NCBI RefSeq assembly: GCF_005938655.1
Contig: NZ_VCQT01000001.1
Span: forward strand, 1-64,000
Source: Alloalcanivorax gelatiniphagus
Lineage (GTDB): Bacteria > Pseudomonadota > Gammaproteobacteria > Pseudomonadales > Alcanivoracaceae
DNA: 64,000 bases
Direction of reading: 5' to 3'
Shown: positions 1 through 64,000 of the stretch, one piece after another
How positions within the stretch are numbered: position 1 is the stretch's first letter
How the letters are laid out: each line of letters starts with the position of its first letter
Notes under the pieces: generated by a model
Seen by the model: the letters and a program-made list of their open reading frames with translations, nothing else
Told to the model about the DNA's origin: nothing
The model's database searches: none
Position numbers and translations under genes: made by a program

Positions 1-117
1 TGCGGGGGCAATGGACTGTACCGCCGCCCACAGCGACGGGTATTCGCCACGGTGCTCCTGCACCAGGCGTACCGCTCGCTCTCGAACCTCAGGGGAAAAC
101 TTTTTGGATTTGGTCAT
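1..117 (-). CDS. IS3-family transposase OrfA, N-terminal part
   Basis: The reading frame opens with ATG at 117 and gives 39 residues before the window ends, beginning [19 protein letters not shown]. This is the classic start of the OrfA (InsE/HTH_Tnp_1) helix-turn-helix protein that binds the inverted repeats of IS3-family elements. In intact elements OrfA is about 90-100 residues and is joined to the DDE integrase OrfB by programmed -1 frameshifting. Neither the rest of OrfA nor OrfB is in view, so activity cannot be judged. Confidence 0.8.
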
Positions 118-167
118 GGCTCCATTCTCTCAGATACTGGAGCCTCCTCGATACCCGGGGCGGTTCA
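1..167 (-). mobile_element. IS3-family insertion sequence, one end (partial)
   Basis: The leftward-reading sequence begins with TGAACCGCCCCGGG, the type of terminal inverted repeat (5'-TG) seen in a large group of IS3-family elements. It is followed about 50 bp later by the start of an OrfA-type transposase. The element runs off the left edge, so the second end, orfB and any target duplication cannot be seen. The junction near base 167/168 falls inside another reading frame, which this insertion has truncated. Confidence 0.75.
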
Positions 168-489
168 CATAGCCTGCAAAGTAGCCCTTGGTGAGCAACG
201 CGCAGGACTCCACCAGTCGTGTCTTCTCGTTGCGGATGCGCTTTATTAACCCCTGGCCGGTTTCCTGGCGTCGACTGATGACCAGTCGCTTCTTGTGGAG
301 TAATTCGTCGAGCAGTTTGGTGACGTCCCGCAGAGCCTCTGCCGAATGCGGTGGATTCACGAGGTAGGTGGTGTCCGCGTTGTCGTTTGGGTTGTAGACG
401 TCCAGACCCTTGTCTCGGGTTAGATGGAAGTGGCTTAGAGCATCAAGTTGGCGCTGCGCTTCAGGCGATATGTGGTGCTGTTCGCACAT
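168..489 (-). pseudogene. Hypothetical gene truncated by the IS element
   Basis: An ATG at 489 has a GGAG ribosome-binding site six bases upstream. It opens a frame that stays plausible (MCEQHHISPEAQRQLDALSH...) for about 107 residues and then enters the IS terminal repeat, where the reading frame ends as an accident of the insertion. The product is hydrophilic, with a basic segment near residues 65-95. I do not recognise the family. The 3' part of the gene is presumably beyond the IS, outside the window. Confidence 0.55.
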
Positions 490-805
490 ACCTGTCTCCA
501 GATTCCGATGGTTTGTTGAGATCGCTGGGTAGTCAGAACAGGCCATTGAGGAGGGGGCTTTTACAGATAAGCGGGATAGAGAAGTCATCATTTATATTAA
601 TCGAAATTAAAGAATAGATAGGTCCTGACTTTTAATGCGCCTGTTTGGTTCTGAGAGCCCCATGAATGCTGGTTCCCCCTCTCTATACTATGGGGATCCG
701 GTGTACGTTCTTACGCAGCGGGCCGGGCACTGGCAAAAGGCCTGGCCTGCCGTCGGGCATGGGCCGATATTGGTGCTGTCCGCTAAAGGGATAGAGTAAA
801 ATGCC
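490..805. other. Non-coding stretch, no gene seen
   Basis: Short overlapping frames exist on both strands but none has both a ribosome-binding site and convincing protein character. The stretch is relatively AT-rich around 580-620 and leads into the palindrome before the AlpA-type gene. It probably holds the promoter of the truncated leftward gene. Confidence 0.4.
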
Positions 806-835
806 GCTATTTCCGCTACCTGTAGCGGAAATAGC
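806..835. repeat. Perfect 14-bp inverted repeat with a 2-base centre
   Basis: GCTATTTCCGCTAC is followed by CT and then its exact reverse complement. Centred about 100 bp upstream of the AlpA-type gene, it is a good candidate for an operator or a recombinase site. It has no following T-run, so a simple terminator is less likely. Confidence 0.6.
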
Positions 836-921
836 AGGTTTTCTTAAACAGGTACCGTGGTTTTCCGGTTTTGCGCTGATTGTCTGGCTGGCCATGTGCC
901 CGGATTATGGAGAGGCACCGA

Positions 922-1119
922 ATGCGATTCATGCGTCTATCGGAAGTGATTGCTATAACCGGGCTTTGCCGGTCCTCTATTTACAATCGAATGGCGCTCG
1001 GCCAATTCCCAAGATCCGTTTCTTTGGGTGGGCGCGCTGTTGCCTGGGTGTCGGACGAGGTCGACCAGTGGATGGCCGCCAGGATAGAGGAGCGGGATAG
1101 TCACAAAAACGGTGACTAA
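922..1119 (+). CDS. AlpA-family excisionase/regulator-like protein
   Basis: This 65-residue protein has the AlpA/MerR-like winged helix: MRLSEVIAITGLCRSSIYN for the recognition helix, then FPRSVSLGGRAVAWVSDEVDQWMAAR. AlpA-type proteins are small DNA-binding regulators of integrative islands and satellite prophages that act on integrase or excision promoters. The ATG at 922 was chosen because GGAGAGG lies six bases upstream; a second in-frame ATG at 931 is also possible. It stands alone just after a long palindrome that could be its target. The link to the integrase 39 kb away is inference only. Confidence 0.8.
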   Translation: MRFMRLSEVIAITGLCRSSIYNRMALGQFPRSVSLGGRAVAWVSDEVDQWMAARIEERDSHKNGD

Positions 1120-1227
1120 TCTACTTTACCTGCTCCGATTCGCGACCTGTTCGTCCGTTCAGTCTTCACCCTCCACCGCCAACCGCCTAAGCTCTGCCCC
1201 GGACAGGACGTCATTTTGGGGGAAGTC

Positions 1228-2154
1228 GTGTACGACATTATTGGGGATATCCACGGTCACGCAGGGTCGTTGAAGCGGCTGCTGGATCGGCTGGGCTATG
1301 TGGAGTCCGCCGGCGTGTGGCGCCACCCTTCCCGCCGCGCACTTTTCCTGGGCGATTACATCGATCGGGGGCCGGAGCAGGTGGAGGTGGTGCGTATCGT
1401 GCGCGCCATGGTGGATGCCGGCGAGGCGCTGGCGATCATGGGTAACCACGAATTCAATGCCGTGGCTTGGGCTACGCCTGATCCGCACCAGCCCGGTGCC
1501 TACCTGCGCCCGCATTCCGCCAAGAACCGACACCAACACAGGGCATTTCTGGACCAGGTGGAAGAGGACTCCCGCCTCCACCGCGAGATGCTGGACTGGT
1601 TTCGTACCCTGCCGCTCTATCTGGAGCTCCCTGAACTGCGCGCCGTCCACGCCTGCTGGCACCCGGAGCAGCTCGGGCGCCTCAGGCCCTATTTGGACCG
1701 TGGCGGCCGGTTGCGCGACAACGCCTGGGTCGCCGCTGCCACCAAGGGCGAGCCTCTGTTCGAGGCGGTGGAAACCGTTCTCAAAGGCCTGGAGGTGGCA
1801 TTGCCGGACGGCGCGGCTTTCCATGACAAGGACGGCCACCCACGCCGTGAGATCCGCACGCGCTGGTGGCTGGACTCGCCTGCCAGCTATCGAGACCTGG
1901 CTCTGGTTCCCGAGATCACCCTGGCCAGCGTCCCGGATACGCCCGTCGCCGATGGGCTGCTGCCTGGTTATGACGGCGAGAAGCCGGTTTTCATTGGTCA
2001 TTATTGGTTGCGTGGCGAGCCGCGCCCGCTCACGGCGGACGTGGCTTGCCTTGATTATAGCGTCGCCGCCCGGCAAGGGGGCCGGTTGGCGGCGTATCGG
2101 TGGGATGGCCGCCACCCGTTGAGCTCGGAGAGGTTCACCTGGGTGGAGGCCTGA
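1228..2154 (+). CDS. Metallophosphoesterase (calcineurin-like)
   Basis: All three metal-binding blocks of the calcineurin-like phosphoesterase fold are present near the N-terminus: GDIHGH (residues about 5-10), GDYIDRG (about 42-48) and MGNHEF (about 71-76), with a late GHYW supplying a further histidine. The layout resembles PrpA/ApaH-type serine/threonine or diadenosine-polyphosphate phosphatases, but the substrate cannot be told from sequence. The GTG at 1228 is preferred because the product then begins MYDIIGDIHG as relatives do and GGGGGAAG precedes it; a TTG at 1216 is an alternative. The protein is about 308 residues and probably cytoplasmic. Confidence 0.85.
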   Translation: MYDIIGDIHGHAGSLKRLLDRLGYVESAGVWRHPSRRALFLGDYIDRGPEQVEVVRIVRAMVDAGEALAIMGNHEFNAVAWATPDPHQPGAYLRPHSAKNRHQHRAFLDQVEEDSRLHREMLDWFRTLPLYLELPELRAVHACWHPEQLGRLRPYLDRGGRLRDNAWVAAATKGEPLFEAVETVLKGLEVALPDGAAFHDKDGHPRREIRTRWWLDSPASYRDLALVPEITLASVPDTPVADGLLPGYDGEKPVFIGHYWLRGEPRPLTADVACLDYSVAARQGGRLAAYRWDGRHPLSSERFTWVEA

Positions 2155-2210
2155 TAAACGCCGCCGGACAGGCGGCAATGGAAGTTGATAACCATAAAAA
2201 GGAGAACGCA

Positions 2211-2990
2211 ATGAAGGTGTTAAATGCACTCGGCAAAACGCTCTGGGCCGTGCCTCTGGTTGTGGGGCTGGTGGCCTGTGGTGGCGACAGTAGCGATTCG
2301 AACGGCATGCTGCCCGACACGAGCGACCCGGCGCCAGAAGGCTTTTACGCGGGGACCAGCGACCTTGGCGCGCAACTGATCGGCGTGGTGCTGGATAATG
2401 GTGATTACTACGTCCTGTACGGCGAGGACAGTGGCGGCATCTATCAGCTTCAAGGGGTTGTTCAAGGCCGGGGCACCGCTCGCGGGGACCGCTTCACTTC
2501 GTCAAACGCCCGAGACTTCAATTTCGTGGACGGCCAGGTATATGAAGGTAGCCTGGATGCGACCTTTACGCGCAAGCAGAACCTTACCGGTGAGGTCGTG
2601 GAGGACGGAAGCGGGGACGAGGTCGGGTTCAGCTTGGCCTATGAAGACAGTTACGAGCAGACTCCGGACCTGACCGAGGATGCTGGCACCTATGAGGGTA
2701 CGGCCCTAAACCCGGGCGGCCAGGGCGATGCCGAGGTTGATATCGATACTCAGGGCAACTTCTCAGGCGTGGACGACTTCGGATGCACGTTCAACGGCAC
2801 AGTGGCCCCTCGCGAAAGTGGCGACGTCTATAACCTGAACGTAACGTTTGAAGGTGGTACCTGTACCTATGATGGAGAGACACTGCAGGGCATCGCGATT
2901 GCGCAGGATGGGGATTTGATTGCCGTGGCGCCCACTGCGGATCGGACCGGCGGTATCTTCTTTATCGGTCAGATCCCGCCCGTGATTTGA
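2211..2990 (+). CDS. Putative lipoprotein of unknown function
   Basis: A strong AAGGAG site precedes ATG at 2211. The first 23 residues form a type II signal peptide ending LVAC-GG with the lipidated cysteine at position 23, followed by a flexible Ser/Asp-rich linker. The mature part (about 235 residues) is acidic, glycine-rich and predicted to be mostly beta, with a late cysteine pair (FGCTFNG and GGTCTYDG) that could form a disulfide. I do not recognise the fold. It follows the phosphoesterase gene by 56 bp in the same direction but need not be functionally linked. Confidence 0.75.
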   Translation: MKVLNALGKTLWAVPLVVGLVACGGDSSDSNGMLPDTSDPAPEGFYAGTSDLGAQLIGVVLDNGDYYVLYGEDSGGIYQLQGVVQGRGTARGDRFTSSNARDFNFVDGQVYEGSLDATFTRKQNLTGEVVEDGSGDEVGFSLAYEDSYEQTPDLTEDAGTYEGTALNPGGQGDAEVDIDTQGNFSGVDDFGCTFNGTVAPRESGDVYNLNVTFEGGTCTYDGETLQGIAIAQDGDLIAVAPTADRTGGIFFIGQIPPVI

Positions 2991-3095
2991 TCGTTGACCG
3001 GCCCCGTTCAACCGGGGGCGGCTACTTACTTTGCACGGCGAAGCCTCAGGCCGCTCTGCCATGAGAAAGCGGCTTACCCGCACGTACGAGTGAAG

Positions 3096-4670
3096 TTAGT
3101 TCACCTGCAGCCGAGCGAGCACTTCTTTCAGGTTGGGCTTCCAAGCGTTGTGCCCATCAATGAGGTCGGAAAAATCGATGTTCCGGACCGAATCATACGA
3201 GCAGGATGCGGGGCCGAGCCCAGCGGGCTTCGAAAGGCCTGCGTTCGCACCTTGATACAGAAGCTGGAGCACCCGGTCTCTATTGGAGTAGCAGTTATAA
3301 ATTCCCTCCGAGACCGCAGACGCAGCCGAATCCCAGGATTCCACATCAGTTCGTCCAACCGCGCCACCCATGAGAATGACTTTATCAACAAAGCGTTTCT
3401 CGGGATCTTTGGTGGCCAGGGCCAGCAGCGCAAAGAAAACCACGCGGGCACCCAGAGAGTGACCCATGAGTGTGAATGTCTGCCCTTCTGTGCGGCTTAT
3501 GGCTTCGGCTAGCAAAGTGCCGGCCTTCTCGGCGTTTAGCATCGCTGAGTGCCAAGGATTGCTGGCGAGCTCGCTAACCGTGAGAGCATTGGTCACAAAA
3601 GACAGCCTTTTGGCTACTTGTTTGGAAGCCAAGCCGGCTGCTTTGGCGGCCACAGACCCCGACAACCAGTGCCCGCCAGTGCCTGAGAAGGTCTTACCTA
3701 GTTTAAGCAGTGTTTTGGATTCCCAGGACAAATACCAAAGCCCACTGTCCTCGGAATAACCTTCCAGACCTTCGCACCAGTCATGGCCGTCTTTATCTTC
3801 CTCCGTCATAAAGCCGTTTACGACGACTATCCGGTGGCCGCTGTCCTTTACGGGAGCCCGCCGATAAAAAAAGTCGTAGTCCGGGATGTCCTTAAGGTAG
3901 GAATTGGCGATGCCGAAACCGGCACGCCCCCCCAACCCCGCTCCGGTCGCTGTGATAATACTCAATCCCGCTGGCCCGATGGCGGACAACGAGGCACTGG
4001 TGAGCGCTGCGCCACTCAGGCTTGAAATTGCCGTTCCTGTACTGGCGGCCCCCAGAATGCCGGCGGAGCCCAGAGCCGCTGCTATACCGGGAGCCACCAC
4101 GGCAGCGCCGGTGCCCACAGCCGCCACGCCACCAACGATCATGCTCGCGTTCTTGGCGAGTCCGTAGAGGTTGCGCGATTTGGGCTCCATCAATCGCCTG
4201 AACTCACCGAGCTCTCTGATTTTATCGTGGGCGCGCTCGAAGTTCGGTATGCTGCCGTCATGTTCCGCGCAAAGCTCGTGGTTCCAGTTATCTTTTAAGA
4301 GCTTGGCTATCCTGCTTTTCTTATTTTCGGATGGCTCTGAATCCTCTGTCTTTGAGGCAGCTTTGGCCATGTTCTTACAGTGCCGGCACCGTATTGTATT
4401 CAGCTCACAGTTTTGACAGACGTATGTAGATCGGCCCACGGTGCGTTTAACGCTTAAAACATGATCGCCATAGGTGCCGCACCAAGAGCACCATGAGGTG
4501 AGGGTCTTGGCCGGTTCCTCTGTGACCTTGTCACGAACACCTTCATAGACTCCGTCCACGGAGTTCCTGCCGATCTCGTAGGCGCCTTCCGCGCGGTCCT
4601 TTGCTTCATCGTAGACTTGGCCAGCGGCCCGTTGGGCAGCAGTTAGGCCTTTTTTGGCTTTATCGAGCAC
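3096..4670 (-). CDS. Zinc-ribbon DUF726-like alpha/beta hydrolase (lipase-like membrane protein)
   Basis: Three parts are visible. An N-terminal region with lysine/glutamate-rich helices leads into three CxxC knuckles (CSWC about 61, CQNC about 85, CRHC about 95), a zinc-ribbon pattern. The middle (about 180-270) is a long Gly/Ala-rich hydrophobic stretch that could insert into a membrane. The C-terminal alpha/beta hydrolase carries the nucleophile elbow GHSLG near 403, with plausible Asp (SNRDRV) and His (DGHNAW) partners. This matches the DUF726/TMCO4-type hydrolases. The GTG start at 4670 is supported by GGGGGA seven bases upstream. A membrane-acting lipase or esterase is inferred; substrate and role are unknown. 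Confidence 0.7.
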   Translation of the reverse strand: MLDKAKKGLTAAQRAAGQVYDEAKDRAEGAYEIGRNSVDGVYEGVRDKVTEEPAKTLTSWCSWCGTYGDHVLSVKRTVGRSTYVCQNCELNTIRCRHCKNMAKAASKTEDSEPSENKKSRIAKLLKDNWNHELCAEHDGSIPNFERAHDKIRELGEFRRLMEPKSRNLYGLAKNASMIVGGVAAVGTGAAVVAPGIAAALGSAGILGAASTGTAISSLSGAALTSASLSAIGPAGLSIITATGAGLGGRAGFGIANSYLKDIPDYDFFYRRAPVKDSGHRIVVVNGFMTEEDKDGHDWCEGLEGYSEDSGLWYLSWESKTLLKLGKTFSGTGGHWLSGSVAAKAAGLASKQVAKRLSFVTNALTVSELASNPWHSAMLNAEKAGTLLAEAISRTEGQTFTLMGHSLGARVVFFALLALATKDPEKRFVDKVILMGGAVGRTDVESWDSAASAVSEGIYNCYSNRDRVLQLLYQGANAGLSKPAGLGPASCSYDSVRNIDFSDLIDGHNAWKPNLKEVLARLQVN

Positions 4671-4816
4671 GATTTATCCCCCTGTGGAGTACTCACTGGA
4701 TTATTATTGGCTTCTTTTAAAGACCGAAAAATATAGCTCTGGTGTCCACCGTTATCAAATAGAGGTCGGTACGTAGCGGTTAGGGCCCCATGCCAGTGGC
4801 ATGAGGCCTATCACTG

Positions 4817-7600
4817 CTAGCGTAAATTAAGGGTGTAGCGGCTACTGAAGGCGTCGCCGGTCTCATCCACCCGGAAGGCGAACTCGACCTGCACGGACGC
4901 GTCAACGTGCTCCACCAGCAGGCTGAACGACAGCGTCTCATCGGCCTCGATGGTTTGCCCGCTGCTGATTCCGGAGAAGCGAGCGTTCAGGCCGGCCGGT
5001 AAAGGCCCGCCGTCGACTCTTGTCACCTGGACATTCCTGAGGCTATAGCTCTGGCCTTGGGCTTCCAGTCGGAACCGGGCCAGCTCGATGGTGCCGCAGG
5101 TGCCGGCACAGGTCCGGTTGATGGAGCTGTTACTGGTGTAAGGCAGGCCCACGTTTCTCCAGGAGGGAGGATTGAACACATCGCCTTCGTCGTATTGCTC
5201 CATGGCCAAAGCCGGTTCCAGAACGGTGATGCGGACGGTGTCTTCCTCGCTGTTGGCCTCCCCGTCATTCACGGTCAGCTTGGCCACGTAATCCCCCGCC
5301 ACATCGGGTGTGAAGGAGGGGCGCGCCGTGGCGGCATCGCGTAATGACACCCCGCTGCCGGCGGGCAGGCTGCTCAGTGACCAGGCGTAGGTCAGGGTGT
5401 CGCCATCGGCGTCGGAGCTGCCGCTGCCGTCGAGCTCAACGCGGTTGCCGGTGTAGACCGTGGCATCTGCCCCGGCGTCGGCAACCGGAGCGCTATTGGC
5501 GGTTTCCGAGGTCACCTGGACCCGGTCAGTGCCTTCCAGCTCACCGTCGTCGACCACCAACTCCAGCACATACGTACCGTCCAGGTCTGGGGTGAACGCA
5601 GGCGTGGCAGAGGCCCCATCCACCAGTGTCGCGGCGCTCCCGGATGGCCGGGAGACAAAGCTCCACTGATACACCAGAGTGTCGCCGTCCGCATCGCTGC
5701 TGTTTGAGCCATCCAGAGTGACAAGCGTGCCGGTCATGGCATTCTGGTCACGGCCGGCGTCGGCCACTGGCGCCGTATTGGCTTCCGCAGCGGTCACGGT
5801 GATTCGATCCTCCGCACTGTCCTTCTCGCCATCGTTGACGACCAATGCTACGAGGTAGCTGCCAGCGACATCAGCGGTGAAGGTTGGGGCCACGGCGTCG
5901 GTGTCGGAGAGGGTGGCCGCGCTGCCACTCGGCGTGGATACGAAACGCCAGGTATAGGTGAGGGTGTCGCCGTCCGCGTCGCTGCTGGCACTGCCATCCA
6001 GGGTAACGGTTGTCCCCGCTACCACCGCCTGATCGGCGCCGGCATCAGCCACCGGCTTCACGTTAGCGCGGGTGGCCGTGATGGTCGTTGTCTGCGCAAT
6101 GCTGTCGAGCTCCCCATCATTGACAACCAGTTCCAGCACGAAGGTGCCGGGCTGATCCGCAACGAACTCCGGGGACGCGCTGCTGGGATCGCTCAAGGAC
6201 GCGGAACTGCCGTCGGGCCGGCTGACGAAGCGCCATTGGTATGACAGCTCGTCACCGTTCGCATCGGAGCTGGCGGACCCGTCCAGTCGCACGGTCTCAC
6301 CTTCCACCACCTCCTGGTCGTCGCCAGGGTCGGCGATGGGCGCAGCGTTACGCTCGGTGGCAGTGACCGTAACCCGGACTGCTTCGCTCTCATCCTCGCC
6401 ATCGCTGACCACCAGGCTGATCACGTAGCTGCCGGGCAGATCCGCCTCGAAAGACGGCGCCATGGTGTCAGCGTCCTCCAGGGACGCCAGGCTGCCATCG
6501 GGAGTGGACACAAACTGCCACTGATAGGTCAGCCGGTCACCATCCGCATCCTGGCTGTCCTGACCGTCCAGCGTGACCCGGTCGCCTGCGACAACGGCTT
6601 GATCGGCGCCGGCATCCGCGACGGGCACCGAGTTTGCTTCCGCAGCGGTAACGGTCACGTTATCGGGGGGGCCGTCGGCTTCCCCATCGTTGACGATCAG
6701 TTCAATCACGTAATCACCGGCGGCGTCCGCCTGGAAGCTGGGCCGAGCGGTCTCGGTATCACCCAGCGTGGCGGCGCTGCCACCAGGGCGTGACACGAAA
6801 CGCCAGTGATAGCTGAGGGCGTCGCCGTCCGCGTCGCTACTATTGCTGCCATCCAGGGTCACGGTGTCACCTTCGACGACGTTTTGATCCGATCCCGCGT
6901 CCGCGACCGGAGCGCTGTTGGCAGTGGTGGCCATAATGACGACCTCATCCGCGCTGCTATCGACCAGGCCGTCGTTGACCACCAGGGCGAGGCGATACTC
7001 GCCATCCTGATCCGGCGTGAAGGAGGGCTGGACGGTGTCCGCTTCCTGCAGGTCTGCGGTGCTGCTCGCGGGGCGGTGGGTGAAGGACCACTGGTAGGTC
7101 AGGGTATCGCCATCTGCGTCGCTGCTGTCGCGGCCGTCGAGCTGGACGGCTGCTCCCGTGGCGACATTCTGATCCGGCCCGGCATCCGCGACCGGGGCGC
7201 TGTTTTGGACGGCAGCCACCACCTCAACCGAAGCGGCTTCGCTATCGGCCTGGCCATCGTTGACCACCAGGGTGACGACATAGCGGCCCGCCGCGTCCGC
7301 AGGGAACCGGGGTTTGGGAGTACTTACTTCCGTCAGCGTGGCGGCGCTGCTCTCCGGTAGCGTGGTGATTTCCCAGTGGTAGCTGAGAGTATCGCCGTCG
7401 GGGTCCCGGCTGGCACTGCCATCCAGCGTGACGGTGTCGCCGACTTTGACGTTCTGATCGGCCCCAACCTGAGCAACCGGGGCGTTGTTTGAGGTGCCGG
7501 AACCGCCGTCTGGCGCAGGCGCGCTCGAATCCGAGCCCCCGCCACCGCAACCGCTCAAAATCAGGCCCGTAAGCAGGCCGTAACCGATCCTTCGAATCAT
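4817..7600 (-). CDS. Large lipoprotein with eight PKD/cadherin-like repeats
   Basis: A lipobox (LILSGC, Cys18) and a Gly/Ser-rich linker precede eight tandem domains of about 88 residues. Each opens with N-x-x-PVADAG-x-DQ and contains DG-x-SSDADGD-x-L-x-Y-x-W and V-x-DG motifs, typical of PKD-like Ig folds. The last 130 residues differ and hold a cysteine pair (CAGTCG). The protein is probably exported and anchored in the outer membrane, acting as an adhesin, spacer or scaffold. GGGAG lies nine bases before the ATG. The repeats are similar at DNA level too, so copy number could vary by recombination. No enzymatic domain is seen. Confidence 0.8.
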   Translation of the reverse strand: MIRRIGYGLLTGLILSGCGGGGSDSSAPAPDGGSGTSNNAPVAQVGADQNVKVGDTVTLDGSASRDPDGDTLSYHWEITTLPESSAATLTEVSTPKPRFPADAAGRYVVTLVVNDGQADSEAASVEVVAAVQNSAPVADAGPDQNVATGAAVQLDGRDSSDADGDTLTYQWSFTHRPASSTADLQEADTVQPSFTPDQDGEYRLALVVNDGLVDSSADEVVIMATTANSAPVADAGSDQNVVEGDTVTLDGSNSSDADGDALSYHWRFVSRPGGSAATLGDTETARPSFQADAAGDYVIELIVNDGEADGPPDNVTVTAAEANSVPVADAGADQAVVAGDRVTLDGQDSQDADGDRLTYQWQFVSTPDGSLASLEDADTMAPSFEADLPGSYVISLVVSDGEDESEAVRVTVTATERNAAPIADPGDDQEVVEGETVRLDGSASSDANGDELSYQWRFVSRPDGSSASLSDPSSASPEFVADQPGTFVLELVVNDGELDSIAQTTTITATRANVKPVADAGADQAVVAGTTVTLDGSASSDADGDTLTYTWRFVSTPSGSAATLSDTDAVAPTFTADVAGSYLVALVVNDGEKDSAEDRITVTAAEANTAPVADAGRDQNAMTGTLVTLDGSNSSDADGDTLVYQWSFVSRPSGSAATLVDGASATPAFTPDLDGTYVLELVVDDGELEGTDRVQVTSETANSAPVADAGADATVYTGNRVELDGSGSSDADGDTLTYAWSLSSLPAGSGVSLRDAATARPSFTPDVAGDYVAKLTVNDGEANSEEDTVRITVLEPALAMEQYDEGDVFNPPSWRNVGLPYTSNSSINRTCAGTCGTIELARFRLEAQGQSYSLRNVQVTRVDGGPLPAGLNARFSGISSGQTIEADETLSFSLLVEHVDASVQVEFAFRVDETGDAFSSRYTLNLR

Positions 7601-7857
7601 TGTTATTGCTCCCTATTTTATTGCGTTTCGGGTTTCAGTTATGCGCCGGCCGGGCTCAGCCCGGGCGCACGAACCCATGCCGGGAGTTCCCGGTTGGGTT
7701 AGGAGTGCTCTCGGATGCTCTGATATGAGCGGCGGGTCACAATCCCCAAACTCTAAAAGTATGGATTTACCACACATTAAGAGTCAAGATAACCTGTACG
7801 ACAGAGGTTCGGGCGTGCCGTACTTTGTGAGGGCTGATCGATACCGAGGCCCCGCTC

Positions 7858-8190
7858 ATGTCAGGTTTCCAGGAACGTCTCAAGTCCGCTCGACAGCGGT
7901 TGGGTTTGACCCAGGAAGCGCTGGCCGAGGAGCTTAATGTCACTAAAGCGTCCGTCTCCGCATGGGAGAACGGCCGCGAGAAGCCAGGCTTCCGGTTGCT
8001 GCCGAAGCTCAGGGTTGTTCTTGATGTCTCTTTGGACGATCTGATCTGCGGCCTGGATGCCGACCGAGAATTGCCGACCGAGCAGCCCTTGGTCGCCCGC
8101 AATGAAGGTGAAGCCGATCTGCTAAAGGCCTATCGCAAACTTCCCGCTAAGCGACGCAAGGCTTGGCTCGAGCTGCTTGGGAAGGGCTGA
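7858..8190 (+). CDS. XRE-family transcriptional regulator
   Basis: Residues 3-60 form a standard Cro/C1-type helix-turn-helix (FQERLKSARQRLGLTQEALA, then KASVSAWENGREKP), followed by a short linker and a C-terminal segment (LLKAYRKLPAKRRKAWLELL) seen in many small prophage-type repressors. A GAGG lies eight bases before the ATG. It converges with the next leftward gene, leaving only two bases between stops. Its target is not evident, though the 250 bp upstream region contains an AT-rich stretch suited to a promoter. Confidence 0.85.
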   Translation: MSGFQERLKSARQRLGLTQEALAEELNVTKASVSAWENGREKPGFRLLPKLRVVLDVSLDDLICGLDADRELPTEQPLVARNEGEADLLKAYRKLPAKRRKAWLELLGKG

Positions 8191-8192
8191 CA

Positions 8193-8636
8193 TCACTTGT
8201 CAGTTCCAGCACCAGGTTCAGCCCGGGCGCCGAAAAAGCGATCCACCAAATAGCGGATCACCGCATCGGCTTCTTTCTCGTCGGGCAGCTCGCCGTCGTT
8301 CAGAATCAAGTGGTAACCCAGCAGTTCGCCAAACTGTGTCACCACTTCCTCTTCGAAAGGGCGGTCGGGCCAAGCCACGTCCCGCAAGCGATCGCGACTG
8401 AGCAACCAAAGCCGATCCAAATAGCCGCAACTTTGAGTAATGAGCTCAGCTCGGCTCTCCTTCCAGCGCAGGAGCACATGCTTACGTCGCTCTGGATTGC
8501 GCGAGGAGACCATGAGCCCCTCGTAGAGGAAAGCGCCCCAGACCGCCGCCAGTGGGCGCGGTACGTGCTCCTCCCGCAAATCCACGGCATCGCTGGCCTG
8601 TTCCGTGGTATGGGGTCGATTCAAGTCCTTTGTCAT
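8193..8636 (-). CDS. Hypothetical island protein, paralogue of the gene at 30795-31214
   Basis: The ATG at 8636 has AGGA six bases upstream; an in-frame extension to 8990 exists but overlaps the promoter of the next gene and looks non-coding. The 147-residue product has a well-conserved core: VWGAFLYEGLM, CGYLDRLW, GELLGYHLILNDGELPDEKEAD and a final IRYLVDRFF. The same blocks occur in the 139-residue protein encoded at 30795-31214, so the two are clear paralogues. I do not recognise a characterised family. It is acidic, probably helical and cytoplasmic. Confidence 0.7.
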   Translation of the reverse strand: MTKDLNRPHTTEQASDAVDLREEHVPRPLAAVWGAFLYEGLMVSSRNPERRKHVLLRWKESRAELITQSCGYLDRLWLLSRDRLRDVAWPDRPFEEEVVTQFGELLGYHLILNDGELPDEKEADAVIRYLVDRFFGARAEPGAGTDK

Positions 8637-8842
8637 TGCTTTCCTAACGCTGGTTGTCCGTTTCGCAGGGGGCGTGGGCCAATTGGGTTCGCCGCAGTGG
8701 GGGTGCGATCCAGGCTTGGGTTCATAAAGCATCGCTCTTTGCCTTCTACTGTTCATTACGTTTTGGTGTAATTGCCGTCCGCTGATCGTTGTCGGCGGGC
8801 GCGACATCGTTTGACCGCGATAACCCGAGTATGGATAGCGGG

Positions 8843-8859
8843 GCGACAGTATCTGTCGC
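8843..8859. promoter_or_regulatory. Palindromic operator candidate upstream of the WYL gene
   Basis: GCGACAGTATCTGTCGC has perfect 7-bp arms and lies 46 bp before the WYL regulator start, just downstream of a TTGACC-like -35 hexamer (8811-8816). Thirteen of its outer bases, and 15 of 17 overall, recur at 32424-32440. It is probably the autoregulatory binding site of the WYL protein. Confidence 0.6.
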
Positions 8860-8904
8860 AGCGGTCGAGATACTAAAAACATGGGAATTATGGGGATTTG
8901 TTGT

Positions 8905-9912
8905 ATGCCGGCTAGCGCCTCTATCAGTAATAAAACTTTCCGGATGCTGGCTTTGCTGCATGCGTTGCCCCGGGCACCGAGGAAGGCCACCAGCGCGGAG
9001 CTCCAAGAAAAGCTGGCGAACGATGGTCACGAAATCAGCAAGCGCTCGGTGGAGCGTTACCTCGAAGAGTTGAGCGCGTCCCACGAGTTTGGGGCCATGC
9101 TTCGGTGTGATGACGCCTCGCAGCCCTACGGCTGGTCGATCCACAGTGAGCGCAATCTCTCCATCCCCGGCATGGATGCACAAATGGCGGCCACCTGGGA
9201 CCTGGTTCACCGCTATCTGAAGCCTCTAATGGCGAAGGACGCGCTGGAGAAGCTCGATCCGGTGTTTCGCGAAGCCAGAAGCTGGTTCGAGAAGCACCGG
9301 CCCATTGGCAAACGGTACTGGTCGGACAAAGTCGCCTATGTGCCCCGGGGCTTTGCGTTGCAGCCGGCCAAGGTGGCGCCGGGTATCGCGGATCAGGTCT
9401 ATGACGCCCTCCACCGCAACCGGCAGATGGACATTTGGTACAAGGACAACTCCGAATCTCAGCGCGTCCACCCGTACGCGCTGGTCGATCGCGGCGCGGT
9501 ACGCTATCTGGTGGTGAGATTCTGGCAGTACGAGGACTACCGGCACTTGGCGCTGCAGCGGCTCCGGAAAGTCAGGGTGCTCGACGATGAGGTCGAGAGA
9601 GCGGGGGATTTCGATCTGGACCGTTATCTCCGGGATAGCCAGATGAATCTGCCGTACGGGGAGAGCATTGAAGTCGTGCTGAACTTCAAGGGTCGGGCCG
9701 GCGACCACCTCTACGAGACACCGATTAATGCCAGCCAAAGCTTGCAGAAACTCGACGACGGCACTCTTCTTACGGCGCACCTTGAACACACGCAGGAGCT
9801 GGTGTGGTGGATCCTGGGCTTCGGTGCGAGCGTAGAAGTGGTCGAGCCGCACGGCCTTCGGGAAGAAGTCGCTGACGAGGTCCTGCGCGCGCAGCAGCTG
9901 TATAAAAAGTAG
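8905..9912 (+). CDS. WYL-domain transcriptional regulator
   Basis: An N-terminal winged helix-turn-helix (about residues 8-65, including ATSAELQEKL and SKRSVERYLEEL) is followed by a WYL domain: VYDALHRNRQMDIWYKD, then HPYALVDRGAVRYLVVRFW, with LALQRLRKVRVLDD as the conserved strand. A C-terminal WCX-like segment ends the protein. WYL regulators sense nucleotide or nucleic-acid ligands and often repress defence genes. The ATG at 8905 (GGGG nine bases upstream) is favoured over in-frame ATGs at 8881 and 8890. A palindrome in its promoter suggests autoregulation. Confidence 0.85.
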   Translation: MPASASISNKTFRMLALLHALPRAPRKATSAELQEKLANDGHEISKRSVERYLEELSASHEFGAMLRCDDASQPYGWSIHSERNLSIPGMDAQMAATWDLVHRYLKPLMAKDALEKLDPVFREARSWFEKHRPIGKRYWSDKVAYVPRGFALQPAKVAPGIADQVYDALHRNRQMDIWYKDNSESQRVHPYALVDRGAVRYLVVRFWQYEDYRHLALQRLRKVRVLDDEVERAGDFDLDRYLRDSQMNLPYGESIEVVLNFKGRAGDHLYETPINASQSLQKLDDGTLLTAHLEHTQELVWWILGFGASVEVVEPHGLREEVADEVLRAQQLYKK

Positions 9913-10024
9913 CCGCCCGAGCGGAGCAGCCGACACAAGGGCTTCCTGGCCGAAAAGATATGTTTGCAATGTATCAATAATGGATATATTGTTAATGTAT
10001 CTTAACTGCTCGGGAAGCATTCCA

Positions 10025-10738
10025 ATGTTTGACGAATTGTTGTTCAAGGTCGATGGCATCTTTACGGCGGACGACCTGGTAAACGCAGTTGATGCGGGCT
10101 TTCAACACATGGAGGAGGCCGGTTACTTCACTAAAAGCGTGCCTTCGAGAGATCAACTTCTGGCTGCTCATTCGTACGCCTTCGGCGGCGAGCTCCCTCC
10201 TCAAGGTGATGACAAACCTTCGCTTTTCCCTGGATGGCACATGGATGACTGGCTGAGCGATGCGCTCAAGTTCGTCGGTGTTCTTGAGCCCCTGATCGAG
10301 CTCAGCGGTGGACCTGGTGAGCACCAGTCCCTCCTTCTACAGACCATTTGCGGCCTTTACGCTCGGGCCAAGCTGGACTGCTGGCTCGCCGGCAATCCGA
10401 TGGAACTGCCAGACCATCCGCGAGGGGCCATCTTTCCATTGCTTGGATTCAACCTGGATTTGGATGAGATGAACTCGCTATCAGTGCTCGGCCTGCCGGA
10501 AGAAGATCTTTCGATCCGGGAAGTGGCGCTGCTGGCGGGGCTTAGTGAAATCACCGTAAGAAACGCCGCCTCTCCATCCCGTGGTGAAGAGTTGACGCTC
10601 CGGCGGACCAGTTATCGGGGGCGCGTTGGTAGCCGTTCAAGAAGCATGAGTCGTTCGGTGGCATCACCAAGGGATGCGTTGACCTACCTGCTAAAGCAGA
10701 AACGCTTTACGCCTACCCACTCGTCCAACGAATCATAA
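10025..10738 (+). CDS. Hypothetical protein with C-terminal HTH-like motif
   Basis: The 237-residue product starts MFDELLFKVDGIFTADDLV, with GGGAAG upstream of the ATG at 10025; an upstream in-frame ATG at 9980 lacks such a site. Most of the protein is mixed helix without a recognised family. Near residues 165-185 the segment LSIREVALLAGLSEITVRNA looks like a helix-turn-helix, followed by an Arg/Ser-rich tail. It lies 112 bp downstream of the WYL gene and 22 bp before the next small gene, so the three may be co-transcribed. Confidence 0.6.
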   Translation: MFDELLFKVDGIFTADDLVNAVDAGFQHMEEAGYFTKSVPSRDQLLAAHSYAFGGELPPQGDDKPSLFPGWHMDDWLSDALKFVGVLEPLIELSGGPGEHQSLLLQTICGLYARAKLDCWLAGNPMELPDHPRGAIFPLLGFNLDLDEMNSLSVLGLPEEDLSIREVALLAGLSEITVRNAASPSRGEELTLRRTSYRGRVGSRSRSMSRSVASPRDALTYLLKQKRFTPTHSSNES

Positions 10739-10760
10739 TCAGGTCTTAAAGGAGATAGTC

Positions 10761-11036
10761 ATGAAGAAGTTGTTGCGATCCGTCGAGGGTGCAAACCGTT
10801 CAGGTAAGAAGTGCCATCCCGTTTCACTTCGAGACGGGCGCTATGTGATCTATGCCGGACCGACCACCCGCGACACGGTAAAGGTGACGGCAAGCGAGCT
10901 GATAGAGATGCTAGAAGTCGGGCTTTTGGATGACAAAGGAACCATCCGCATGGCGCAGGCGGACGGTAGTCCAGCTTATGCACCCGGTGCGTTGAGGCCT
11001 TTGCGTGTTAACGGAGTGAGATTCCCAGCGATGTGA
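10761..11036 (+). CDS. Small hypothetical protein
   Basis: AAAGGAGAT precedes the ATG by the expected distance, which strongly supports this 91-residue gene. The product is basic at the N-terminus (MKKLLRSVEGANRSGKKC) and then looks like a compact alpha/beta domain (GRYVIYAGPTTRDTVKVTAS). No family is recognised. Its close spacing with the preceding HTH-like gene suggests one operon and perhaps a joint role. Confidence 0.6.
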   Translation: MKKLLRSVEGANRSGKKCHPVSLRDGRYVIYAGPTTRDTVKVTASELIEMLEVGLLDDKGTIRMAQADGSPAYAPGALRPLRVNGVRFPAM

Positions 11037-11507
11037 GTAGATTTTGCTTAGATGTTCACCTTTAAACAGGTGGGCGCGTTTTGTGTCCATCCTTTTTTCC
11101 TTCATCATGACTCCAGCGCCGCACTTCGCTGGACTACGGCTAAGCTTGCTATAGAAAGGTTGTCAATAACTTCGGCGAAATTACCTACACCATTGCTTCC
11201 CGAAACTTGGCCGGGGCCCCACTAAGCTCCTAACCTGCTCCTAGAAACGGGGCTTTCCAAGGAGCCAGTCCAGCTATCGCCAAGATTAGGCCCACTAAGT
11301 CTGAAATCGGCCCGGTGAAATCCAGACGCAGCCCGTCGAGCTCCGTGGCCTCTTCGCCCCGGATACCGTTGCGAAATCACACCTTCCGGTTGCGAAATTC
11401 TGAAGGTCCAGTACCGGAAGAACTCCGAGTGGGCGGTATATGGTATGGAGTGAGTGAAAGATGATCCTTAGACGGGCACTATTTACCAATTATCCAGTTT
11501 GAAAAAT
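11037..11507. other. Intergenic stretch with a weak hairpin, no clear gene
   Basis: Just after the preceding stop lies CACCT-TTAAAC-AGGTG followed by a loose T-rich run near 11090-11102, a possible terminator. Further on no frame has a start with a ribosome-binding site. A short frame around 11390-11455 (CEILKVQYRKNSEWAVYGME) looks protein-like and may be a gene remnant. The 3' ends of two convergent units meet here. Confidence 0.4.
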
Positions 11508-12272
11508 TCACATCTCTATCCAAAGATGGTCAATTCTAATTTTTTTCAACCCTAGTCCACGCATATGAGTAGACCGAAATAAAGCTGTTTTAGATACAGA
11601 GTCTTGACTAGTCATAATGAGCTTATCTTCGAGTGACCAGTCACCTTCCAAGGACATTTCTAATTCGTCAATCCATCGATCAAGTTGCTTAGCCCAAGTC
11701 CGGATATCTTTTTCCTGTATATATGCAACCATCACGGCTCTAACATGCGCTGAGGCATGGTGGCCAACTTTAAATCGATGGATGCCTCCAGTGCTGCTAA
11801 AGCTACTGTAAATATATTCTCTTCGATCACGTTTGCTTCCAGGAGGAGTTGGCAATCGTTTGCATTCGATCGGTAAGAGTGTTTGATATTTCGTGTACTG
11901 TCGCCCTTCGATCCAAATCACAGCCCCGCTTGGTGCCACGGCAAGGTCTATTTCGCGACCGGCGCCGACTTCATCGGGTTCTTCTCGTTTGAACTGAAGA
12001 AAATCCCAGCCGGGAGTGTGTCGACTCACACTTGCAAGGTGCGAGCAAAGCTGCGAGGTCAGACCATTCTCGTTGCTATGACTTGGTCTCATGGGATCAT
12101 CACGCCAAGCAGGCAACTCAGCTCCAATAAACTCGATCAAAGAGTCGAACCATTCACCTTTAAGATGGACTTCGGGATCGAGAACCCCTGAATATGATTG
12201 AATTTCGGCTTCATCCGCAAGCAAGTCAAAACCCCTGTTCACGAAGGTCTGCGAGAACGTCATCGGCGTCAC
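11508..12272 (-). CDS. PD-(D/E)XK nuclease-like protein, partner of the adjacent methyltransferase
   Basis: The 254-residue protein contains a catalytic pattern of the PD-(D/E)XK superfamily: GREIDLAVAP (Asp about 109), then LLPIECKRLP (Glu136 and Lys138). This is the core of many type II restriction endonucleases. Its first codons overlap the end of the methyltransferase gene by 47 bp, so translation is probably coupled and the pair is best read as a restriction-modification or modification-linked defence unit. The base composition is lower in GC than the backbone. The recognition sequence and whether it truly cuts DNA are unknown. Start choice between 12272 and an ATG nine bases later is uncertain. 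Confidence 0.65.
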   Translation of the reverse strand: MTPMTFSQTFVNRGFDLLADEAEIQSYSGVLDPEVHLKGEWFDSLIEFIGAELPAWRDDPMRPSHSNENGLTSQLCSHLASVSRHTPGWDFLQFKREEPDEVGAGREIDLAVAPSGAVIWIEGRQYTKYQTLLPIECKRLPTPPGSKRDRREYIYSSFSSTGGIHRFKVGHHASAHVRAVMVAYIQEKDIRTWAKQLDRWIDELEMSLEGDWSLEDKLIMTSQDSVSKTALFRSTHMRGLGLKKIRIDHLWIEM

Positions 12273-15096
12273 GAAGCGCGATTGAACGCATCCAAAAGCG
12301 ATGACGATCTGGCTTTAGAAGAAACAGAAAGTTCTTGTCGTATAATCGAGTAATGCGCGTAACGGTGAGGCTGGATCCTCGTCGCTGATAAAGAAGAGCA
12401 TCCAGACGATCACGCAGCTCGCCGGCGCCTGACCAATCCACCGTTCCATCACCAAATGCGTATGCTTTGCAAATGGCGCCTGGCCATTGCTCTGAAGGAA
12501 GTGCCTGAAGTTGGCCTTCTCCATAGACTCCATTGATCTGCGAAACAAGAACGCGATCAAACGCTTCAAGGGCGTCTGTCGAAACTTTCTGCATCGCAGG
12601 AGAGCTGGTGCCGAGTCTGATGAAATCACGCTGGAACGATACGATATCTTCCGCAATAATTTTCTCATTGGCACTTAAGTCTAGATCCCTTTCTTCTGGA
12701 TAGGGGATGGAAAAAATATCAGCATTAAATATAGAGGTGGCTCGTTGCGTAAAGAGGCGAGAACTTATTCCGGCAACATAGGCGCGTAATGCAACTGACT
12801 CCTTTTTAAGCCAGTTGGCGATCTGCGAAAGCTCCTCGGGGTCGTCAGGGGCGGAAAAGCCAACGATTTCGTTCTTGTAAGTCAAATAACCGTCTTTCCA
12901 TACATCAAAATAAAGATTTTCGTGCTCCTTAATGAGAAGAAGAGGAGCGGCAAAGCGATTGGCTGACTTAGGGTCTTTGACTGGATCGTCTGGAACGTCG
13001 ATTATAAGGGAGCGATCAATGCCTTTAGCCCCCAGCGCTTGAGTGGGCAGCAACGGCTTACCAATCAAATGCTGAGTATTGTCGGAACTGTTTTTTTGCC
13101 CACCAAAATATCCTTCGCCAAAATCCCAGCCTCTCTCGGTGGCAAACTCTTTTAACGTTTTATAGCCGCGCAAACGGGTAATCATTTCATGGACGCGATT
13201 ACCTCCTAGTAGGTTCGCTCGCCAAATATCCTGCGAGCAGGTTGCATCTGCGTTGCGTAGCCAGTGCAAATCGTAATAGTCTATATCGAAGCCCTGCTCA
13301 GCGGTGGCACGTCCATTTCGTCGAAAGACCGCATGTAGAACGCGGCCGTCTGGCTTAGAACTTGTTGCCTCGGCAATGACAATAATGATCTTGGGGTCTG
13401 CACCCCCTTTTTTGAAAAGTCCCCGAACTGATACAAAGTCTAAAATCTCACGCGTCTTCCAGCGACTTAAAAAAGATCGGCGGAACGAGAGCGAATGCTG
13501 GTTGTAGAGAAAGCCTGCTGGTTCGACCATTGCCAGCACGCCATTTTCTTCCAACATCTCCATTGCTTCATGGAGAAAGAGGTATGCCAATTGCTTGTCC
13601 GCGAGATAATCATGTTTTTTCTTATAAGAATCGTAGCAACGTCGAGCGCCCTCTGTTGTGAGAGACGACGCAAACGGTGGGTTTCCAACAATGACTGAAA
13701 TTGGTGATTTTACCAGCTCCATTTGCTTCGCATCGAAAAAACAACTGTGGTGAAGAGTGACGTCGGCGAGCGGCGGGAATAGTTTAACGCTGGAGCGAAT
13801 TTCTTCCGGCTGTAGCGCGTCACAAAGGCTGAGGCAGAGGCTAAACGCAGCAAGCTCAATGGCGCCGTCTTCAACATCAATGCCATGAACTCGCTCCAAC
13901 AGTGAGCGCAAGTCATTTATGCTTGGGCGAACCCAGTCGTTGCGCCAACGCCAGTGCAGAACTAGTCGCTTGTAGGCCTCGACAAGAAAGACGCCAGACC
14001 CGCACGCTGGATCGAGGATCACACCTTCTCCAGCTGTTAGCTCGTCAAGCTTATCCCAACTCAACGTTTCTTCCAGCATAAGCCGAACTAAGGCCGGTGG
14101 TGTATAGATAGAACTTGATGCGTCTTTTACGAACAGTTGGTAGATATTGCTGATCAGCTCTATGGGCAGATCACGAAATGAATACAGACGCCAAAGACTC
14201 ATCTGGCCATTTCCGTCTTCATATCCCTCGACCAGCCGGGCGTAGTTTACAAGCTCAGTATTGTTTACCAGTGACAAGTGTTCTTCTTTTGTGAGGCGAA
14301 ATACATGGCCATTAAACCGTTCTTCCAGCGCTATAAGAAGTCTGGACAGCGCTTGGCCATCACCTAGGACCTCAAAAAAGCGTTTAGTTCCTCGACGCAC
14401 CTTTTCAAAGTCAGAAGGCAGAAGAACTGAGCGCTCTTCAAGGTAGGCAATGAGCAACGAGAGAATAAGAAGCTTTCGGCTTAGCTGAGGTGCAAGTAGC
14501 TTCCTTTCCGATAGACTTGCTGCTAATGCTCTGACAGCCTCAACCAGGGTACGATGCGCGGCCTTCTGTGCGGAAAGCATGAGCTTACAGACTTCTGGGT
14601 CATCCCAGATTGTTCCGTTTCGTATTCTGTTGGCGTCCCACCATGCGTCCTCAGCGGCTATCTGTGCACCTATGGCAAGGGTGCGCACCGGCTCGCAAAT
14701 CTGAGTGCCATCTTTGCCAACGAAATCCGGTGCGTGGGCGCAACGAAAGAGCTGAACAGAGCCAGGTAGTACTCGGTAAACGAGAGGGATGGCACCCCAG
14801 CTCCATAGGCGTTTATGCAGTTCGGCAAAGCCGGGATCATCTGGGTCATCACCAGAGTCGAATATAAAAGCTTGGGCAACAGGCGCCCTACCATGGCGGG
14901 AAGCCTCAAAAAAAACTGCACGCGCGCCATAGGAGCGCGCCTTTTCCATAATAGAAACTTCTTCCGGAGGCCTTCCTCTGTAATCGTAATCGCTGACGGT
15001 GACCAGTCCGTCAATATGGGATACGCGCCGGCCATCACCAGCCGGGAGCAACCAATCGACTGACGCTTGTGAGGCGCAGGGTTCGTCAAGTGTCAT
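12226..15096 (-). CDS. N6-adenine DNA methyltransferase (Eco57I/type IIG-like)
   Basis: This roughly 956-residue protein has the SAM-binding motif ILDPACGSGVFLVEA (about residue 360) and the catalytic motif VGNPPFAS (about 470), the NPPF signature of gamma-class N6-adenine methyltransferases. About 350 residues precede motif I without an evident nuclease active site, and a long C-terminal part probably forms the target-recognition region. That layout resembles Eco57I-type or BREX PglX-like enzymes, but no other BREX or DISARM genes are nearby. The ATG at 15096 is used; a GTG at 15105 is possible. The downstream overlapping nuclease gene is the likely partner. Confidence 0.8.
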   Translation of the reverse strand: MTLDEPCASQASVDWLLPAGDGRRVSHIDGLVTVSDYDYRGRPPEEVSIMEKARSYGARAVFFEASRHGRAPVAQAFIFDSGDDPDDPGFAELHKRLWSWGAIPLVYRVLPGSVQLFRCAHAPDFVGKDGTQICEPVRTLAIGAQIAAEDAWWDANRIRNGTIWDDPEVCKLMLSAQKAAHRTLVEAVRALAASLSERKLLAPQLSRKLLILSLLIAYLEERSVLLPSDFEKVRRGTKRFFEVLGDGQALSRLLIALEERFNGHVFRLTKEEHLSLVNNTELVNYARLVEGYEDGNGQMSLWRLYSFRDLPIELISNIYQLFVKDASSSIYTPPALVRLMLEETLSWDKLDELTAGEGVILDPACGSGVFLVEAYKRLVLHWRWRNDWVRPSINDLRSLLERVHGIDVEDGAIELAAFSLCLSLCDALQPEEIRSSVKLFPPLADVTLHHSCFFDAKQMELVKSPISVIVGNPPFASSLTTEGARRCYDSYKKKHDYLADKQLAYLFLHEAMEMLEENGVLAMVEPAGFLYNQHSLSFRRSFLSRWKTREILDFVSVRGLFKKGGADPKIIIVIAEATSSKPDGRVLHAVFRRNGRATAEQGFDIDYYDLHWLRNADATCSQDIWRANLLGGNRVHEMITRLRGYKTLKEFATERGWDFGEGYFGGQKNSSDNTQHLIGKPLLPTQALGAKGIDRSLIIDVPDDPVKDPKSANRFAAPLLLIKEHENLYFDVWKDGYLTYKNEIVGFSAPDDPEELSQIANWLKKESVALRAYVAGISSRLFTQRATSIFNADIFSIPYPEERDLDLSANEKIIAEDIVSFQRDFIRLGTSSPAMQKVSTDALEAFDRVLVSQINGVYGEGQLQALPSEQWPGAICKAYAFGDGTVDWSGAGELRDRLDALLYQRRGSSLTVTRITRLYDKNFLFLLKPDRHRFWMRSIALRDADDVLADLREQGF

Positions 15097-15143
15097 TTGG
15101 GGCACCGTTGAACTGAGATCGCCTGATTTTGGCAGACAGGGCC

Positions 15144-15350
15144 TTATTCATTAGCCTGGCCATTGTTCTGTTTTTTTTGTGACAGAAAAAAACCTTCTTT
15201 AAGAAGATCTGTCATGCTAATCCCTTGAGCGACCGCAAATCCTTTGAACTGTTTCTTGAATTCTGGGCTGACTTTGAAATTGAGCGATGCTCCTTTCTCA
15301 GCTTCTGCTACAGATTCACCGCTCTGTGCGGATGTCTTGCTGCTAGTCAT
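15144..15350 (-). CDS. Ribbon-helix-helix (CopG/ParG-like) DNA-binding protein
   Basis: A 68-residue protein: a polar N-terminal tail precedes ASLNFKVSPEFKKQFKGFAV, a beta strand plus helix pattern, and GISMTDLLKEGFFL, together the ribbon-helix-helix fold of CopG, Arc and ParG proteins. GGAG eight bases before the ATG at 15350 supports the start over the 15386 alternative. It is 47 bp upstream of the methyltransferase in the same direction, so it may regulate that operon, or it may be a plasmid-type partition or antitoxin relic. Confidence 0.7.
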   Translation of the reverse strand: MTSSKTSAQSGESVAEAEKGASLNFKVSPEFKKQFKGFAVAQGISMTDLLKEGFFLSQKKQNNGQANE

Positions 15351-15402
15351 TGGGCGATCTCCACTCAGTGCCTGGCCCTCATGCAAAAGAAAGGCAGGGC
15401 GA

Positions 15403-15453
15403 TTCTGCCATATTTCTGGCTTTCAAGAAAGACAGAAAACCAGAAAGGCAGAA
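15403..15453. promoter_or_regulatory. Dyad-symmetric region upstream of the RHH gene
   Basis: TTCTGCC at one end matches GGCAGAA at the other, with TCTGG/CCAGA inside and CTTTC-AA-GAAAG at the centre. Several AGAAAGGCAG-like half-sites recur, as expected for an RHH protein binding tandem short boxes. It lies about 55 bp upstream of the RHH start. Confidence 0.5.
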
Positions 15454-16018
15454 GGTATGGTGGCCCGTCCACCTTTGCCGCGAAGTGTTACACCGTTACC
15501 TTTATAAAGGCATGCCGCCATTGCAATCGACCGAACCAACAATGGCTCCGCTCGTTATTGGTGGAGTGTGCATCCCGGATCACAGCCCGCGCCCGACGGC
15601 GTCTCGCCTCTCTTGGGCTGCCATCCGTGACGCATTTGCCGGGCCTGCGAACTCTGCTTGCGTGTGACTGGCACATTGAGCCGGTTGCTGGCCGTCAAGC
15701 TAGAGGAAGAAGTGGTTACGGTGGTGGCCGGGGAGGGCGAGCACGGGGCGCGGGCGGCACCTCTCCTACGATGCCGGTGTTGATTGAGGGCTATCCGCGC
15801 AACCTGATGCTGGCCTTGCAGCGCCGGGAGCATACAGGGGGACGGTCAGACCTATGGGACCCCGGCCTGGTGCTGTAGAGCCACCGCTTTTGTTATGCGT
15901 TTAGTAGCATCCAGTCGCCCCGGGAAACCGCTGGGCGCCTTCTATGGCGCCTCTATCAGCCATTTTTTCTATCAGCAAGTGATCCCGAAACGCCTTTTAA
16001 CGAGGTGGGTATTGGTTT
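15454..16018. other. Gene-poor stretch with possible remnants
   Basis: Small rightward frames are present, for example GTG near 15664 (VTGTLSRLLAVKLEEEVVTV) and ATG near 15771 (MPVLIEGYPRNLMLALQRRE). Both read like protein but are only about 35-40 codons and lack good ribosome-binding sites. They may be fragments of decayed genes. Nothing else is recognisable. Confidence 0.35.
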
Positions 16019-16564
16019 CTAATCTGCTTCTAACCCATACAAATCTAGTAGGCGTTGGTTGTCTTCAAGCCAACGATTGAAGCGAATCTTCAGGTCGTCA
16101 ATATTAGGGTTGTCGACGCCTATCCAGTCGCATCGCTGGTAAACAGCGCGCTGGTACGCCCCCCATATCCCGTACCGCCGCATGGAAAAACTCTTCTTCC
16201 GGCCCTGCTGCGCGGTCACCGTGATGTTCCAGTCTAGGGATTTGCCTCTTTGTACCGGCCGGATTCCGACCAGGCCGAATGGATTGGCCTCAGTTTTCTC
16301 GGTGAACAGCTTCAGAGGGCGCTGGTCGCCCATGGCGGCTTTGACTTCTGGAAGCGTAAGTTGCTCGTCCCTCCAGGCTTTTGCGGCTGCAAAAGCTGCA
16401 TCTTTACCGCCGTGCTTCCGGTCTCTGAAATCTTTCCTTCTGAGCTTTCGATCGCCCTCCGAGTCCAGATGCGGGATGACACAGAACCAGAGTGCCGGGC
16501 TGTGCAATCTATAAAGATATAAAAACGGGTGAATGTGGGGAGGGCGTTTAACTAGCCTTTCCAT
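16019..16564 (-). CDS. AP2/ERF-like domain DNA-binding protein
   Basis: The 181-residue protein contains KLRRKDFRDRKHGGKDAAFA followed by AAKAWRDEQ, the helix-ending signature of bacterial AP2-domain proteins found in phages and integrative elements. A second, weaker copy of the fold spans about residues 90-150 (NPFGLVGIRPVQRGKSLDWN onward). AP2 proteins bind DNA through a three-stranded sheet. Its partners are unknown. No strong ribosome-binding site is seen before the ATG at 16564. A palindrome 61 bp upstream may be its operator. Confidence 0.6.
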   Translation of the reverse strand: MERLVKRPPHIHPFLYLYRLHSPALWFCVIPHLDSEGDRKLRRKDFRDRKHGGKDAAFAAAKAWRDEQLTLPEVKAAMGDQRPLKLFTEKTEANPFGLVGIRPVQRGKSLDWNITVTAQQGRKKSFSMRRYGIWGAYQRAVYQRCDWIGVDNPNIDDLKIRFNRWLEDNQRLLDLYGLEAD

Positions 16565-16624
16565 AGCTCTAACTTCCGTTGGATCGGTATGTTGTTCTTT
16601 TTCATGGGGGATTGCCGCTCATCG

Positions 16625-16642
16625 CCTCTATCGGGATAGAGG
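16625..16642. promoter_or_regulatory. Perfect 8-bp palindrome upstream of the AP2 gene
   Basis: CCTCTATC-GG-GATAGAGG sits in the promoter region of the leftward AP2-domain gene. Similar TCTCTAT/ATAGAGA dyads occur near 34270 in another intergenic region of the island. A regulatory role is inferred from position only. Confidence 0.4.
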
Positions 16643-16761
16643 TCACCTCTCGGGCCGACCATGGTGGCGAAAAGCTATCAGACGATTAGAAAATGATCTA
16701 ATGGAGATTAATCAATAAACAGACCGGAAGGTCATGTTTATGCAGTATTTAGAAGGGCGAA

Positions 16762-17652
16762 TTAATCCGCCATGGTGATCCAGCGTTCAATGTCCTGCAG
16801 GTTCTGAACGACGATTTGCTGCGCTTGCGGCGAGCGCTGTTCTGCCGGCAGGTCCACGCGGAGCTGCTGCAACAGATAACTGACCAGGGCGCCCCGAGTC
16901 TCAATCTTCAGTTGCTGGCGGACCATGCCGTAGTCCCTGGCGATCAACGCGCGCTGGGCGTCGGTGAGGCGCGGATCCGGCGTCAGGCGCACCGCCACCC
17001 GGGCACACCAGGCTGCATCGTCCTCGACGCCGCGGTCTGCCGGCAGAACCAGCTCCGGTCGATCGCTGATGCGGCTGAGCACGAAGTCTCTGAAGTCGCC
17101 GTTCTTCTCGCACCAGGCCCGTACATGCCAGCGGAAACCGGTATGTACCACGGTGTGCGGCTGGATCACCCTGAACTCGGGCTCAGGGTTCGCCAGCGAG
17201 GCGTACTCAATCTCCACTCGCTTCTTTTCCCGACAGGCCTGCAGTACCGGGCGCAACACCTCGGGACGCAGATCCCGAGCCGGCGGCAGCAGCACCTCGG
17301 TATTGAGCTCCCGTACCGTCAACGATTCGAGTGAGCAGGCCAGGTCCTCCCGGGCGTGCATCATCTGCAGGTATTCATCCGCCACGCCTCGGGTGAACAC
17401 CGGTCGGAAGTCCTCGGCGGGCCGGTAGCCCTTGAGGAAGCGGTCGTACTCCAAGTTGCCAGGCCCATAGTCGACCAGATAGGTGTTGATGTCCTTGCTG
17501 GCCTGCTGCCGGCCGATACCGAAAGCCCGCTTCAGATGATTGGTGGTCAGCCGTCCTTCCCACAGCGCCACCACCTCGATCAGACGGTAGCGCAGCAGCA
17601 AATCCCAGCGCACCGGCCATTCGCCGGCACTCTTTCGCGCGGTACGGACCAT
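16762..17652 (-). CDS. WYL-domain regulator of the BrxR/CapW type
   Basis: An N-terminal winged helix (about 15-70; LTTNHLKRAFGIGRQQASKD contains the recognition helix) is followed by a WYL domain (VEIEYASLANPEPEFRVIQP, then HTVVHTGFRWHVRAWCEKNG and RDFVLSRI) and a C-terminal WCX region. The 296-residue length and order match BrxR/CapW repressors that control BREX, CBASS and other defence loci. AGGAG sits six bases before the ATG. The gene is divergent from the TPR/helicase pair and begins ten bases from a direct-repeat leader that recurs upstream of the type I R-M genes, so control of both is plausible. Confidence 0.85.
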   Translation of the reverse strand: MVRTARKSAGEWPVRWDLLLRYRLIEVVALWEGRLTTNHLKRAFGIGRQQASKDINTYLVDYGPGNLEYDRFLKGYRPAEDFRPVFTRGVADEYLQMMHAREDLACSLESLTVRELNTEVLLPPARDLRPEVLRPVLQACREKKRVEIEYASLANPEPEFRVIQPHTVVHTGFRWHVRAWCEKNGDFRDFVLSRISDRPELVLPADRGVEDDAAWCARVAVRLTPDPRLTDAQRALIARDYGMVRQQLKIETRGALVSYLLQQLRVDLPAEQRSPQAQQIVVQNLQDIERWITMAD

Positions 17653-17661
17653 CCCCGTCTC

Positions 17662-17758
17662 CTGCCTGAAAATACGACATGTTCATGTAGCCAGTATAGC
17701 CATGTCAATAGTAGCGCCATATATTGGTGCGTGTCACGGACGGAGACTTGAGGCAAGG
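17662..17758 (+). promoter_or_regulatory. Defence leader/operator, copy 1
   Basis: The first 21 bases are identical to the start of a second copy at 22287-22381, and the similarity continues through CATGT boxes, a GTCACGGA block and GGCA. Within it CGACATG-TT-CATGTAG is a near-perfect dyad, and GACATG-N19-CATGT is kept in both copies. Located between the BrxR-like gene and the rightward TPR/helicase genes, it is the likely repressor target. Confidence 0.65.
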
Positions 17759-18192
17759 ACGCCAATATTTCATGACTTACCTAACGGGCTGGCATGAAGT
17801 AAAGGTTGTGATAAGGTTCTCAAAAAAGGCCGGAACACCGGTTTAAACGCGGCAGCACGCCGTGCCGCCCTATATTGGGCTGGAGGGGTAATGGAAAGGG
17901 TAATTCAAGGATTGAAGACGTTCTGGCACGCGGGGAAGAATTGTGGTTCCTCAGGATCGAGATCCTGTCCGCGTCCAATACGAATAGGGCGGAGGAAGTC
18001 GGACGTCGCTTGGAAAACTCCTCTGCCTCCTTTGAATGTGTCTTCATCGTTCCGGAAATTGATCTCATCCCGGAGCGCCGGTAAACCCGTTGATCATTTC
18101 CCTCCAGACTCTTTCCGCACGCTCCTCGACCTCTTTAGCCTCATGAAGATTCCGTCTCAGCGAACAAGCCATGAAATAAAAAGGTGCTGCGT
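17759..18192 (+). other. Leader with decayed HEPN-gene start, no intact gene
   Basis: TGTGATAAGGTTCTC followed by an A-run at 17807-17830 matches a segment at 23211-23234. The ATG at 17891 (MERVIQGLKTF) resembles the start of the HEPN pseudogene at 23294 (MQRTHQGLKAR), but the frame degenerates after about 11 codons. A second frame ending at 18084 (ARGEELWFLRIEILSASNTN) looks protein-like without a good start. I read the region as the shared leader plus relics. Confidence 0.4.
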
Positions 18193-19416
18193 GTGACTGT
18201 TTCGGTGCTTCAAAGGGCTGAACGCCTGTTCCGATCAGGTGAGTGGGCCGAAGCGATCGACTCACTCGAAGCGCACCTGAGAACCCACCCGTTGGACAAA
18301 AAGGCGGCTGGTGTGCTCGGAAAGATCTATGTAAAGACTAAAAAGCCAGAGTTGGCAGCATATTGGTTAAAATATTCCTTGGGAATAGCGGGCAATAGCC
18401 GCTGGCGTCGGTCTGCTGAGTCTAGCTCCCATGTGGAACAAAGCGAAATTGATCTATATGACCTCGAATACACCAAGAACTTAAATGAAGTTTCTAAACA
18501 CTATAACCCTCATGACGGTTACGGTGCTGACATCGAAAGGTCCGATGATCAAGAGGCTGCGCAACTGAAGGCCTGCCCGGGAAAAGGCGATGTAGTCGGT
18601 CCGGATGATGCGGAAGATGACTTCGGACCTGAGCCTGACCTGGAAGTCGGATCCGACTTCGAAGTCGATGACGAAGACCTCAAGTTCTTCGCTGTAGATG
18701 ACGATGAAGAAGCCGGGCTCGAGGAGGACACCGATGAGCTTCTGATAGATGCGGATCTCTATAGTGAATGTTCCAGCCATGCAGATTTTGAAGAGCCTGA
18801 AGAACTGCCTAGTCGACTAACCGATCTGGAGAAAGCACAGCAACTTGCGACGGCCCTTGCCGTGGATGCGGATTGGCCAAAGAAAGATCTAGGTGTTCTG
18901 GCTGAGATCCTGGCATACCACCGAAACAGTGGAAGGACACGAGAAGCCCTAGAATCCCTTTTGTTGAATGAAGGTGTTGACGTCTATGAGCTTGTGATGC
19001 TTCACGAGATTCGGTTGCTGTGGGGCGGAGCGGGGTATAGTCGATACTACTTCCGAGGAAAGGCCATAGACGGCGGACCGGCAATATCATGGGTTCTCGC
19101 TCTAAAAGTCGTGCGGCAACTCCAGGCCAGCAGCGCCGAGGAAGTGCTGTTGTTCATCGAAGACTGCTTCCAACAATGGAGCGACACCAGATACTTAATC
19201 TATCAGTTCGCGGCGTTCAGTCAGTACCTGAAACACATCATAGAGCATATGCAAGATGTGTCAGAGCGCTGCGGTCAGCCACCTCCGCCATTCATAGATT
19301 TTGATCTGTTTGGAGAGGTCGAGGGTACCTATGGAGGCTGGAGCATGCACAGGGAGAGCGTCCCTTATGGATATAATATTATAAGTTTGATGCCCGGAGA
19401 CGGAGAGTGGAGATGA
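18193..19416 (+). CDS. TPR-like protein with acidic centre, helicase partner
   Basis: A GTG at 18193 follows AAGG by eight bases; a GTG nine bases earlier lacks such a site. The N-terminal 60 residues (LQRAERLFRSGEWAEAIDSL and AAGVLGKIYVKTKKPELAAY) read as a pair of tetratricopeptide-like hairpins. Residues about 110-210 are strikingly acidic (Asp/Glu runs such as DDDEEAGLEEDTDELLIDAD), and a mixed C-terminal domain follows. Acidic stretches like this often mimic DNA or contact basic partners. The stop overlaps the helicase start by four bases (ATGA), indicating translational coupling. I do not recognise a named family. Confidence 0.65.
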   Translation: MTVSVLQRAERLFRSGEWAEAIDSLEAHLRTHPLDKKAAGVLGKIYVKTKKPELAAYWLKYSLGIAGNSRWRRSAESSSHVEQSEIDLYDLEYTKNLNEVSKHYNPHDGYGADIERSDDQEAAQLKACPGKGDVVGPDDAEDDFGPEPDLEVGSDFEVDDEDLKFFAVDDDEEAGLEEDTDELLIDADLYSECSSHADFEEPEELPSRLTDLEKAQQLATALAVDADWPKKDLGVLAEILAYHRNSGRTREALESLLLNEGVDVYELVMLHEIRLLWGGAGYSRYYFRGKAIDGGPAISWVLALKVVRQLQASSAEEVLLFIEDCFQQWSDTRYLIYQFAAFSQYLKHIIEHMQDVSERCGQPPPPFIDFDLFGEVEGTYGGWSMHRESVPYGYNIISLMPGDGEWR

Positions 19417-22223
19417 TGGAGCCTGTAGGAGGGGCTTTAGTTGCGCCCGCCGCCGACAAAAATAATAGCACTTTAGGCGTTGTAAGGTCAGTCGGAGAGA
19501 GAGGCGCGAACAAGGTCAAGGTCTACTGGGTAAAAGATGATGACGTACGCTGGCATAATTTATCAGAGATTCGCTCAGCTCTTCGGGTAGGGCATCAGGT
19601 TCTTCATAAGCCGGCATATAGAGCGCAGCGATCTTTGGGTTGGGGTGTTGTTCGATCTACTCGAGAAATCGCCGGTAACGACCAAGTTTTGGTGGAGTTT
19701 CCCGAAAAGGATAAACGAGTATGGTTGCCATGGCAGCGCCTTATGATGATCCGGGGTGTAAAGCACGCATTCTTTACCGGAAAGCTGGGCGACGGTGATG
19801 CCGCCGAGCGTCAGAGACTGAGGATACTTGCCTGGGCAATTCGTCTCTGGAACGAAAATACTGGTGCTTTGGCGTCTTTTGATATTGACCCACTACCACA
19901 CCAGATCCATCTTGTTCATCACATTCTGGCTTCTGGTCAATATAACTGGCTGATCGCGGATGATGTCGGCCTTGGGAAAACCATCGAGGTCGGCCTGCTT
20001 TTGTCGGCACTCCGGCAGCGTGGCGAAGCTCGTCGCGTCCTCCTCGTCACTCCGGCCGGATTGACGCGGCAGTGGCAGGAGGAGATGTCCGGAAAGTTCG
20101 GCCTGAATGAATTCTTGGTATACGGTGATGACTTCACTGTAAACGACCCAAGACACTGGAAGATGTTTGATAATGTTGTAGGTTCCATGGATCGCCTTAA
20201 ACAGGATGAGCATCTTGACTCTCTCATGCAAGCAGAGCCATGGGATCTGATTATTGTCGATGAAGCACACCGGTTCACTCGCAGGCAGTATGGCAACAAG
20301 CTCGACGCTAGTCAGAGATATGAGATGTTGCAGAAGCTGAGACGTCGCACTGAATCCATGCTTTTGCTTACCGCCACACCGCATCAGGGAAAAGAGGATA
20401 GTTTCACAGCGCTTCTTGAGCTTCTTCAACCGGAAAGAAGGGAAGAACTTAACACCCTCTCAATAAATCCGGAAATTATTGGAGAAATGGTGATCAGAAA
20501 TTATAAGGCGGACGTCACGGACATGGATGGAAACTTTATATTTTTTGGAAAGACGGTCACGCAGATCAATATCCCATCTTCAGAAGCCTTTCAGAACTTC
20601 GATAACATGCTCCGTGACTATTTGAAAAAAGGCTATGCGGCAGAATCAGCCCTAAATAGCAATAAAGGACGTGCTATCGGCTTTGTCATGGCTGTCTACC
20701 GTAAGCTTGCCTCCTCTAGCGTTGCCGCCATTCACAATGCGCTAGTTAAGCGTAGGGAGCGTCTCCAGGGCCGGCTGAAGGAAGAGGATGGCGACGACGA
20801 GGACGGTCGCTATCAAGGTGAAGTGGAGGAGCGGGCGGTCTATAAAACCGAAGCAACTCCATTTTTTGAGGGGGAAGAGGCGCTCCTCGAGGATTTGATT
20901 GACGAAGCACATTACCTAAAGGGCGTGGATTCCAAAATCGATGCTTTCATGAAATCGATAGTTGATGTGATCGTTGCGAGCAATATAAAAGAGAAGGTTT
21001 TGGTGTTTGCGGAGTATCGTAGTACACAGAGCTGGATTGAGCAGGCACTTAAGTCTCGTTTTGGAGAGAGCAGCGCCGTGTTAATCCATGGCGGCATGAG
21101 CATGGACGAAAGACGTTCAGCGATCGACAGCTTTGAAGATGCAAGCGGAGCCCAGTTCTTAGTCTCTACGGAGGCTGGCGGTGAAGGCATAAATTTGCAA
21201 CATCAGTGTCATATCATGGTCAATTACGATTTGCCCTGGAACCCTATGCGGTTGGTGCAACGCATGGGGCGCTTGTACCGATACGGTCAGGAAAAGCGAG
21301 TGATCGTTTTTAATATGCACCAAAGTGCTAGTGCGGACGATCAAATTATAAACATTCTGTATCAGCGTTTGGATAAAGTTGCTGAGGATATGGCGAATGT
21401 TGAAAAGCATGAATATAACGAGGCGTTAAAAGACGATGTCTTGGGTGAGCTGGCTGATCTCATTGACATAGAGGAAGTCTTGATTTCCGCAAGTAATGAA
21501 ACGATCGCTCGGACAGTTGAACGAGTTGACGAAGCTTTAGAGCGTGCAAGAAATGCTTCAAGTAAGCAGCATGAATTGTTCCAACATGCTGCAAGCTTTG
21601 ACGGAAAAGAGCTAGATGGTGTTGTTAGCATTTCCGCTGCCCATTTGCAGGCGTTCGTTGAAGGAATGTGCAGAATTCTAGGTATTGAGATCCTTGAAAA
21701 GACCCACAAAGGGCTGGTGTGGCAGTTGCGGTTTTCCGATGAAGTCAAGGAGGCGACGGGGGTTTCTCGCAGCCGGTGGGGTGTTGTGTTCGACCGGATG
21801 CTTGCAACCCGAAGGAAAGACTTGCTTCCCATCACCACAGATAACTGGTTCTTCCAGTATTTGCTGAGTACGGCGGCAGACTATGAATTTGGTGGCGTGG
21901 CTGCGGTTTCGGGGCAGCTGGGAAGTGATTGGCTGCTGACGGCGGTAGCAAGGTGGCAAACCGATAGGGGGCGCCGCGCGCGCCAAGAACTGGCTCTTAT
22001 CGGGGTTGAGAATGGTAAAGCTATCTTAAATCCCAAATGGGTCCCAAGCTGGCTATGTCAGCCGCTCTATGATGACCAGTTAAATCTGCCAGATAAAGCA
22101 CAGGCTAAGCAGGCGTTCGAATTGGCCCAGGACAAAGTGGAAAGCTTCCTCGTGGAAAAAAGCAGCAAAGCCTTGTTGCCGGATGAGGCTCAGTGGCTGG
22201 CAGGAGCGGGAAGGGCAGTTTAA
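19413..22223 (+). CDS. SNF2/RapA-like DEAH helicase
   Basis: About 936 residues. Two small beta-rich modules lead (LGVVRSVGERGANKVKVYWV and LGWGVVRSTREIAG), recalling RapA/Tudor-like N-termini. The ATPase core has motif I ADDVGLGKTIEVGL (about 185), motif II IIVDEAHRF (about 282), motif III LLTATPHQGKED, and the second RecA fold with STEAGGEGINLQ and QRMGRLYRYGQ (about 615), all SNF2 features. The rest is an uncharacterised C-terminal domain. SNF2 proteins translocate on double-stranded DNA; here a defence role is inferred from the coupled TPR-like gene, the BrxR-like regulator and the neighbouring R-M genes. No nuclease motif is evident. Confidence 0.8.
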   Translation: MMEPVGGALVAPAADKNNSTLGVVRSVGERGANKVKVYWVKDDDVRWHNLSEIRSALRVGHQVLHKPAYRAQRSLGWGVVRSTREIAGNDQVLVEFPEKDKRVWLPWQRLMMIRGVKHAFFTGKLGDGDAAERQRLRILAWAIRLWNENTGALASFDIDPLPHQIHLVHHILASGQYNWLIADDVGLGKTIEVGLLLSALRQRGEARRVLLVTPAGLTRQWQEEMSGKFGLNEFLVYGDDFTVNDPRHWKMFDNVVGSMDRLKQDEHLDSLMQAEPWDLIIVDEAHRFTRRQYGNKLDASQRYEMLQKLRRRTESMLLLTATPHQGKEDSFTALLELLQPERREELNTLSINPEIIGEMVIRNYKADVTDMDGNFIFFGKTVTQINIPSSEAFQNFDNMLRDYLKKGYAAESALNSNKGRAIGFVMAVYRKLASSSVAAIHNALVKRRERLQGRLKEEDGDDEDGRYQGEVEERAVYKTEATPFFEGEEALLEDLIDEAHYLKGVDSKIDAFMKSIVDVIVASNIKEKVLVFAEYRSTQSWIEQALKSRFGESSAVLIHGGMSMDERRSAIDSFEDASGAQFLVSTEAGGEGINLQHQCHIMVNYDLPWNPMRLVQRMGRLYRYGQEKRVIVFNMHQSASADDQIINILYQRLDKVAEDMANVEKHEYNEALKDDVLGELADLIDIEEVLISASNETIARTVERVDEALERARNASSKQHELFQHAASFDGKELDGVVSISAAHLQAFVEGMCRILGIEILEKTHKGLVWQLRFSDEVKEATGVSRSRWGVVFDRMLATRRKDLLPITTDNWFFQYLLSTAADYEFGGVAAVSGQLGSDWLLTAVARWQTDRGRRARQELALIGVENGKAILNPKWVPSWLCQPLYDDQLNLPDKAQAKQAFELAQDKVESFLVEKSSKALLPDEAQWLAGAGRAV

Positions 22224-22286
22224 ACGTTGCTGTCGACCGATCGATCCATTGCTAGCATTCATACGGCGCCGCCAGATTCCGATCTT

Positions 22287-22381
22287 CTGCCTGAAAATAC
22301 GACATGTCCATGTCGTCAGCATGGTCATGTAGATAATGGCGTCATAAAGTAACTTCTGTCACGGAAGACGTTTCGGGCAGG
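22287..22381 (+). promoter_or_regulatory. Defence leader/operator, copy 2
   Basis: Its first 21 bases are identical to the leader beside the BrxR-like gene, followed by CGACATG-TC-CATGTCG, here a perfect dyad, and the conserved CTGTCACGGA block. It reads toward the lipoprotein and the type I R-M operon. No regulator gene starts next to it, so it probably arose by duplication of the first copy. Confidence 0.65.
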
Positions 22382-22515
22382 GATGCCCCATTCCGCTGGC
22401 CGGGTTGGCCGGGCTGGTATCCACGGAGAGGATCGTGGGCCTATATGTTGGCCAGTCAGCCGGCATGGACAAGAAAGGGCCGCTATCGGTCTCAAAAATT
22501 GAAGGGGGAAGGCTT

Positions 22516-23139
22516 ATGAAGCACTACATTGGTATTTCACTAATGCTTTTAGGACTCTGGGGCTGCACCGCCGCGCCCGTGAAGGAACTTCCAGAGAACG
22601 TCACGCTTTCGGAGCCGCAGTCGCGCATGGGATCCACGGTCCGCTTGGTGGACGCCGTAACCTTCGAGCGCCAGGGCGCCGTGAAGCAAAGCCCGGCTAC
22701 CTGCGTGTCGCTTAATGTGGACAACAGCGAGGTTACCCTGAGCGATAGCTCGGCGTCGTTCGTCGGCGCGTATACTGGCACCTACTACGACATCGAGAGC
22801 AGCCGGAAAGAAGGGGGAGGCGCCACGCTACAGCACGCCGATGAGGAGAGTGGCGTCGTGGTGGCCAAAGGCGTCACCGAGTACACATCGGGCGGTTTGA
22901 TGCCCATCGGTCACGCGGCCAGGTACAAGCTGCTAGTCGCCCCCATGCCGGGCAAGACGGTTGTTCAGTTCAAAGACATTGAATATGCCCAGAAATCAAC
23001 TGGTTACATGGAGAATACGGGATTTCAGCGGCTGGGCACCTGGTGGGGCTCAGGGGTGATGGATGCCTACGCGGCGATGGAACAGCAGGCAGACAAGGTG
23101 CTGGACTGCATCTACTCGGAGTCGCTGGTCGGCGAGTGA
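22516..23139 (+). CDS. Putative lipoprotein inside the R-M leader region
   Basis: GGGGGAAGG precedes ATG at 22516. The 207-residue product starts with a lipoprotein signal (MKHYIGISLMLLGLWGC, lipidated Cys17) and has a mature domain with two further cysteines (ATCVSLN and VLDCIYS) that could pair. A glycine-rich hairpin and the segment GGLMPIGHAARYKLLVAP are notable, but no family is recognised. It separates the copy-2 leader from the segment matching 17807-17830, so it may be a later insertion. Confidence 0.65.
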   Translation: MKHYIGISLMLLGLWGCTAAPVKELPENVTLSEPQSRMGSTVRLVDAVTFERQGAVKQSPATCVSLNVDNSEVTLSDSSASFVGAYTGTYYDIESSRKEGGGATLQHADEESGVVVAKGVTEYTSGGLMPIGHAARYKLLVAPMPGKTVVQFKDIEYAQKSTGYMENTGFQRLGTWWGSGVMDAYAAMEQQADKVLDCIYSESLVGE

Positions 23140-23293
23140 TCACTCACTCTGCCCGCTCTTGGCATGCTGTTGCATCAATTGCCTTGACCAGGCTGGCGCC
23201 CCATTCAGACTGTGATAAGGTTCCAAAAAAAGCGTTATTGGCCAGAAGGTCGCGGAACGCTGTGTCGCTCGGAGCGGGCGATTAGGGAGGGGC

Positions 23294-23773
23294 ATGCAAA
23301 GGACTCATCAGGGGCTGAAGGCGCGCCAGCGCGCCGAACGGGTCGGCTATTCCGACAATCTGGGGCTGCGCGTCCACCGAGCTTTAAGCTGGCTGGACCG
23401 TGCCGAGCATGAGGCGGATCCGGATAGTCGCTTCATTTTCCTGTGGATTGCCTTCAACGCCGCCTACGCCAAGACATTGATGATCGGTTTCACCTCAACG
23501 AGCCAGCCAGCTTCAAAGCCGCCAAGAAAGCCGCTAACCACTCCCTGGCCAGACAGGATACACCGGCGGTGCCTATCTATCGTCTCCAGCCGCATTTACA
23601 TCCTACGTAACCAGATCATCCACGCCGGCGCGACTTGGAACGGTAGTGTCAACCGTGTGCAAATTCGCGATTGTGTCGCGATCCTCGGTGATTTGGTGCC
23701 TCGGGTCATCGAAGTGATGATGGACAATCCCGGGGGGCTCTGGAGCGAGGCCGGCTACCCAGTAGTAGGATAG
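23294..23773 (+). pseudogene. Disrupted HEPN-domain gene
   Basis: The N-terminal part (GLRVHRALSWLDRAEHEADP, then FIFLWIAFNAAYA) and the C-terminal part (SRIYILRNQIIHAGATWNGS and VAILGDLVPRVIEVMMDN) are those of a HEPN protein, including the RNxxxH-type catalytic motif. Between them the open frame gives nonsense. The real sequence (FHLNEPASFKAAKKAANHSL, then ARQDTPAV) reads in the next frame, and the stretch between the first part and this one seems to be deleted. The gene therefore carries a deletion and two frame shifts. The 160-codon frame that stays open should not be read as an intact protein. It precedes the R-M operon. Confidence 0.65.
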
Positions 23774-23826
23774 CTCCGATACGAGCCGATACCTTATAAA
23801 CTGAATGTAGTATCAATGGGACAGAA

Positions 23827-25536
23827 ATGAAGCAAACAGAACAGGAATTCCTTAAAAGTCTAGACGACAAGCTCTGGAAAGCCGCCGACAAGCTCCGCGC
23901 CAACCTGGATGCCGCCAATTACAAGCACGTGGTGCTGGGCCTAATCTTCCTGAAGTACGTATCCGATGCGTTCGAGGAACGGCAGGAAGAGCTGTTGGAA
24001 CAGTTTAAAGATGAGAACGACGACGTCTATTACCTGCCGCCGGAAGACTGCGACGACGAGGAGGACTACCAGCAGGCCCTGCTGGAGGAGCTAGAAGTAC
24101 TGGACTACTACCGCGAAGCCAATGTGTTCTGGGTTCCGAAACCCGCCCGCTGGAACACCCTGAAAGAAAAAGCTGTGCTGCCTGTGGGGTCCGTGCTCTG
24201 GCAGGACGATGCAGGTAACGATGTGAAGATGCGTTCCGTGTCCTGGCTGATCGATAATGCCCTGGAAGAGATTGAACAGAATAATCCCAAGCTCAAGGGC
24301 ATTCTCAATCGCATCAGCCAGTATCAGTTGGAGAACGAAAAGCTGCTGGGCTTGATCAACACCTTCTCTGATACTTCGTTCACCAAGCCAGTGTTCGGTG
24401 GCGAGAAGCTAAGCTTGCAGAGTAAAGACATCCTCGGCCACGTCTACGAATATTTCCTGGGCCAGTTTGCTCTGGCTGAAGGCAAGCAGGGCGGCCAGTA
24501 CTACACGCCTAAAAGCATCGTTACCCTTATTGTGGAGATGCTTGAACCTTACTCCGGCCGAGTATACGACCCCGCTATGGGCTCCGGCGGCTTCTTTGTT
24601 TCCAGCGACAAGTTTATCGAAGAACACGCCAAAGAGCAGCACTACGACCCCAGCGAACAGAAGAAGCACATTTCCGTATACGGCCAGGAGTCCAATCCCA
24701 CCACCTGGCGGCTAGCGGCAATGAACATGGCCATTCGGGGTATCGATTTTAACTTCGGCAAGAAAAACGCGGATACCTTTCTGAACGACCAACATCCAGA
24801 CCTTCGCGCCGACTTCGTGATGGCCAACCCACCCTTCAACATGAAGGACTGGTGGAGCGAATCCCTGGCCGAAGACAGTCGCTGGAAATACGGTACCCCT
24901 CCCAAGAGCAACGCCAACTTCGCGTGGATGCAGCACATGATCCACCACCTGGCACCCACCGGTAGTATGGCGCTGCTCCTCGCCAACGGATCCATGAGCT
25001 CCAACACTAACAACGAAGGCGAGATCCGCAAGCGCTTAGTGGAAGAAGACCTGGTGGAATGCATGGTCGCCTTGCCCGGTCAGCTGTTCACCAATACCCA
25101 AATCCCAGCCTGTATCTGGCTCCTAACCAAAGACAAAGCAAACGGTCTGGTGCGTAACGAGAAGAAGCGCGACCGTCGAAAAGAGCTTCTGTTTATCGAC
25201 GCCCGCAACCTGGGATTTATGCGAGACCGGGTACTGCGAGACCTCGCCATCGAAGACATCGCCAAAATCGTTAACACCTTCCGAAGGTGGCAACGTGGAG
25301 ACGGCTACGAGGATGTCAAAGGCTTCTGCAAAGCTGCCAGCCTGGACGAAATCAAAAAGCATGATTTTATGTTGACACCTGGTCGCTACGTCGGTGCACA
25401 GGAACAGAAAGAGGATGACGAGCCCTTTGCCGAGAAAATGGCACGGCTTACCGGACAGCTGCGTGACCAGTTTGCGAGTAGCGACGAGCTTAAAGCCGAA
25501 ATTATGCGAAATTTGAAAGGGCTGGGGTATGAGTAG
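23827..25536 (+). CDS. hsdM: Type I restriction-modification methyltransferase subunit
   Basis: The 569-residue protein begins with the helical HsdM_N domain (KQTEQEFLKSLDDKLWKAAD, then LIFLKYVSDAFEERQ). The N6-adenine methyltransferase core follows with VYDPAMGSGGFFVS (motif I, about 250) and MANPPFNMKDWW (motif IV, about 335). HsdM pairs with HsdS to methylate the bipartite target and joins HsdR for restriction. It overlaps hsdS by eight bases. This is the first gene of the operon and is more GC-rich than hsdS. Confidence 0.95.
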   Translation: MKQTEQEFLKSLDDKLWKAADKLRANLDAANYKHVVLGLIFLKYVSDAFEERQEELLEQFKDENDDVYYLPPEDCDDEEDYQQALLEELEVLDYYREANVFWVPKPARWNTLKEKAVLPVGSVLWQDDAGNDVKMRSVSWLIDNALEEIEQNNPKLKGILNRISQYQLENEKLLGLINTFSDTSFTKPVFGGEKLSLQSKDILGHVYEYFLGQFALAEGKQGGQYYTPKSIVTLIVEMLEPYSGRVYDPAMGSGGFFVSSDKFIEEHAKEQHYDPSEQKKHISVYGQESNPTTWRLAAMNMAIRGIDFNFGKKNADTFLNDQHPDLRADFVMANPPFNMKDWWSESLAEDSRWKYGTPPKSNANFAWMQHMIHHLAPTGSMALLLANGSMSSNTNNEGEIRKRLVEEDLVECMVALPGQLFTNTQIPACIWLLTKDKANGLVRNEKKRDRRKELLFIDARNLGFMRDRVLRDLAIEDIAKIVNTFRRWQRGDGYEDVKGFCKAASLDEIKKHDFMLTPGRYVGAQEQKEDDEPFAEKMARLTGQLRDQFASSDELKAEIMRNLKGLGYE

Positions 25537-26851
25537 GGGAAGACTATCTGAGCTCGTTGAATTCAATCCCAAAAGGCCTTTAAAAAAAGAAAGTTTGGCG
25601 CCTTTTGTTGACATGGCCTCTTTGCCTGAGTCAAGCAGGGATATCTCCAGTGTCAGTAAACGTGAATTTAAGGGAGGGGGAGCCAGATTCATAGATGGAG
25701 ATACTCTTTTTGCGCGTATAACCCCATGCTTAGAAAACGGTAAGACTGCGAAAGTGTCCGGGCTTGGGCACGGTGTCGTAGGTCATGGGTCGACTGAATT
25801 TATTGTGATGGCGGCTAAAGACCCGACTGTAGACGAGGACTTCATTTACTATTTGGCCAGAACGCCGGAGTTCAGAGCTTATGCTCAAGCAAGAATGGAG
25901 GGCACATCCGGTCGCCAGCGTGTCTCCTGGCAATCGCTCTCAGACTTCGAACTTGAGATACCTGATGCGAATGTAAGAAAGCTGGCTGGAGATATACTGA
26001 GAGCATTTGACGATAAAATTCAGGTAAACCGGAAAATTAACGAAACCCTTGAAAAGGTGGCTCAGGCTATTTTCAAAAGCTGGTTTGTTGATTTTGAGCC
26101 GGTCAAAGCCAGAATGGCGACTCTGGAAGCTGGGGGCAGCGAGGAAGATAGCGTGCGTGCCGCTATGCAGAGCATTGCCGGCAAGACGAACGACCAGTTA
26201 GCCCGCCTCCAGGTCGACCTTCCAAAGCAACACGCCGATCTCCGTGCCATTGCCCAGCTATTTCCATCCGCGATAAAGAATAGTGAGTTGGGGGACATTC
26301 CGGAAGGATGGCAAGTCACGACCTTTGGCGAGGTATCTACTTGTATGGATAAACATCGAATTCCCCTTTCAAAGATTCAGCGCGAAAAGAAGAAAGGAAG
26401 CATACCGTATTTTGGTGCAACATCGATTATGGACTATGTCGACGAATATATTTTTGATGGTGTTTACTTGTTGATTGGGGAAGATGGTTCGGTCCTTAAA
26501 GAAAGCGGGGCGCCATTTACCCAATATGTTTGGGGTAAGATGTGGGTAAATAATCATGCTCATGTGATTCAGGGCGTTTCTCCCGTATCTACTGAGCAAC
26601 TTTTGCTTTTTATCAAAAATAAGAATATCGCCCCCTATGTTACCGGTGCTGTTCAGCTCAAGTTGAACCAAAAAAACATGAATAGCATACCTTTTATAAG
26701 AGCGGGGCGTGGGGTTTGCGAGGCTTTTGATGAAATTGCGAAGCCGATTTTCGAAGAAATTAGAAATCGGTATGATGAATCATATGTCTTGGCAAGAACT
26801 AGAGATTCATTACTGCCCCAGATTTTGTCAGGCGTTAGGGTTTTCAAATGA
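25529..26851 (+). CDS. hsdS: Type I restriction-modification specificity subunit
   Basis: The 440-residue protein has two target-recognition halves, each ending in a conserved helical spacer (AFDDKIQVNRKINETLEKVA, then QAIFKSWFVDFEP; later FDEIAKPIFEEIRNRYDESY). The second half starts at the ELGDIPEGW motif typical of HsdS TRD2. The subunit recognises the split DNA target and assembles two HsdM. The variable TRD stretches are clearly AT-richer than the central spacer, as expected for exchanged specificity domains. The stop overlaps the next start by four bases. Confidence 0.93.
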   Translation: MSRGRLSELVEFNPKRPLKKESLAPFVDMASLPESSRDISSVSKREFKGGGARFIDGDTLFARITPCLENGKTAKVSGLGHGVVGHGSTEFIVMAAKDPTVDEDFIYYLARTPEFRAYAQARMEGTSGRQRVSWQSLSDFELEIPDANVRKLAGDILRAFDDKIQVNRKINETLEKVAQAIFKSWFVDFEPVKARMATLEAGGSEEDSVRAAMQSIAGKTNDQLARLQVDLPKQHADLRAIAQLFPSAIKNSELGDIPEGWQVTTFGEVSTCMDKHRIPLSKIQREKKKGSIPYFGATSIMDYVDEYIFDGVYLLIGEDGSVLKESGAPFTQYVWGKMWVNNHAHVIQGVSPVSTEQLLLFIKNKNIAPYVTGAVQLKLNQKNMNSIPFIRAGRGVCEAFDEIAKPIFEEIRNRYDESYVLARTRDSLLPQILSGVRVFK

Positions 26852-27519
26852 AAGTCGAGGTTTCTTATTGCCTGGTGAAAGCTGAGGCCAACGGCGACAA
26901 ATATAAGATCAAGAAAACTATTGCTGCTATCAATAGTAGCCTTTTAGAAGGTGAATCTGGCTTGGTGGTCGGTCAGTGCAAAGCGCTAATTGAAAGGCTT
27001 TGCAAATCCGTCCTAAAGGAAAGCGGAGAGGATGTTGAATCGAGCATCTCAATGGGTCGGCTTGCAAAGAAAGCAATCACAGCGCTTGGCGTGGAGAGAA
27101 CGGGGAATGAAAACCAAAAGACTCGAGAGGCTTTTATAAAGTTAGTTAATTCATTCTCTTCTCAGCTTGAAAACGCGGCAGGTGCTATAGGCACATTACG
27201 GAATGAATACTGTCCTGTTGCGCATGGTCGTGGTTATGATGAGCCCCAGTTGCATATGCTCTATGCCCACTTGGTTGCCTCGCAAACAGATTCATTGGCA
27301 ACGTTCATATTGGAACTTGTGGAGCACAAGATGAACTTCGTGCCACAGATTAGGTTTTCTGACAACGAGGACTATAACGAGCATCTTTATGAGCAGTTTG
27401 GTGAGATCGAGGTATACGGGGACCTCTACCAAGCACCTGATATTCTTTTCAAAATGAATCCGTCGGTTTATAGGCGCGGCCTTGAGGAATACCGGGAGGG
27501 GGGCGTCGATGATCAATGA
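26848..27519 (+). CDS. Abi_C/HEPN-type protein embedded in the R-M operon
   Basis: A 223-residue protein with the C-terminal abortive-infection (Abi_C) pattern: [20 protein letters not shown], then [14 protein letters not shown], where the RN...HG motif is the hallmark of this HEPN-like group. HEPN domains are often RNA-cleaving toxins. It overlaps hsdS by four bases and hsdR by eleven, so it is made with the R-M subunits. This recalls PrrC, an anticodon nuclease encoded within a type I R-M operon and released when restriction is blocked. That function here is inference, and no NTPase domain is present. Confidence 0.7.
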
Positions 27520-30500
27520 AAGTACTCTTGAGTTGAATTGTTTAGCTTGGTTTGAGCAAGGCGGGTGGGAGGCCGTAAATGGAGCTGATGCTGCACCGGA
27601 TAGCTCAGACCCGGCTCGCGCAACATATCGTGATGTTTTGTTACTTCAAGATCTCCGCGCAGCGCTCGAGCGAATTAATCCTCATATGCCAGCACAAGCG
27701 CTCCAACATGCTGTGGATATCGTGCGGAAGCCAGAAAGCTTGGATGTAGCGTTCAGTAACCGAGCTTTCCACCGTCTTCTTCTGGATGGCGTACCGGTTG
27801 AGTATAAAAGTGACGATAAAGTGGTTCACGACAGGGCGTTTCTGGTGGACTTCGCCGATCTAGATGCCAACCGATTCCGAGCCATCAGCCAGTTTACCCT
27901 TGAAGGGACCAAGCAACTGCGCCGACCGGATGTCGTCTGTTTCGTCAATGGTCTGCCATTGGCGGTACTGGAGCTGAAAAGCCCCGGTATCGAGAATGTG
28001 AATATCTGGGACGCTTATAATCAGATTCAGACCTATAAAGACGAAGTCCCCGACCTGTTTGTCTACAACGAGGCCGCGATCATCAGTGATGGCTACCTCG
28101 CCCGGGTAGGCTCGCTTACGGCCAACCAGGAGCGCTATATGCCCTGGCGCACTCTTAAACACGAGGACGATAAGCCCCTGCTGGAATGGCAATTGGAAAC
28201 CATGGTCCGGGGGTTCTTCGACCGCGAGTTGTTCCTGGATTACATCCGCTACTTCGTGATTTTCGAAACGGAATCCGACAACCTGGTCAAGAAGATTGCA
28301 GGCTACCACCAGTTTCATGCGGTGCGCGAGGCCGTTCGAGCAACCGTCATTGCGGCTCAGGACACTGGCGGCTACGGGATCAGAGAGAAGCGGGCGACTT
28401 ACGGCGACGAGGTGGTTCCCGGTAGCAAGAAAGCGGGCGTGGTTTGGCACACCCAGGGCTCCGGTAAGAGTATTTCCATGTGCTGTTACGCCGGCAAGCT
28501 ACTTCAACAGCCGGAGATGAACAACCCTACCCTGATCGTGGTAACCGATCGCAACGATCTGGATGGTCAACTCTTTGCGACCTTCAGCGGGGCCCGGGAG
28601 TTGCTCAAACAAGAGCCGGTACAGGCTGATGACCGTGACGCGCTGCGCCAGCTTCTATCGGAGCGGGAATCTGGCGGCATCATCTTCACCACGGTTCAGA
28701 AGTTCGCCCTGCTGAACGACGAGACCGGGCACCCTGTTCTCAATGATCGACACAATATCGTAGTGATTTCAGATGAGGCTCACCGCAGTCAGTACGGCCT
28801 GAAGGCGACTCTCAAGAAGGACGGCACCTACAAGTTCGGCTACGCCAGGCACATGCGCGATGCCCTGCCCAATGCCTCCTTCATCGGTTTCACCGGAACT
28901 CCTATCGAAAGCGAAGACAAAGACACTCGCGCGGTGTTTGGCGATTACGTTTCCATCTACGACATCCAGGACGCGGTGGACGATGGCGCGACGGTGCCGA
29001 TTTTCTACGAATCGCGCTTGGCTAGGCTGGACATCAATCGCGACGCGATCGAGGAGCTGTCCGAACAGGTCGAGGAAGTCGTTGAAGACGAGGAGGATGT
29101 TGGCAGCCGTGAGAAAACCAAAGGTGAATGGAGTCGGTTGGAGAAGCTGGTAGGCGCCGGACCGCGCCTGGAGCAGGTGGCGGAAGATCTGGTGAGCCAC
29201 TATGAAACACGCTCAAGATCAATCGATGGTAAAGCCATGATTGTGGCTATGAGCCGGGAAATCGCCGTTCACCTGTATAACGAGATTGTCGCTCTCCGCC
29301 CCGAGTGGCACGACGACGATCCGGAGAAAGGCGCCATCAAGATCGTGATGACCGGCTCCGCCTCCGACCGCGCTCTGCTGCAACCCCATATCCACAACAA
29401 GAAGACCAAAAAGCGGTTCGAGAAGCGCTTCAAGGACATTAACGATCCGCTCAAGTTGGTGATCGTGCGGGATATGTGGCTCACCGGCTTTGATGCACCT
29501 TGCTGCCACACCATGTACGTGGACAAGCCCATGAAGGGCCATAATCTGATGCAGGCCATCGCGCGCGTAAACCGTGTGTTCAAGGACAAGCCGGGCGGGT
29601 TGGTGGTCGATTACATTGGCATTGCCAACGAACTGAAACACGCTCTGAAGACCTACACTGACTCCAAAGGAAAGGGATCGCCCACCCACAGCGCCGAAGA
29701 GGCCTACGCTATCCTGCTGGAAAAGCTGGATATCGTCCATGGCATGTTCGCGCCTGGACCACAGGGTAAGGGATTCGACTACAGCGCCTTTGAAACCGAA
29801 CCGCATAAGCTATTGGTGCCTACCGCCAACTATGTTCTCAGCCTGGAGGGTGGGAAGAAGCGATTCCTGGATACCGTGCTGGCCATGAATAAGGCTTTCT
29901 CCCTGTGCGCCACCCTGGACACCGCCCAGGCACTACAGAAGGAGGTAGCGTTCCTATCCCAGGTAAAAATAGCCATTACTAAGTTCACCAGCGTGGACAA
30001 AAAGCTGACGGAAGATGAGAAGAACACCGCCTTGAAGCAGATCCTGGACAATGCGTTGGTCGCCGAGGGCGTAACCGATGTATTTGCGCTATGCGGCCTG
30101 GAGAAGCCGAATATCGGGTTGCTCTCCGACGAATTCCTGGAAGACGTTCGACAGATGCCCTACAAGAACTTCGCCGTGGAGCTTCTGGAGAAGCTGCTCA
30201 AGGATGACATTAAGGCTAAGACCCGGAACAACGTGGTGCAGGAGAGGAAATACGGCGACCGGCTTCAGGAGACGCTGCGCAACTACAACAACAGAGGTAT
30301 CGAAACGGCGCAGGTCATTGAAGAGCTGATCGCCATGGCCAAACAGTTTCAGGCGGAGATGGAGCGGGATGCTGCTCTCGGACTCAACCCGGACGAGGTG
30401 GCCTTCTACGATGCTTTGGCCAGCAACCAAAGCGCAGTTCGCAAGTTAGGTGACGAAACCCTGAAGAAGATCGCCGTGGAGATCACCGAGAAACTGCGCA

Positions 30501-30667
30501 GGTCCACTACCGTGGACTGGCAAGTGAGGGAAAGCGTTCGGGCCAAGCTGCGGATTTTGGTGCGGAGAACATTACAGCGCTACAAATATCCGCCGGATAA
30601 AGCGCCAGCGGCGATTGAGCTGATCATGGAGCAAGCGGAAGCGTTATCGAACCACTGGACGCAGTGA
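27509..30667 (+). CDS. hsdR: Type I restriction endonuclease subunit
   Basis: The ATG at 27509 has a strong GGGAGGGGGG site. The 1052-residue protein has an N-terminal HSDR_N nuclease ([20 protein letters not shown]; Asp about 140, ELK about 154), then a superfamily 2 translocase with [13 protein letters not shown] (about 312), [13 protein letters not shown] (about 420), GFTGTP and [11 protein letters not shown] helical C-terminal region for complex assembly follows. HsdR pulls DNA and cuts it far from the unmethylated target. All motifs are intact, so the system looks functional. The first 100 codons are AT-richer than the rest. Confidence 0.95.
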
Positions 30668-30794
30668 TGCGCTGGTCGAAGGACTTCGCCACGCGGACGA
30701 AGCCCCAGTCGGGCCGACATCACAGCGAAACGCCGGCGGATGCCATTATCACGGTACTCGGCGGGGTGCTTCCCTGCTCAGACGCTGGCCCCTC

Positions 30795-31214
30795 TTAGGG
30801 AGCATCTTCACGGGTAAAAAATGCATCGACCAGGTCCCGGATGATCAAATCGGCTTCTTCGTCGGATGGGAGCTCACCGTGATTTAAGATCAGATGCACG
30901 CCCAGAAGATGACCGAACGCGGAAATGACCTCGTACTCGAACATACCGTATTTGGGGCTCAGGTGGCCCCAACGGCGCCGGCTGTACGCCCAGATCCGGT
31001 CCAAGTAGCGACAGCTCTCTATCATCAGTTTCATGCGGCCTGAGCTCCAGAAGTTAAGTAAGCGCTCACTCCGATATGGGTCTCTTTGGGATGTCATAAG
31101 CCCTTCGCAGAGAAAGGCCCCCCAGATCGGGGCGACGGCTCGAGGCAGGACCTCGCTTTTCAGGTCCGCCGCCAGCGCTAACCGGCGATAGGGCGATGGA
31201 TCGTTGGAAGACAT
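30795..31214 (-). CDS. Hypothetical island protein, paralogue of the gene at 8193-8636
   Basis: The 139-residue product shares VAPIWGAFLCEGLM, CRYLDRIW, HLLGVHLILNHGELPSDEEA and IRDLVDAFF with the earlier paralogue, roughly 45% alike over the core by eye. GGAG lies seven bases before the ATG. The family looks alpha-helical and acidic, and is unrecognised. It sits between the type I R-M operon and radC, a common position for conserved accessory genes of integrative elements. The function is unknown. Confidence 0.7.
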   Translation of the reverse strand: MSSNDPSPYRRLALAADLKSEVLPRAVAPIWGAFLCEGLMTSQRDPYRSERLLNFWSSGRMKLMIESCRYLDRIWAYSRRRWGHLSPKYGMFEYEVISAFGHLLGVHLILNHGELPSDEEADLIIRDLVDAFFTREDAP

Positions 31215-31372
31215 GGCGTTTCTCCGGTGGAAGATGGATGTTCAGCCAGTGAAGAGGCTTCTCTAGCTCGGAAGGCTTATGGCGCAGTATTAAGCTGGCC
31301 ATAGGCGGCGCCCCAGCCGGTCTGGCGGGGCGACATCGGAAAGACGAGTCGAGCCAGTAGGCAGGGCGCAGT

Positions 31373-31873
31373 TCAGACCCAGCCGCGCCGGGACAGGCTT
31401 TCCCAGCCGGACTGAGACACAACCAGATGGTCCAGGACACGAACGTCGATCAGGCTCAGAGCTTTGACCAGCTGCTGCGTGACGTCCCGGTCTGCTTGGG
31501 ACGGCTCACAGTGTCCGGAGGGATGGTTGTGCGCGAGAATTACTGAGGCTGCGTTCCATTCCAGGGCTTTCTGCACGACGATCCGGGGGTGAACAGTGGC
31601 CCCATCGACGGTGCCAAAGAACAGCCGCTCAAAGCTGAGCACCTGGTGCTTGTTGTTCAGGAACAGCACCGCGAAGTGTTCGTTCTTCTCGTTCGCCAGC
31701 GCCATTTGTAGGAACTTGGCGGCGTCCTGGGGGGTGGAAAGGGCCTCGCCTCGAGTCAGGCTCTCCTGCAGGATGGCGGCGGCGGTGCGGATAATATCGT
31801 CCGAGGTGATCGGACCGAAGGCGTGATACAGGCCCTTCTCACTCTTTACGAAGGTCTTGTCGCAATCGCACAT
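31373..31873 (-). CDS. radC: RadC-like JAB-domain protein
   Basis: The 166-residue protein has the JAMM/MPN+ metal site: NEHF (Glu65), HNHPSG (about 115-120) and the following PSQADRD aspartate. Length and sequence match the RadC/YeeS-type proteins carried by plasmids, prophages and islands, which lack the helix-hairpin-helix part of chromosomal RadC. JAMM enzymes are metal-dependent hydrolases; the RadC substrate is unsettled despite its historical link with DNA repair. It is a good marker that this area belongs to a mobile element. Confidence 0.9.
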   Translation of the reverse strand: MCDCDKTFVKSEKGLYHAFGPITSDDIIRTAAAILQESLTRGEALSTPQDAAKFLQMALANEKNEHFAVLFLNNKHQVLSFERLFFGTVDGATVHPRIVVQKALEWNAASVILAHNHPSGHCEPSQADRDVTQQLVKALSLIDVRVLDHLVVSQSGWESLSRRGWV

Positions 31874-31888
31874 AGGGGGTCTCCAGAA

Positions 31889-31916
31889 GCAAAAAAGCCC
31901 GCGTGAGCGGGCTTGG
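31889..31916 (-). terminator. Rho-independent terminator (leftward)
   Basis: AAGCCCGC-GTGA-GCGGGCTT forms an 8-bp perfect stem, and on the leftward strand it is followed by a run of six Ts. It ends transcription of the zinc-ribbon gene just upstream and separates it from radC. Confidence 0.8.
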
Positions 31917-31933
31917 AAGGGGAAAACAAGGAA

Positions 31934-32269
31934 TCAGTCAGCGTTAGGAGGCTCCGAGGGCACCGCGAACCGGTGTCCGCACCGCAGGCACTCCAGCGAA
32001 TCCAATTGGGTTTGGTCGATCAGGTCACCGAGGGCGGCTCCGCCGGCACCTCCGACAAGGCCGCCAGCCAGCCCTCCGAGTAGCAGCGCCATAGCCATGC
32101 CGGGCGGGCCTGCAGCCACGCCCAGAGCGACACCGAGTTGCATGCGACCGGCGCCGGTTGCTACTCCGCCTACTACGCCCGCAATCGTGCCGGCAGCGCC
32201 GCAGGCTTTCCTGGCGTCATGACGGGTGCCGACATGGATCGAGCTGCAATTCGGGCATTGCAGAATCAT
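31934..32269 (-). CDS. Zinc-ribbon protein with glycine-zipper membrane segment
   Basis: The ATG at 32269 has GGAGG five bases upstream; the longer 127-residue frame is not needed. The 111-residue product starts with CPNCSSIHVG and ends with CLRCGHRF, two halves of a zinc ribbon. Between them lies a long Gly/Ala-rich hydrophobic stretch with GxxxG spacing (GGLAGGLVGGAGGAALGDLI), probably a pair of membrane helices. A similar zinc-finger plus glycine-zipper plan occurs in the lipase-like protein at 3096-4670. Its role is unknown; a membrane sensor or anchor is possible. Confidence 0.65.
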   Translation of the reverse strand: MILQCPNCSSIHVGTRHDARKACGAAGTIAGVVGGVATGAGRMQLGVALGVAAGPPGMAMALLLGGLAGGLVGGAGGAALGDLIDQTQLDSLECLRCGHRFAVPSEPPNAD

Positions 32270-32423
32270 TGATACCTCCAGTTGGTGGTCACCAAGGGTT
32301 CGATTCCCTGGGCTCATGGAAGTAATGTGTACCTGAAAAAATCTCGAATAGAGCGCCGATACCCCAGGCGGGCAGCGTGTCCGGGCGTGCTGTACGTTGG
32401 CTGGAGTTTTAGAGCGCGGTGGT

Positions 32424-32440
32424 GCGACAAAATCTGTCGC
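32424..32440. promoter_or_regulatory. Palindromic operator candidate, second site of the WYL-type motif
   Basis: GCGACAAAATCTGTCGC differs from the palindrome before the WYL gene at 8843-8859 in only two central positions. It lies 50 bp upstream of the zincin gene start, where a repressor could block transcription. Confidence 0.6.
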
Positions 32441-32489
32441 GATTAGACGGGATGATCGAGAGGAAATGGCGTTAGCGCGAAGGGGAAGG

Positions 32490-32930
32490 ATGAATAACTA
32501 TCAGAACGTGCGAACAGCGGTGAACCGTTGGGCCCAGGGCCACTACCGTGCCATTCAGGACTCGGGCACGGAGCTGAGCGATGCTGGTGTCGATCTGGCT
32601 AGAAGTGTGGGCGTGCTCGAGCCTACTCATATCAGAGTAATGCTGGTCGATCAGGTGCCGATCATGGAAGACCCGGTGATTAGCTGCCTGGCCAAGAGCG
32701 TTGGTATGCTGAATGGGACGATAATGGGGATGACCTTCGGGCATTCGATCTACATAGCCAGTGGCTTTGAGTCAACGCGTCTGTATTCCCATGAGTTTCG
32801 TCACGTCTACCAGTATGAAACGTTCGGATCGTTAGAAGCCTTCATGGAGGAGTATCTCCATCAAGTTCTGACGTTTGGGTACAGCAAGGCGCCTTTGGAG
32901 CTGGATGCGAAGGAGTTTGAGATTGAGTGA
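32490..32930 (+). CDS. Small HExxH zincin-like protein
   Basis: The 146-residue protein has SHEFRHVYQYE (HExxH at 101-105) followed by a conserved-looking tail GYSKAPLELDAKEFE, where a downstream Glu could be the third metal ligand. The upstream half has no recognised domain. GGGGAAGG precedes the ATG at 32490; another in-frame ATG at 32466 is possible. Its stop lies within the start region of the next nuclease-like gene, so the two are probably translated together. A metallopeptidase next to a nuclease suggests proteolytic activation, but that is inference. Confidence 0.6.
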   Translation: MNNYQNVRTAVNRWAQGHYRAIQDSGTELSDAGVDLARSVGVLEPTHIRVMLVDQVPIMEDPVISCLAKSVGMLNGTIMGMTFGHSIYIASGFESTRLYSHEFRHVYQYETFGSLEAFMEEYLHQVLTFGYSKAPLELDAKEFEIE

Positions 32931-34185
32931 TTGTGGGAGCGATCTATCTTGGTTTTGGGAATCCGATCTGTGTCAGAGCCTCCGGGCGATGTCGTATACA
33001 GAGAAGCCTAACCTTCTAACGCTGCTTTTCGCGGTACACGATGAGGTTCGCTTGCACACACCGCTACTGGGGTGGTTGCTGGACCCGAAAGGGGATCACG
33101 GCTTAGGAAAGGAGCCTCTGAGCCGCTTCTTATCCATGCTGGAAATTGATGACGCTGGCGCCGACTACGCCCAGGTCTGGCGTGAACGGTCTTTCCCTGA
33201 GCATGGTCGGGTCGATCTGATGATCCGGCTGCCCGGTTGCTGCTTGGTGATCGAGAATAAGCTATACGCGGCCGATCAAGAAGCTCAGCTATGGCGCTAC
33301 CAGCAGGTGCTAGCAGCCGAGGCGGTACCACCCGTAACCTCACATCTGTTTTATCTGACGCTAGACGGCTGTGAACCGTCTCCCATCTCTGTTTCAGCCC
33401 CGTCCGGGTCCGGCGATATGCCGGGGCTGGAAGAAGGCAGCTATCAGTGCATCAGCTACGAGACTGAGATTCACTCTTGGCTAACTGGCCTGTTGGAATG
33501 GACGTCCGATAAGCAGGAAAAAGGCCGGATTCACCATATCCTGACGCAGTACAACGAAGTTCTAATGGAGTCTATCGGCATGCACTCGCGAGAAGAGGCA
33601 TTGAGCGAACTGAATAGCAGCGGGTTGATGGATCACGTAGTCGCTAATCAGGGCGATGTAACCACATTGGCGAGCCTAACCCGCTCCGTCTTCTTCTTGC
33701 ACGCCAGGCTGCTTGAGGAATTGATCGAGGGAGTACATCAGGCGCTAGAGAAAGAGCCTCGCCTGGAAAGAGTAAAATCGCCGGAGCGCTGGAGCGAGCT
33801 TGACTGGGGGATCTATGAAGGCTGGGCGAGGGGAAGGACGCCTAGTGGCTACCGGTTCTACCGTATACATGGTGTGCGCGACCGAAAACTAGAGAACCTG
33901 CACTTGGTTGTGGGCCTGGACGCGTCAGACAGGTTTTGGGTAGGTCTGGGGCGTTTCGAGGGAGGGAAGCACGCTGAGGTGCCCGCTGACCACAATCGCT
34001 TCGTGGACATCGAGGGAGCGACGCACAATAACTGGTGGCTGAGCTGGGTTACGATTCAGGAAGTGGACCCAGCGCAGTTTGATGGCGACATCGGAGTCGG
34101 AAGGTTGGCAAAACCGGAGGTAAAAACTGCCATTATTAACCGAATAAAAGATATTTTCAGGCATTATGTAAGGGAAATCGGATAA
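32923..34185 (+). CDS. PD-(D/E)XK nuclease superfamily protein
   Basis: The core has HTPLLGWLLDPKGDHGLG, then GRVDLMIRLPGCCLVIENKL, giving the Asp...Glu-x-Lys pattern (about 97, 110 and 112), then QLWRYQQVL. This is the PDDEXK_4-type arrangement common in defence islands. About 250 further residues of mixed character follow. The TTG start at 32923 has GGAG seven bases upstream and overlaps the zincin gene by eight bases; an ATG at 32989 lacks a site. The target and the trigger are unknown. Confidence 0.65.
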   Translation: MSDCGSDLSWFWESDLCQSLRAMSYTEKPNLLTLLFAVHDEVRLHTPLLGWLLDPKGDHGLGKEPLSRFLSMLEIDDAGADYAQVWRERSFPEHGRVDLMIRLPGCCLVIENKLYAADQEAQLWRYQQVLAAEAVPPVTSHLFYLTLDGCEPSPISVSAPSGSGDMPGLEEGSYQCISYETEIHSWLTGLLEWTSDKQEKGRIHHILTQYNEVLMESIGMHSREEALSELNSSGLMDHVVANQGDVTTLASLTRSVFFLHARLLEELIEGVHQALEKEPRLERVKSPERWSELDWGIYEGWARGRTPSGYRFYRIHGVRDRKLENLHLVVGLDASDRFWVGLGRFEGGKHAEVPADHNRFVDIEGATHNNWWLSWVTIQEVDPAQFDGDIGVGRLAKPEVKTAIINRIKDIFRHYVREIG

Positions 34186-34442
34186 TGTGATCTTTAATAT
34201 GACGTTTCCATGCCGTGCTACAAAGAGCAGGGGATCCAGTGGCCAAGGAGCACTATACAGCAGGGATGTCTATCTCTATAGGCATAGAGAAAGCAACCTC
34301 CCTGTAGTCGAGTGAGAGGTTTTGTCTAGAAAGTCCTGCCTATCCGATAAGGGATTTTTGGGTGTGACATTTAATCGGAGATCGATAAATAATTGGGTAG
34401 ACGATGTTTATTAAGGGCGCAAGTTGTATGGTGGCGATTAAG

Positions 34443-35096
34443 TCACCGCATTAGCCTTTGTCTTTCCATGAACCCAAAGTGGGTCGAGTACCAATTTTTA
34501 TATATTTCGTAAAAGCTATCGCGTGGGTCGGTAAGAACCCGGCTATAGTATCCAAAGCCCGTCATTAAAGGGATATGGTAAATGTCCTTCGCACGACCGA
34601 AGTAATAGAAGCAGTCTCGAAGATTTAGAGCTTCCCGCGCTTCTCTCCTATTCATTGAAGCCAAAATAGTGGCATCGATGATCTGGCCGTTTTCAAGCGT
34701 AATCCACGCATGTGCATCAGCCGGCACACCAACTGGTTCGCCAGAATCATTAAATTTAATTTTATAGCCTTCCCGAAGTTCCTTCTTAAGTTTCTGCTTC
34801 GACATTCCGACATAAAGGTCGTCTTGTATCTGGACATCTCCGATAGTAACGACATGCCGGATCTTGAGATCGAAAAGAACATACGATACTTCTCGTATGG
34901 CTGGGAAGCAGTTCCCTGGAAGAATGTCGGTGCTTTTTACGAAATCGGAAAAGTCTTCTGCCAGAGCGCTTACGACCTGATCCATGTCGATCTCCAGGCG
35001 GTCGTCAATTTTAAGCGGATAATTTAACTGAGGGTCGGTATGCTTATTTGTCCAGTCTTGCGCAGCGTAAAATTGTTTTGCGTAATCATTAAACAT
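34443..35096 (-). CDS. Papain/transglutaminase-like candidate protein
   Basis: The 217-residue protein is unrecognised as a family, but it shows a spaced Cys-His-Asp set: GNCFPAIREV (Cys about 62), DAHAWITLENG (His about 129) and IIDATI (Asp about 139). This order and the xHAWxxL...xxDAT context match transglutaminase-like and papain-like folds. AGGGAT lies seven bases before the ATG. AT-rich composition marks it as acquired. It lies 86 bp downstream of the next gene in the same direction and may be the last gene of that operon. A protease or deamidase role is speculative. Confidence 0.5.
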   Translation of the reverse strand: MFNDYAKQFYAAQDWTNKHTDPQLNYPLKIDDRLEIDMDQVVSALAEDFSDFVKSTDILPGNCFPAIREVSYVLFDLKIRHVVTIGDVQIQDDLYVGMSKQKLKKELREGYKIKFNDSGEPVGVPADAHAWITLENGQIIDATILASMNRREAREALNLRDCFYYFGRAKDIYHIPLMTGFGYYSRVLTDPRDSFYEIYKNWYSTHFGFMERQRLMR

Positions 35097-35182
35097 TATG
35101 CATCCCTACAATACGGCTGATCTTGTAATGTGAAAATCGATAATTGTCTGCAGCATCGCGCTAGAGTTTTCCTGCTATGATG

Positions 35183-36166
35183 CTATCGTCGAATGTCGTC
35201 AATAATAATTTCATCGGGCGCGGCCCACCACCACTCTTTGGGCAGTGGCGGCGACCATGTAGATGGGTCGCATTCCCAAGAACCGTAAGGGTCCATGACC
35301 GTAAAATTCATCTTTAAATCCTGCCGGTCTGCGGCGAAAAAGCCACCTTTCGTACCCGTTGTACCATACGGGGGCTTCCAAAGATCCCGGCGCGCCACGT
35401 CATGTGATCGCCAGTGCATCTTGTTCATGAGCACGTCATAGGCGGCCTGTTCCATCCTTGGAATACACGCTGCGACGTCCGTCTCTATAAGAAAATCATT
35501 TCGCTTGTCCGCGTGAGTCAAAGGATCTCGCATCTGAATCCACTGGCCTATTTCCGACTTTGTGTAGCCATACTCCTCATGGAGAAAATCAAAGAGAGGC
35601 TCGACGAGGTTTCTTGATGTCTTAGAGAACCCTCGTTCGAACAGCCGGTATATATCATGGAACTTTCCAACCGAATGCTCGTGCGTGATTACCTCCGAAA
35701 GAAGCGAAACACCATCAGGCCGATCAGAGAGCCTGGTAACAACTAGCTCGAAGGGGATATTTAACGGAGAGCATTGAAAAAAACGCGGCGCCTGGGGATA
35801 GAGAATGCCGCTGGACTCATTAAGCCAACTGCGTTCACCCGCCGAATCCGGGATCAAAGCGACGGCAGGAAGTGGTGACATAATTCGGCGTTTACAGCCG
35901 GTAGACACAGTTAGAAGGTTTGCGATATTCTCTATCGCAAACTCAAGCGCCTTTCTCGCTTTGTCATTGATGACAACCCGTCCCTCGAGCGTGCGCTTGG
36001 GCTGGTAGGCAAGAGGGCCTGTTGCCGCGAGTAATAGCTGTATCTCATCGCCGGCATCTCTTGCTCTGAGAACTTCTACCTTCATGAGTTTTGACTCGAA
36101 AGCCCAGCGGCGCCGATCCTCTGTCAACTCTGGTAGGTAGACGGTTGCTAAGCGTGCTAATTGCAT
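35183..36166 (-). CDS. HEPN-like protein candidate
   Basis: A 327-residue protein without a clear named family. The central helix-rich part contains GQWIQMRDPLTHADKRNDF, where R-D-P-L-T-H fits the Rx4H motif of HEPN ribonuclease-like domains, preceded by a helical stretch (LVEPLFDFLHEEYGYTKSEI). The C-terminal 90 residues are Trp/Pro-rich (STWSPPLPKEWWWAAPDEII). It starts eight bases after the stop of the upstream small gene, so the two form an operon. Toxicity is inferred from the motif only. Confidence 0.45.
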   Translation of the reverse strand: MQLARLATVYLPELTEDRRRWAFESKLMKVEVLRARDAGDEIQLLLAATGPLAYQPKRTLEGRVVINDKARKALEFAIENIANLLTVSTGCKRRIMSPLPAVALIPDSAGERSWLNESSGILYPQAPRFFQCSPLNIPFELVVTRLSDRPDGVSLLSEVITHEHSVGKFHDIYRLFERGFSKTSRNLVEPLFDFLHEEYGYTKSEIGQWIQMRDPLTHADKRNDFLIETDVAACIPRMEQAAYDVLMNKMHWRSHDVARRDLWKPPYGTTGTKGGFFAADRQDLKMNFTVMDPYGSWECDPSTWSPPLPKEWWWAAPDEIIIDDIRR

Positions 36167-36174
36167 TCTCTGCT

Positions 36175-36495
36175 TTACTTAATGTGAAACTCAGTTGCCG
36201 CCGGAAGACGCATGCCGTCCCCGGTCGTCTGAGCATATGAGCGATCCGTTATAACCCAAGGATCAGTGCAGATTAGAAGCTCAATGCCTTCGTCATGAAT
36301 AGTCTTTTTGGCCTCTTCGAGCGCTGCCGCCTCGGTTTTGAATTCGTCATCCCAGATCGTGGATGTACCAAACTCATCGATGATCTCCAGATTCCAACCG
36401 CCATCATCACCACGACAAATCTCGACCTTGACGGTTTTGCCATCAGCGCTCAGGTACTGGCTTAAAGGGCTCATCTCAATTTGATGATTTTGCAT
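36175..36495 (-). CDS. Small hypothetical protein
   Basis: AGGAG with good spacing precedes the ATG. The 106-residue acidic protein begins with a three-strand-like pattern (KTVKVEICRGDDGGWNLEII, then DEFGTSTIWDDEF), followed by a helix (ALEEAKKTIHDEGI) and an extended tail. Proteins with this DGGWxLEVxDEFG core occur in many proteobacteria, but I know of no assigned function. It leads a possible three-gene operon with the HEPN-like and papain-like genes and could be an antitoxin or chaperone. Confidence 0.6.
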   Translation of the reverse strand: MQNHQIEMSPLSQYLSADGKTVKVEICRGDDGGWNLEIIDEFGTSTIWDDEFKTEAAALEEAKKTIHDEGIELLICTDPWVITDRSYAQTTGDGMRLPAATEFHIK

Positions 36496-36576
36496 TTTTA
36501 CTCTCCTGACTGACTCATTATAAATAAGGCCACCGTCGCTGGGAAAGCTACGGAGTCCGGTCGAGTGATGTTGACT

Positions 36577-37794
36577 TCACTCTCTGAACGTTTCTGAGAT
36601 GTCAAGGTCGTGGATTAGGAGCCGTCCCGCGACGATTTCATGACGAATCACCCGGCGATCCCGAATGGCTGCCTTCTCACCAAATTCCGCGAATCTATCA
36701 TTGCTAACTATGAAAGTAGTGTTGTCAGAATCTGCGAGATCTATGATGGTTTCATCTGCCATGATACCAGTCGCAACGATGTGTACTTGAATATCACCAC
36801 CTAAAATATCCCGAATATCCGAATCATCACTATCGAGTGCTCGCCGGATTGAAGCATCGAATATCAATACAACCTCATATTCAGAAGCAAGAATGGGAAC
36901 CAACGGCTTCAAGGCTGAAAGGCCTATGAATACGTCGCCTTGGTAACTCAGATTGTTGCCGTCAAGTATGAGTTTTTTAATATGTCTTGCGGTTTTTTCC
37001 GCGATATTTTTTGCTCGTTTTTCCAGTTTTTCAATATCGCGGTCGAGGCGACGTATTTCGGATTCCTTTTTTGCGATTACTTTCCTTGGGCTGCCTGTTC
37101 CGAAAATCTCCTCGCATTTCTGGTGTGACCTGGCGCGCTGATACGGAGATTCTGCATCTGATAATTCCCCATCCAATCTCTGGGCCTGGCGCTTGGCGGA
37201 GGCAGCTTCGGCCTTTTTCTTCTTCGTGTCGCGAATTTGGTTGACTACAGGGGCCAGTGCTGCATCCACTTTCTTCTTTTTTTGGGCTATCCGTTCTAAT
37301 TCTATTTCTTGTCGATATAACTTGCTTTCAAGTGTGGTGCGATTTGCGATATAGGCGCTGAAATCAAAGTTCTTGTATTTCTCGATCTCCTCAGTTTTGG
37401 TACGGCTCTGTTCCTCCAGGTCTTTCAGTTGAACTTCTGTTATCGAAGCATTTTTCTTCGCAGACTCTAGGTTTTTCTTCATCGCCTCTATGAGGCCGCG
37501 AAGATCTCGCTGCTTTGCATCAAACCAATTCTTAGGATTCCACAGGCTGGTAAGGGATTCCGATTTTTTTCCAATGGCTTCTTCAATTCTTTGAATTTCG
37601 CTGCGTATCCGTGTGTAGTATTTAGACTGGAGCTGCAACTTATTTTTTAGGCCATCGTGGATGTCGGTTAAAATGTTCAGGTCGGTGCTCTCATACCAGT
37701 CCGCCTCGTCTCTAATCGCTTTGAGATTAGAACGTAGTTCTAGAGCCCTAGTTTCACAATTCTGTAGTTTATTGTTAAAGGGGTTGAGCGTCAT
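36577..37794 (-). CDS. Coiled-coil protein with C-terminal NYN/PIN ribonuclease domain
   Basis: Residues about 10-275 are almost continuous coiled coil rich in Lys, Glu and Arg. The C-terminal 130 residues match the NYN (Zc3h12a/Regnase-like) PIN fold: KKLILDGNNLSYQG (first Asp), EVVLIFDAS, ADETIIDLADSDN and TTFIVSNDRFAEFG supply the usual acidic metal-binding residues. Such domains cleave RNA. AGGA lies eight bases before the ATG. The small membrane protein gene ends ten bases upstream, so the two form an operon. A coiled-coil-tethered RNase is an attractive defence effector; that is inference. Confidence 0.65.
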   Translation of the reverse strand: MTLNPFNNKLQNCETRALELRSNLKAIRDEADWYESTDLNILTDIHDGLKNKLQLQSKYYTRIRSEIQRIEEAIGKKSESLTSLWNPKNWFDAKQRDLRGLIEAMKKNLESAKKNASITEVQLKDLEEQSRTKTEEIEKYKNFDFSAYIANRTTLESKLYRQEIELERIAQKKKKVDAALAPVVNQIRDTKKKKAEAASAKRQAQRLDGELSDAESPYQRARSHQKCEEIFGTGSPRKVIAKKESEIRRLDRDIEKLEKRAKNIAEKTARHIKKLILDGNNLSYQGDVFIGLSALKPLVPILASEYEVVLIFDASIRRALDSDDSDIRDILGGDIQVHIVATGIMADETIIDLADSDNTTFIVSNDRFAEFGEKAAIRDRRVIRHEIVAGRLLIHDLDISETFRE

Positions 37795-37804
37795 ATGGCC
37801 AATC

Positions 37805-38053
37805 CTAAGCCGTTGCGGCAGTAAAACCAGCAGTAAGCCCAGTCATCGAAGCAATTGCCCGGCCAGTCCCAACAGTCGCGACAGCGCTATAGATTACACC
37901 TCCTATTGCGCCTATACATACCCCCCAGGCAACCTTCCCGGCGGCTCGAAGTTTGAACGTTTTTTTGGCTAGATCTCCTTTAATCTCTATTGTTTCTTCG
38001 TTATTTTTTGAGGCCTCGCCAAGCTCGGCTTCAGTTTTTACTTTCTTGGCCAT
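37805..38053 (-). CDS. Small glycine-zipper membrane protein
   Basis: The ATG at 38053 follows AGAG by a normal distance; an upstream ATG at 38080 is also in frame. The 82-residue product has a charged N-terminal half (MAKKVKTEAELGEASKNNEE) and a C-terminal hydrophobic segment with small residues (VAWGVCIGAIGGVIYSAVAT, then GLTAGF), probably one or two membrane helices. It precedes the coiled-coil NYN gene by ten bases. It could anchor that RNase, neutralise it or form pores; the sequence does not decide. Confidence 0.55.
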   Translation of the reverse strand: MAKKVKTEAELGEASKNNEETIEIKGDLAKKTFKLRAAGKVAWGVCIGAIGGVIYSAVATVGTGRAIASMTGLTAGFTAATA

Positions 38054-38517
38054 GGTCAAATCTCTAATCGACTCATTCATCTTTAATAGGTGCTAGGCCG
38101 CGTGCGCGCATATTGAATACGGCGCGATCTATCATGGCGTTAGCGTTTCTTTCTGCCGACCCTCCGGGCAGACCGTCAAAGAATAAAAACGTGACCGGCC
38201 TCACAAGTCAACACTTGTAGCTGTGTGTCGCGAAAGCACAAATACCTGTCGGCAGGTCGCTAGAAAAGTAATGACGAACTAGCTCTAAGAGCGCCTATCG
38301 CCCATTCAATACAGCGATTACTCTCATTACTCGCTATCACAGCTGCTATCTTTTGATGTGTTTTTCTCTTTCGCAAGGTTGTGGGTCGGGCGAGAGGAGC
38401 GCTTTTGTCCGGAGGGAAGGTAGTGTCCCTACCATTTGATCGAGGAGTGTCCGTTATCTGGCACGCACAGGGGGAGTGACAGGCCGGTAAACGGGTAATT
38501 GCTTCCCATGGTTGAAG
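38054..38517. other. Divergent promoter region with small hairpins
   Basis: No convincing gene is present. Short dyads occur at about 38154-38172 (CTGCC...GGCAG), 38202-38217 (ACAAGT-CAAC-ACTTGT) and 38244-38257 (ACCTG-TCGG-CAGGT). They separate the leftward membrane/RNase operon from the rightward toxin-antitoxin pair and probably mark promoters or old attachment debris. Confidence 0.4.
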
Positions 38518-38538
38518 TGATACCATGGAGTGGTATCA
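38518..38538. promoter_or_regulatory. Toxin-antitoxin operator candidate
   Basis: TGATACCA-TGGAG-TGGTATCA is a perfect 8-bp inverted repeat 25 bp before the antitoxin start. Toxin-antitoxin complexes of the Xre-RES type usually repress their own promoter through such a site. Confidence 0.65.
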
Positions 38539-38562
38539 GGTGATCAAGGCAGGAAAGGAAAG

Positions 38563-39012
38563 ATGGCAGCCGATCTGAGCGAGTATCAAGCGACCCAGAA
38601 GATGAATGCTGGTTTCTGGAAGTTGGTTGGGATTCCCGCGCGCGGCGCGGAGTTACACAAAGCTTTGCGTGAGGGGGTTCCCTACGTTGTTTATAAGCAG
38701 TTGGTGTCGGTGGCCGGTCTGGAGCACCAGGAGTTGGCCCGGTATCTGGTGATCCCGCCCGCCACGTTGCGACGACGGGCCAAGGCCGGGAAGTTCAAGG
38801 TGGAAGAGAGCGATCGCCTGTACCGCTTCGCGGAGGTGCTTAAAGCGGCCATCGATCTGTTTGAAGGTGATCGTGAGCGGGCTGTGCACTGGTTGTCTAA
38901 CCCCGTGCGGGGGCTGGGAGATCGGCGCCCCGTGGACATGTTGGCCACGTCCGCCGAAGTGGAGGCCGTACTGGACCTGATCGGCCGGCTTGAGCACGGC
39001 GTCTTCGCATGA
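38563..39012 (+). CDS. Xre/MbcA/ParS-type antitoxin
   Basis: The ATG at 38563 follows AGGAAAGGA. The 149-residue protein has an Xre-like HTH (LEHQELARYLVIPPATLRRR, then KAGKFKVEESDRLYRFAEVL) and the C-terminal toxin-binding block (FEGDRERAVHWLSNPVRGLG, then DMLATSAEVEAVLDLIGRLE) of MbcA/ParS antitoxins. It neutralises the RES-domain toxin encoded immediately downstream, with which it overlaps by four bases, and most likely represses the operon through the palindrome upstream. Confidence 0.9.
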   Translation: MAADLSEYQATQKMNAGFWKLVGIPARGAELHKALREGVPYVVYKQLVSVAGLEHQELARYLVIPPATLRRRAKAGKFKVEESDRLYRFAEVLKAAIDLFEGDRERAVHWLSNPVRGLGDRRPVDMLATSAEVEAVLDLIGRLEHGVFA

Positions 39013-39473
39013 GTGGGATTGCTGCGTATCGGCTGGTTAAGCGTAAGTGGCTGGATACCGTCTTCGACGGCGAAGGCGCGCGGCGCTTTGGCGGGCGGTG
39101 GAACAGTCGTGGCAAGTCTTGCGTGTATCTGGCGGGCTCTGAATCTCTGGCGCTGCTGGAGGTGATGGTCCATTTGGATGATTACAGTTTGCTGCAGCAC
39201 TACGCGCTGCTGGAGGTGCGCTTACCGGAGGACCAGGTGCTGCGGTTGCCGGAATCCGACCTGCCTGGCGATTGGCGTGACGAACCGGCGCCTCCGTCCA
39301 CGGCGGAGTTGGGTGATGGTTGGTTGGACGGCCAGAGCAGCCTGGTGCTCGCGGTGCCGAGCGTGGTGGTGCCCCGTGAGTGGAATTACCTGCTTAACCC
39401 GGGCCATCCTGGGTATGAGCGCCTGGTTGCGGGCGCGAAGGAGGTGAATTTCGAGCCGGATGTTCGTCTATAG
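39009..39473 (+). CDS. RES-domain toxin
   Basis: The 154-residue protein carries the RES-family pattern: AAYRLVKRKW, RFGGRWNSRGKSCVYLAGSE (Arg/Glu positions), ALLEVMVHL and the later SSLVLAVPSVVVPREWNYLL. RES toxins act on NAD+ (degradation) or as ADP-ribosyltransferases. With the upstream Xre-type antitoxin it makes a complete pair that would stabilise the island. Its stop codon abuts the stop of the convergent integrase gene with no spacer. Confidence 0.9.
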   Translation: MSGIAAYRLVKRKWLDTVFDGEGARRFGGRWNSRGKSCVYLAGSESLALLEVMVHLDDYSLLQHYALLEVRLPEDQVLRLPESDLPGDWRDEPAPPSTAELGDGWLDGQSSLVLAVPSVVVPREWNYLLNPGHPGYERLVAGAKEVNFEPDVRL

Positions 39474-40676
39474 CTAGCTGCGGACGTTCCGCAAACCTTC
39501 CAGATAGTCGGCCCACGTTTGCATCATTTTGCGGCGCTCCTCCAGCCACTGGGTCCGGTTGTAGGCCCGGCCGTGAACGTCGCGCACCCGGTGGGCCATC
39601 TGCATTTCGATGATGGCCACCGGAAAGCGCAGCTCTTCTTCCAGCAGTGTTCTGGCCGTGGCGCGGAAGCCGTGCCCCGTCATGGTGTCCTTGTAGCCGA
39701 GGTTGATGAGGGCCGCTGTGACGGCGTTTTCGCTCATGGGGCGTGCTCTTGAGCGGGCACTGGGGAAGACGTACGGGCTTCGTCCATTGATAGGCTCCAG
39801 CTCCCGGAGGATCTCGATCGCCTGATCGGCCAAGGGCACGATCAGAGGGTCGCTATTTTTCGTTCTTTGCGCGCTCCACTGGGCTTTCTGCCAGTCGATC
39901 TGATCCCATTGCATCTGGCGCAGATCGCCAGGGCGCAGGAAGAACAGCGGCGCCAGCTTCAGGGCGGCAGAGACCGTGGGCGTGCCCTCGTAACCCCACA
40001 GAACGCGCAACAGATCGCCGAGTTGCTCGGGGTCGGTGATGGCGGCGTAGTGCTTGACGCTCGGGGAGCGCAGCAGACCACGCAAATCCACGGTGATATC
40101 ACGCTCGGCTTTGCCGATGCCCACGGCGTACCGGAAGACCTGGCCGATGATGGTCTTGAGTCGGTGCGCGTTGTCCACATGGCCTTTCTGCTCAATGCGT
40201 CGAAGGGTGCTGAGTGCATCCGGTGGGGTGATGTCGCGGATCGGCATGCGACCGATATAAGGGAAAAGATGCATCTCCATCCGGCGAAGATTCTTGGGGT
40301 GCGTGGTGGCGCCTACCTCATGTTTGTGGATGGTTTCGTACCACTCCAGGGCGATGCTCTGAAAGGTGTCTGCGGTTTCCGTCTGTCGCCGTCGCTGTTC
40401 CATACGGCGGTAATCCACGGGGTCGATACCTTGATCGAGCAACTTGAGAGCTTCGTCGCGCGCGGCTCTGGCTTCCTTGAGGCTGGTGCGGGGGTAGCTG
40501 CCGAGGGTGAGGGTGCGCTCTTTGCCGTGGAATCGGTAACGCAGCCACCAAGCTTTAGAGGTGGGGCGAACCACCAGGGTGAGGCCACCGCCATCCGCCA
40601 ACTTTCTTTGCCGGGCGCCTTCCGTGGTGGCGTTCCTGGCCTCTTTGTCCGTGAGTTTATGGATACCCTTGTTCAT
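39474..40676 (-). CDS. Tyrosine-recombinase integrase (P4-like, DUF4102 N-terminus)
   Basis: AGGA five bases before ATG at 40676 sets the start. The 400-residue protein opens with an arm-binding DUF4102 domain (KLTDKEARNATTEGARQRKL, then ADGGGLTLVV). The catalytic domain shows the RHRY set: FLRPGDLRQM (Arg), HGFRATART (His, Arg), MAHRVRDVHGRAYNR (His, Tyr). Members of this family insert islands into the 3' end of tRNA genes. It lies about 200 bp from a tRNA gene and points away from it, the standard arrangement. It is probably active, since no residue is missing. Confidence 0.93.
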   Translation of the reverse strand: MNKGIHKLTDKEARNATTEGARQRKLADGGGLTLVVRPTSKAWWLRYRFHGKERTLTLGSYPRTSLKEARAARDEALKLLDQGIDPVDYRRMEQRRRQTETADTFQSIALEWYETIHKHEVGATTHPKNLRRMEMHLFPYIGRMPIRDITPPDALSTLRRIEQKGHVDNAHRLKTIIGQVFRYAVGIGKAERDITVDLRGLLRSPSVKHYAAITDPEQLGDLLRVLWGYEGTPTVSAALKLAPLFFLRPGDLRQMQWDQIDWQKAQWSAQRTKNSDPLIVPLADQAIEILRELEPINGRSPYVFPSARSRARPMSENAVTAALINLGYKDTMTGHGFRATARTLLEEELRFPVAIIEMQMAHRVRDVHGRAYNRTQWLEERRKMMQTWADYLEGLRNVRS

Positions 40677-40687
40677 AGTTTTCCTTG

Positions 40688-40761
40688 TTGTGGGTATGGC
40701 TCCGATCATCCGGTGAAATCGCTGTGGGTATGGACCTTAGCAAGGGCGCCATACCCACAGC
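40688..40761. promoter_or_regulatory. Repeated TGTGGGTATGG boxes upstream of the integrase
   Basis: GCTGTGGGTATGG (40721-40733) and its exact reverse complement (40749-40761) form a 13-bp inverted repeat, and a third copy lies at 40688-40699 near the integrase start. Arrays like this upstream of island integrases serve as arm-type binding sites or an autoregulatory operator. Confidence 0.65.
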
Positions 40762-40882
40762 AATACCCGCACTCAAGTCGGATGCCACAGGATGCTATCG
40801 GAAGGGATAGGAACAAAATTCTTTAATTATCAGATACTTGCGAGGGCTTTTGGGCTTTGCGGGAATTCTTCGGAAGGGGAGA

Positions 40883-40959
<77 letters not shown>

Positions 40960-40973
40960 TTTGGAAGGGTTGT

Positions 40974-41052
40974 TATCGCGACTGAAGCGGAACGCCGCCC
41001 GGTCGCTCCTACGGGGTAGTGGAGCTTTGGTAGGAGCGGCTTTAGCCGCGAT
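40974..41052. repeat. REP palindrome pair (degenerate left arm)
   Basis: GTAGGAGCGGCTTTAGCCGC at 41030 is a typical REP unit; an inverted, weaker partner (CGCGACTGAAGCGG ... CGCTCCTAC) lies at 40974-41012. Related units occur at 47109 and 56101, so this is a dispersed chromosomal repeat. Confidence 0.7.
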
Positions 41053-41066
41053 TGTTTTTCTGTCCC

Positions 41067-41106
41067 CTAAAAACAAACGGCCCGGGCGGCGGTGCCGTCC
41101 GGGCCG
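41067..41106 (-). terminator. Rho-independent terminator after rpoD
   Basis: On the leftward strand a GC-rich stem of 13 bp with two mismatches (CGGCCCGG...CCGGGCCG) is followed by TTTGTTTTT. It lies 17 bp beyond the rpoD stop and would end the macromolecular-synthesis operon. Confidence 0.8.
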
Positions 41107-41122
41107 GTAGTTATAAACCAGC

Positions 41123-43042
41123 TTACATGTCCGCGTCCAGGAAACTGCGGAGGTGCTCGCTGCGCGAGGGGTGGCGCAGCTTGCGCAGGGCCTTGGCTTC
41201 GATCTGGCGAATCCGCTCCCGGGTGACGTCGAACTGCTTGCCGACTTCTTCCAGGGTGTGGTCCGTGTTCATGTCGATGCCGAAGCGCATGCGCAGCACC
41301 TTGGCTTCCCGGGCGGTGAGGTTGGCCAGCACTTCCCGGGTGGCTTCTTCCAGGCCCAGGGAGGTGGCGGAGTCCACCGGGGAGTCCATGTTGCCGTCCT
41401 CGATAAAGTCGCCCAGGCTGGAATCCTCGTCGTCGCCGATGGGGGTTTCCATGGAGATCGGTTCCTTGGCGATCTTCAGTACCTTGCGGACTTTGTCTTC
41501 CGGCATTTCCAGGCGCACGCCCAGTTCTTCCGGGGTCGGCTCGCGACCCATTTCCTGGAGCATCTGGCGCTGCACGCGGTTGATCTTGTTGATCGTCTCT
41601 ATCATGTGCACCGGAATCCGGATGGTGCGGGCCTGGTCCGCGATGGAGCGGGTGATGGCCTGCCGGATCCACCAGGTGGCATAGGTGGAGAACTTGTAAC
41701 CACGGCGGTATTCGAACTTGTCCACCGCCTTCATCAGACCGATGTTGCCTTCCTGGATCAGGTCCAGGAACTGCAGGCCCCGGTTGGTGTACTTCTTGGC
41801 GATGGAGATCACCAGACGCAGGTTGGCCTCGACCATTTCCTTCTTGGCGCGGCGGGCCTTGGCTTCACCGATGGAGATGCGACGGTTGATCTCCTTGATG
41901 TCCGCCACCGGCAGGCCGACGATTTCTTCCAGGGTGCTGATCTTGCGCTGGTTGCGCTGGATGTCTTCCTTCATCAGCGACAGCTTGTCGCTGTAGTCCT
42001 TGGCTTTCTTGCCCTTGAGCTGGCTGTCCACCCAGTCGATGTTGGTTTCGTTGCCCGGGAACACCTTGATGAAGTCGCGGCGCGGCATGCCGGCGCGGCG
42101 GATCGCCAGGGTCATGATCTGGCGTTCGAACTTGCGGGTGGTGTCCAGGTGGTTACGGGCGGCGTTGAGCAGCTCGTCATAGATGCGCGGCACCAGCTTG
42201 AACAGGGTGAAGTGTTCAGCCAGGGATTCCAGGGCCTTGCCGGTGCTGGCGTGGTCGCGGCCGTTACGCTTCAGCGAGCGCAGCACTTTTTCCTGGCGCT
42301 TGCGCAGTTCGGCGAAGCGCTCCGCGGCCAGAATCGGGTCCAGACCGCCTTCATCTTCCTCGGACTCGTCGTCGTCCTTGTCCTTTTCCTTATCGTCCTC
42401 TTCCTCGTCGTCGTCCTCTTCCTTTTCCTTCTCTTTTTGCTTCTTGGCGGCCTCTTCTTCCTCCTTCTTCTTCTGGCTGAAGCGAGGCTCCTTGTTGGCG
42501 TTGGTAGCGGCGGCGCCGTCGTCGTTGGGGTCCAGGTAGCCGGCGATCACGTCGGTGAGCTTGCGCTCCTCGTCGGTGATGCGCTGATATTCGTCGAGCA
42601 CCATGTCCACCGCGCCGGGCCAGTAGGCCAGGGCGTGCATCACTTCGCGGGTGCCTTCCTCGATGCGCTTGGCGATTTCGATCTCGCCTTCACGGGTCAG
42701 CAGTTCCACGGTACCCATTTCGCGCATGTACATGCGCACCGGGTCGGTGGTGCGGCCGGGCTCGTTCTCCACGGAGGCGAGCACGGCGGCGGCTTCCTCG
42801 GCGGCCATCTCGTCGGTGCTTTCGGCACTCTCGTCCATCATGATCTGATCGGCATCGGTGGCTTTTTCAACCACGGAGATGCCCATGTCATTGATCATCT
42901 GGATGATGTCTTCCACCTGGTCCGTATCGGTAATGGAGTCGGGCAGGTGGTCGTTCACCTCGGCGTAGGTCAGGTAGCCCTGTTCCTTGCCCAGCGCGAT
43001 CAGCTGCTTCAGCTGTGATTGCTGCTGTTTTTGAGTGCTCAT
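41123..43042 (-). CDS. rpoD: RNA polymerase primary sigma factor RpoD (sigma 70)
   Basis: The 639-residue protein has region 1.1 ([20 protein letters not shown]), region 1.2 ([11 protein letters not shown]), region 2 ([20 protein letters not shown] and [20 protein letters not shown]), region 3 and region 4 ([20 protein letters not shown]), so it directs transcription of housekeeping genes. The non-conserved region holds an unusual run of Lys, Glu and Asp near residues 190-235. It is the last gene of the leftward rpsU-yqeY-dnaG-rpoD cluster. Confidence 0.98.
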
Positions 43043-43086
43043 GCGTAAAGCCCGTAGGTTGACGAGGTGTCTTTGGGAAACGGCGT

Positions 43087-43092
43087 ATTATA
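43087..43092 (-). promoter_or_regulatory. Possible -10 element before rpoD
   Basis: A perfect TATAAT reads leftward 45 bases upstream of the rpoD start, inside the dnaG-rpoD gap. The -35 match at 17 bp is poor (TGGCTC). An internal promoter here would fit the heat- or stress-responsive rpoD promoters known from other gammaproteobacteria. Confidence 0.35.
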
Positions 43093-43187
43093 CGTGGATA
43101 TGGGGGTCGGAGCCAGTTTGCTCAAGGCCCCGTGCCTGTCTTGGCGTGGCGAGGGCACCCGGGCCGGCCTTCACGCGGGCGGCCGTT

Positions 43188-45110
43188 TCAGCGGTCCCGG
43201 GCCGACGCCTCGCGGGCCCGGTGCCGTGCGTCGGCCAGGGCCCGGATCAGCTCGCCGAGCCGGGAGGCATCAGGGTTGGGGCGCCGTTGCTCATCTTCAA
43301 GGGCCTGCTCCAGGGCCATGGTGTGCAGATGCTGCAGGGCATCTTCCCAGTAGAGGCGCGCCACCCGGGCGTCCATGGGCGGTTTGAGCGCCTCGCGGAG
43401 CAGGGTGGACAGGTCCTCGCCCTGGTCCAGGGCCATCGCCGAACCGAGCAGCGCCGCCGGCGAATCCGGTTGCTCCCGGGCGGCGCCGGCCACCTGGATC
43501 AGCAGGTCCTTCTGCGCCAGGTTCAGGTGCTCCAGCCCGTCCGGCAGCGGCCGCTCCTCCAGCACCTGGGGGTGGGAAAGCAGCACCAGCACCAGCCGTT
43601 CCACCAGGGTCAGGCCACCGCCGCTTCTGGGCGCGCGGCGCGGGCGGGAGGGACGGGCCTGGTGCTCCGGTGGGGCGGGCTGGTCCCAGTCCGGCGGCGG
43701 GCCCGGGTCATGATCCGGCGGCGGGCCGTCCTGCCAGGGGGCCGGGTCCTGGGCGTCCCGGCGCGGCGGCGGCGCCTCGGCGGGGGCGCGCCGGGTCGGC
43801 AGGCTCTCGCGCAGCTTCTCCAGGGAGGAACGCTCCAGGCGGGTAAGCCGCGCCAGTTCTTCCTCCAGCAGGGCCCGGTAGACCGGGCCCGCCGGCTTGT
43901 CGAGGAACGGCAGCGCCAGCCGCGCCAGCCGCGCCCGGCCGTCCACGGTGTTCAGATCCAGCCCCTCTGACAGGTGACTGAACAGGTAGGTGGCCAGAGT
44001 ATCGGCCTTGTCAGTAAGTGCTAACAACGCCTCCGGGCCTTGCGCTCTCACCAGGGTGTCCGGGTCTTCCCCCTCCGGCAGGAACAGGAAGCGGGCCTGC
44101 TTGCCGTCGTCCAGAGCCGGCAGCGTCGATTCCAGCGCCCGCCAGGCGGCGCGCCGGCCGGCGTTGTCGCCGTCGAAGCAGAACACCACTTCGTTGACCT
44201 GCCGGAACAGGGTGTGGCAGTGGTCCTCGCTGGTGGCGGTGCCCAGGGTGGCCACCGCGTTGGGCACGCCGTGCTGGGCCAGGGCGATCACGTCCATGTA
44301 GCCTTCCACCACGTAGAGCCGGTCGGTTTTGTCGCGGCTCTGGCGCCATTCCCAAAGCCCGTACAGCTCCTTGCCCTTGTGGAACACGGGGGTTTCCGGG
44401 CTGTTCAGGTACTTGGGTTTGCCGTCGCCGAGCACCCGGCCGCCGAAGCCGATGGTGCGGCCCCGGCTGTCGCGGATCGGAAACTGGATGCGGTCGCGGA
44501 ATTTGTCGTAGGTGCGGCCGCTGTCTTCCTTGCGCACCAGCAGGCCGGCGGTGAGCGCCTGTTCGATGCCATCGTTGTCCAGGCTCAGGCCCTGGCTCAG
44601 GTTGTCGTAGCCCGGTGGCGCGAAGCCCAGCCCGTAGCGGGCGGCGATCTCGCCGGTGAGGCCACGGCCTTTCAGGTAATGCACCGCCTTCTGTCGGTCC
44701 GGGGCGCTCTTGAGCTGCTGGCGGTAGAAGCGTTCCGCCCGGGTCAGCAGGTCGTAGAGGGTCTGCAGCCGGTCCCGTTTGGCCCTTTCCTTGCGCGGGT
44801 CGTGACCGTCCTCCCGGGGAATTTCCAGGCCGGCGCGGGTGGCCAGCTGTTCCACCGCCTCGGGAAAGTTGAGGTGGTCGTATTCCATCAGGAAGCCCAC
44901 CGCGTTGCCGGAGGCGCCGCAGCCGAAGCAGTAGTAGAACTGCTTGTCCGGGGCCACCGTGAAGGAGGGCGTTTTTTCCTGGTGGAAGGGGCAGCAGGCG
45001 GAATAGTTGCGGCCGGTCTTCTTCAGCGGCACACGGGCGTCGATCAACGCCACCAGATCGGTGCGAGCGAGAAGATCCTGGATGAAGTGTTCGGGAATGC
45101 GGCCGGCCAT
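43188..45110 (-). CDS. dnaG: DNA primase
   Basis: The 640-residue protein starts with the CHC2 zinc finger (CCPFHQEKTPSFTV, then YYCFGCGASGNAV), followed by the catalytic core with RDRIQFPIRDSRGRTIGFGG and the TOPRIM motifs VEGYMDVIALAQHG and FCFDGDNAGRRAA. A Pro/Arg-rich linker (about 430-490) leads to the C-terminal DnaB-binding domain. DnaG makes RNA primers for replication. It lies between yqeY and rpoD in the conserved operon. Confidence 0.98.
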   Translation of the reverse strand: MAGRIPEHFIQDLLARTDLVALIDARVPLKKTGRNYSACCPFHQEKTPSFTVAPDKQFYYCFGCGASGNAVGFLMEYDHLNFPEAVEQLATRAGLEIPREDGHDPRKERAKRDRLQTLYDLLTRAERFYRQQLKSAPDRQKAVHYLKGRGLTGEIAARYGLGFAPPGYDNLSQGLSLDNDGIEQALTAGLLVRKEDSGRTYDKFRDRIQFPIRDSRGRTIGFGGRVLGDGKPKYLNSPETPVFHKGKELYGLWEWRQSRDKTDRLYVVEGYMDVIALAQHGVPNAVATLGTATSEDHCHTLFRQVNEVVFCFDGDNAGRRAAWRALESTLPALDDGKQARFLFLPEGEDPDTLVRAQGPEALLALTDKADTLATYLFSHLSEGLDLNTVDGRARLARLALPFLDKPAGPVYRALLEEELARLTRLERSSLEKLRESLPTRRAPAEAPPPRRDAQDPAPWQDGPPPDHDPGPPPDWDQPAPPEHQARPSRPRRAPRSGGGLTLVERLVLVLLSHPQVLEERPLPDGLEHLNLAQKDLLIQVAGAAREQPDSPAALLGSAMALDQGEDLSTLLREALKPPMDARVARLYWEDALQHLHTMALEQALEDEQRRPNPDASRLGELIRALADARHRAREASARDR

Positions 45111-45166
45111 GGAAGGAAATCTTCCTCTTGGTAACGCGCCGGATCAAGCTATGGCGCGGGCCAGCG

Positions 45167-45613
45167 CTAGTTCAGGCGTTGTTTGACCTTGCCGCTGACG
45201 GCGCCGATGTCGGCGCGGCCCTGCAGTCGCGGCTTGAGCACGCCCATCACCTTGCCCATGTCCTGCATGCCGGCGGCACCGGTTTGCGCCACGGCGTCGT
45301 CGATCAGGGCATCGATTTCGGCATCGGTGAGAGGGGTGGGCAGGAACTCCTGGAGCACCGCCATTTCCGCTTCCTCGGTCTCGGCCAGATCGTTCCGGCC
45401 GGCGTCGCGGTACTGCTGGGCGGCGTCCTTGCGCTGCTTGATCTGCTTGTCGAGCAGCGCAAGGATGCGCGCGTCGTCCAACTCAATCCGTTCGTCCACC
45501 TCGACCTGTTTGATCGCGGCGGTGGCCATGCGCAGGGTGCCCAGCCGGGCCTTGTCCCGAGCGCGCATGGCGTCCTTGACGGCGGTGTTGAGTTGATCCT
45601 TGAGCGCGCTCAT
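45167..45613 (-). CDS. yqeY: GatB/YqeY-domain protein
   Basis: The 148-residue protein matches the YqeY family throughout (KDQLNTAVKDAMRARDKARL, then TLRMATAAIKQVEVDERIEL; late QDMGKVMGVLKPRLQGRADI). The domain is shared with the tail of the GatB amidotransferase subunit and is thought to bind tRNA. Its cellular role is not settled. Lying between rpsU and dnaG is its common place in many proteobacteria. Confidence 0.93.
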   Translation of the reverse strand: MSALKDQLNTAVKDAMRARDKARLGTLRMATAAIKQVEVDERIELDDARILALLDKQIKQRKDAAQQYRDAGRNDLAETEEAEMAVLQEFLPTPLTDAEIDALIDDAVAQTGAAGMQDMGKVMGVLKPRLQGRADIGAVSGKVKQRLN

Positions 45614-45652
45614 TACAGCATCGGCACGCCGGGCGGGCGCCCGGCGGAAGCC

Positions 45653-45868
45653 TTAGTACAGGCGCTTACGCGCCAGCTGTTCGCGCTGGAGCTTCTTCAG
45701 GTGACGCTTTACAGCGGCGGCACGCTTGCGCTTACGCTCCTGAGTGGGCTTCTCGTAGTTCTCACGACGACGGACTTCGGAGAGCACACCGGCTTTTTCG
45801 CAGGAACGTTTGAAACGGCGCAGGGCCACGTCGAAGGGTTCGCCTTCTTTCACTTTCACCTGAGGCAT
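45653..45868 (-). CDS. rpsU: 30S ribosomal protein S21
   Basis: A 71-residue, very basic protein: [20 protein letters not shown] followed by [20 protein letters not shown] and a Lys/Arg-rich C-terminus, the full S21 sequence. It helps the 30S subunit pair with Shine-Dalgarno sequences. AGGTAGGTGAT precedes the ATG. It is the first gene of the leftward operon and is divergent from tsaD, so the 196-bp gap should hold two promoters. Confidence 0.97.
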
Positions 45869-46064
45869 GAAGTATCACCTACCTTAAAGATTACGGTTAA
45901 TTGGAGCTGCCGGGGCTCAGGTGTCCCTCGGGCAACCGGTCGGCCACCCGGGCAGCAGGGCGCGAATTCTACCTTAGCTCGGAGAAAATGCAAAGCCGGG
46001 GCCGGAGCGGTATCATGCGCCCCCGGCGGGGCATTGCGCCCGGGCCGGTGAAACGGGAGCAAAA

Positions 46065-47096
46065 ATGCGCGTATTGGGCATCGAATCCAGCTGCGACGAG
46101 ACCGGCGTGGCCCTCTATGACACCGAACGTGGCCTGCTCGGCCAGGCCCTGTTCAGCCAGATCGACATGCACGCCGCCTACGGGGGCGTGGTGCCGGAAC
46201 TGGCCAGCCGCGACCATGTGCGGCGGTTGCTGCCGCTGGTGCGCCAGGTGCTCAGCGAGGCGGGCTGCGGCCCGGAGCAGGTGGACGGCGTGGCCTTCAC
46301 CGCCGGGCCCGGGCTGGCCGGGGCGCTGCTGGTGGGCGCCGGCGTGGGCCGGTCCCTGGCCTACGGCTGGGGCGTGCCGGCGGTGGCGGTGCATCATATG
46401 GAAGGCCATCTGCTGGCGCCGTTGCTGGAGGAAGACGGTCCGGCGTTCCCGTTCGTGGCGCTGCTGGTCAGCGGCGGCCATTCCCTGCTGCTGGAAGCCC
46501 GCGCCCTGGGCGACTATCGCCCCCTGGGCGAGTCCGTGGACGACGCCGCCGGCGAGGCCTTCGACAAGGTCGCCAAGATGATGGGCCTGGGTTACCCCGG
46601 TGGCCCGCGGGTGGCCGCCCTGGCGGAAAAGGGCCAGGCGGGCCGGTTCCGCTTTCCCCGGCCGATGACCGACCGGCCCGGCCTGGACATGAGCTTTTCC
46701 GGCCTCAAGACCTTTACCCTCAACACCATTAATGACCTGGGCGGCGCCGAGGCGCTGTCCGACCAGGACCGGGCGGACATCGCCCTGGCCTTCCAGGACG
46801 CGGTGGTGGATACGCTGGTGATCAAATGCCGGCGGGCCATGGAGCAGACCGGCGGCGAGCGGCTGGTGGTGGCCGGCGGGGTGAGCGCCAACCGGGCGCT
46901 GCGCGAGAAGCTGGACGCGGCCATGGCCAAGCGGGGTGTGCGGGTTTTTTATCCGGGCCTGGCCTATTGCACCGACAACGGCGCCATGATCGCCTACGCC
47001 GGTGCCCTGCGGCTGGTGGCCGGCGAACACAGCGGCCTGCCCATTGCCGTGCGGCCGCGCTGGCCGCTGGCGGAATTGGCGCCGCTGCCGGCCTGA
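46065..47096 (+). CDS. tsaD: tRNA threonylcarbamoyladenosine transferase
   Basis: The 343-residue protein begins [20 protein letters not shown] and has the metal-binding HHMEGH (about 107-112), the nucleotide-binding [16 protein letters not shown], and [12 protein letters not shown] near the C-terminus, all characteristic of TsaD (Gcp/YgjD). With TsaB and TsaE it attaches threonylcarbamoyl to A37 of tRNAs that read ANN codons. GGGAG lies six bases before the ATG. The divergent position to rpsU is conserved in gammaproteobacteria. Confidence 0.98.
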
Positions 47097-47108
47097 TCGC
47101 GGGCCTTT

Positions 47109-47169
47109 TCGCGACTGAAGTCGCTCCTACGGGTGGGGCCGTGCGCCGTAGGAGCGACTTCAGTCGCGA
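47109..47169. repeat. REP palindrome pair
   Basis: TCGCGACTGAAGTCGCTCC (first arm, 22 bp) and its exact inverse at 47148-47169 flank a 17-base loop, between the convergent tsaD and plsY genes. This is a classic REP doublet and could also act as a bidirectional terminator. Confidence 0.85.
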
Positions 47170-47176
47170 TCCCCTC

Positions 47177-47791
47177 CTATCCCTTCCGGCGAAACCCCAA
47201 CTCCTCACCACTGAGCAGCTTGGCCAGATTGCTGCGGTGGCGGAACACCATGATGGCGGTGAGCGCCACCATCGGCCAGAACGCCGCCGGCAGCCAGAAC
47301 CACAGGCTGATCGGCGCCGCCACGAAGGCGCTCAGCGACGCCACCGAGGAAATCCGCGTTACCGCGAACACCACCAGCCACACCGCGCCGGCCACCAGCC
47401 CGCTGGGCCAGTGCAACGGGAACAGCAGGCCGAAGGCGGTGGCCACGCCCTTGCCGCCCCGGAACTGGAAAAACACCGGAAACAGATGGCCGAGAAAGGC
47501 GCAGAAGCCCACCATGGCGGCGCCGAACGCGTTCATGCCCAGCCCGTAGGCCACCGCCACCGGAATCGTGCCCTTGAGCACATCGCCCAGCAGCGTCAGG
47601 GCGGCGGCGGGCTTGCCGCCGATGCGCAACACATTGGTGGCGCCCGGGTTGCTGGAGCCCTGGGTGCGCGGGTCCGGATAGCCGAACAGCCGGCACACCA
47701 GAATGGCACTGGAAATCGATCCCAGCAGATAGGCCGCCGCGCACAAAGGCAGCAACCAGACTCCGCTTTCCTGTAATGCTAAGGTGTCCAC
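47177..47791 (-). CDS. plsY: Glycerol-3-phosphate acyltransferase PlsY
   Basis: The 204-residue membrane protein has the PlsY motifs AYLLGSISSAILV, then GSSNPGATNVLRIGG, FCAFLGHLFPVFFQFRGGKG, with about five hydrophobic helices. It transfers the acyl group of acyl-phosphate to glycerol-3-phosphate, the first step of phospholipid synthesis, at the inner membrane. A GTG start is used at 47791. It is divergent from folB with a short gap, so promoters overlap. Confidence 0.96.
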   Translation of the reverse strand: MDTLALQESGVWLLPLCAAAYLLGSISSAILVCRLFGYPDPRTQGSSNPGATNVLRIGGKPAAALTLLGDVLKGTIPVAVAYGLGMNAFGAAMVGFCAFLGHLFPVFFQFRGGKGVATAFGLLFPLHWPSGLVAGAVWLVVFAVTRISSVASLSAFVAAPISLWFWLPAAFWPMVALTAIMVFRHRSNLAKLLSGEELGFRRKG

Positions 47792-47837
47792 CGGCTATAA
47801 TCCCGCTACGAAATCCCGGGCATTATCAAGGACCAGC

Positions 47838-48194
47838 ATGGACATCGTCTATATCAGCGACCTGAAGGTCGACACGGTGATCGGCATCTACGACTGGGAG
47901 CGCCGCATCCGCCAGACCGTCAGCCTCGACCTGGAGATGGCCACCGACATCCGTCGTGCCGCCGCCAGCGACCAGATCGACGACGCGCTCAACTACAAGG
48001 CCATCGGCAAGCGCATCATTCAGTACATCGAGGACAGCGACTTCCAGCTGGTGGAAACCCTGGCGGAACGGGTGGCGGAGCTGGTGCGCGACGAGTTCGG
48101 CGTCACCTGGCTGAAGCTGCGGCTGAGCAAGCCCGGTGCCCTGCGCGGTTCCCGGGACGTGGGGGTGATTATCGAGCGGGGGGAGCGCGCCTGA
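47838..48194 (+). CDS. folB: Dihydroneopterin aldolase
   Basis: The ATG at 47838 follows AAGGACC. The 118-residue protein matches FolB: IVYISDLKVDTVIGIYDWER, DDALNYKAIGKRI and LVETLAERVAELV, with KLRLSKPGALRGSRDVGVII at the end. It splits dihydroneopterin to hydroxymethyl-dihydropterin in folate synthesis (some members also epimerise). Its stop overlaps the folK start (TGATG), so translation of the pair is coupled. Confidence 0.97.
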   Translation: MDIVYISDLKVDTVIGIYDWERRIRQTVSLDLEMATDIRRAAASDQIDDALNYKAIGKRIIQYIEDSDFQLVETLAERVAELVRDEFGVTWLKLRLSKPGALRGSRDVGVIIERGERA

Positions 48195-48685
48195 TGCCCA
48201 GGGTTTATCTGAGCCTCGGCTCCAATATCGACCGCGAACACAACATTCGCTCCGGCCTCAACCAACTGGCCGCTGAATTCGGTGAGCTGGGCCTGAGCCC
48301 GGTGTACGAAAGCGAAGCGGTGGGTTTCAGCGGTGATGCCTTCTATAACCTGGTGGCGTCCCTGGACATGGACCTGCCGGTGGGCGAGCTGGCTGAGCGC
48401 CTGCACGCCATCGAGCGGGCCCACGGCCGGGTACGCGGCGAAAAGAAATTCGCCAGCCGCACCCTGGACATCGACATCCTCACCTGCGGCGACCTCACCG
48501 GCGACATCGACGGCGTGGAACTGCCCCGGGGCGAGATCCTCAAGCACGCCTTCGTGCTGCGTCCGCTGGCCGATTTGGCTCCCACCGCCGAGCATCCGGT
48601 GCTGAAGCGCACCTATGCGGCGCTGCTCGAGGACTACCGCTTCCCCGAACAGCGCCTGTGGCAGGTGCCGTTCGTCTGGCCTTGA
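48194..48685 (+). CDS. folK: 2-amino-4-hydroxy-6-hydroxymethyldihydropteridine pyrophosphokinase
   Basis: The 163-residue protein has the HPPK motifs YLSLGSNIDREHNIRSGLNQ, VYESEAVGF, LHAIERAHGRVRGEKKFASR, then TLDIDILTCGDL and LPRGEILKHAFVLRPLADLA. It transfers pyrophosphate from ATP to the product of FolB, the next step to folate. It follows folB directly. The gene order folB-folK with plsY and tsaD upstream is typical of gammaproteobacteria. Confidence 0.97.
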   Translation: MPRVYLSLGSNIDREHNIRSGLNQLAAEFGELGLSPVYESEAVGFSGDAFYNLVASLDMDLPVGELAERLHAIERAHGRVRGEKKFASRTLDIDILTCGDLTGDIDGVELPRGEILKHAFVLRPLADLAPTAEHPVLKRTYAALLEDYRFPEQRLWQVPFVWP

Positions 48686-48688
48686 ACC

Positions 48689-49627
48689 CTAGAAGATGAA
48701 ACTGCCCCCGGCCCACGCCAGGAAACCGTCGCAATCGTAGGTTTGGGTGACACCATTCAGGGTCACCAGGATGGTCTCGTTGTCGGTGATGGCCAGGTTC
48801 AACGAGGTGCCTTCGCTGCCTTCGATGGTCACGTCTCCGCTGTCGGGGCAGTTGATCGCCATGTCATCGTGTGAATGGTAGAGCGTGATATGGGTGGTGA
48901 GCGTGACGCTGCCCTGCAGTGGGGTGTCAGAGCCCAGTTGCCCGTTCATAGTCAGCGATTCGGGGCCGCGCCCTCCCTCTCCGATTTCAAGATTGAAGTC
49001 CTTGAAGCTCCAGTTTGCAGAGACCTGCTCCGGGCTTTGGCTGTCACCTTGCCGGTAGGTGGTCGTCAGGGTGCCGCTGAGATCACGGATCCCGCTGATT
49101 CCCGAGCCATAGGGTGACGGTGTGATATGCGCGGTGCCGTTTGCCGTGAATGTCTCCTCCGAATACGGATCCGAGTACAGAGTACGCAGCGAGTAGTCTT
49201 CCATGGTCATGGTGAACGGTGAAAGTTGCTGTTCGTTGTCGAACGAAAACCGGACCAGGCCATCCGCGAAGATCATTTCGTAGAAGTCCTCGACCAGGCA
49301 GTTGTCAAACAGCACACGGTCGGGGAGTTCACCGGTCATGGCGCTTTCCATGGTTCCCTCGGGGTCGTTCACGCAGCTGCCCCGGCTGGCGCCCATGCTG
49401 GTGTACATGATTAGCTCGAACACTGTCCCGGGGATGCGGTAGGGCATATCCATCAGCGTCAGTCGCAACGCCTCCGCGGCGTTTTCGTCGCTGAGCACCA
49501 GGGTGTTGGCGTTCGCCGGGCTTGGTTCGGGTGCCCGGTTATCGGACGAATCGTTACAGGCGGACAGCAGGGCGCAGAGGCCGAGCAAGCCCACGGATGA
49601 TGCAGAGAGAGATTTTTTGATAAGCAT
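48689..49627 (-). CDS. Putative lipoprotein, member of a three-gene paralogous array
   Basis: The ATG at 49627 follows GGGGG. The 312-residue product has a lipobox (LLGLCALLSAC) and then a Ser/Pro-rich linker. The mature region is acidic with a late GxVTLTTHITLY...C...GDVTIEGSEGTSLNLAITDN block followed by TQTYDCDGFLAWA. The same C-terminal plan (hydrophobic THxx line, LNL, then a cysteine near the end) recurs in the next two genes. Surface or periplasmic location is likely; function unknown. Confidence 0.75.
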   Translation of the reverse strand: MLIKKSLSASSVGLLGLCALLSACNDSSDNRAPEPSPANANTLVLSDENAAEALRLTLMDMPYRIPGTVFELIMYTSMGASRGSCVNDPEGTMESAMTGELPDRVLFDNCLVEDFYEMIFADGLVRFSFDNEQQLSPFTMTMEDYSLRTLYSDPYSEETFTANGTAHITPSPYGSGISGIRDLSGTLTTTYRQGDSQSPEQVSANWSFKDFNLEIGEGGRGPESLTMNGQLGSDTPLQGSVTLTTHITLYHSHDDMAINCPDSGDVTIEGSEGTSLNLAITDNETILVTLNGVTQTYDCDGFLAWAGGSFIF

Positions 49628-49786
49628 TTTTTGTTGCCCCCAAAGGCAAAAGGGTTCGGATCGCTGATACCCGTGGGCATCCGCTTCCGAATCCGGTTTC
49701 GCAATCAATTATGGTAAAAGCGTGGAGAGGGGCGCCGGCTTTCACCGGCGTCCCGTGCTGATGAATTCCGCCAGGCGGGCTCAGCC

Positions 49787-50713
49787 TTAAAGCAGCAACG
49801 GGCCGATGGCCTCCGTGACCCACTGCTCGAATTCCTCGCAGGTGTAATGGGTGCCCACGCCGTTCAGGGTGATCAGGATGTCATCGGGCTCCACCACGGT
49901 CAGGTTCAGGCTGGTGCCCTCACCGCCTTGCAAGGTGAGGTCCCCCTGGGTCGGGCAGAGCTGGTAGACAAACGGGGTGATCGGTGCATGGGTGACCAGG
50001 GTGATGGAGCCACCGGTTAGACCCACCTGGCCTGAAAGCTCCATGACCGGGCCCGTGCCCTGGTCGGACACTCGTTGGGTGTAGTCTTTCAGCACCCAGT
50101 TAAAATCTCCGCCTTGTCGCTCGTTGTTTTGCTCAACATCAATCAAATAGCTCATGGTGCCGTTCATATTCTCGAAATTCGGGCTTTCCAGGCCGCTCTC
50201 AAAGTTGACTGGCATGACACCGTCGAAGCGAAAGACGATGCGGCTATTCATTTCACTCTGAGGGTTCCCGTCCTCGATCAAGACACTATAGTCATCGGCC
50301 TTGATCAGGCTGGGCGGGGACTCCCCGTCATCGCTGGAATATTCGATACTCAGCGCCCCGTCCACGGTGATGCGATTGTCCGGGCCGTTTTCCTCCACAA
50401 CGCAATCGTTCGCCGTCAATCGCGCCGGACGTCCTTGTTCATCCTCGACCACCGAGCCTTGTCCGCTCAGACAGGTGCCCTCGTCCATTAGATTATTGAT
50501 CGGGAAGAAGAGCGTCTGCGGGCCGAAAAGCAGGAAACCGTTCAGCACCAGAATGTCACCGGTGACCCGGGCCGCATTGTCTTCGGTGAGGACCAGAGCG
50601 CCGGTGGATGCCTCCGGCTCCGGATCGGGTCGATAGTTGTCATCGTTGCAAGCGGACAGCAGCAAGGATGCGGCCAGAAGTGCCGCCATGGCGTGGTGTT
50701 TTTCAAGTTTCAT
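49787..50713 (-). CDS. Putative lipoprotein, second paralogue
   Basis: This 308-residue protein starts MKLEKHHAMAALLAASLLLS with lipidated cysteine in LLSACNDDNYRPDP; the NYRPDP box after the cysteine is shared with the third paralogue. The C-terminus repeats the block SITLVTHAPIT...C...LTLQGGEGTSLNLTVVEPDD, then GTHYTCEEFEQWV, alike to the first. It is acidic, predicted mostly beta, and of unknown function. The gap to the neighbouring genes is 81-159 bp, so each may have its own promoter. Confidence 0.75.
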   Translation of the reverse strand: MKLEKHHAMAALLAASLLLSACNDDNYRPDPEPEASTGALVLTEDNAARVTGDILVLNGFLLFGPQTLFFPINNLMDEGTCLSGQGSVVEDEQGRPARLTANDCVVEENGPDNRITVDGALSIEYSSDDGESPPSLIKADDYSVLIEDGNPQSEMNSRIVFRFDGVMPVNFESGLESPNFENMNGTMSYLIDVEQNNERQGGDFNWVLKDYTQRVSDQGTGPVMELSGQVGLTGGSITLVTHAPITPFVYQLCPTQGDLTLQGGEGTSLNLTVVEPDDILITLNGVGTHYTCEEFEQWVTEAIGPLLL

Positions 50714-50794
50714 TTCAAATTGCCCCCCTCAGAGCGTGGACCCGGCCAGGCTGAGCCAATAGTGGGTGGCCATGACCGGGGTTGGTGGTAGTAA

Positions 50795-51673
50795 TCAGTG
50801 ATTGATAAAGGCCAGGTATTCGGCGCAGGTGCGTTCTGGCTGCGCCACGCCGTTAACGGACACCACGATATGGTCTTCGCCATTAAAGGTGGCGCTGGTG
50901 TAGCTGCCGTCCGCGGCGGTGAGCGTCATAGTGCCGGAGATGGCACAGGATGAGTTGGACGGGCGGCGCAGGCCGTCGCTGCCGGTGTCCACGATCAGGT
51001 AGGTATCGCTGCCCGGCAGGCTGATGCCGCCGTTCATGATCTGGATGATATCGGTGCCGCTCACCGAGCTCTGGACCTGGAAGTCCTGGAAGCCCATGGC
51101 CACTTCTTGGCTGTCGGAGGGAAACTCGCGGACAAACTCATACTGGCCGTTAGCGGTGTAGCTGGGCGGAGAGGCCGGGCCATCTGGAAAGTCCATGGTG
51201 CCGTCGAATCGGACCACCTGATGCTCCGCGCCAAGCACCGTCTCCTCGGAAAACTCGCCCATGATCAGGCGCACCAAAGTGCCTTGCGCGTCGTACTCGA
51301 ACGTCACCACGCCGTCGGTAAGTGAAGAAAAGCCGGGGCCGAAATCTTCGCTGCAAGCGTTGTAGGTGATGCGTGAAGCGCGCTGATTCCCATCGGTCTC
51401 CACCAAAACGTCGCCACCACTGAAGCACGGGCCAGTGGTCGCCTGGTTGGCCAGCACGGGACCGTAATTGATGATCTTTGGTGCCGCGAAAAAGCTCTCG
51501 GTGGACTGTTCCAGCGCCGCTGGCGCGCTGGTTTCGGTAACGGTGGGTTCTCCCGGCGCCGGGTCCGGCCGGTAGTTGTCGTCTTCACAGGCGGTGAGCA
51601 ATACGGACGCGCACAGCACGGCAGGCACACCCCAGCCGATCGCCGGAGTGCGACAATAAGAATAAAGTCTCAT
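50795..51673 (-). CDS. Putative lipoprotein, third paralogue
   Basis: The 292-residue product has the lipobox VLLTACEDDNYRPDPAPGEP, and a mature region with TGPCFSGGDVLVETDGNQRA and a C-terminal end SYTSATFNGEDHIVVSVNGV followed by RTCAEYLAFINH. Despite low overall identity, cysteine placement and the repeated C-terminal plan tie it to the two preceding lipoproteins. An upstream AT-rich stretch could be its promoter. Role unknown; outer-membrane anchoring is inferred. Confidence 0.72.
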   Translation of the reverse strand: MRLYSYCRTPAIGWGVPAVLCASVLLTACEDDNYRPDPAPGEPTVTETSAPAALEQSTESFFAAPKIINYGPVLANQATTGPCFSGGDVLVETDGNQRASRITYNACSEDFGPGFSSLTDGVVTFEYDAQGTLVRLIMGEFSEETVLGAEHQVVRFDGTMDFPDGPASPPSYTANGQYEFVREFPSDSQEVAMGFQDFQVQSSVSGTDIIQIMNGGISLPGSDTYLIVDTGSDGLRRPSNSSCAISGTMTLTAADGSYTSATFNGEDHIVVSVNGVAQPERTCAEYLAFINH

Positions 51674-52007
51674 TTTTCCCTATCCCAAGGCAATTTTTTA
51701 TTAATTTCTGTATTTTTTGAGCAATAAAAGCTCTCAAAAGAAGGTTAGCCGCGAAAGAGCCAAAAGAGAACCGAATTTTTGTGGATACAGGAATGCCGCC
51801 GGTGCCGCTCGGGGTGCCGCTCGGGGTCGGACCTCGGCAAGTCATTGAATTAATTGAGTTAGATGAGCTTTATGGCGGGTATTTTGGGGCTTGGAAGGCT
51901 TTTGGGCTGTCGTGCAAGCAGCCTAAGGCCTGTGAATCTATCCGTTATATGAGGTTTTTTCTTATAAATCAGCGGGTTGTGGTGGTCCGACCCGGTCAGG
52001 TGCCCGG
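51674..52007. other. Intergenic stretch, no gene seen
   Basis: An AT-rich promoter-like part (51680-51780) for the leftward lipoprotein is followed by a 12-bp tandem duplication (GGTGCCGCTCGG twice, about 51798-51821) and imperfect hairpins around 51890-51930 that may terminate the reductase gene. No frame has convincing protein character. Confidence 0.45.
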
Positions 52008-52745
52008 TCAGGTGCCGGCCAGGGCGAGGGAGCGGCCGCCGTCCACGGCCAGGATCTGGCCGGTGACGTAGGGGGCGTCCAGGGCCAGCCAGGTGACGGC
52101 GCCGGCGATGTCTTGCGGGTCGCCGGCCCGTTTCAGGGCGCTGGCCTTGAGCACGGCGTCCTGGTCGGCGCCGCCCTGTTCCGGCCACAGGATCGGGCCC
52201 GGGGCCACGCCGTTGACGCGCACCGCCGGGCCCAGGTCGCGGGCCAGGCTTTTGGTCATCATCACCAGGCCGGCCTTGGCCATGCAGTAGAGCGGGTGGT
52301 CGGCGAGGGGTTTGTCCGCGTAGACGTCCACCAGGTTGAGAATGGCGCCCTGGCCGGAGCGGGCCAGGTCGTCGGCCAGGGCCTGGCTGAGCAGGAAGGG
52401 GGCGCGCAGGTTGCTGTGGATCAGCGCGTCCCAGTCCTGGTCGGTGGCTTCGGCCAGGGGGGTGGGGTAGAAGCTGGAGGCGTTGTTGATCAGCAGGTCC
52501 AGGCCGCCGAAGCACTGGCGGGCTTCGCTGGCCAGCCGGCGTACCGCCACCGGGTCGCTCAGGTCCGCCCGCAGGCAGGCAGCGCTGTCCGGTCTGTCGG
52601 CGTTGAGTTCCGCCGCCAGGGCGAGGGCCTCGGTTTGGCTGTCCCGGTAGTGGATCACCACCCGGCAGCCTCGGGCGTGCAGGGCGCGCACGATGGCGGC
52701 GCCGATGCGTCGGGCGCCGCCGGTGACCAGCGCTATGGCTGTCAT
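52008..52745 (-). CDS. Pteridine reductase-like short-chain dehydrogenase
   Basis: The 245-residue SDR protein has the NADPH motif VTGGARRIG at the N-terminus, NNASSFYPTPL, and the catalytic YCMAK (Tyr/Lys). Arg at the second glycine-motif position and the SFYP loop are those of PTR1/FolM-type pteridine reductases, which reduce dihydropterin or dihydrofolate. That fits the folB-folK genes only 4 kb away. It overlaps cca by four bases in the same direction, so both may be expressed together. Confidence 0.85.
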   Translation of the reverse strand: MTAIALVTGGARRIGAAIVRALHARGCRVVIHYRDSQTEALALAAELNADRPDSAACLRADLSDPVAVRRLASEARQCFGGLDLLINNASSFYPTPLAEATDQDWDALIHSNLRAPFLLSQALADDLARSGQGAILNLVDVYADKPLADHPLYCMAKAGLVMMTKSLARDLGPAVRVNGVAPGPILWPEQGGADQDAVLKASALKRAGDPQDIAGAVTWLALDAPYVTGQILAVDGGRSLALAGT

Positions 52746-53974
52746 CGTTGGAGAAACTCCTTTTTGTATTCCTTGATGGTCTTGAGGCGCTTTTCGTCCA
52801 GGGCATGGCCCAGGGCCTGGCCCGCCAGGCCCGCTTCGCGCAGGCCGGTGACGTCCACCTTGCGCACCGCCTCGGCCACGCCGGCCAGGTACTCGCCCTG
52901 GGGAAAGGGCGCCCTGGGGTCGGCGGCGCAGGTGCGCGCGTCCGCTTCGCAGGCGGACAGGAAAAATTTCAGCCGCCGGGGGCGGCGCAGCACGTCGAGA
53001 TTGTGCAGCATTTCCCAGACGTCGGCGGGGCGCAGTTTCAGGGCGCGCTGGGCGCGCCGTTGCCAGCGCACCATGGTGACGGCGGCGTCGGCCAGCTCCC
53101 GGGACACTCGCAGGCGCTCGGACATTTCCCGGGCCAGCTGTTCGCCGCGCCGTTCGTGGCCTTTGTGTTCGGGCCAGCCGTCCGGTGGCGTCTCCGCCTT
53201 ACCCAGATCGTGGCAAAGCAGGGCGTAACGGGACGTCAACGGCAGCTTCTGGCGGGCGGCCTGGGCCAGGCAGCGGTATTGGTGGGTGAGCACGTCCACG
53301 GTGGGGTGGTGGTCCGGGCACTGGGGCACGCCGTCCAGGTGCGCCAGCTCGGGAAACAGTTCCGCCAGGGCGCCGCAATCGTGCAGGGTCTGGAAAAAGG
53401 CCTGCGGGGATTTTTCCATCAGGGCGCGGTTGGTTTCCTTCCAGACCCGTTCGGCGGGCAGGTGGGCCAGTTCGCCGCTGATGGTGATGCGGGTCATCAG
53501 CTCCAGGGTTTCCTCGGCGACCCGGAAGCCCATCCAGCGGTAGCGGGCGGCCAGCCGGGCCACTCGCAGCACCCGCAGCGGGTCCTCGGTGAAGGCCGGT
53601 GACACATGGCGCAGCAGGCGGGCCTTGAGGTCGCGCTTGCCGCCGAACGGATCGATGATCTTGCCGTCGGCGGTGCGGGCCATGGCGTTGACGGTCAGGT
53701 CCCGGCGGATCAGGTCCTGTTCCAGGGTCACGTCCGGCTCCGCGTGGAACAGGAAGCCGGTGTAGCCGTGGCCGCTCTTGCGCTCGGTGCGCGCCAGCGC
53801 GTATTCCTCCCGGGTTTCCGGGTGCAGGAATACGGGGAAATCCTTGCCCACCGGCTTGAAGCCCTGATCGATGAGCTGCTGTGGGGTGGCACCCACCACG
53901 ACCCAGTCTCGTTCCTTGACCGGCAGGCCCAGCAGTTCGTCACGAACCGCCCCGCCTACTAAATAAATATCCAT
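52742..53974 (-). CDS. cca: CCA-adding tRNA nucleotidyltransferase (with HD domain)
   Basis: The 410-residue protein begins [20 protein letters not shown] and has the nucleotidyltransferase DxD-type stretch ([18 protein letters not shown]), [12 protein letters not shown] and [20 protein letters not shown]-terminal HD domain ([14 protein letters not shown]) marks the multifunctional gammaproteobacterial form with 2'-phosphohydrolase activity. It builds or repairs the CCA end of tRNAs. Overlap with the reductase gene suggests co-transcription. Confidence 0.97.
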
Positions 53975-54132
53975 TTGTTGTCACTCACCCTTTGCAGCAG
54001 AATATCTCGCGAGCCGCGGTGCTGTACAAGCCCGCGGCTTTTTTTATGGGTTGTCGTTACAAGCGCATTGTCCCCGGCCATGCGGACCTTCACAAGCTCG
54101 CCGGACGGGCTGCACCCTACGCAAGGATTGAC

Positions 54133-55056
54133 ATGAATACCTTGGCCGCCTATCTCATCGTGATTGCCGTTTGGGCGACCACGCCATTGGGCATCAAATG
54201 GAGTGGCGAAGCGCTGCCGGCGTTCGCCGCCGCCGGCGGGCGGATGGCATTGGCGGCGCTGCTCGGGGTGCTGTGGCTGATGGTGCGCGGCCAGGGGTTG
54301 CCGCTGCATCGGCGCGCCCTGTCCAGCTACGGGGCGGCGCTGCCGGGGATTTTCGGGGCCATGGGCTGCAGCTACATGGCGGCGCGGGATCTGCCCTCCG
54401 GGTTGCTTTCGGTGGTGTTCGGCATGGCGCCGCTGATCTCCGGGGTGATGTTGCTGGCGGTGCGCGGCGGCGCCCGCTTCAACGGCTGGCACTGGATGGC
54501 CTGCCTGCTGGGGCTGGTGGGGCTGGGGCTGGTGTTCGGCGACAGCCTGGCGGCGCTGTTCGGCGGCGGCGCGGCGTTGGAGGGGCGTGGCCGGGGGATG
54601 CTGTGGATTCTGGCGGCGGTGAGCCTGTTCGCCCTGTCCGGCATCGTGGTGCAGCGGGTCGGTGCCGGCCTGGCGCCGATGCAGCAGACCGTGGGCGGGC
54701 TGATCGGCTCGCTGCCGCTGTACGGTCTGGCCATGCTGATCACCGGGCAGGGGCTGCAGTGGAGCGGCGACCTGCGCGGCCTGGGGGCCATCGTCTATCT
54801 GGCGGTGTTCGGTTCCCTGGTGGGGTTCTACTGCTATTTCCTGGTGTTGAGCCGGTTGCCGGCGGCCACGGTGGCGCTGGTCACCCTGATCACGCCGGTG
54901 CTGGCCCTGTCGTTGGGGGCCTGGCTCAATGACGAACAGCTCGGGCCACGGGTGCTGGCGGGGGCGGCGGTGATCGTCGCCGCCCTGGGGTTGTATCTGT
55001 TTGGCGACCGGCGGGTACGGCGGCAGGTCGTTTCCGCCACAGTCGGTGACGGATAA
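54133..55056 (+). CDS. EamA/DMT-family transporter
   Basis: AAGGA precedes the ATG at 54133; a 47-codon upstream extension of the frame lacks such a site. The 307-residue protein has about ten hydrophobic helices in two EamA repeats (VIAVWATTPLGIKWSGEALP and the second repeat near GSLVGFYCYFLVLSRLPAAT). DMT transporters move metabolites or amino acids across the inner membrane; the substrate is unknown. It is divergent from cca. Confidence 0.88.
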   Translation: MNTLAAYLIVIAVWATTPLGIKWSGEALPAFAAAGGRMALAALLGVLWLMVRGQGLPLHRRALSSYGAALPGIFGAMGCSYMAARDLPSGLLSVVFGMAPLISGVMLLAVRGGARFNGWHWMACLLGLVGLGLVFGDSLAALFGGGAALEGRGRGMLWILAAVSLFALSGIVVQRVGAGLAPMQQTVGGLIGSLPLYGLAMLITGQGLQWSGDLRGLGAIVYLAVFGSLVGFYCYFLVLSRLPAATVALVTLITPVLALSLGAWLNDEQLGPRVLAGAAVIVAALGLYLFGDRRVRRQVVSATVGDG

Positions 55057-55118
55057 GATCATTGTATGGTGCCCGGCGGCTGGGTAGGGTCGAGCAACAA
55101 CATGGGAGAGAGACCTTC

Positions 55119-56096
55119 ATGAAAACGCGTCTTACCGAATTGCTGGGTACCCGTTACCCGATCATCCAGGGTGGCATGCAGAACGTGGGCTACGCGGAGC
55201 TGGCCTCCGCGGTGTCCAACGCCGGCGCCCTGGGCGTCATTACCGGCCTGACCCAGCCCACGCCGGAGGACCTGGCCCGGGAAATCGCCCGCTGCCAGGA
55301 GATGACCGACCAGCCGTTTGGCGTCAACCTGACCTTGCTGCCGACCATCAAGCCGGTGCCCTACGAGGAATACGCCCGCGCCATCGTCGAGTCCGGGGTA
55401 AAAATCGTGGAAACCGCCGGGCGCAGCCCGGAGCCGTTCATGGCGCTGTTCAACGAGCACGGCGTCAAGGTGATCCATAAGTGCACCTCGGTGCGCCATT
55501 CCCTGAAAGCCCAGAGCCTGGGCTGCGCGGCGGTGTCCGTGGACGGTTTCGAGTGCGCCGGCCACCCCGGCGAGGACGATGTGACCAACCTGGTGCTGCT
55601 GCCCGCCGCCGCCAAGGTGCTGGATATTCCCATGGTCGCTTCCGGTGGCATCGGCACCGGCGCGCAGATGGCCGCTTGCCTGGCCCTGGGCGCCGACGGC
55701 ATCAACATGGGCACCCGCTTCATGGCCACCAAGGAAGCGCCCATCCACGAGAACATCAAGCGCGCCATCGTCGAGGGCTCCGAGCGCGACACGGCGCTGG
55801 TTTACCGGCCCCTGCGCAACACCGCCCGGGTCTACAAGAACAAGGTGGCGGAGCGGGTCAACGAGATCGAGCGCGAAGCCGGCAAGGACATGAAGTTCGA
55901 GCTGATCAGCGACATGGTGGCCGGCGCCAAGGGTAAGGTGGCGCTCAAGGAGGGGGATGTGGACTACGGCATCTGGACCAGCGGCATGGTGCAGGGCCTG
56001 ATTGATTCCATTCCTTCCTGCGAGGAGCTGGTGGCCTCGATCATCGAGGAGTGTAATCAGACTATTCGGCAGCGGTTGGTGGGTCTGCTCGATTAG
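55119..56096 (+). CDS. Nitronate monooxygenase family flavoprotein
   Basis: The 325-residue TIM-barrel protein has IIQGGMQNVGYAELASAVSN at the N-terminus, GFECAGHPGEDDVTNLVLLP (the conserved histidine), MVASGGIGTGAQMAACLALG and DGINMGTRFMATKEAP, the FMN-binding signatures of the family. These enzymes oxidise nitronates or act as related FMN-dependent reductases, so the exact reaction is open. GGGAGAGAGA precedes the ATG. A REP pair lies just after the stop. Confidence 0.9.
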   Translation: MKTRLTELLGTRYPIIQGGMQNVGYAELASAVSNAGALGVITGLTQPTPEDLAREIARCQEMTDQPFGVNLTLLPTIKPVPYEEYARAIVESGVKIVETAGRSPEPFMALFNEHGVKVIHKCTSVRHSLKAQSLGCAAVSVDGFECAGHPGEDDVTNLVLLPAAAKVLDIPMVASGGIGTGAQMAACLALGADGINMGTRFMATKEAPIHENIKRAIVEGSERDTALVYRPLRNTARVYKNKVAERVNEIEREAGKDMKFELISDMVAGAKGKVALKEGDVDYGIWTSGMVQGLIDSIPSCEELVASIIEECNQTIRQRLVGLLD

Positions 56097-56100
56097 ACTT

Positions 56101-56213
56101 ATCGCGGCTGAAGCCGCTCCTACAAGGACGTGGGGGCGCGGATCGCCGCCCGGCCGCTTGGCATCGCTCCTACGGCGATCGGCAACGCTTGTAGGAGCGG
56201 CTTCAGCCGCGAT
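56101..56213. repeat. REP palindrome pair with 26-bp arms
   Basis: The arm at 56101-56126 (ATCGCGGCTGAAGCCGCTCC and six more bases) is exactly complementary to 56188-56213. A third, partial unit (GCATCGCTCCTAC) lies between them. It separates the convergent nitronate monooxygenase and transporter genes. Confidence 0.85.
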
Positions 56214-56218
56214 CAGGT

Positions 56219-57262
56219 TTAGCCACGCCCCCGCGGGAACACCACCAGGTGTTCCAGATCCAGCCGCACCGCCACGCTGGTGCCCGGCCCATGGGCGTGG
56301 TGGCTGGGCGCCAGGCACGGCAGCCGTTGTCCGTTTTCCAGTTCCAGGGTGTAGAGCATGCGCGCGCCCCGGAACAGGCATTCCACCACCCGCGCCCGGC
56401 GCGGGCCCCCGTCGTCGATCACCAGATCGTCCGGGCGGACCAGCACATCCACATCCGCGCCCGCTGCCAGCCCCGCCGGCAGCGGCCCGCGTAGCGGGCC
56501 CAGGGCGGTTTCCACGCTGTCCGGGTCGCGCACCCGGCCGGGCATCAGCACGCCGCCACCGATAAAGTCCGCCACCGTGCGGTCCGCCGGCTGGTGGTAG
56601 ACCCGGTAGGGACTGTCCCATTGCAGCAAACGTCCGCCGTGCATCACCCCCAACTGATCGGCCAGGGCGAACGCCTCGTTCTGGTCGTGGGTGACGAACA
56701 GGGCGGTGATGCCCTCGCGCAACAGGATCTGCCGCACTTCGCGGCTGATCTGCTCGCGCAGTTCCGCGTCCAGGGCCGAGAAGGGTTCATCCAGCAGCAG
56801 CAGGCGCGGCTTGGGCGCCAGGGCCCGGGCCAGGGCCACGCGCTGCTGCTGGCCGCCGGACAGTTGATGGGGGTAGCGGTCGCCCAGGCCGGGCAGGCCC
56901 ACCAGCGCCAGCAGCTCCGCCACCCGGGCGCGGCGTGCCGCCGGCGGTTGGTGGTTGAGGCCAAAGGCGATGTTGTCGGTGACGTTGAGGTGCGGAAACA
57001 GGGCGATGTCCTGGAACACCATGCCCACCCGCCGCTGCTCCGCCGGCATCTGCTGATGCGCATCGGCCACGGTTTCGTCGCCGAGCATCACCCGGCCGGA
57101 GGCCGGCGCCAGGAAGCCGGCGATCAGTCGCAGCAGGGAGGTCTTGCCGCAGCCCGACGGCCCGATCAGGCAGCCGATGCGGCCCTGGTCCAGGGTCAGG
57201 CTGACCCGGTCCAGCACCGGCTGGTGGTCGAAGCGCAGGGAAAGACGGTCCAGAGTCAGCAT
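56219..57262 (-). CDS. fbpC: Iron(III)-type ABC transporter ATP-binding protein
   Basis: The ATPase has Walker A LIGPSGCGKTSLLRL, signature LSGGQQQRVALARALAP, Walker B LLLLDEPFSALDAEL and the H-loop LFVTHDQNEAF. A C-terminal TOBE-type regulatory domain (LLQWDSPYRVYHQPADRTVA, then GPGTSVAVRLDLEH) follows, matching FbpC/PotA-type importers. It powers the FbpAB permease and binding protein encoded upstream in the same direction. The ATG at 57262 is chosen over an in-frame TTG two codons earlier. Confidence 0.92.
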   Translation of the reverse strand: MLTLDRLSLRFDHQPVLDRVSLTLDQGRIGCLIGPSGCGKTSLLRLIAGFLAPASGRVMLGDETVADAHQQMPAEQRRVGMVFQDIALFPHLNVTDNIAFGLNHQPPAARRARVAELLALVGLPGLGDRYPHQLSGGQQQRVALARALAPKPRLLLLDEPFSALDAELREQISREVRQILLREGITALFVTHDQNEAFALADQLGVMHGGRLLQWDSPYRVYHQPADRTVADFIGGGVLMPGRVRDPDSVETALGPLRGPLPAGLAAGADVDVLVRPDDLVIDDGGPRRARVVECLFRGARMLYTLELENGQRLPCLAPSHHAHGPGTSVAVRLDLEHLVVFPRGRG

Positions 57263-57272
57263 AGCCAAGCGA

Positions 57273-58880
57273 TCATCCCGACGGGGCGTGGGGTACGCGC
57301 ATGGAACGGGTCAGCAGCACCACCGGCGCCACCCCGGCCAGCAGAATGGCCAGCGCCGGCAGGGCGGCGTCCGCCAGTTGCTCGTCGGAGGCCAGTTCGA
57401 AGGCGCGCACCGCCAGCGTATTGGTGTTGAAGGGTCGGAGTACCAGCGCCGCCGGGAGTTCCTTGAGGGTATCCACGAACACCAGCAAGGCGCTGGTGGC
57501 CAGCGGCACCCGCAGCAGTGGCAGATGCACCCGGCGCAGCAGCGCGGCGGGGCGGGCGCCCAGGGAGCGGGCGGCGCTGTCCAGGTTCGGCGACAGGTTC
57601 TGCAAGCCGGCGTCCAGGCCCTGCACCGGGATGGTCAGAAAGCGCACCGTGCAGGCGAAGATCACCGCGAACAGGGTGCCGGAAAACAGCAGCCCCGGGG
57701 TCGGCAGCCCCAGGGCGGCCAGTCCGTCGTTAAGGCCCCGGTCCACGGTGGCCAGCACCATCACCACACCCACCGCCAACACCGTGCCCGGCACCGCGTA
57801 GCCGAACCCGGCCAGCCTGGCGGCGGCCCGCCGGGGGCGGTCGGCGCGCAGCCGCCGGGCCCAGATCAGCAGCAGCCCGAGGGTGGTGGCGGCGATCGCC
57901 GTGGCGCCGGCAATCAGCAGGCTGGTGCCGAGCAGCGCCAGGAAATCCGGGGCCAGCAGGTCGCGCCAGCGGGGCAGGCTCCAGAGCAGCAGTTGCAGCA
58001 TCGGCAGTATGAATCCCAGCAGGATGGGCAGCCACAGCAGGGCGGCCAGCAGGCTGCCCGGGCCGCGGGCCAGGGTGCGGGGCGGCGCCGGCTCGCCGTT
58101 GCCGGCGATGCGCCGCTGCTGGCGGGCGTGCCGCTCCAGCCACAGCAGCACCACCATGGCCAGCAGCAGCACCCCGGCCAGCTGCGCCGCCGCCAGCCGG
58201 TCGCCGAGGCCGAACCAGGTGCGGTAGATGCCGGTGCTCAGGGTGGGCACGCCGAAATAGGCCACGGTGCCGTAGTCCGCCAGGGTTTCCATCAGCACCA
58301 GGGCCAGGCCGGCGACGATGGCCGGCCGCGCCAGGGGCAGGGCGACCCGGAAGAAGCGCCGCCAGGGGCCGGCGCCCAGGGTGCGCGCCACTTCCTGGGC
58401 CAGCGCCGCCTGGCCGATAAAGGCGGCCCGCGCCATCAGGTACACATAGGGGTAGAGCACCAGGGTGAACATGGCCACCGCCCCGGCGGGGCCGCGAATG
58501 TCCGGCAGCGGCACCGACAGGGCCTGTTGCAGGGCGCCTTCGCTGGCCAGCAGGCCGGTCCAGGTGTAGGCGATCAGATAGGCCGGGCAGGCCAGGGGCA
58601 GCAGCAGCGCCCACTCCAGCAGGCGGTGGCCGGGAAAGCGCAGCCGCGCCATCGCCCAGGCCGACCCCACGCCGATCACCAGGGTGCCCAGGCCGGTGCC
58701 CAGGGCCAGCAGCAGCGACATCCAGACATAGCCGGGCAGCACCGTGGCGCGCAGGTGCGGCCAGTTGGGCGACGGGCCGGCCAGCCAGCTGCCGGCCACC
58801 ACCAGCACCGGCGCGGCCAGCACCAGCGCCAGGGCCAGCAGCAGCCAGGAGCGCCCGCCGGCGCCCGCGCGGGCGAGCAA
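57273..58880 (-). CDS. fbpB: Iron(III)-type ABC transporter permease
   Basis: The 535-residue membrane protein has two copies of the binding-protein-dependent transport domain, each with an EAA-like loop (ARTLGAGPWRRFFRVALPLA and ARSLGARPAALLRRVHLPLL), and about twelve hydrophobic helices. This fused two-domain form is typical of FbpB permeases for ferric iron. It sits between the binding protein and the ATPase genes, with 10-11 bp spacing, as one operon. Confidence 0.93.
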   Translation of the reverse strand: MLARAGAGGRSWLLLALALVLAAPVLVVAGSWLAGPSPNWPHLRATVLPGYVWMSLLLALGTGLGTLVIGVGSAWAMARLRFPGHRLLEWALLLPLACPAYLIAYTWTGLLASEGALQQALSVPLPDIRGPAGAVAMFTLVLYPYVYLMARAAFIGQAALAQEVARTLGAGPWRRFFRVALPLARPAIVAGLALVLMETLADYGTVAYFGVPTLSTGIYRTWFGLGDRLAAAQLAGVLLLAMVVLLWLERHARQQRRIAGNGEPAPPRTLARGPGSLLAALLWLPILLGFILPMLQLLLWSLPRWRDLLAPDFLALLGTSLLIAGATAIAATTLGLLLIWARRLRADRPRRAAARLAGFGYAVPGTVLAVGVVMVLATVDRGLNDGLAALGLPTPGLLFSGTLFAVIFACTVRFLTIPVQGLDAGLQNLSPNLDSAARSLGARPAALLRRVHLPLLRVPLATSALLVFVDTLKELPAALVLRPFNTNTLAVRAFELASDEQLADAALPALAILLAGVAPVVLLTRSMRVPHAPSG

Positions 58881-58891
58881 GCGTCGGCGTC

Positions 58892-59914
58892 CTATTTCCA
58901 GCCTGCCTGATCCATCACCTTGACGGCGTCGGCGTTCAACTCACCGAGCTTCACCAGGGGCAGGTCGTCCTGCTTGAAGTCGCCCCAGCTTTGCAGCAGC
59001 TCGCTGGTGGCCACGCCCGGGCGCACCGGGTATTCGTGGTTGGTTTCCGCATACCAGCGCTGGGACTCGTCGCTGACCAGGAATTCCAGCAGCTTTTGCG
59101 CGTTGTCGGGGTTGGGGGCGTTGGCGGTGATGCCGGCGCCGGAGATGTTGATGTGGATGCCACGGCCGTCCTGGTTGGGCCAGAACACCCGCACCCGGTG
59201 GGCGATGTCCCGGGTTTCCGCGTCCTGGTCGGCCTGCATCATGCCCAGGTAGTAGGTGTTGACCACCGCCAGGTCGCAGTCGCCGGCGGCCACCGCCTTG
59301 ATCTGGTCGCGGTCGCCGCCCACCGGGTCCCGGGCCATATTGGCCACCAGGCCCTCGGCCCATTGGCGGGTGGCCGGTTCGCCGTCGTGGGCGATCAGGC
59401 TGGCCACCAGGGATTGGTTGTAGATGTTGTCCGAGGAGCGGATGCAGATGCGCCCGGCCCATTGCGGGTCGGCCAGGGCTTCATAGGTGGACAGGTTGGC
59501 CGGGTCCACCCGATCCGGGGCATAGACGATCACCCGGCCGCGCACGGACAGGCCGAACCAGCGGCCTTCCGGCTCACGCAGGGCCGACGGCACCTGGCGG
59601 TCCAGTTCATCGCTGCTGGTCGTGGCCAGCAGCCCCTCCTGCTGGGCCCGGTACAGGCGCCCGGCGTCCACCGTGATCAGCAGGTCCGCGGGGCTGTGTT
59701 CGCCCTCCGCCTTCAGGCGTTCCACCAGGGCATCGGCGCTGCCGGTGATCAGGTTGACGGTGATGCCGGTCTGTTCGGAAAACCGGTCCAGAAGCGGTTT
59801 GATCAGCGCTTCCTTGCGGGCGGAGTAGACGTTCACTTCGTCGGTTTGGGTGCCGCAACCGGTGGTGATCAGGGTGGCGGTGAGCAGGGCAACGAGCAGG
59901 CCAAGGCGGCGCAT
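58892..59914 (-). CDS. fbpA: Iron(III)-type ABC transporter substrate-binding lipoprotein
   Basis: From ATG at 59914 the protein has a lipoprotein signal (LLTATLITTGC), then EVNVYSARKEALIKPLLDRF, the start of FbpA-type ferric-binding proteins, and the two-tyrosine iron motif in VVNTYYLGMM (about 230). It would catch iron in the periplasm and hand it to FbpB. A likely Fur box lies 43-61 bases upstream of the start. The lipidated form is unlike the free periplasmic FbpA of Neisseria, and fits a membrane-anchored variant. Confidence 0.92.
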   Translation of the reverse strand: MRRLGLLVALLTATLITTGCGTQTDEVNVYSARKEALIKPLLDRFSEQTGITVNLITGSADALVERLKAEGEHSPADLLITVDAGRLYRAQQEGLLATTSSDELDRQVPSALREPEGRWFGLSVRGRVIVYAPDRVDPANLSTYEALADPQWAGRICIRSSDNIYNQSLVASLIAHDGEPATRQWAEGLVANMARDPVGGDRDQIKAVAAGDCDLAVVNTYYLGMMQADQDAETRDIAHRVRVFWPNQDGRGIHINISGAGITANAPNPDNAQKLLEFLVSDESQRWYAETNHEYPVRPGVATSELLQSWGDFKQDDLPLVKLGELNADAVKVMDQAGWK

Positions 59915-59956
59915 GGGAAAAGGCTCCAGGCAGAAAAACACGCGCCGGATACAATC

Positions 59957-59975
59957 ATTAATGAGAATATTTATC
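59957..59975 (-). promoter_or_regulatory. Fur box candidate before the iron transporter
   Basis: Reading leftward, GATAAATATTCTCATTAAT agrees with 13 of 19 positions of the consensus GATAATGATAATCATTATC. It sits in the fbpA promoter region, so iron repression by Fur is expected. Confidence 0.6.
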
Positions 59976-60020
59976 AATCAAGGCACCGGACGTATTTGTC
60001 CGGTGCCGGGGCGCCGCCGG

Positions 60021-61532
60021 TCAGCCGCCGGGCATGGACAGCCGCTCCACCACGGTGCCGTTGTCGATGCTCTCCAGGTGCACATCAAAGCCCCACAGGC
60101 GGTGCAGGTGGCGCAGTACCTCGCGGCCGCTGTCCGGGTCCAGGGGGCGATGGTGCTGGCGGATGTGTTGCAGGGTCAGGGAGCGGTCGCCGCGCACGTC
60201 CGCGTGGTAGACCTGGATATTGGGCTCCTGGATGCTCAGGTTGTACTGCTCGGAGAGCCGGTTGCGGATCAGCTGGTAGCCGCGCTCGTCATGGATGGCG
60301 TCGATCTCTATGTAGTCCCGTTCGGCGTCGTCGAACAGGCTGAACAGTTTGAACTCCCGAATCAGCCGGGGTGACAGGAACTGCTGGATAAAGCTCTCGT
60401 CCTTGAAGCTTTCCATGGCGAACTTGAGGGTTTTCAGCCAGTCGCTGCCGGCGATGTCCGGAAACCAGTGCCGGTCTTCCTCGGTGGGGTGCTCGCAGAT
60501 ACGCCGGATGTCGGTGAACATGGCGAACCCCAGCGCATAGGGGTTGATGCCGGAGTAGTACCTGGCATCGAACGGCGGTTGATAGACCACCTGGCTGTGG
60601 TTCTGCAGAAACTCCAGCATGAAGCCGTCGCCGACCTGGCCGCTGTCGTACAGGTCGTGGAGCAGGGTGTAGTGCCAGAAGGTGGCCCAGCCCTCGTTCA
60701 TCACCTTGGTCTGGCGTTGCGGGTAGAAGTACTGGGCCATCTTGCGCACGATGCGCAGGATTTCCCGCTGCCAGGGTTCCAGTAGCGGCGCGTTCTTCTC
60801 CAGGAAATAGAGCAGGTTTTCCTGGGGCTCCGCCGGAAAACGGGAATTGGGCTCCCGGCGTTGCATCGCCGGCTGCAGTTCCGGAAAGGTCTTCCACAGC
60901 TCCGAGACCTGGCGCTGCAGAATCTCCTCGCGCTCCCGCTGGCGCTGCCGTTCCCGCTGGGCGGAAATCGGCGTGGGCCTTTTGTAGCGATCCACGCCGT
61001 AGTTCATCAGTGCGTGGCAGGAATCCAGGGTCTCCTCCACGGCGGCGACCCCATGGCGCTGCTCGCACTCGGCGATGTAATGGCGGGCGAACACCAGGTA
61101 GTCGATGATCGCCGAGGCATCGGTCCAGGTCTTGAACAGGTAGTTGCCCTTGAAGAAGGAGTTATGGCCGTAGCTGGCGTGGGCGATCACCAGCGCCTGC
61201 ATGGTGATGGTGTTTTCCTCCATCAGGTAGGCGATGCAGGGGTTGGAGTTGATCACGATCTCGTAGGCGAGACCCATCTGGCCGCGCCGGTAGCGGCCTT
61301 CCACCTCCACGAACTGCTTGCCGAACGACCAGTGGTGGTAGCCCACCGGCATGCCCACGGAGGAATAGGCGTCCATCATCTGTTCCGAGGAGATCACCTC
61401 GATCTGGTTGGGATAGGTGTCCAGGCCGTACTTGCCGTGGGCCAGTTCGGCGATGGCCTGGTCGTAGCGGGCCAGGGTTTCGAAGTCCCAGTCCGAGCCG
61501 GTGGACAACAGCTTGCTTTCGGTCACCGTCAT
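60021..61532 (-). CDS. SpoVR family protein
   Basis: The 503-residue protein matches SpoVR/YcgB throughout (for example [40 protein letters not shown] and [20 protein letters not shown]). Its biochemical role is unknown, though it is co-expressed with YeaG kinase and YeaH under stress in E. coli relatives. The ATG overlaps the yeaH stop by four bases, so translation is coupled. The gene order here is yeaG-yeaH-spoVR. Confidence 0.95.
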
Positions 61533-62809
61533 GCCGCCTCCATCCTTTTCTTGAACAGGCGCCGGAACACCGGGTAGATGTCGCCGGGATCATCCAGCTG
61601 GGCCATGGCGAAGCTGTCGCCGTGCCGGTCCTGGATCTGCTGGTACTGCTCCCAGAGCGCCTGGTGGCTGCGCGGCATTACCTCCACATAGGAGAAATGC
61701 TGCAGGCGTGGCAACAGCTCCTTTTCCAGCAGCTGGGCGCAGGACGGGGAGTCATCGTTCCAGTTGTCACCGTCGGAGGCCTGGGCCGCGTAGAGGTTCC
61801 ATTCGTCCACCGGGTAGCGCTGCTTGATGATGTCCAGGGTCAGCTTAAGCGCGCTGGAAACGATGGTGCCGCCGGTTTCCCGGGAGTAGAAGAACTCCTC
61901 CTCGGTCACTTCCTTGGCACTGGTGTGGTGGCGGATAAACACCACCTCGGTGTGCTCGTAGTTCCGTTGCAGAAACAGGTAGAGCAGCAGAAAGAAGCGC
62001 TTGGCCAGGTCCTTCATGTCCTGATTCATGGAGCCGGACACATCCATGATGCAGAACATCACCGCCCGGCTCACCGGCGTGGGCACCTTGACGTGGTGGT
62101 TGTAGCGCAGGTCCACCTCGTCCAGAAACGGAATGCGTTCCAGCCGCCGCCGCAGCCGGGCGATCTGTTCCTCCAGTTCCGCCAGCCGCTGGTGGCGCTC
62201 CGGCGACTGGTCCTGATTCAGCAGTTCGTCCCGTTCCGCCTGGAGCGTGCGCAGCCGTTTGCGGCTGGCCGCCGACAGCGCCCGGCGGCGCATGGACGCC
62301 TGGCGCATGGAACGCACGATATTGATCTTGGCGGGCAGGCCATGGCTGACGATGCCGCCATGGCGGCGCTGAAAGCTGCGGGTGCCCTGCAGGTGGCGTT
62401 TCACCAGATTGGGCAGGGCCAGGTCCTCGAACAGAAAGTTGAGGAATTCGCGCTGATCGATTTCGAAGGCGAACTCGTCCTCGCCTTCGCCGGAGTCGCC
62501 GGCCTGCTGGCCGCCGGCACCGCCCTGGCCACCGGCCGGCTTCTTGATGCGGTCGCCCTGCTGGAATTCCTTGTTGCCCGGATGCACCACATTGCGCCGC
62601 CCGCCACCGCCGTGATGGAAACTGGGTTCGGACATGTCCTTGCGCGGAATGGAAATGCGCTCGCCCTGTTCCATATCGGTGATCGAGCGCCGGCCCACGG
62701 CGTCGTTCACCGCTTCGCGGATATGCCGGCGATAGCGCTCCAGAAACCGCTGCCGGTTCACCGTGCTCTTGTGCTTGCCGTTAAGACGCCGGTCGATGAT
62801 GTAGCTCAT
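61529..62809 (-). CDS. yeaH: DUF444/VWA-domain protein YeaH
   Basis: GGAGGAAG precedes the ATG at 62809. The 426-residue protein has an N-terminal charged region with a glycine-rich stretch (HHGGGGRRN and [13 protein letters not shown]), a coiled middle and a C-terminal VWA domain with the MIDAS motif [10 protein letters not shown]. YeaH acts with the YeaG (PrkA-like) kinase in stress adaptation. Position between yeaG and spoVR supports the assignment. Confidence 0.95.
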
Positions 62810-62981
62810 GGGCTTCCTCCGGAAGCAGTTGCAAGTTGAAAGTTTCAAGTTGCAACGCGCTATAGGTTTGTCAGCGGCTTTTCCGCGCGGGCCGCGAATC
62901 CGGGTTGTGCGCGGGCACGGCCGTTAAGATCCCCGGCACCCGCCCTCGTTGTAACTTGTAACTTGTCCCTTTCAACTGAAT

Positions 62982-64000
62982 CTATTGGGCCTTGCGTACG
63001 CGCAGGTACCATTCGGAAAGCAGGCGAACCTGTTTCTCCGTGTAGCCCCGGTCCATCATCCGCTTGACGAAGTTGTCGTGCTTGCGGCGGTCGTCGTCGC
63101 TGCCTTTCGGGTTGAAGGAAATCACTGGCAGCAGGTCCTCGGTGTTGGAGAACATTTTCTTCTCGATCACGTCGCGCAGCTTCTGATAGCTCATCCAGCT
63201 GGGGTTGCGGCCGGCGTTGTTGGCGCGGGCGCGCAGCACGAAGTTGACCACCTCGTTGCGGAAGTCCTTGGGATTGGAAATGCCCGCCGGCTTCTCGATT
63301 TTCTCCAGCTCCTCGTTGAGGGCCTGGCGGTCAAAGATCTCGCCGGTGTCCGGGTCCCGGAATTCCTGATCCTGAATCCAGAAATCCGCGTACATCACGT
63401 AGCGGTCGAAGATGTTCTGGCCGTATTCGGAGTAGGACTCCAGATAGGCGGTCTGGATCTCCTTGCCGATGAACTCCACATAGTGGGGAACCAGATATTC
63501 CTTGATAAAGCGGCGGTACTGGTCCTGGCGTTCCTGGGCATATTGCTCCTGCTCGATGCGCTGTTCGAGCACGTGCATCAGGTGCACCGGGTTGGCGGCC
63601 ACCTCGGTGTGGTCGAAGTTGAACACCTTGGAAAGAATCTTGAAGGCGAAGCGGGTGGAGAGCCCGTCCATGCCTTCGTCCACCCCGGCCATGTCCCGGT
63701 ATTCCTGGATCGACTTGGCGCGCGGGTCGATGTCCTTCAGGTTCTCGCCGTCGTAGATGCGCATCTTCGAGTAGATGCTGGAGTTTTCCGGCTCCTTGAG
63801 CCGGGTCAGCACCGAGAACTGGGCCAGCATGCGCAGGGTGTCCGGCGCGCAATGGGCGTTACGCAGGCTGGAGTTGCGCAGCAGCTTGTCGTAGATCTGC
63901 TGTTCCTCGGTGACACGCAGGCAATAGGGCACCTTGACGATATAGACCCGGTCGATAAAGGCTTCGTTGTTCTTGTTGTTTCTGAAGGTTTGCCACTCCG
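62982..64000 (-). CDS. yeaG: PrkA-type serine protein kinase YeaG (partial)
   Basis: The reading frame continues from the right edge (EWQTFRNNKNNEAFIDRVYI, then VKVPYCLRVTEEQQ), so the N-terminal half including the AAA-type ATPase part lies outside the window. The visible 339 residues contain LSTRFAFKILSKVFNFDHTE, IQTAYLESYSEYGQNIFDRY and the PrkA C-terminal region, ending VRLLSEWYLRVRKAQ. YeaG is a stress-linked kinase working with YeaH. The next gene (yeaH) follows in the same direction after 172 bp. Confidence 0.95.
   Translation of the reverse strand, partial: EWQTFRNNKNNEAFIDRVYIVKVPYCLRVTEEQQIYDKLLRNSSLRNAHCAPDTLRMLAQFSVLTRLKEPENSSIYSKMRIYDGENLKDIDPRAKSIQEYRDMAGVDEGMDGLSTRFAFKILSKVFNFDHTEVAANPVHLMHVLEQRIEQEQYAQERQDQYRRFIKEYLVPHYVEFIGKEIQTAYLESYSEYGQNIFDRYVMYADFWIQDQEFRDPDTGEIFDRQALNEELEKIEKPAGISNPKDFRNEVVNFVLRARANNAGRNPSWMSYQKLRDVIEKKMFSNTEDLLPVISFNPKGSDDDRRKHDNFVKRMMDRGYTEKQVRLLSEWYLRVRKAQ

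Follow-up and report, generated by a model that had tools for sequence, protein, structure and literature searches.

In the genome of Alloalcanivorax gelatiniphagus, the promoter leader that adjoins the gene for a BrxR/CapW-type WYL repressor recurs, with no repressor gene next to it, at the head of another operon of the same defence island (Table 1). Both copies lie within the window, that is, the 64,000-nt stretch of DNA analysed here (positions 1 to 64,000 of contig NZ_VCQT01000001.1, assembly GCF_005938655.1). According to comparative analysis of these sequences, the leader is most likely a divergent promoter/operator through which the repressor regulates its own gene, and the second copy probably places an operon consisting of a lipoprotein gene, a HEPN-like gene and a type I restriction-modification (R-M) system under the same control.

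Two leader copies in one defence island

Nucleotides 17662-17682 and 22287-22307 are identical, as the original prediction had it, and the similarity, which was put at about 95 bp, extends in a base-by-base alignment over 90 nt without gaps, at 74% identity (17651-17740 versus 22276-22365). A sequence-only profile of 18 leaders, in which copy 1 was included and copy 2 excluded, recovers copy 2 in a search of the whole genome (49.1 bits, E=1.4e-12), so that a chance match beyond the identical 21 bases is ruled out. The two dyads that had been described, CGACATG-NN-CATGT(A/C)G (17675-17690 in copy 1) and GACATG-N19-CATGT (17676-17705), are both present in both leaders. Copy 1 is flanked by the start of the WYL gene, on the minus strand, and by the TPR/SNF2 gene pair, an arrangement that the gene calls bear out. 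Copy 2 starts 50-60 nt past the SNF2 stop codon, and the genes downstream of it are the lipoprotein gene (the longer ORF around it, 22405-23139, has no Pfam match), the apparently broken HEPN-like gene and the hsdM/hsdS/Abi_C/hsdR genes. The prediction that copy 2 leads to type I R-M genes holds, the hsd genes being located downstream, after the lipoprotein and HEPN-like genes. A point against control of the hsd genes from copy 2 is that hsdM is ~1.5 kb from the leader, with these two genes and a terminator-like site of chance-level quality in between.

Table 1. Features of the window discussed in the text
Feature	Coordinates	Strand	Basis and remarks
brxR, BrxR/CapW-type wHTH-WYL repressor gene, 296 aa	16762..17652	-	PF13280 E=5e-17; 7t8k E=2e-61
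Leader copy 1, putative divergent promoter/operator region between brxR and TPR/SNF2 operon	17654..17750	+	sequence comparison
Proposed 25-bp BrxR site, copy 1	17682..17706	.	10-5-10 layout, centre 17694, over operon -35; footprint uncertain
Predicted defence-operon promoter, copy 1	17697..17725	+	TAGCCA-N17-TATATT, 9/12
Predicted brxR promoter, copy 1	17708..17737	-	GTGACA-N18-TACTAT, 9/12
Second repeat, copy 1	17807..17830	+	only a 5' remnant of the HEPN-like gene seems left here (ORF 17891-18196, judged by eye)
TPR protein, 410 aa	18184..19416	+	Pfam TPR_16 below cut-off; relatives adjoin SNF2 genes in related loci
SNF2 helicase, 938 aa, BrxH/DrmD-like	19407..22223	+	protein searches
Leader copy 2	22279..22375	+	no brxR beside it; sequence comparison
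Proposed BrxR site, copy 2	22307..22331	.	columns as in copy 1; footprint uncertain
Predicted operon promoter, copy 2	22322..22350	+	TGGTCA-N17-TAAAGT, 8/12, below scan threshold
Lipoprotein gene between leader 2 and HEPN-like gene	22516..23139	+	signal peptide, lipobox LLGLWGC read from translation
Second repeat, copy 2	23211..23234	+	element before broken HEPN-like gene
HEPN-like gene, apparently broken	23294..23773	+	159 aa vs 219 aa in locus L008, middle part missing
Type I R-M operon	23827..30667	+	hsdM 23827-25536, hsdS 25529-26851, Abi_C protein 26848-27519, hsdR 27482-30667

The further matching segment noted after each leader (the second repeat in Table 1) is also real, with 91% identity over 22 nt, but it is not part of the leader. 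A strict-pattern search of ~2.5 kb downstream of 29 leaders was positive for 12 of them, and detected TGTGATAAGGTTC or a close variant at 10 places, given that leaders marin1 and profu1 share their sites with marin2 and profu2, respectively. The distance from the start of the leader core is 118-166 nt in window copy 1, the leader on contig C15 of the same genome and four xenomutans-type leaders, and 0.9-1.1 kb in window copy 2, venusB, marin2 and profu2. In locus L008, the repeat lies just upstream of a gene for a HEPN-like protein (219 aa, with an RNQIIHGG motif and no Pfam match), one 0.9-kb gene away from the leader; three other leaders (G005, G004a and G009a) have a HEPN-like gene in range and lack the strict motif, which speaks against a firm link between the repeat and this gene. 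Because its distance to the leader varies and, in some relatives, it sits ~1.1 kb away, before the HEPN-like gene, we rejected the second repeat as a component of the WYL leader and regard it as an element in its own right. In sequence it is similar to a CRP site (consensus TGTGA-N6-TCACA).

Leaders track BrxR across Alcanivoracaceae and beyond

We searched 46 genomes of Alcanivoracaceae with R1, a sequence-only model derived from 18 aligned brxR-adjacent leaders with copy 2 left out, and obtained 38 matches in 23 genomes at E<=0.001. Full-length BrxR orthologues (65% identity or more), 30 in total, are encoded in exactly the same 23 genomes; the leader is thus found in 23 of the 23 family genomes with a full-length BrxR and in 0 of the 23 others (hypergeometric 1e-13, kinship ignored). 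A leader lies beside each of the 30 genes, in G038 about 370-380 nt from the gene start with a small ORF in between. In the same R1 search, no leader was matched beside two partial orthologues of ~200 residues (in G014 and at a second place in G034) or beside remote WYL proteins (~34% identity or less) of the 46 genomes. Seven of the 23 leader-bearing genomes contain, in addition, eight leaders without an adjacent brxR, hereafter orphans (G000:C1:22284, which is window copy 2, G004:C1:2510511, G004:C1:2525967, G009:C21:55395, G020:C54:28200, G023:C29:9434, G027:C67:129045 and G038:C7:37631), each of which has a brxR-adjacent leader on its own strand at a distance of 1.4-15.4 kb.

Across the order, 390 genomes were searched with R1, and BrxR was scored as present at E<=1e-40. 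Because R1 was applied with the stricter filters of Infernal, some weak leaders may have escaped detection. Matches were found in 26 genomes, of which the 15 that belong to other families account for 18 matches. BrxR is present in 108 of the 390 genomes and in 24 of the 26 with leaders (hypergeometric 1e-12); for the leader genomes outside the family, the respective fraction is 13/15, versus 97/372 (hypergeometric 9e-7; both values ignore kinship). Of the 18 out-of-family matches, 11 have the aligned start of a BrxR-related protein within ~110 nt, and the remaining seven (G142:C16, G272:C3, two in G380, and one each in G089, G269 and G075) are not adjacent to such a gene. The G075 match (E=5.5e-4), in a genome that encodes only a 29% identical WYL protein, on another contig, is probably due to chance; G269 has a leader, yet no BrxR at the cut-off; and the G089 leader is flanked on either side by genes pointing towards it, with no clear forward operon. 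Of the 108 genomes of the order that encode BrxR, no more than 24 gave an R1 match, so that R1 models a single branch of operators, and most BrxR operators of the order escape it. A search of plasmids yielded 664 records with BrxR relatives, all below 60% identity, and a scan of viral contigs for the exact leader pattern gave 0 matches, that is, no sign of phage-borne copies of this pattern.

Unrelated operons behind the leaders

The cargo of the leaders was assessed by scanning selected proteins, leaving out the genes after the first G380 leader and a 97-aa ORF after the orphan leader of locus L006. A defence system adjoins BrxR in the window and in relatives, not at every locus. The brxR-adjacent leaders head type I R-M systems in G034 (with an AAA_13 protein), G001 and G003, BREX systems in G016 and G027, the Zorya components ZorA and ZorD together with an EH_Signature protein in G042, and a PDC-S37/Hhe-like protein on contig 39 of G009. 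No defence match was obtained for the proteins scanned behind the brxR-adjacent leaders of G028:C35 (a 425-aa protein without a Pfam match, a beta-helix protein without a PADLOC match, and an MCP), G036 (DUF4236) and G038 (270 aa), or behind leader 1 of L008 (148 aa).

The orphan leaders precede a variety of other genes, several of which resemble defence genes. The orphan in L008 (which is G023) and its equivalent in G020 head an operon encoding MPE, HEPN-like, TPR-like, SNF2 and type III methyltransferase proteins; one G004 orphan is followed by a HEPN-like gene with two dynamin-like relatives of LeoA/LeoBC downstream, and the other by a gene for an RMMBL metallo-beta-lactamase-fold protein; the G009 orphan heads a HEPN-like gene and two SNF2 helicase genes; the G038 orphan heads an SbcCD-like pair, an HKD-SNF2 protein and a type III methyltransferase; and the G027 orphan precedes a gene for a 208-aa protein without a match. 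Outside the family, the second G380 leader is associated with an AAA_11/AAA_12 MkoA-like protein, that of G272 with a VWA protein, and that of G269 with a DrmE_C protein following a 2138-aa protein. In G142, the leader shares a contig with AddAB-like genes (PDDEXK and UvrD/PDDEXK proteins) and BREX genes including brxC, and BrxR is encoded on a different contig.

The window SNF2 helicase regularly accompanies the leader: six of its seven relatives with 60-66% identity in other genomes (G005, G009, G013, G020, G023 and G028, the exception being G018:C27; two matches at 37-38%, in G002 and G026, are not counted) are encoded behind a BrxR leader that has the same orientation. An hsdR relative with 83% identity in G008 is 2.4 Mb from the only leader of that genome, so this R-M operon also occurs without the leader; the DNA similarity between the two loci begins at the hsdM start codon.

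Cargo exchange at leader boundaries

Comparison of related loci offers some indications of how the copies arose. Loci L007 and L008 have common flanks. L007 has one leader, which can be aligned with each of the two in L008; between these two lies an extra block whose genes, as named by eye, encode an HExxH protein and, in antisense orientation, a RelBE-like pair. In L005 and L007, the flank, brxR and leader are common, and a metallophosphoesterase gene between the leader and the HEPN-like gene is present in one and absent in the other. In L006, 65 bp in front of the orphan leader match the 3' flank and the last 16 bases of brxR. Together, these comparisons indicate that cargo changes at leader boundaries and that a leader can outlast its brxR. 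For 13 orphan leaders (that of G089 excluded), the 1.5 kb upstream was searched for brxR remnants; the remnant in L006 was clear, one G380 leader gave a doubtful match (residues 12-43, E=0.047), the search met the 5' ends of nearby intact brxR genes in L008 and its G020 equivalent, and the other orphan leaders showed no remnant (E of 3.7 or worse).

The gene block enclosed by the two leaders of L008 and missing from L007 is what would be expected if the leaders were end repeats at which mobile cargo recombines or integrates, and if they resembled each other through insertion rather than regulation. This is very improbable, considering that the leaders adjoin every full-length BrxR gene of the family and BrxR genes of other families as well, and that no integrase was matched among the selected proteins scanned beside them.

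Predicted promoters and operator

Returning to the likely role of the leader as a promoter/operator, we aligned 29 cores (28 of them distinct; 21 attached to brxR and 8 orphan) that represent the 38 family matches, with column 1 set at the G of GACATG (17676 and 22301 in the window). Among the 28 distinct cores, three half-site-like blocks are apparent, namely, CGACATG in columns 0-6, CATGTA in columns 9-14 and nGnCATGnC in columns 24-32. Columns 45-50 read TAnnnT, with T45, A46 and T50 invariant in 28/28 cores, and 17 nt upstream, columns 22-27 read TnGnCA (T22 in 26/28, G24 in 25/28, C26 in 25/28 and A27 in 26/28). This pattern fits the -10 and -35 elements of a predicted sigma-70-like promoter directed towards the defence operon, with 3-5 of 6 bases per hexamer. 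A consensus scan at 9/12 detected the operon-direction promoter in copy 1 and, in copy 2, only a promoter in the direction of brxR. A good brxR-direction promoter, GTGACA-N17/18-TAnTAT, was found in only 8 of the 21 attached leaders.

Copy 2 might instead be a passive relic of an inserted brxR-leader-cargo module that lost brxR, its R-M genes being no longer regulated. The loss of brxR in L006, and possibly in G380 if the doubtful match there is another decayed brxR, would set a precedent; the middle half-site is changed in 2 of the 8 orphans (L006 and G009), the third is decayed in the BrxR-lacking G269, and the operon promoter of copy 2 is missed by the scan. The brxR-direction promoters of orphans are slightly weaker than those of attached leaders (mean -35/-10 matches of 3.50/3.00 versus 4.05/3.62 out of 6), a contrast that is only suggestive because copy 2 retains such a promoter. 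Nevertheless, despite 26% divergence, CATG is still present in each of the three half-site blocks of copy 2, as are T45, A46 and T50, and the orphans hold the operon -35/-10 as well as the attached leaders do (4.38/3.75 versus 4.33/3.81; 8 versus 21 sequences), so we regard passive persistence as unlikely. The position of the leader in 5' regions and its wealth of dyads could also suggest an element that acts as RNA, an attenuator or a riboswitch; the conserved columns, however, fit the -35/-10 spacing and the half-sites, and beyond some 10-15 nt past the -10 the sequence is no longer strongly conserved, leaving hardly any room for this alternative.

Within the promoter/operator that we favour, the repressor site itself can be placed only approximately. 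In other families, the core reads CGACATGTATATGTAGCCAnTATATACATGTCG, by column count over 17 of the 20 out-of-family sequences (G075, G142:C12 and G307:C1, with no or weak leaders, were left out). It comprises an outer dyad centred on column 16, which is the N19 dyad of the original prediction, and an inner dyad centred on column 19, with GTA-type triplets at -7 to -5. In the family cores, the left half-site of the inner dyad has G at -7 in 28/28 and T at -6 in 27/28 sequences, whereas position +6, in the right half-site, varies. Given its 10-5-10 layout, the GT at -7/-6 and a predicted extent of about -51 to -27 for a start site 7-8 nt past the -10, the inner dyad fits the geometry reported for BrxR of Acinetobacter. 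The upstream site of the plasmid-borne Acinetobacter johnsonii relative, ATACCGTAAA-AAATG-TTTACTGTAT, has 9/10 pairs with GT at -7/-6; in three other plasmid BrxR loci, the 10-5-10 site has only 7/10 pairs. The symmetry evidence speaks against this centre: in a scan of the family, centres 27.5, 36 and 7.5 outrank 19, and the best 25-mers of the window are centred on column 1 in copy 1 (7/10) and on column 16 in copy 2 (8/10, with 19 at 6/10).

The repressor and its paralogue

The nearest solved structure to the WYL protein of the window is that of Acinetobacter BrxR (7t8k), followed by the WYL protein 7tb5 and CapW (9c5g and 7tb6), with E between 5e-44 and 2e-43. The closest named relatives belong to Alcanivoracaceae, the brxR of Alloalcanivorax venustensis being 93% identical. 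The motifs RQQ (residues 48-50) and KGY (74-76), which contact bases in BrxR of Acinetobacter (BrxR_Acin), are conserved in all 18 family BrxR proteins checked, and in all 18, the residue preceding the first of these motifs is G rather than S (GRQQ, not SRQQ).

When all 50 contigs of the genome (4.2 Mb) were searched, a third leader was revealed, on contig C15, in front of a second WYL gene, the product of which is 85% identical to that of the window. On its other side, this leader is followed by a HEPN-like remnant and an SbcD/SbcC-like pair consisting of a metallophosphoesterase and an AAA_23 ATPase, the latter without a PADLOC match at 1e-10. The two paralogues, both of which are among the 18 proteins checked, carry the same DNA-reading residues, with identical recognition-helix and KGY positions; accordingly, the single regulator originally envisaged may be two interchangeable ones. 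Binding of copies 1 and 2 by the C15 paralogue instead of the adjacent WYL protein, or by both, has an appreciable if minor probability, even though each paralogue adjoins a leader of its own. The proposal of shared control by a BrxR-type WYL protein thus gains comparative support, tempered by the presence of two paralogues and the 8/12 score of the copy 2 promoter.

Under the preferred interpretation of the leader as an operator shared by the two operons, a BrxR dimer would occupy half-sites of the CATG type that cover the -35 of the defence operon and adjoin the brxR promoter, and would thereby hold down the expression of brxR itself, of the TPR/SNF2 pair and of the R-M operon. The WYL domain would sense a ligand, which is reported to be ssDNA for CapW/BrxR and may be the same here, whereupon the dimer would let go, and the TPR/SNF2 and R-M operons would be switched on together.

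Relation to known systems and implications

The closest parallel is BrxR of the Escherichia fergusonii plasmid pEFER, reported as a WYL repressor with R-BOX1 before brxR and R-BOX2 before brxA, for which one half-site is enough for repression; that it acts through R-BOX2 was put forward by the authors as a hypothesis (Picton et al. 2022, PMC9122601). The window shares with pEFER, as described there, a WYL repressor gene in a defence island with two related boxes, copy 2 representing the second; however, both pEFER boxes belong to one contiguous island, whereas here whole promoter leaders are repeated before unrelated operons, in several genomes. In Acinetobacter NEB394, BrxR is reported to bind a 25-bp site with two 10-bp halves and a 5-bp spacer at approximately -51 to -27, over the -35, where R38 contacts G:C and T:A at +/-6 and 7, and K64 also makes contacts (Luyten et al. 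2022, PMC9122589). The RQQ and KGY motifs are common to both systems, and a 10-5-10 site over the -35 is proposed here as well, with an uncertain footprint. Unlike brxR here, which is divergent, the Acinetobacter site precedes brxR at the head of the BREX operon, and a second operator copy is not among the features reported for it (PMC9122589).

CapW of CBASS, a member of the same protein family, is described as an autorepressor that is released on infection and controls its own adjacent CBASS operon (Blankenchip et al. 2022, PMC9122588); the release of CapW/BrxR by ssDNA is stated, with reference to another paper, in PMC13373217. PafBC and DriD, as reported, are WYL regulators with several target promoters, but they are DNA-damage activators rather than defence repressors (PMC11804915, PMC12340889), whereas RptR (PMC12255303) and CapK/CapS (PMC13373217) are described as repressors of defence operons that belong to other protein families and have other operators. 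That BrxR/CapW repressors occur beside diverse defence systems, and that pEFER has two boxes in one island, was thus known already; operator-only copies before different operons look new, and among the open-licence papers matched by our searches, we found no title or abstract that reports such copies tagging separate operons.

Genes for defence are clustered in islands, yet how several systems of one island turn on together is poorly understood. These observations suggest that several defences can be kept off by a single repressor and set free at the same time. A recognisable operator, with and without a repressor gene, makes such co-regulation directly testable; it also predicts which operons are under a given BrxR and helps to find defence genes that lack a BrxR of their own. 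The arrangement further suggests a single weak point, in that blocking or mimicking the release of BrxR would hit all tagged systems at once. More tentatively, the BrxR leader could be a portable tag, such that defence cassettes come and go between leader copies through recombination at the leader while the changing, unrelated systems stay under one ssDNA-responsive repressor, sometimes encoded far away in the genome as in G142. If so, the chromosome would carry a plug-in defence regulon.

Genes and repeats around the brxR leaders

The brxR locus of the type found on C15, another contig of the A. gelatiniphagus genome that carries a third leader, shares its flank among three of the compared loci (L005, L007 and L008), and its cargo differs among them; this type of locus is possibly a fixed defense hotspot. 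In L005, it is adjoined by mutS. Outside Alcanivoracaceae, the BrxR orthologue of genome G380 (G380:C1:2719503-2720369) is interrupted by two in-frame TGA stops, and the same genome retains two leader matches.

The TGTGATAAGGTTC element of the window resembles a CRP/Vfr site, and TGTGATAAAGTTCACA is present in four xenomutans-type leaders. The HExxH-type gene lies about 1.7 kb past hsdR, and the leader search gave no match before it. The large methylase gene is likely an additional restriction-modification gene.

Features of the window and of the compared brxR loci L005 and L008
Feature	Location	Remarks
WYL/WCX regulator	window 8881-9912	343 aa; subfamily differs from the BrxR/CapW-like WYL protein of the window
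Large Eco57I/MmeI-like methylase	window 12226-15105	959 aa
TGTGATAAGGTTC element	window 17807-17830, 23211-23234	
Small lipoprotein gene	window 22516-23139	first gene after leader 2
HEPN-like gene	window 23294-23773; L005 9426-9806; L008 6805-7464	RNQIIHGG motif
HExxH-type gene	window 32397-32930	67% identity to the L008 gene under leader 1

A lipoprotein-like gene apparently also opens the operon, upstream of brxR, in six other compared loci (L006, L010, L014-L016 and L018), with no detectable relatedness.

The HEPN-like gene had no match in the Pfam search, and both copies in the A. gelatiniphagus genome appear broken. In many loci, genes for TPR and SNF2 proteins are accompanied by a HEPN-like gene. 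Perhaps, the three genes jointly constitute a defense system.
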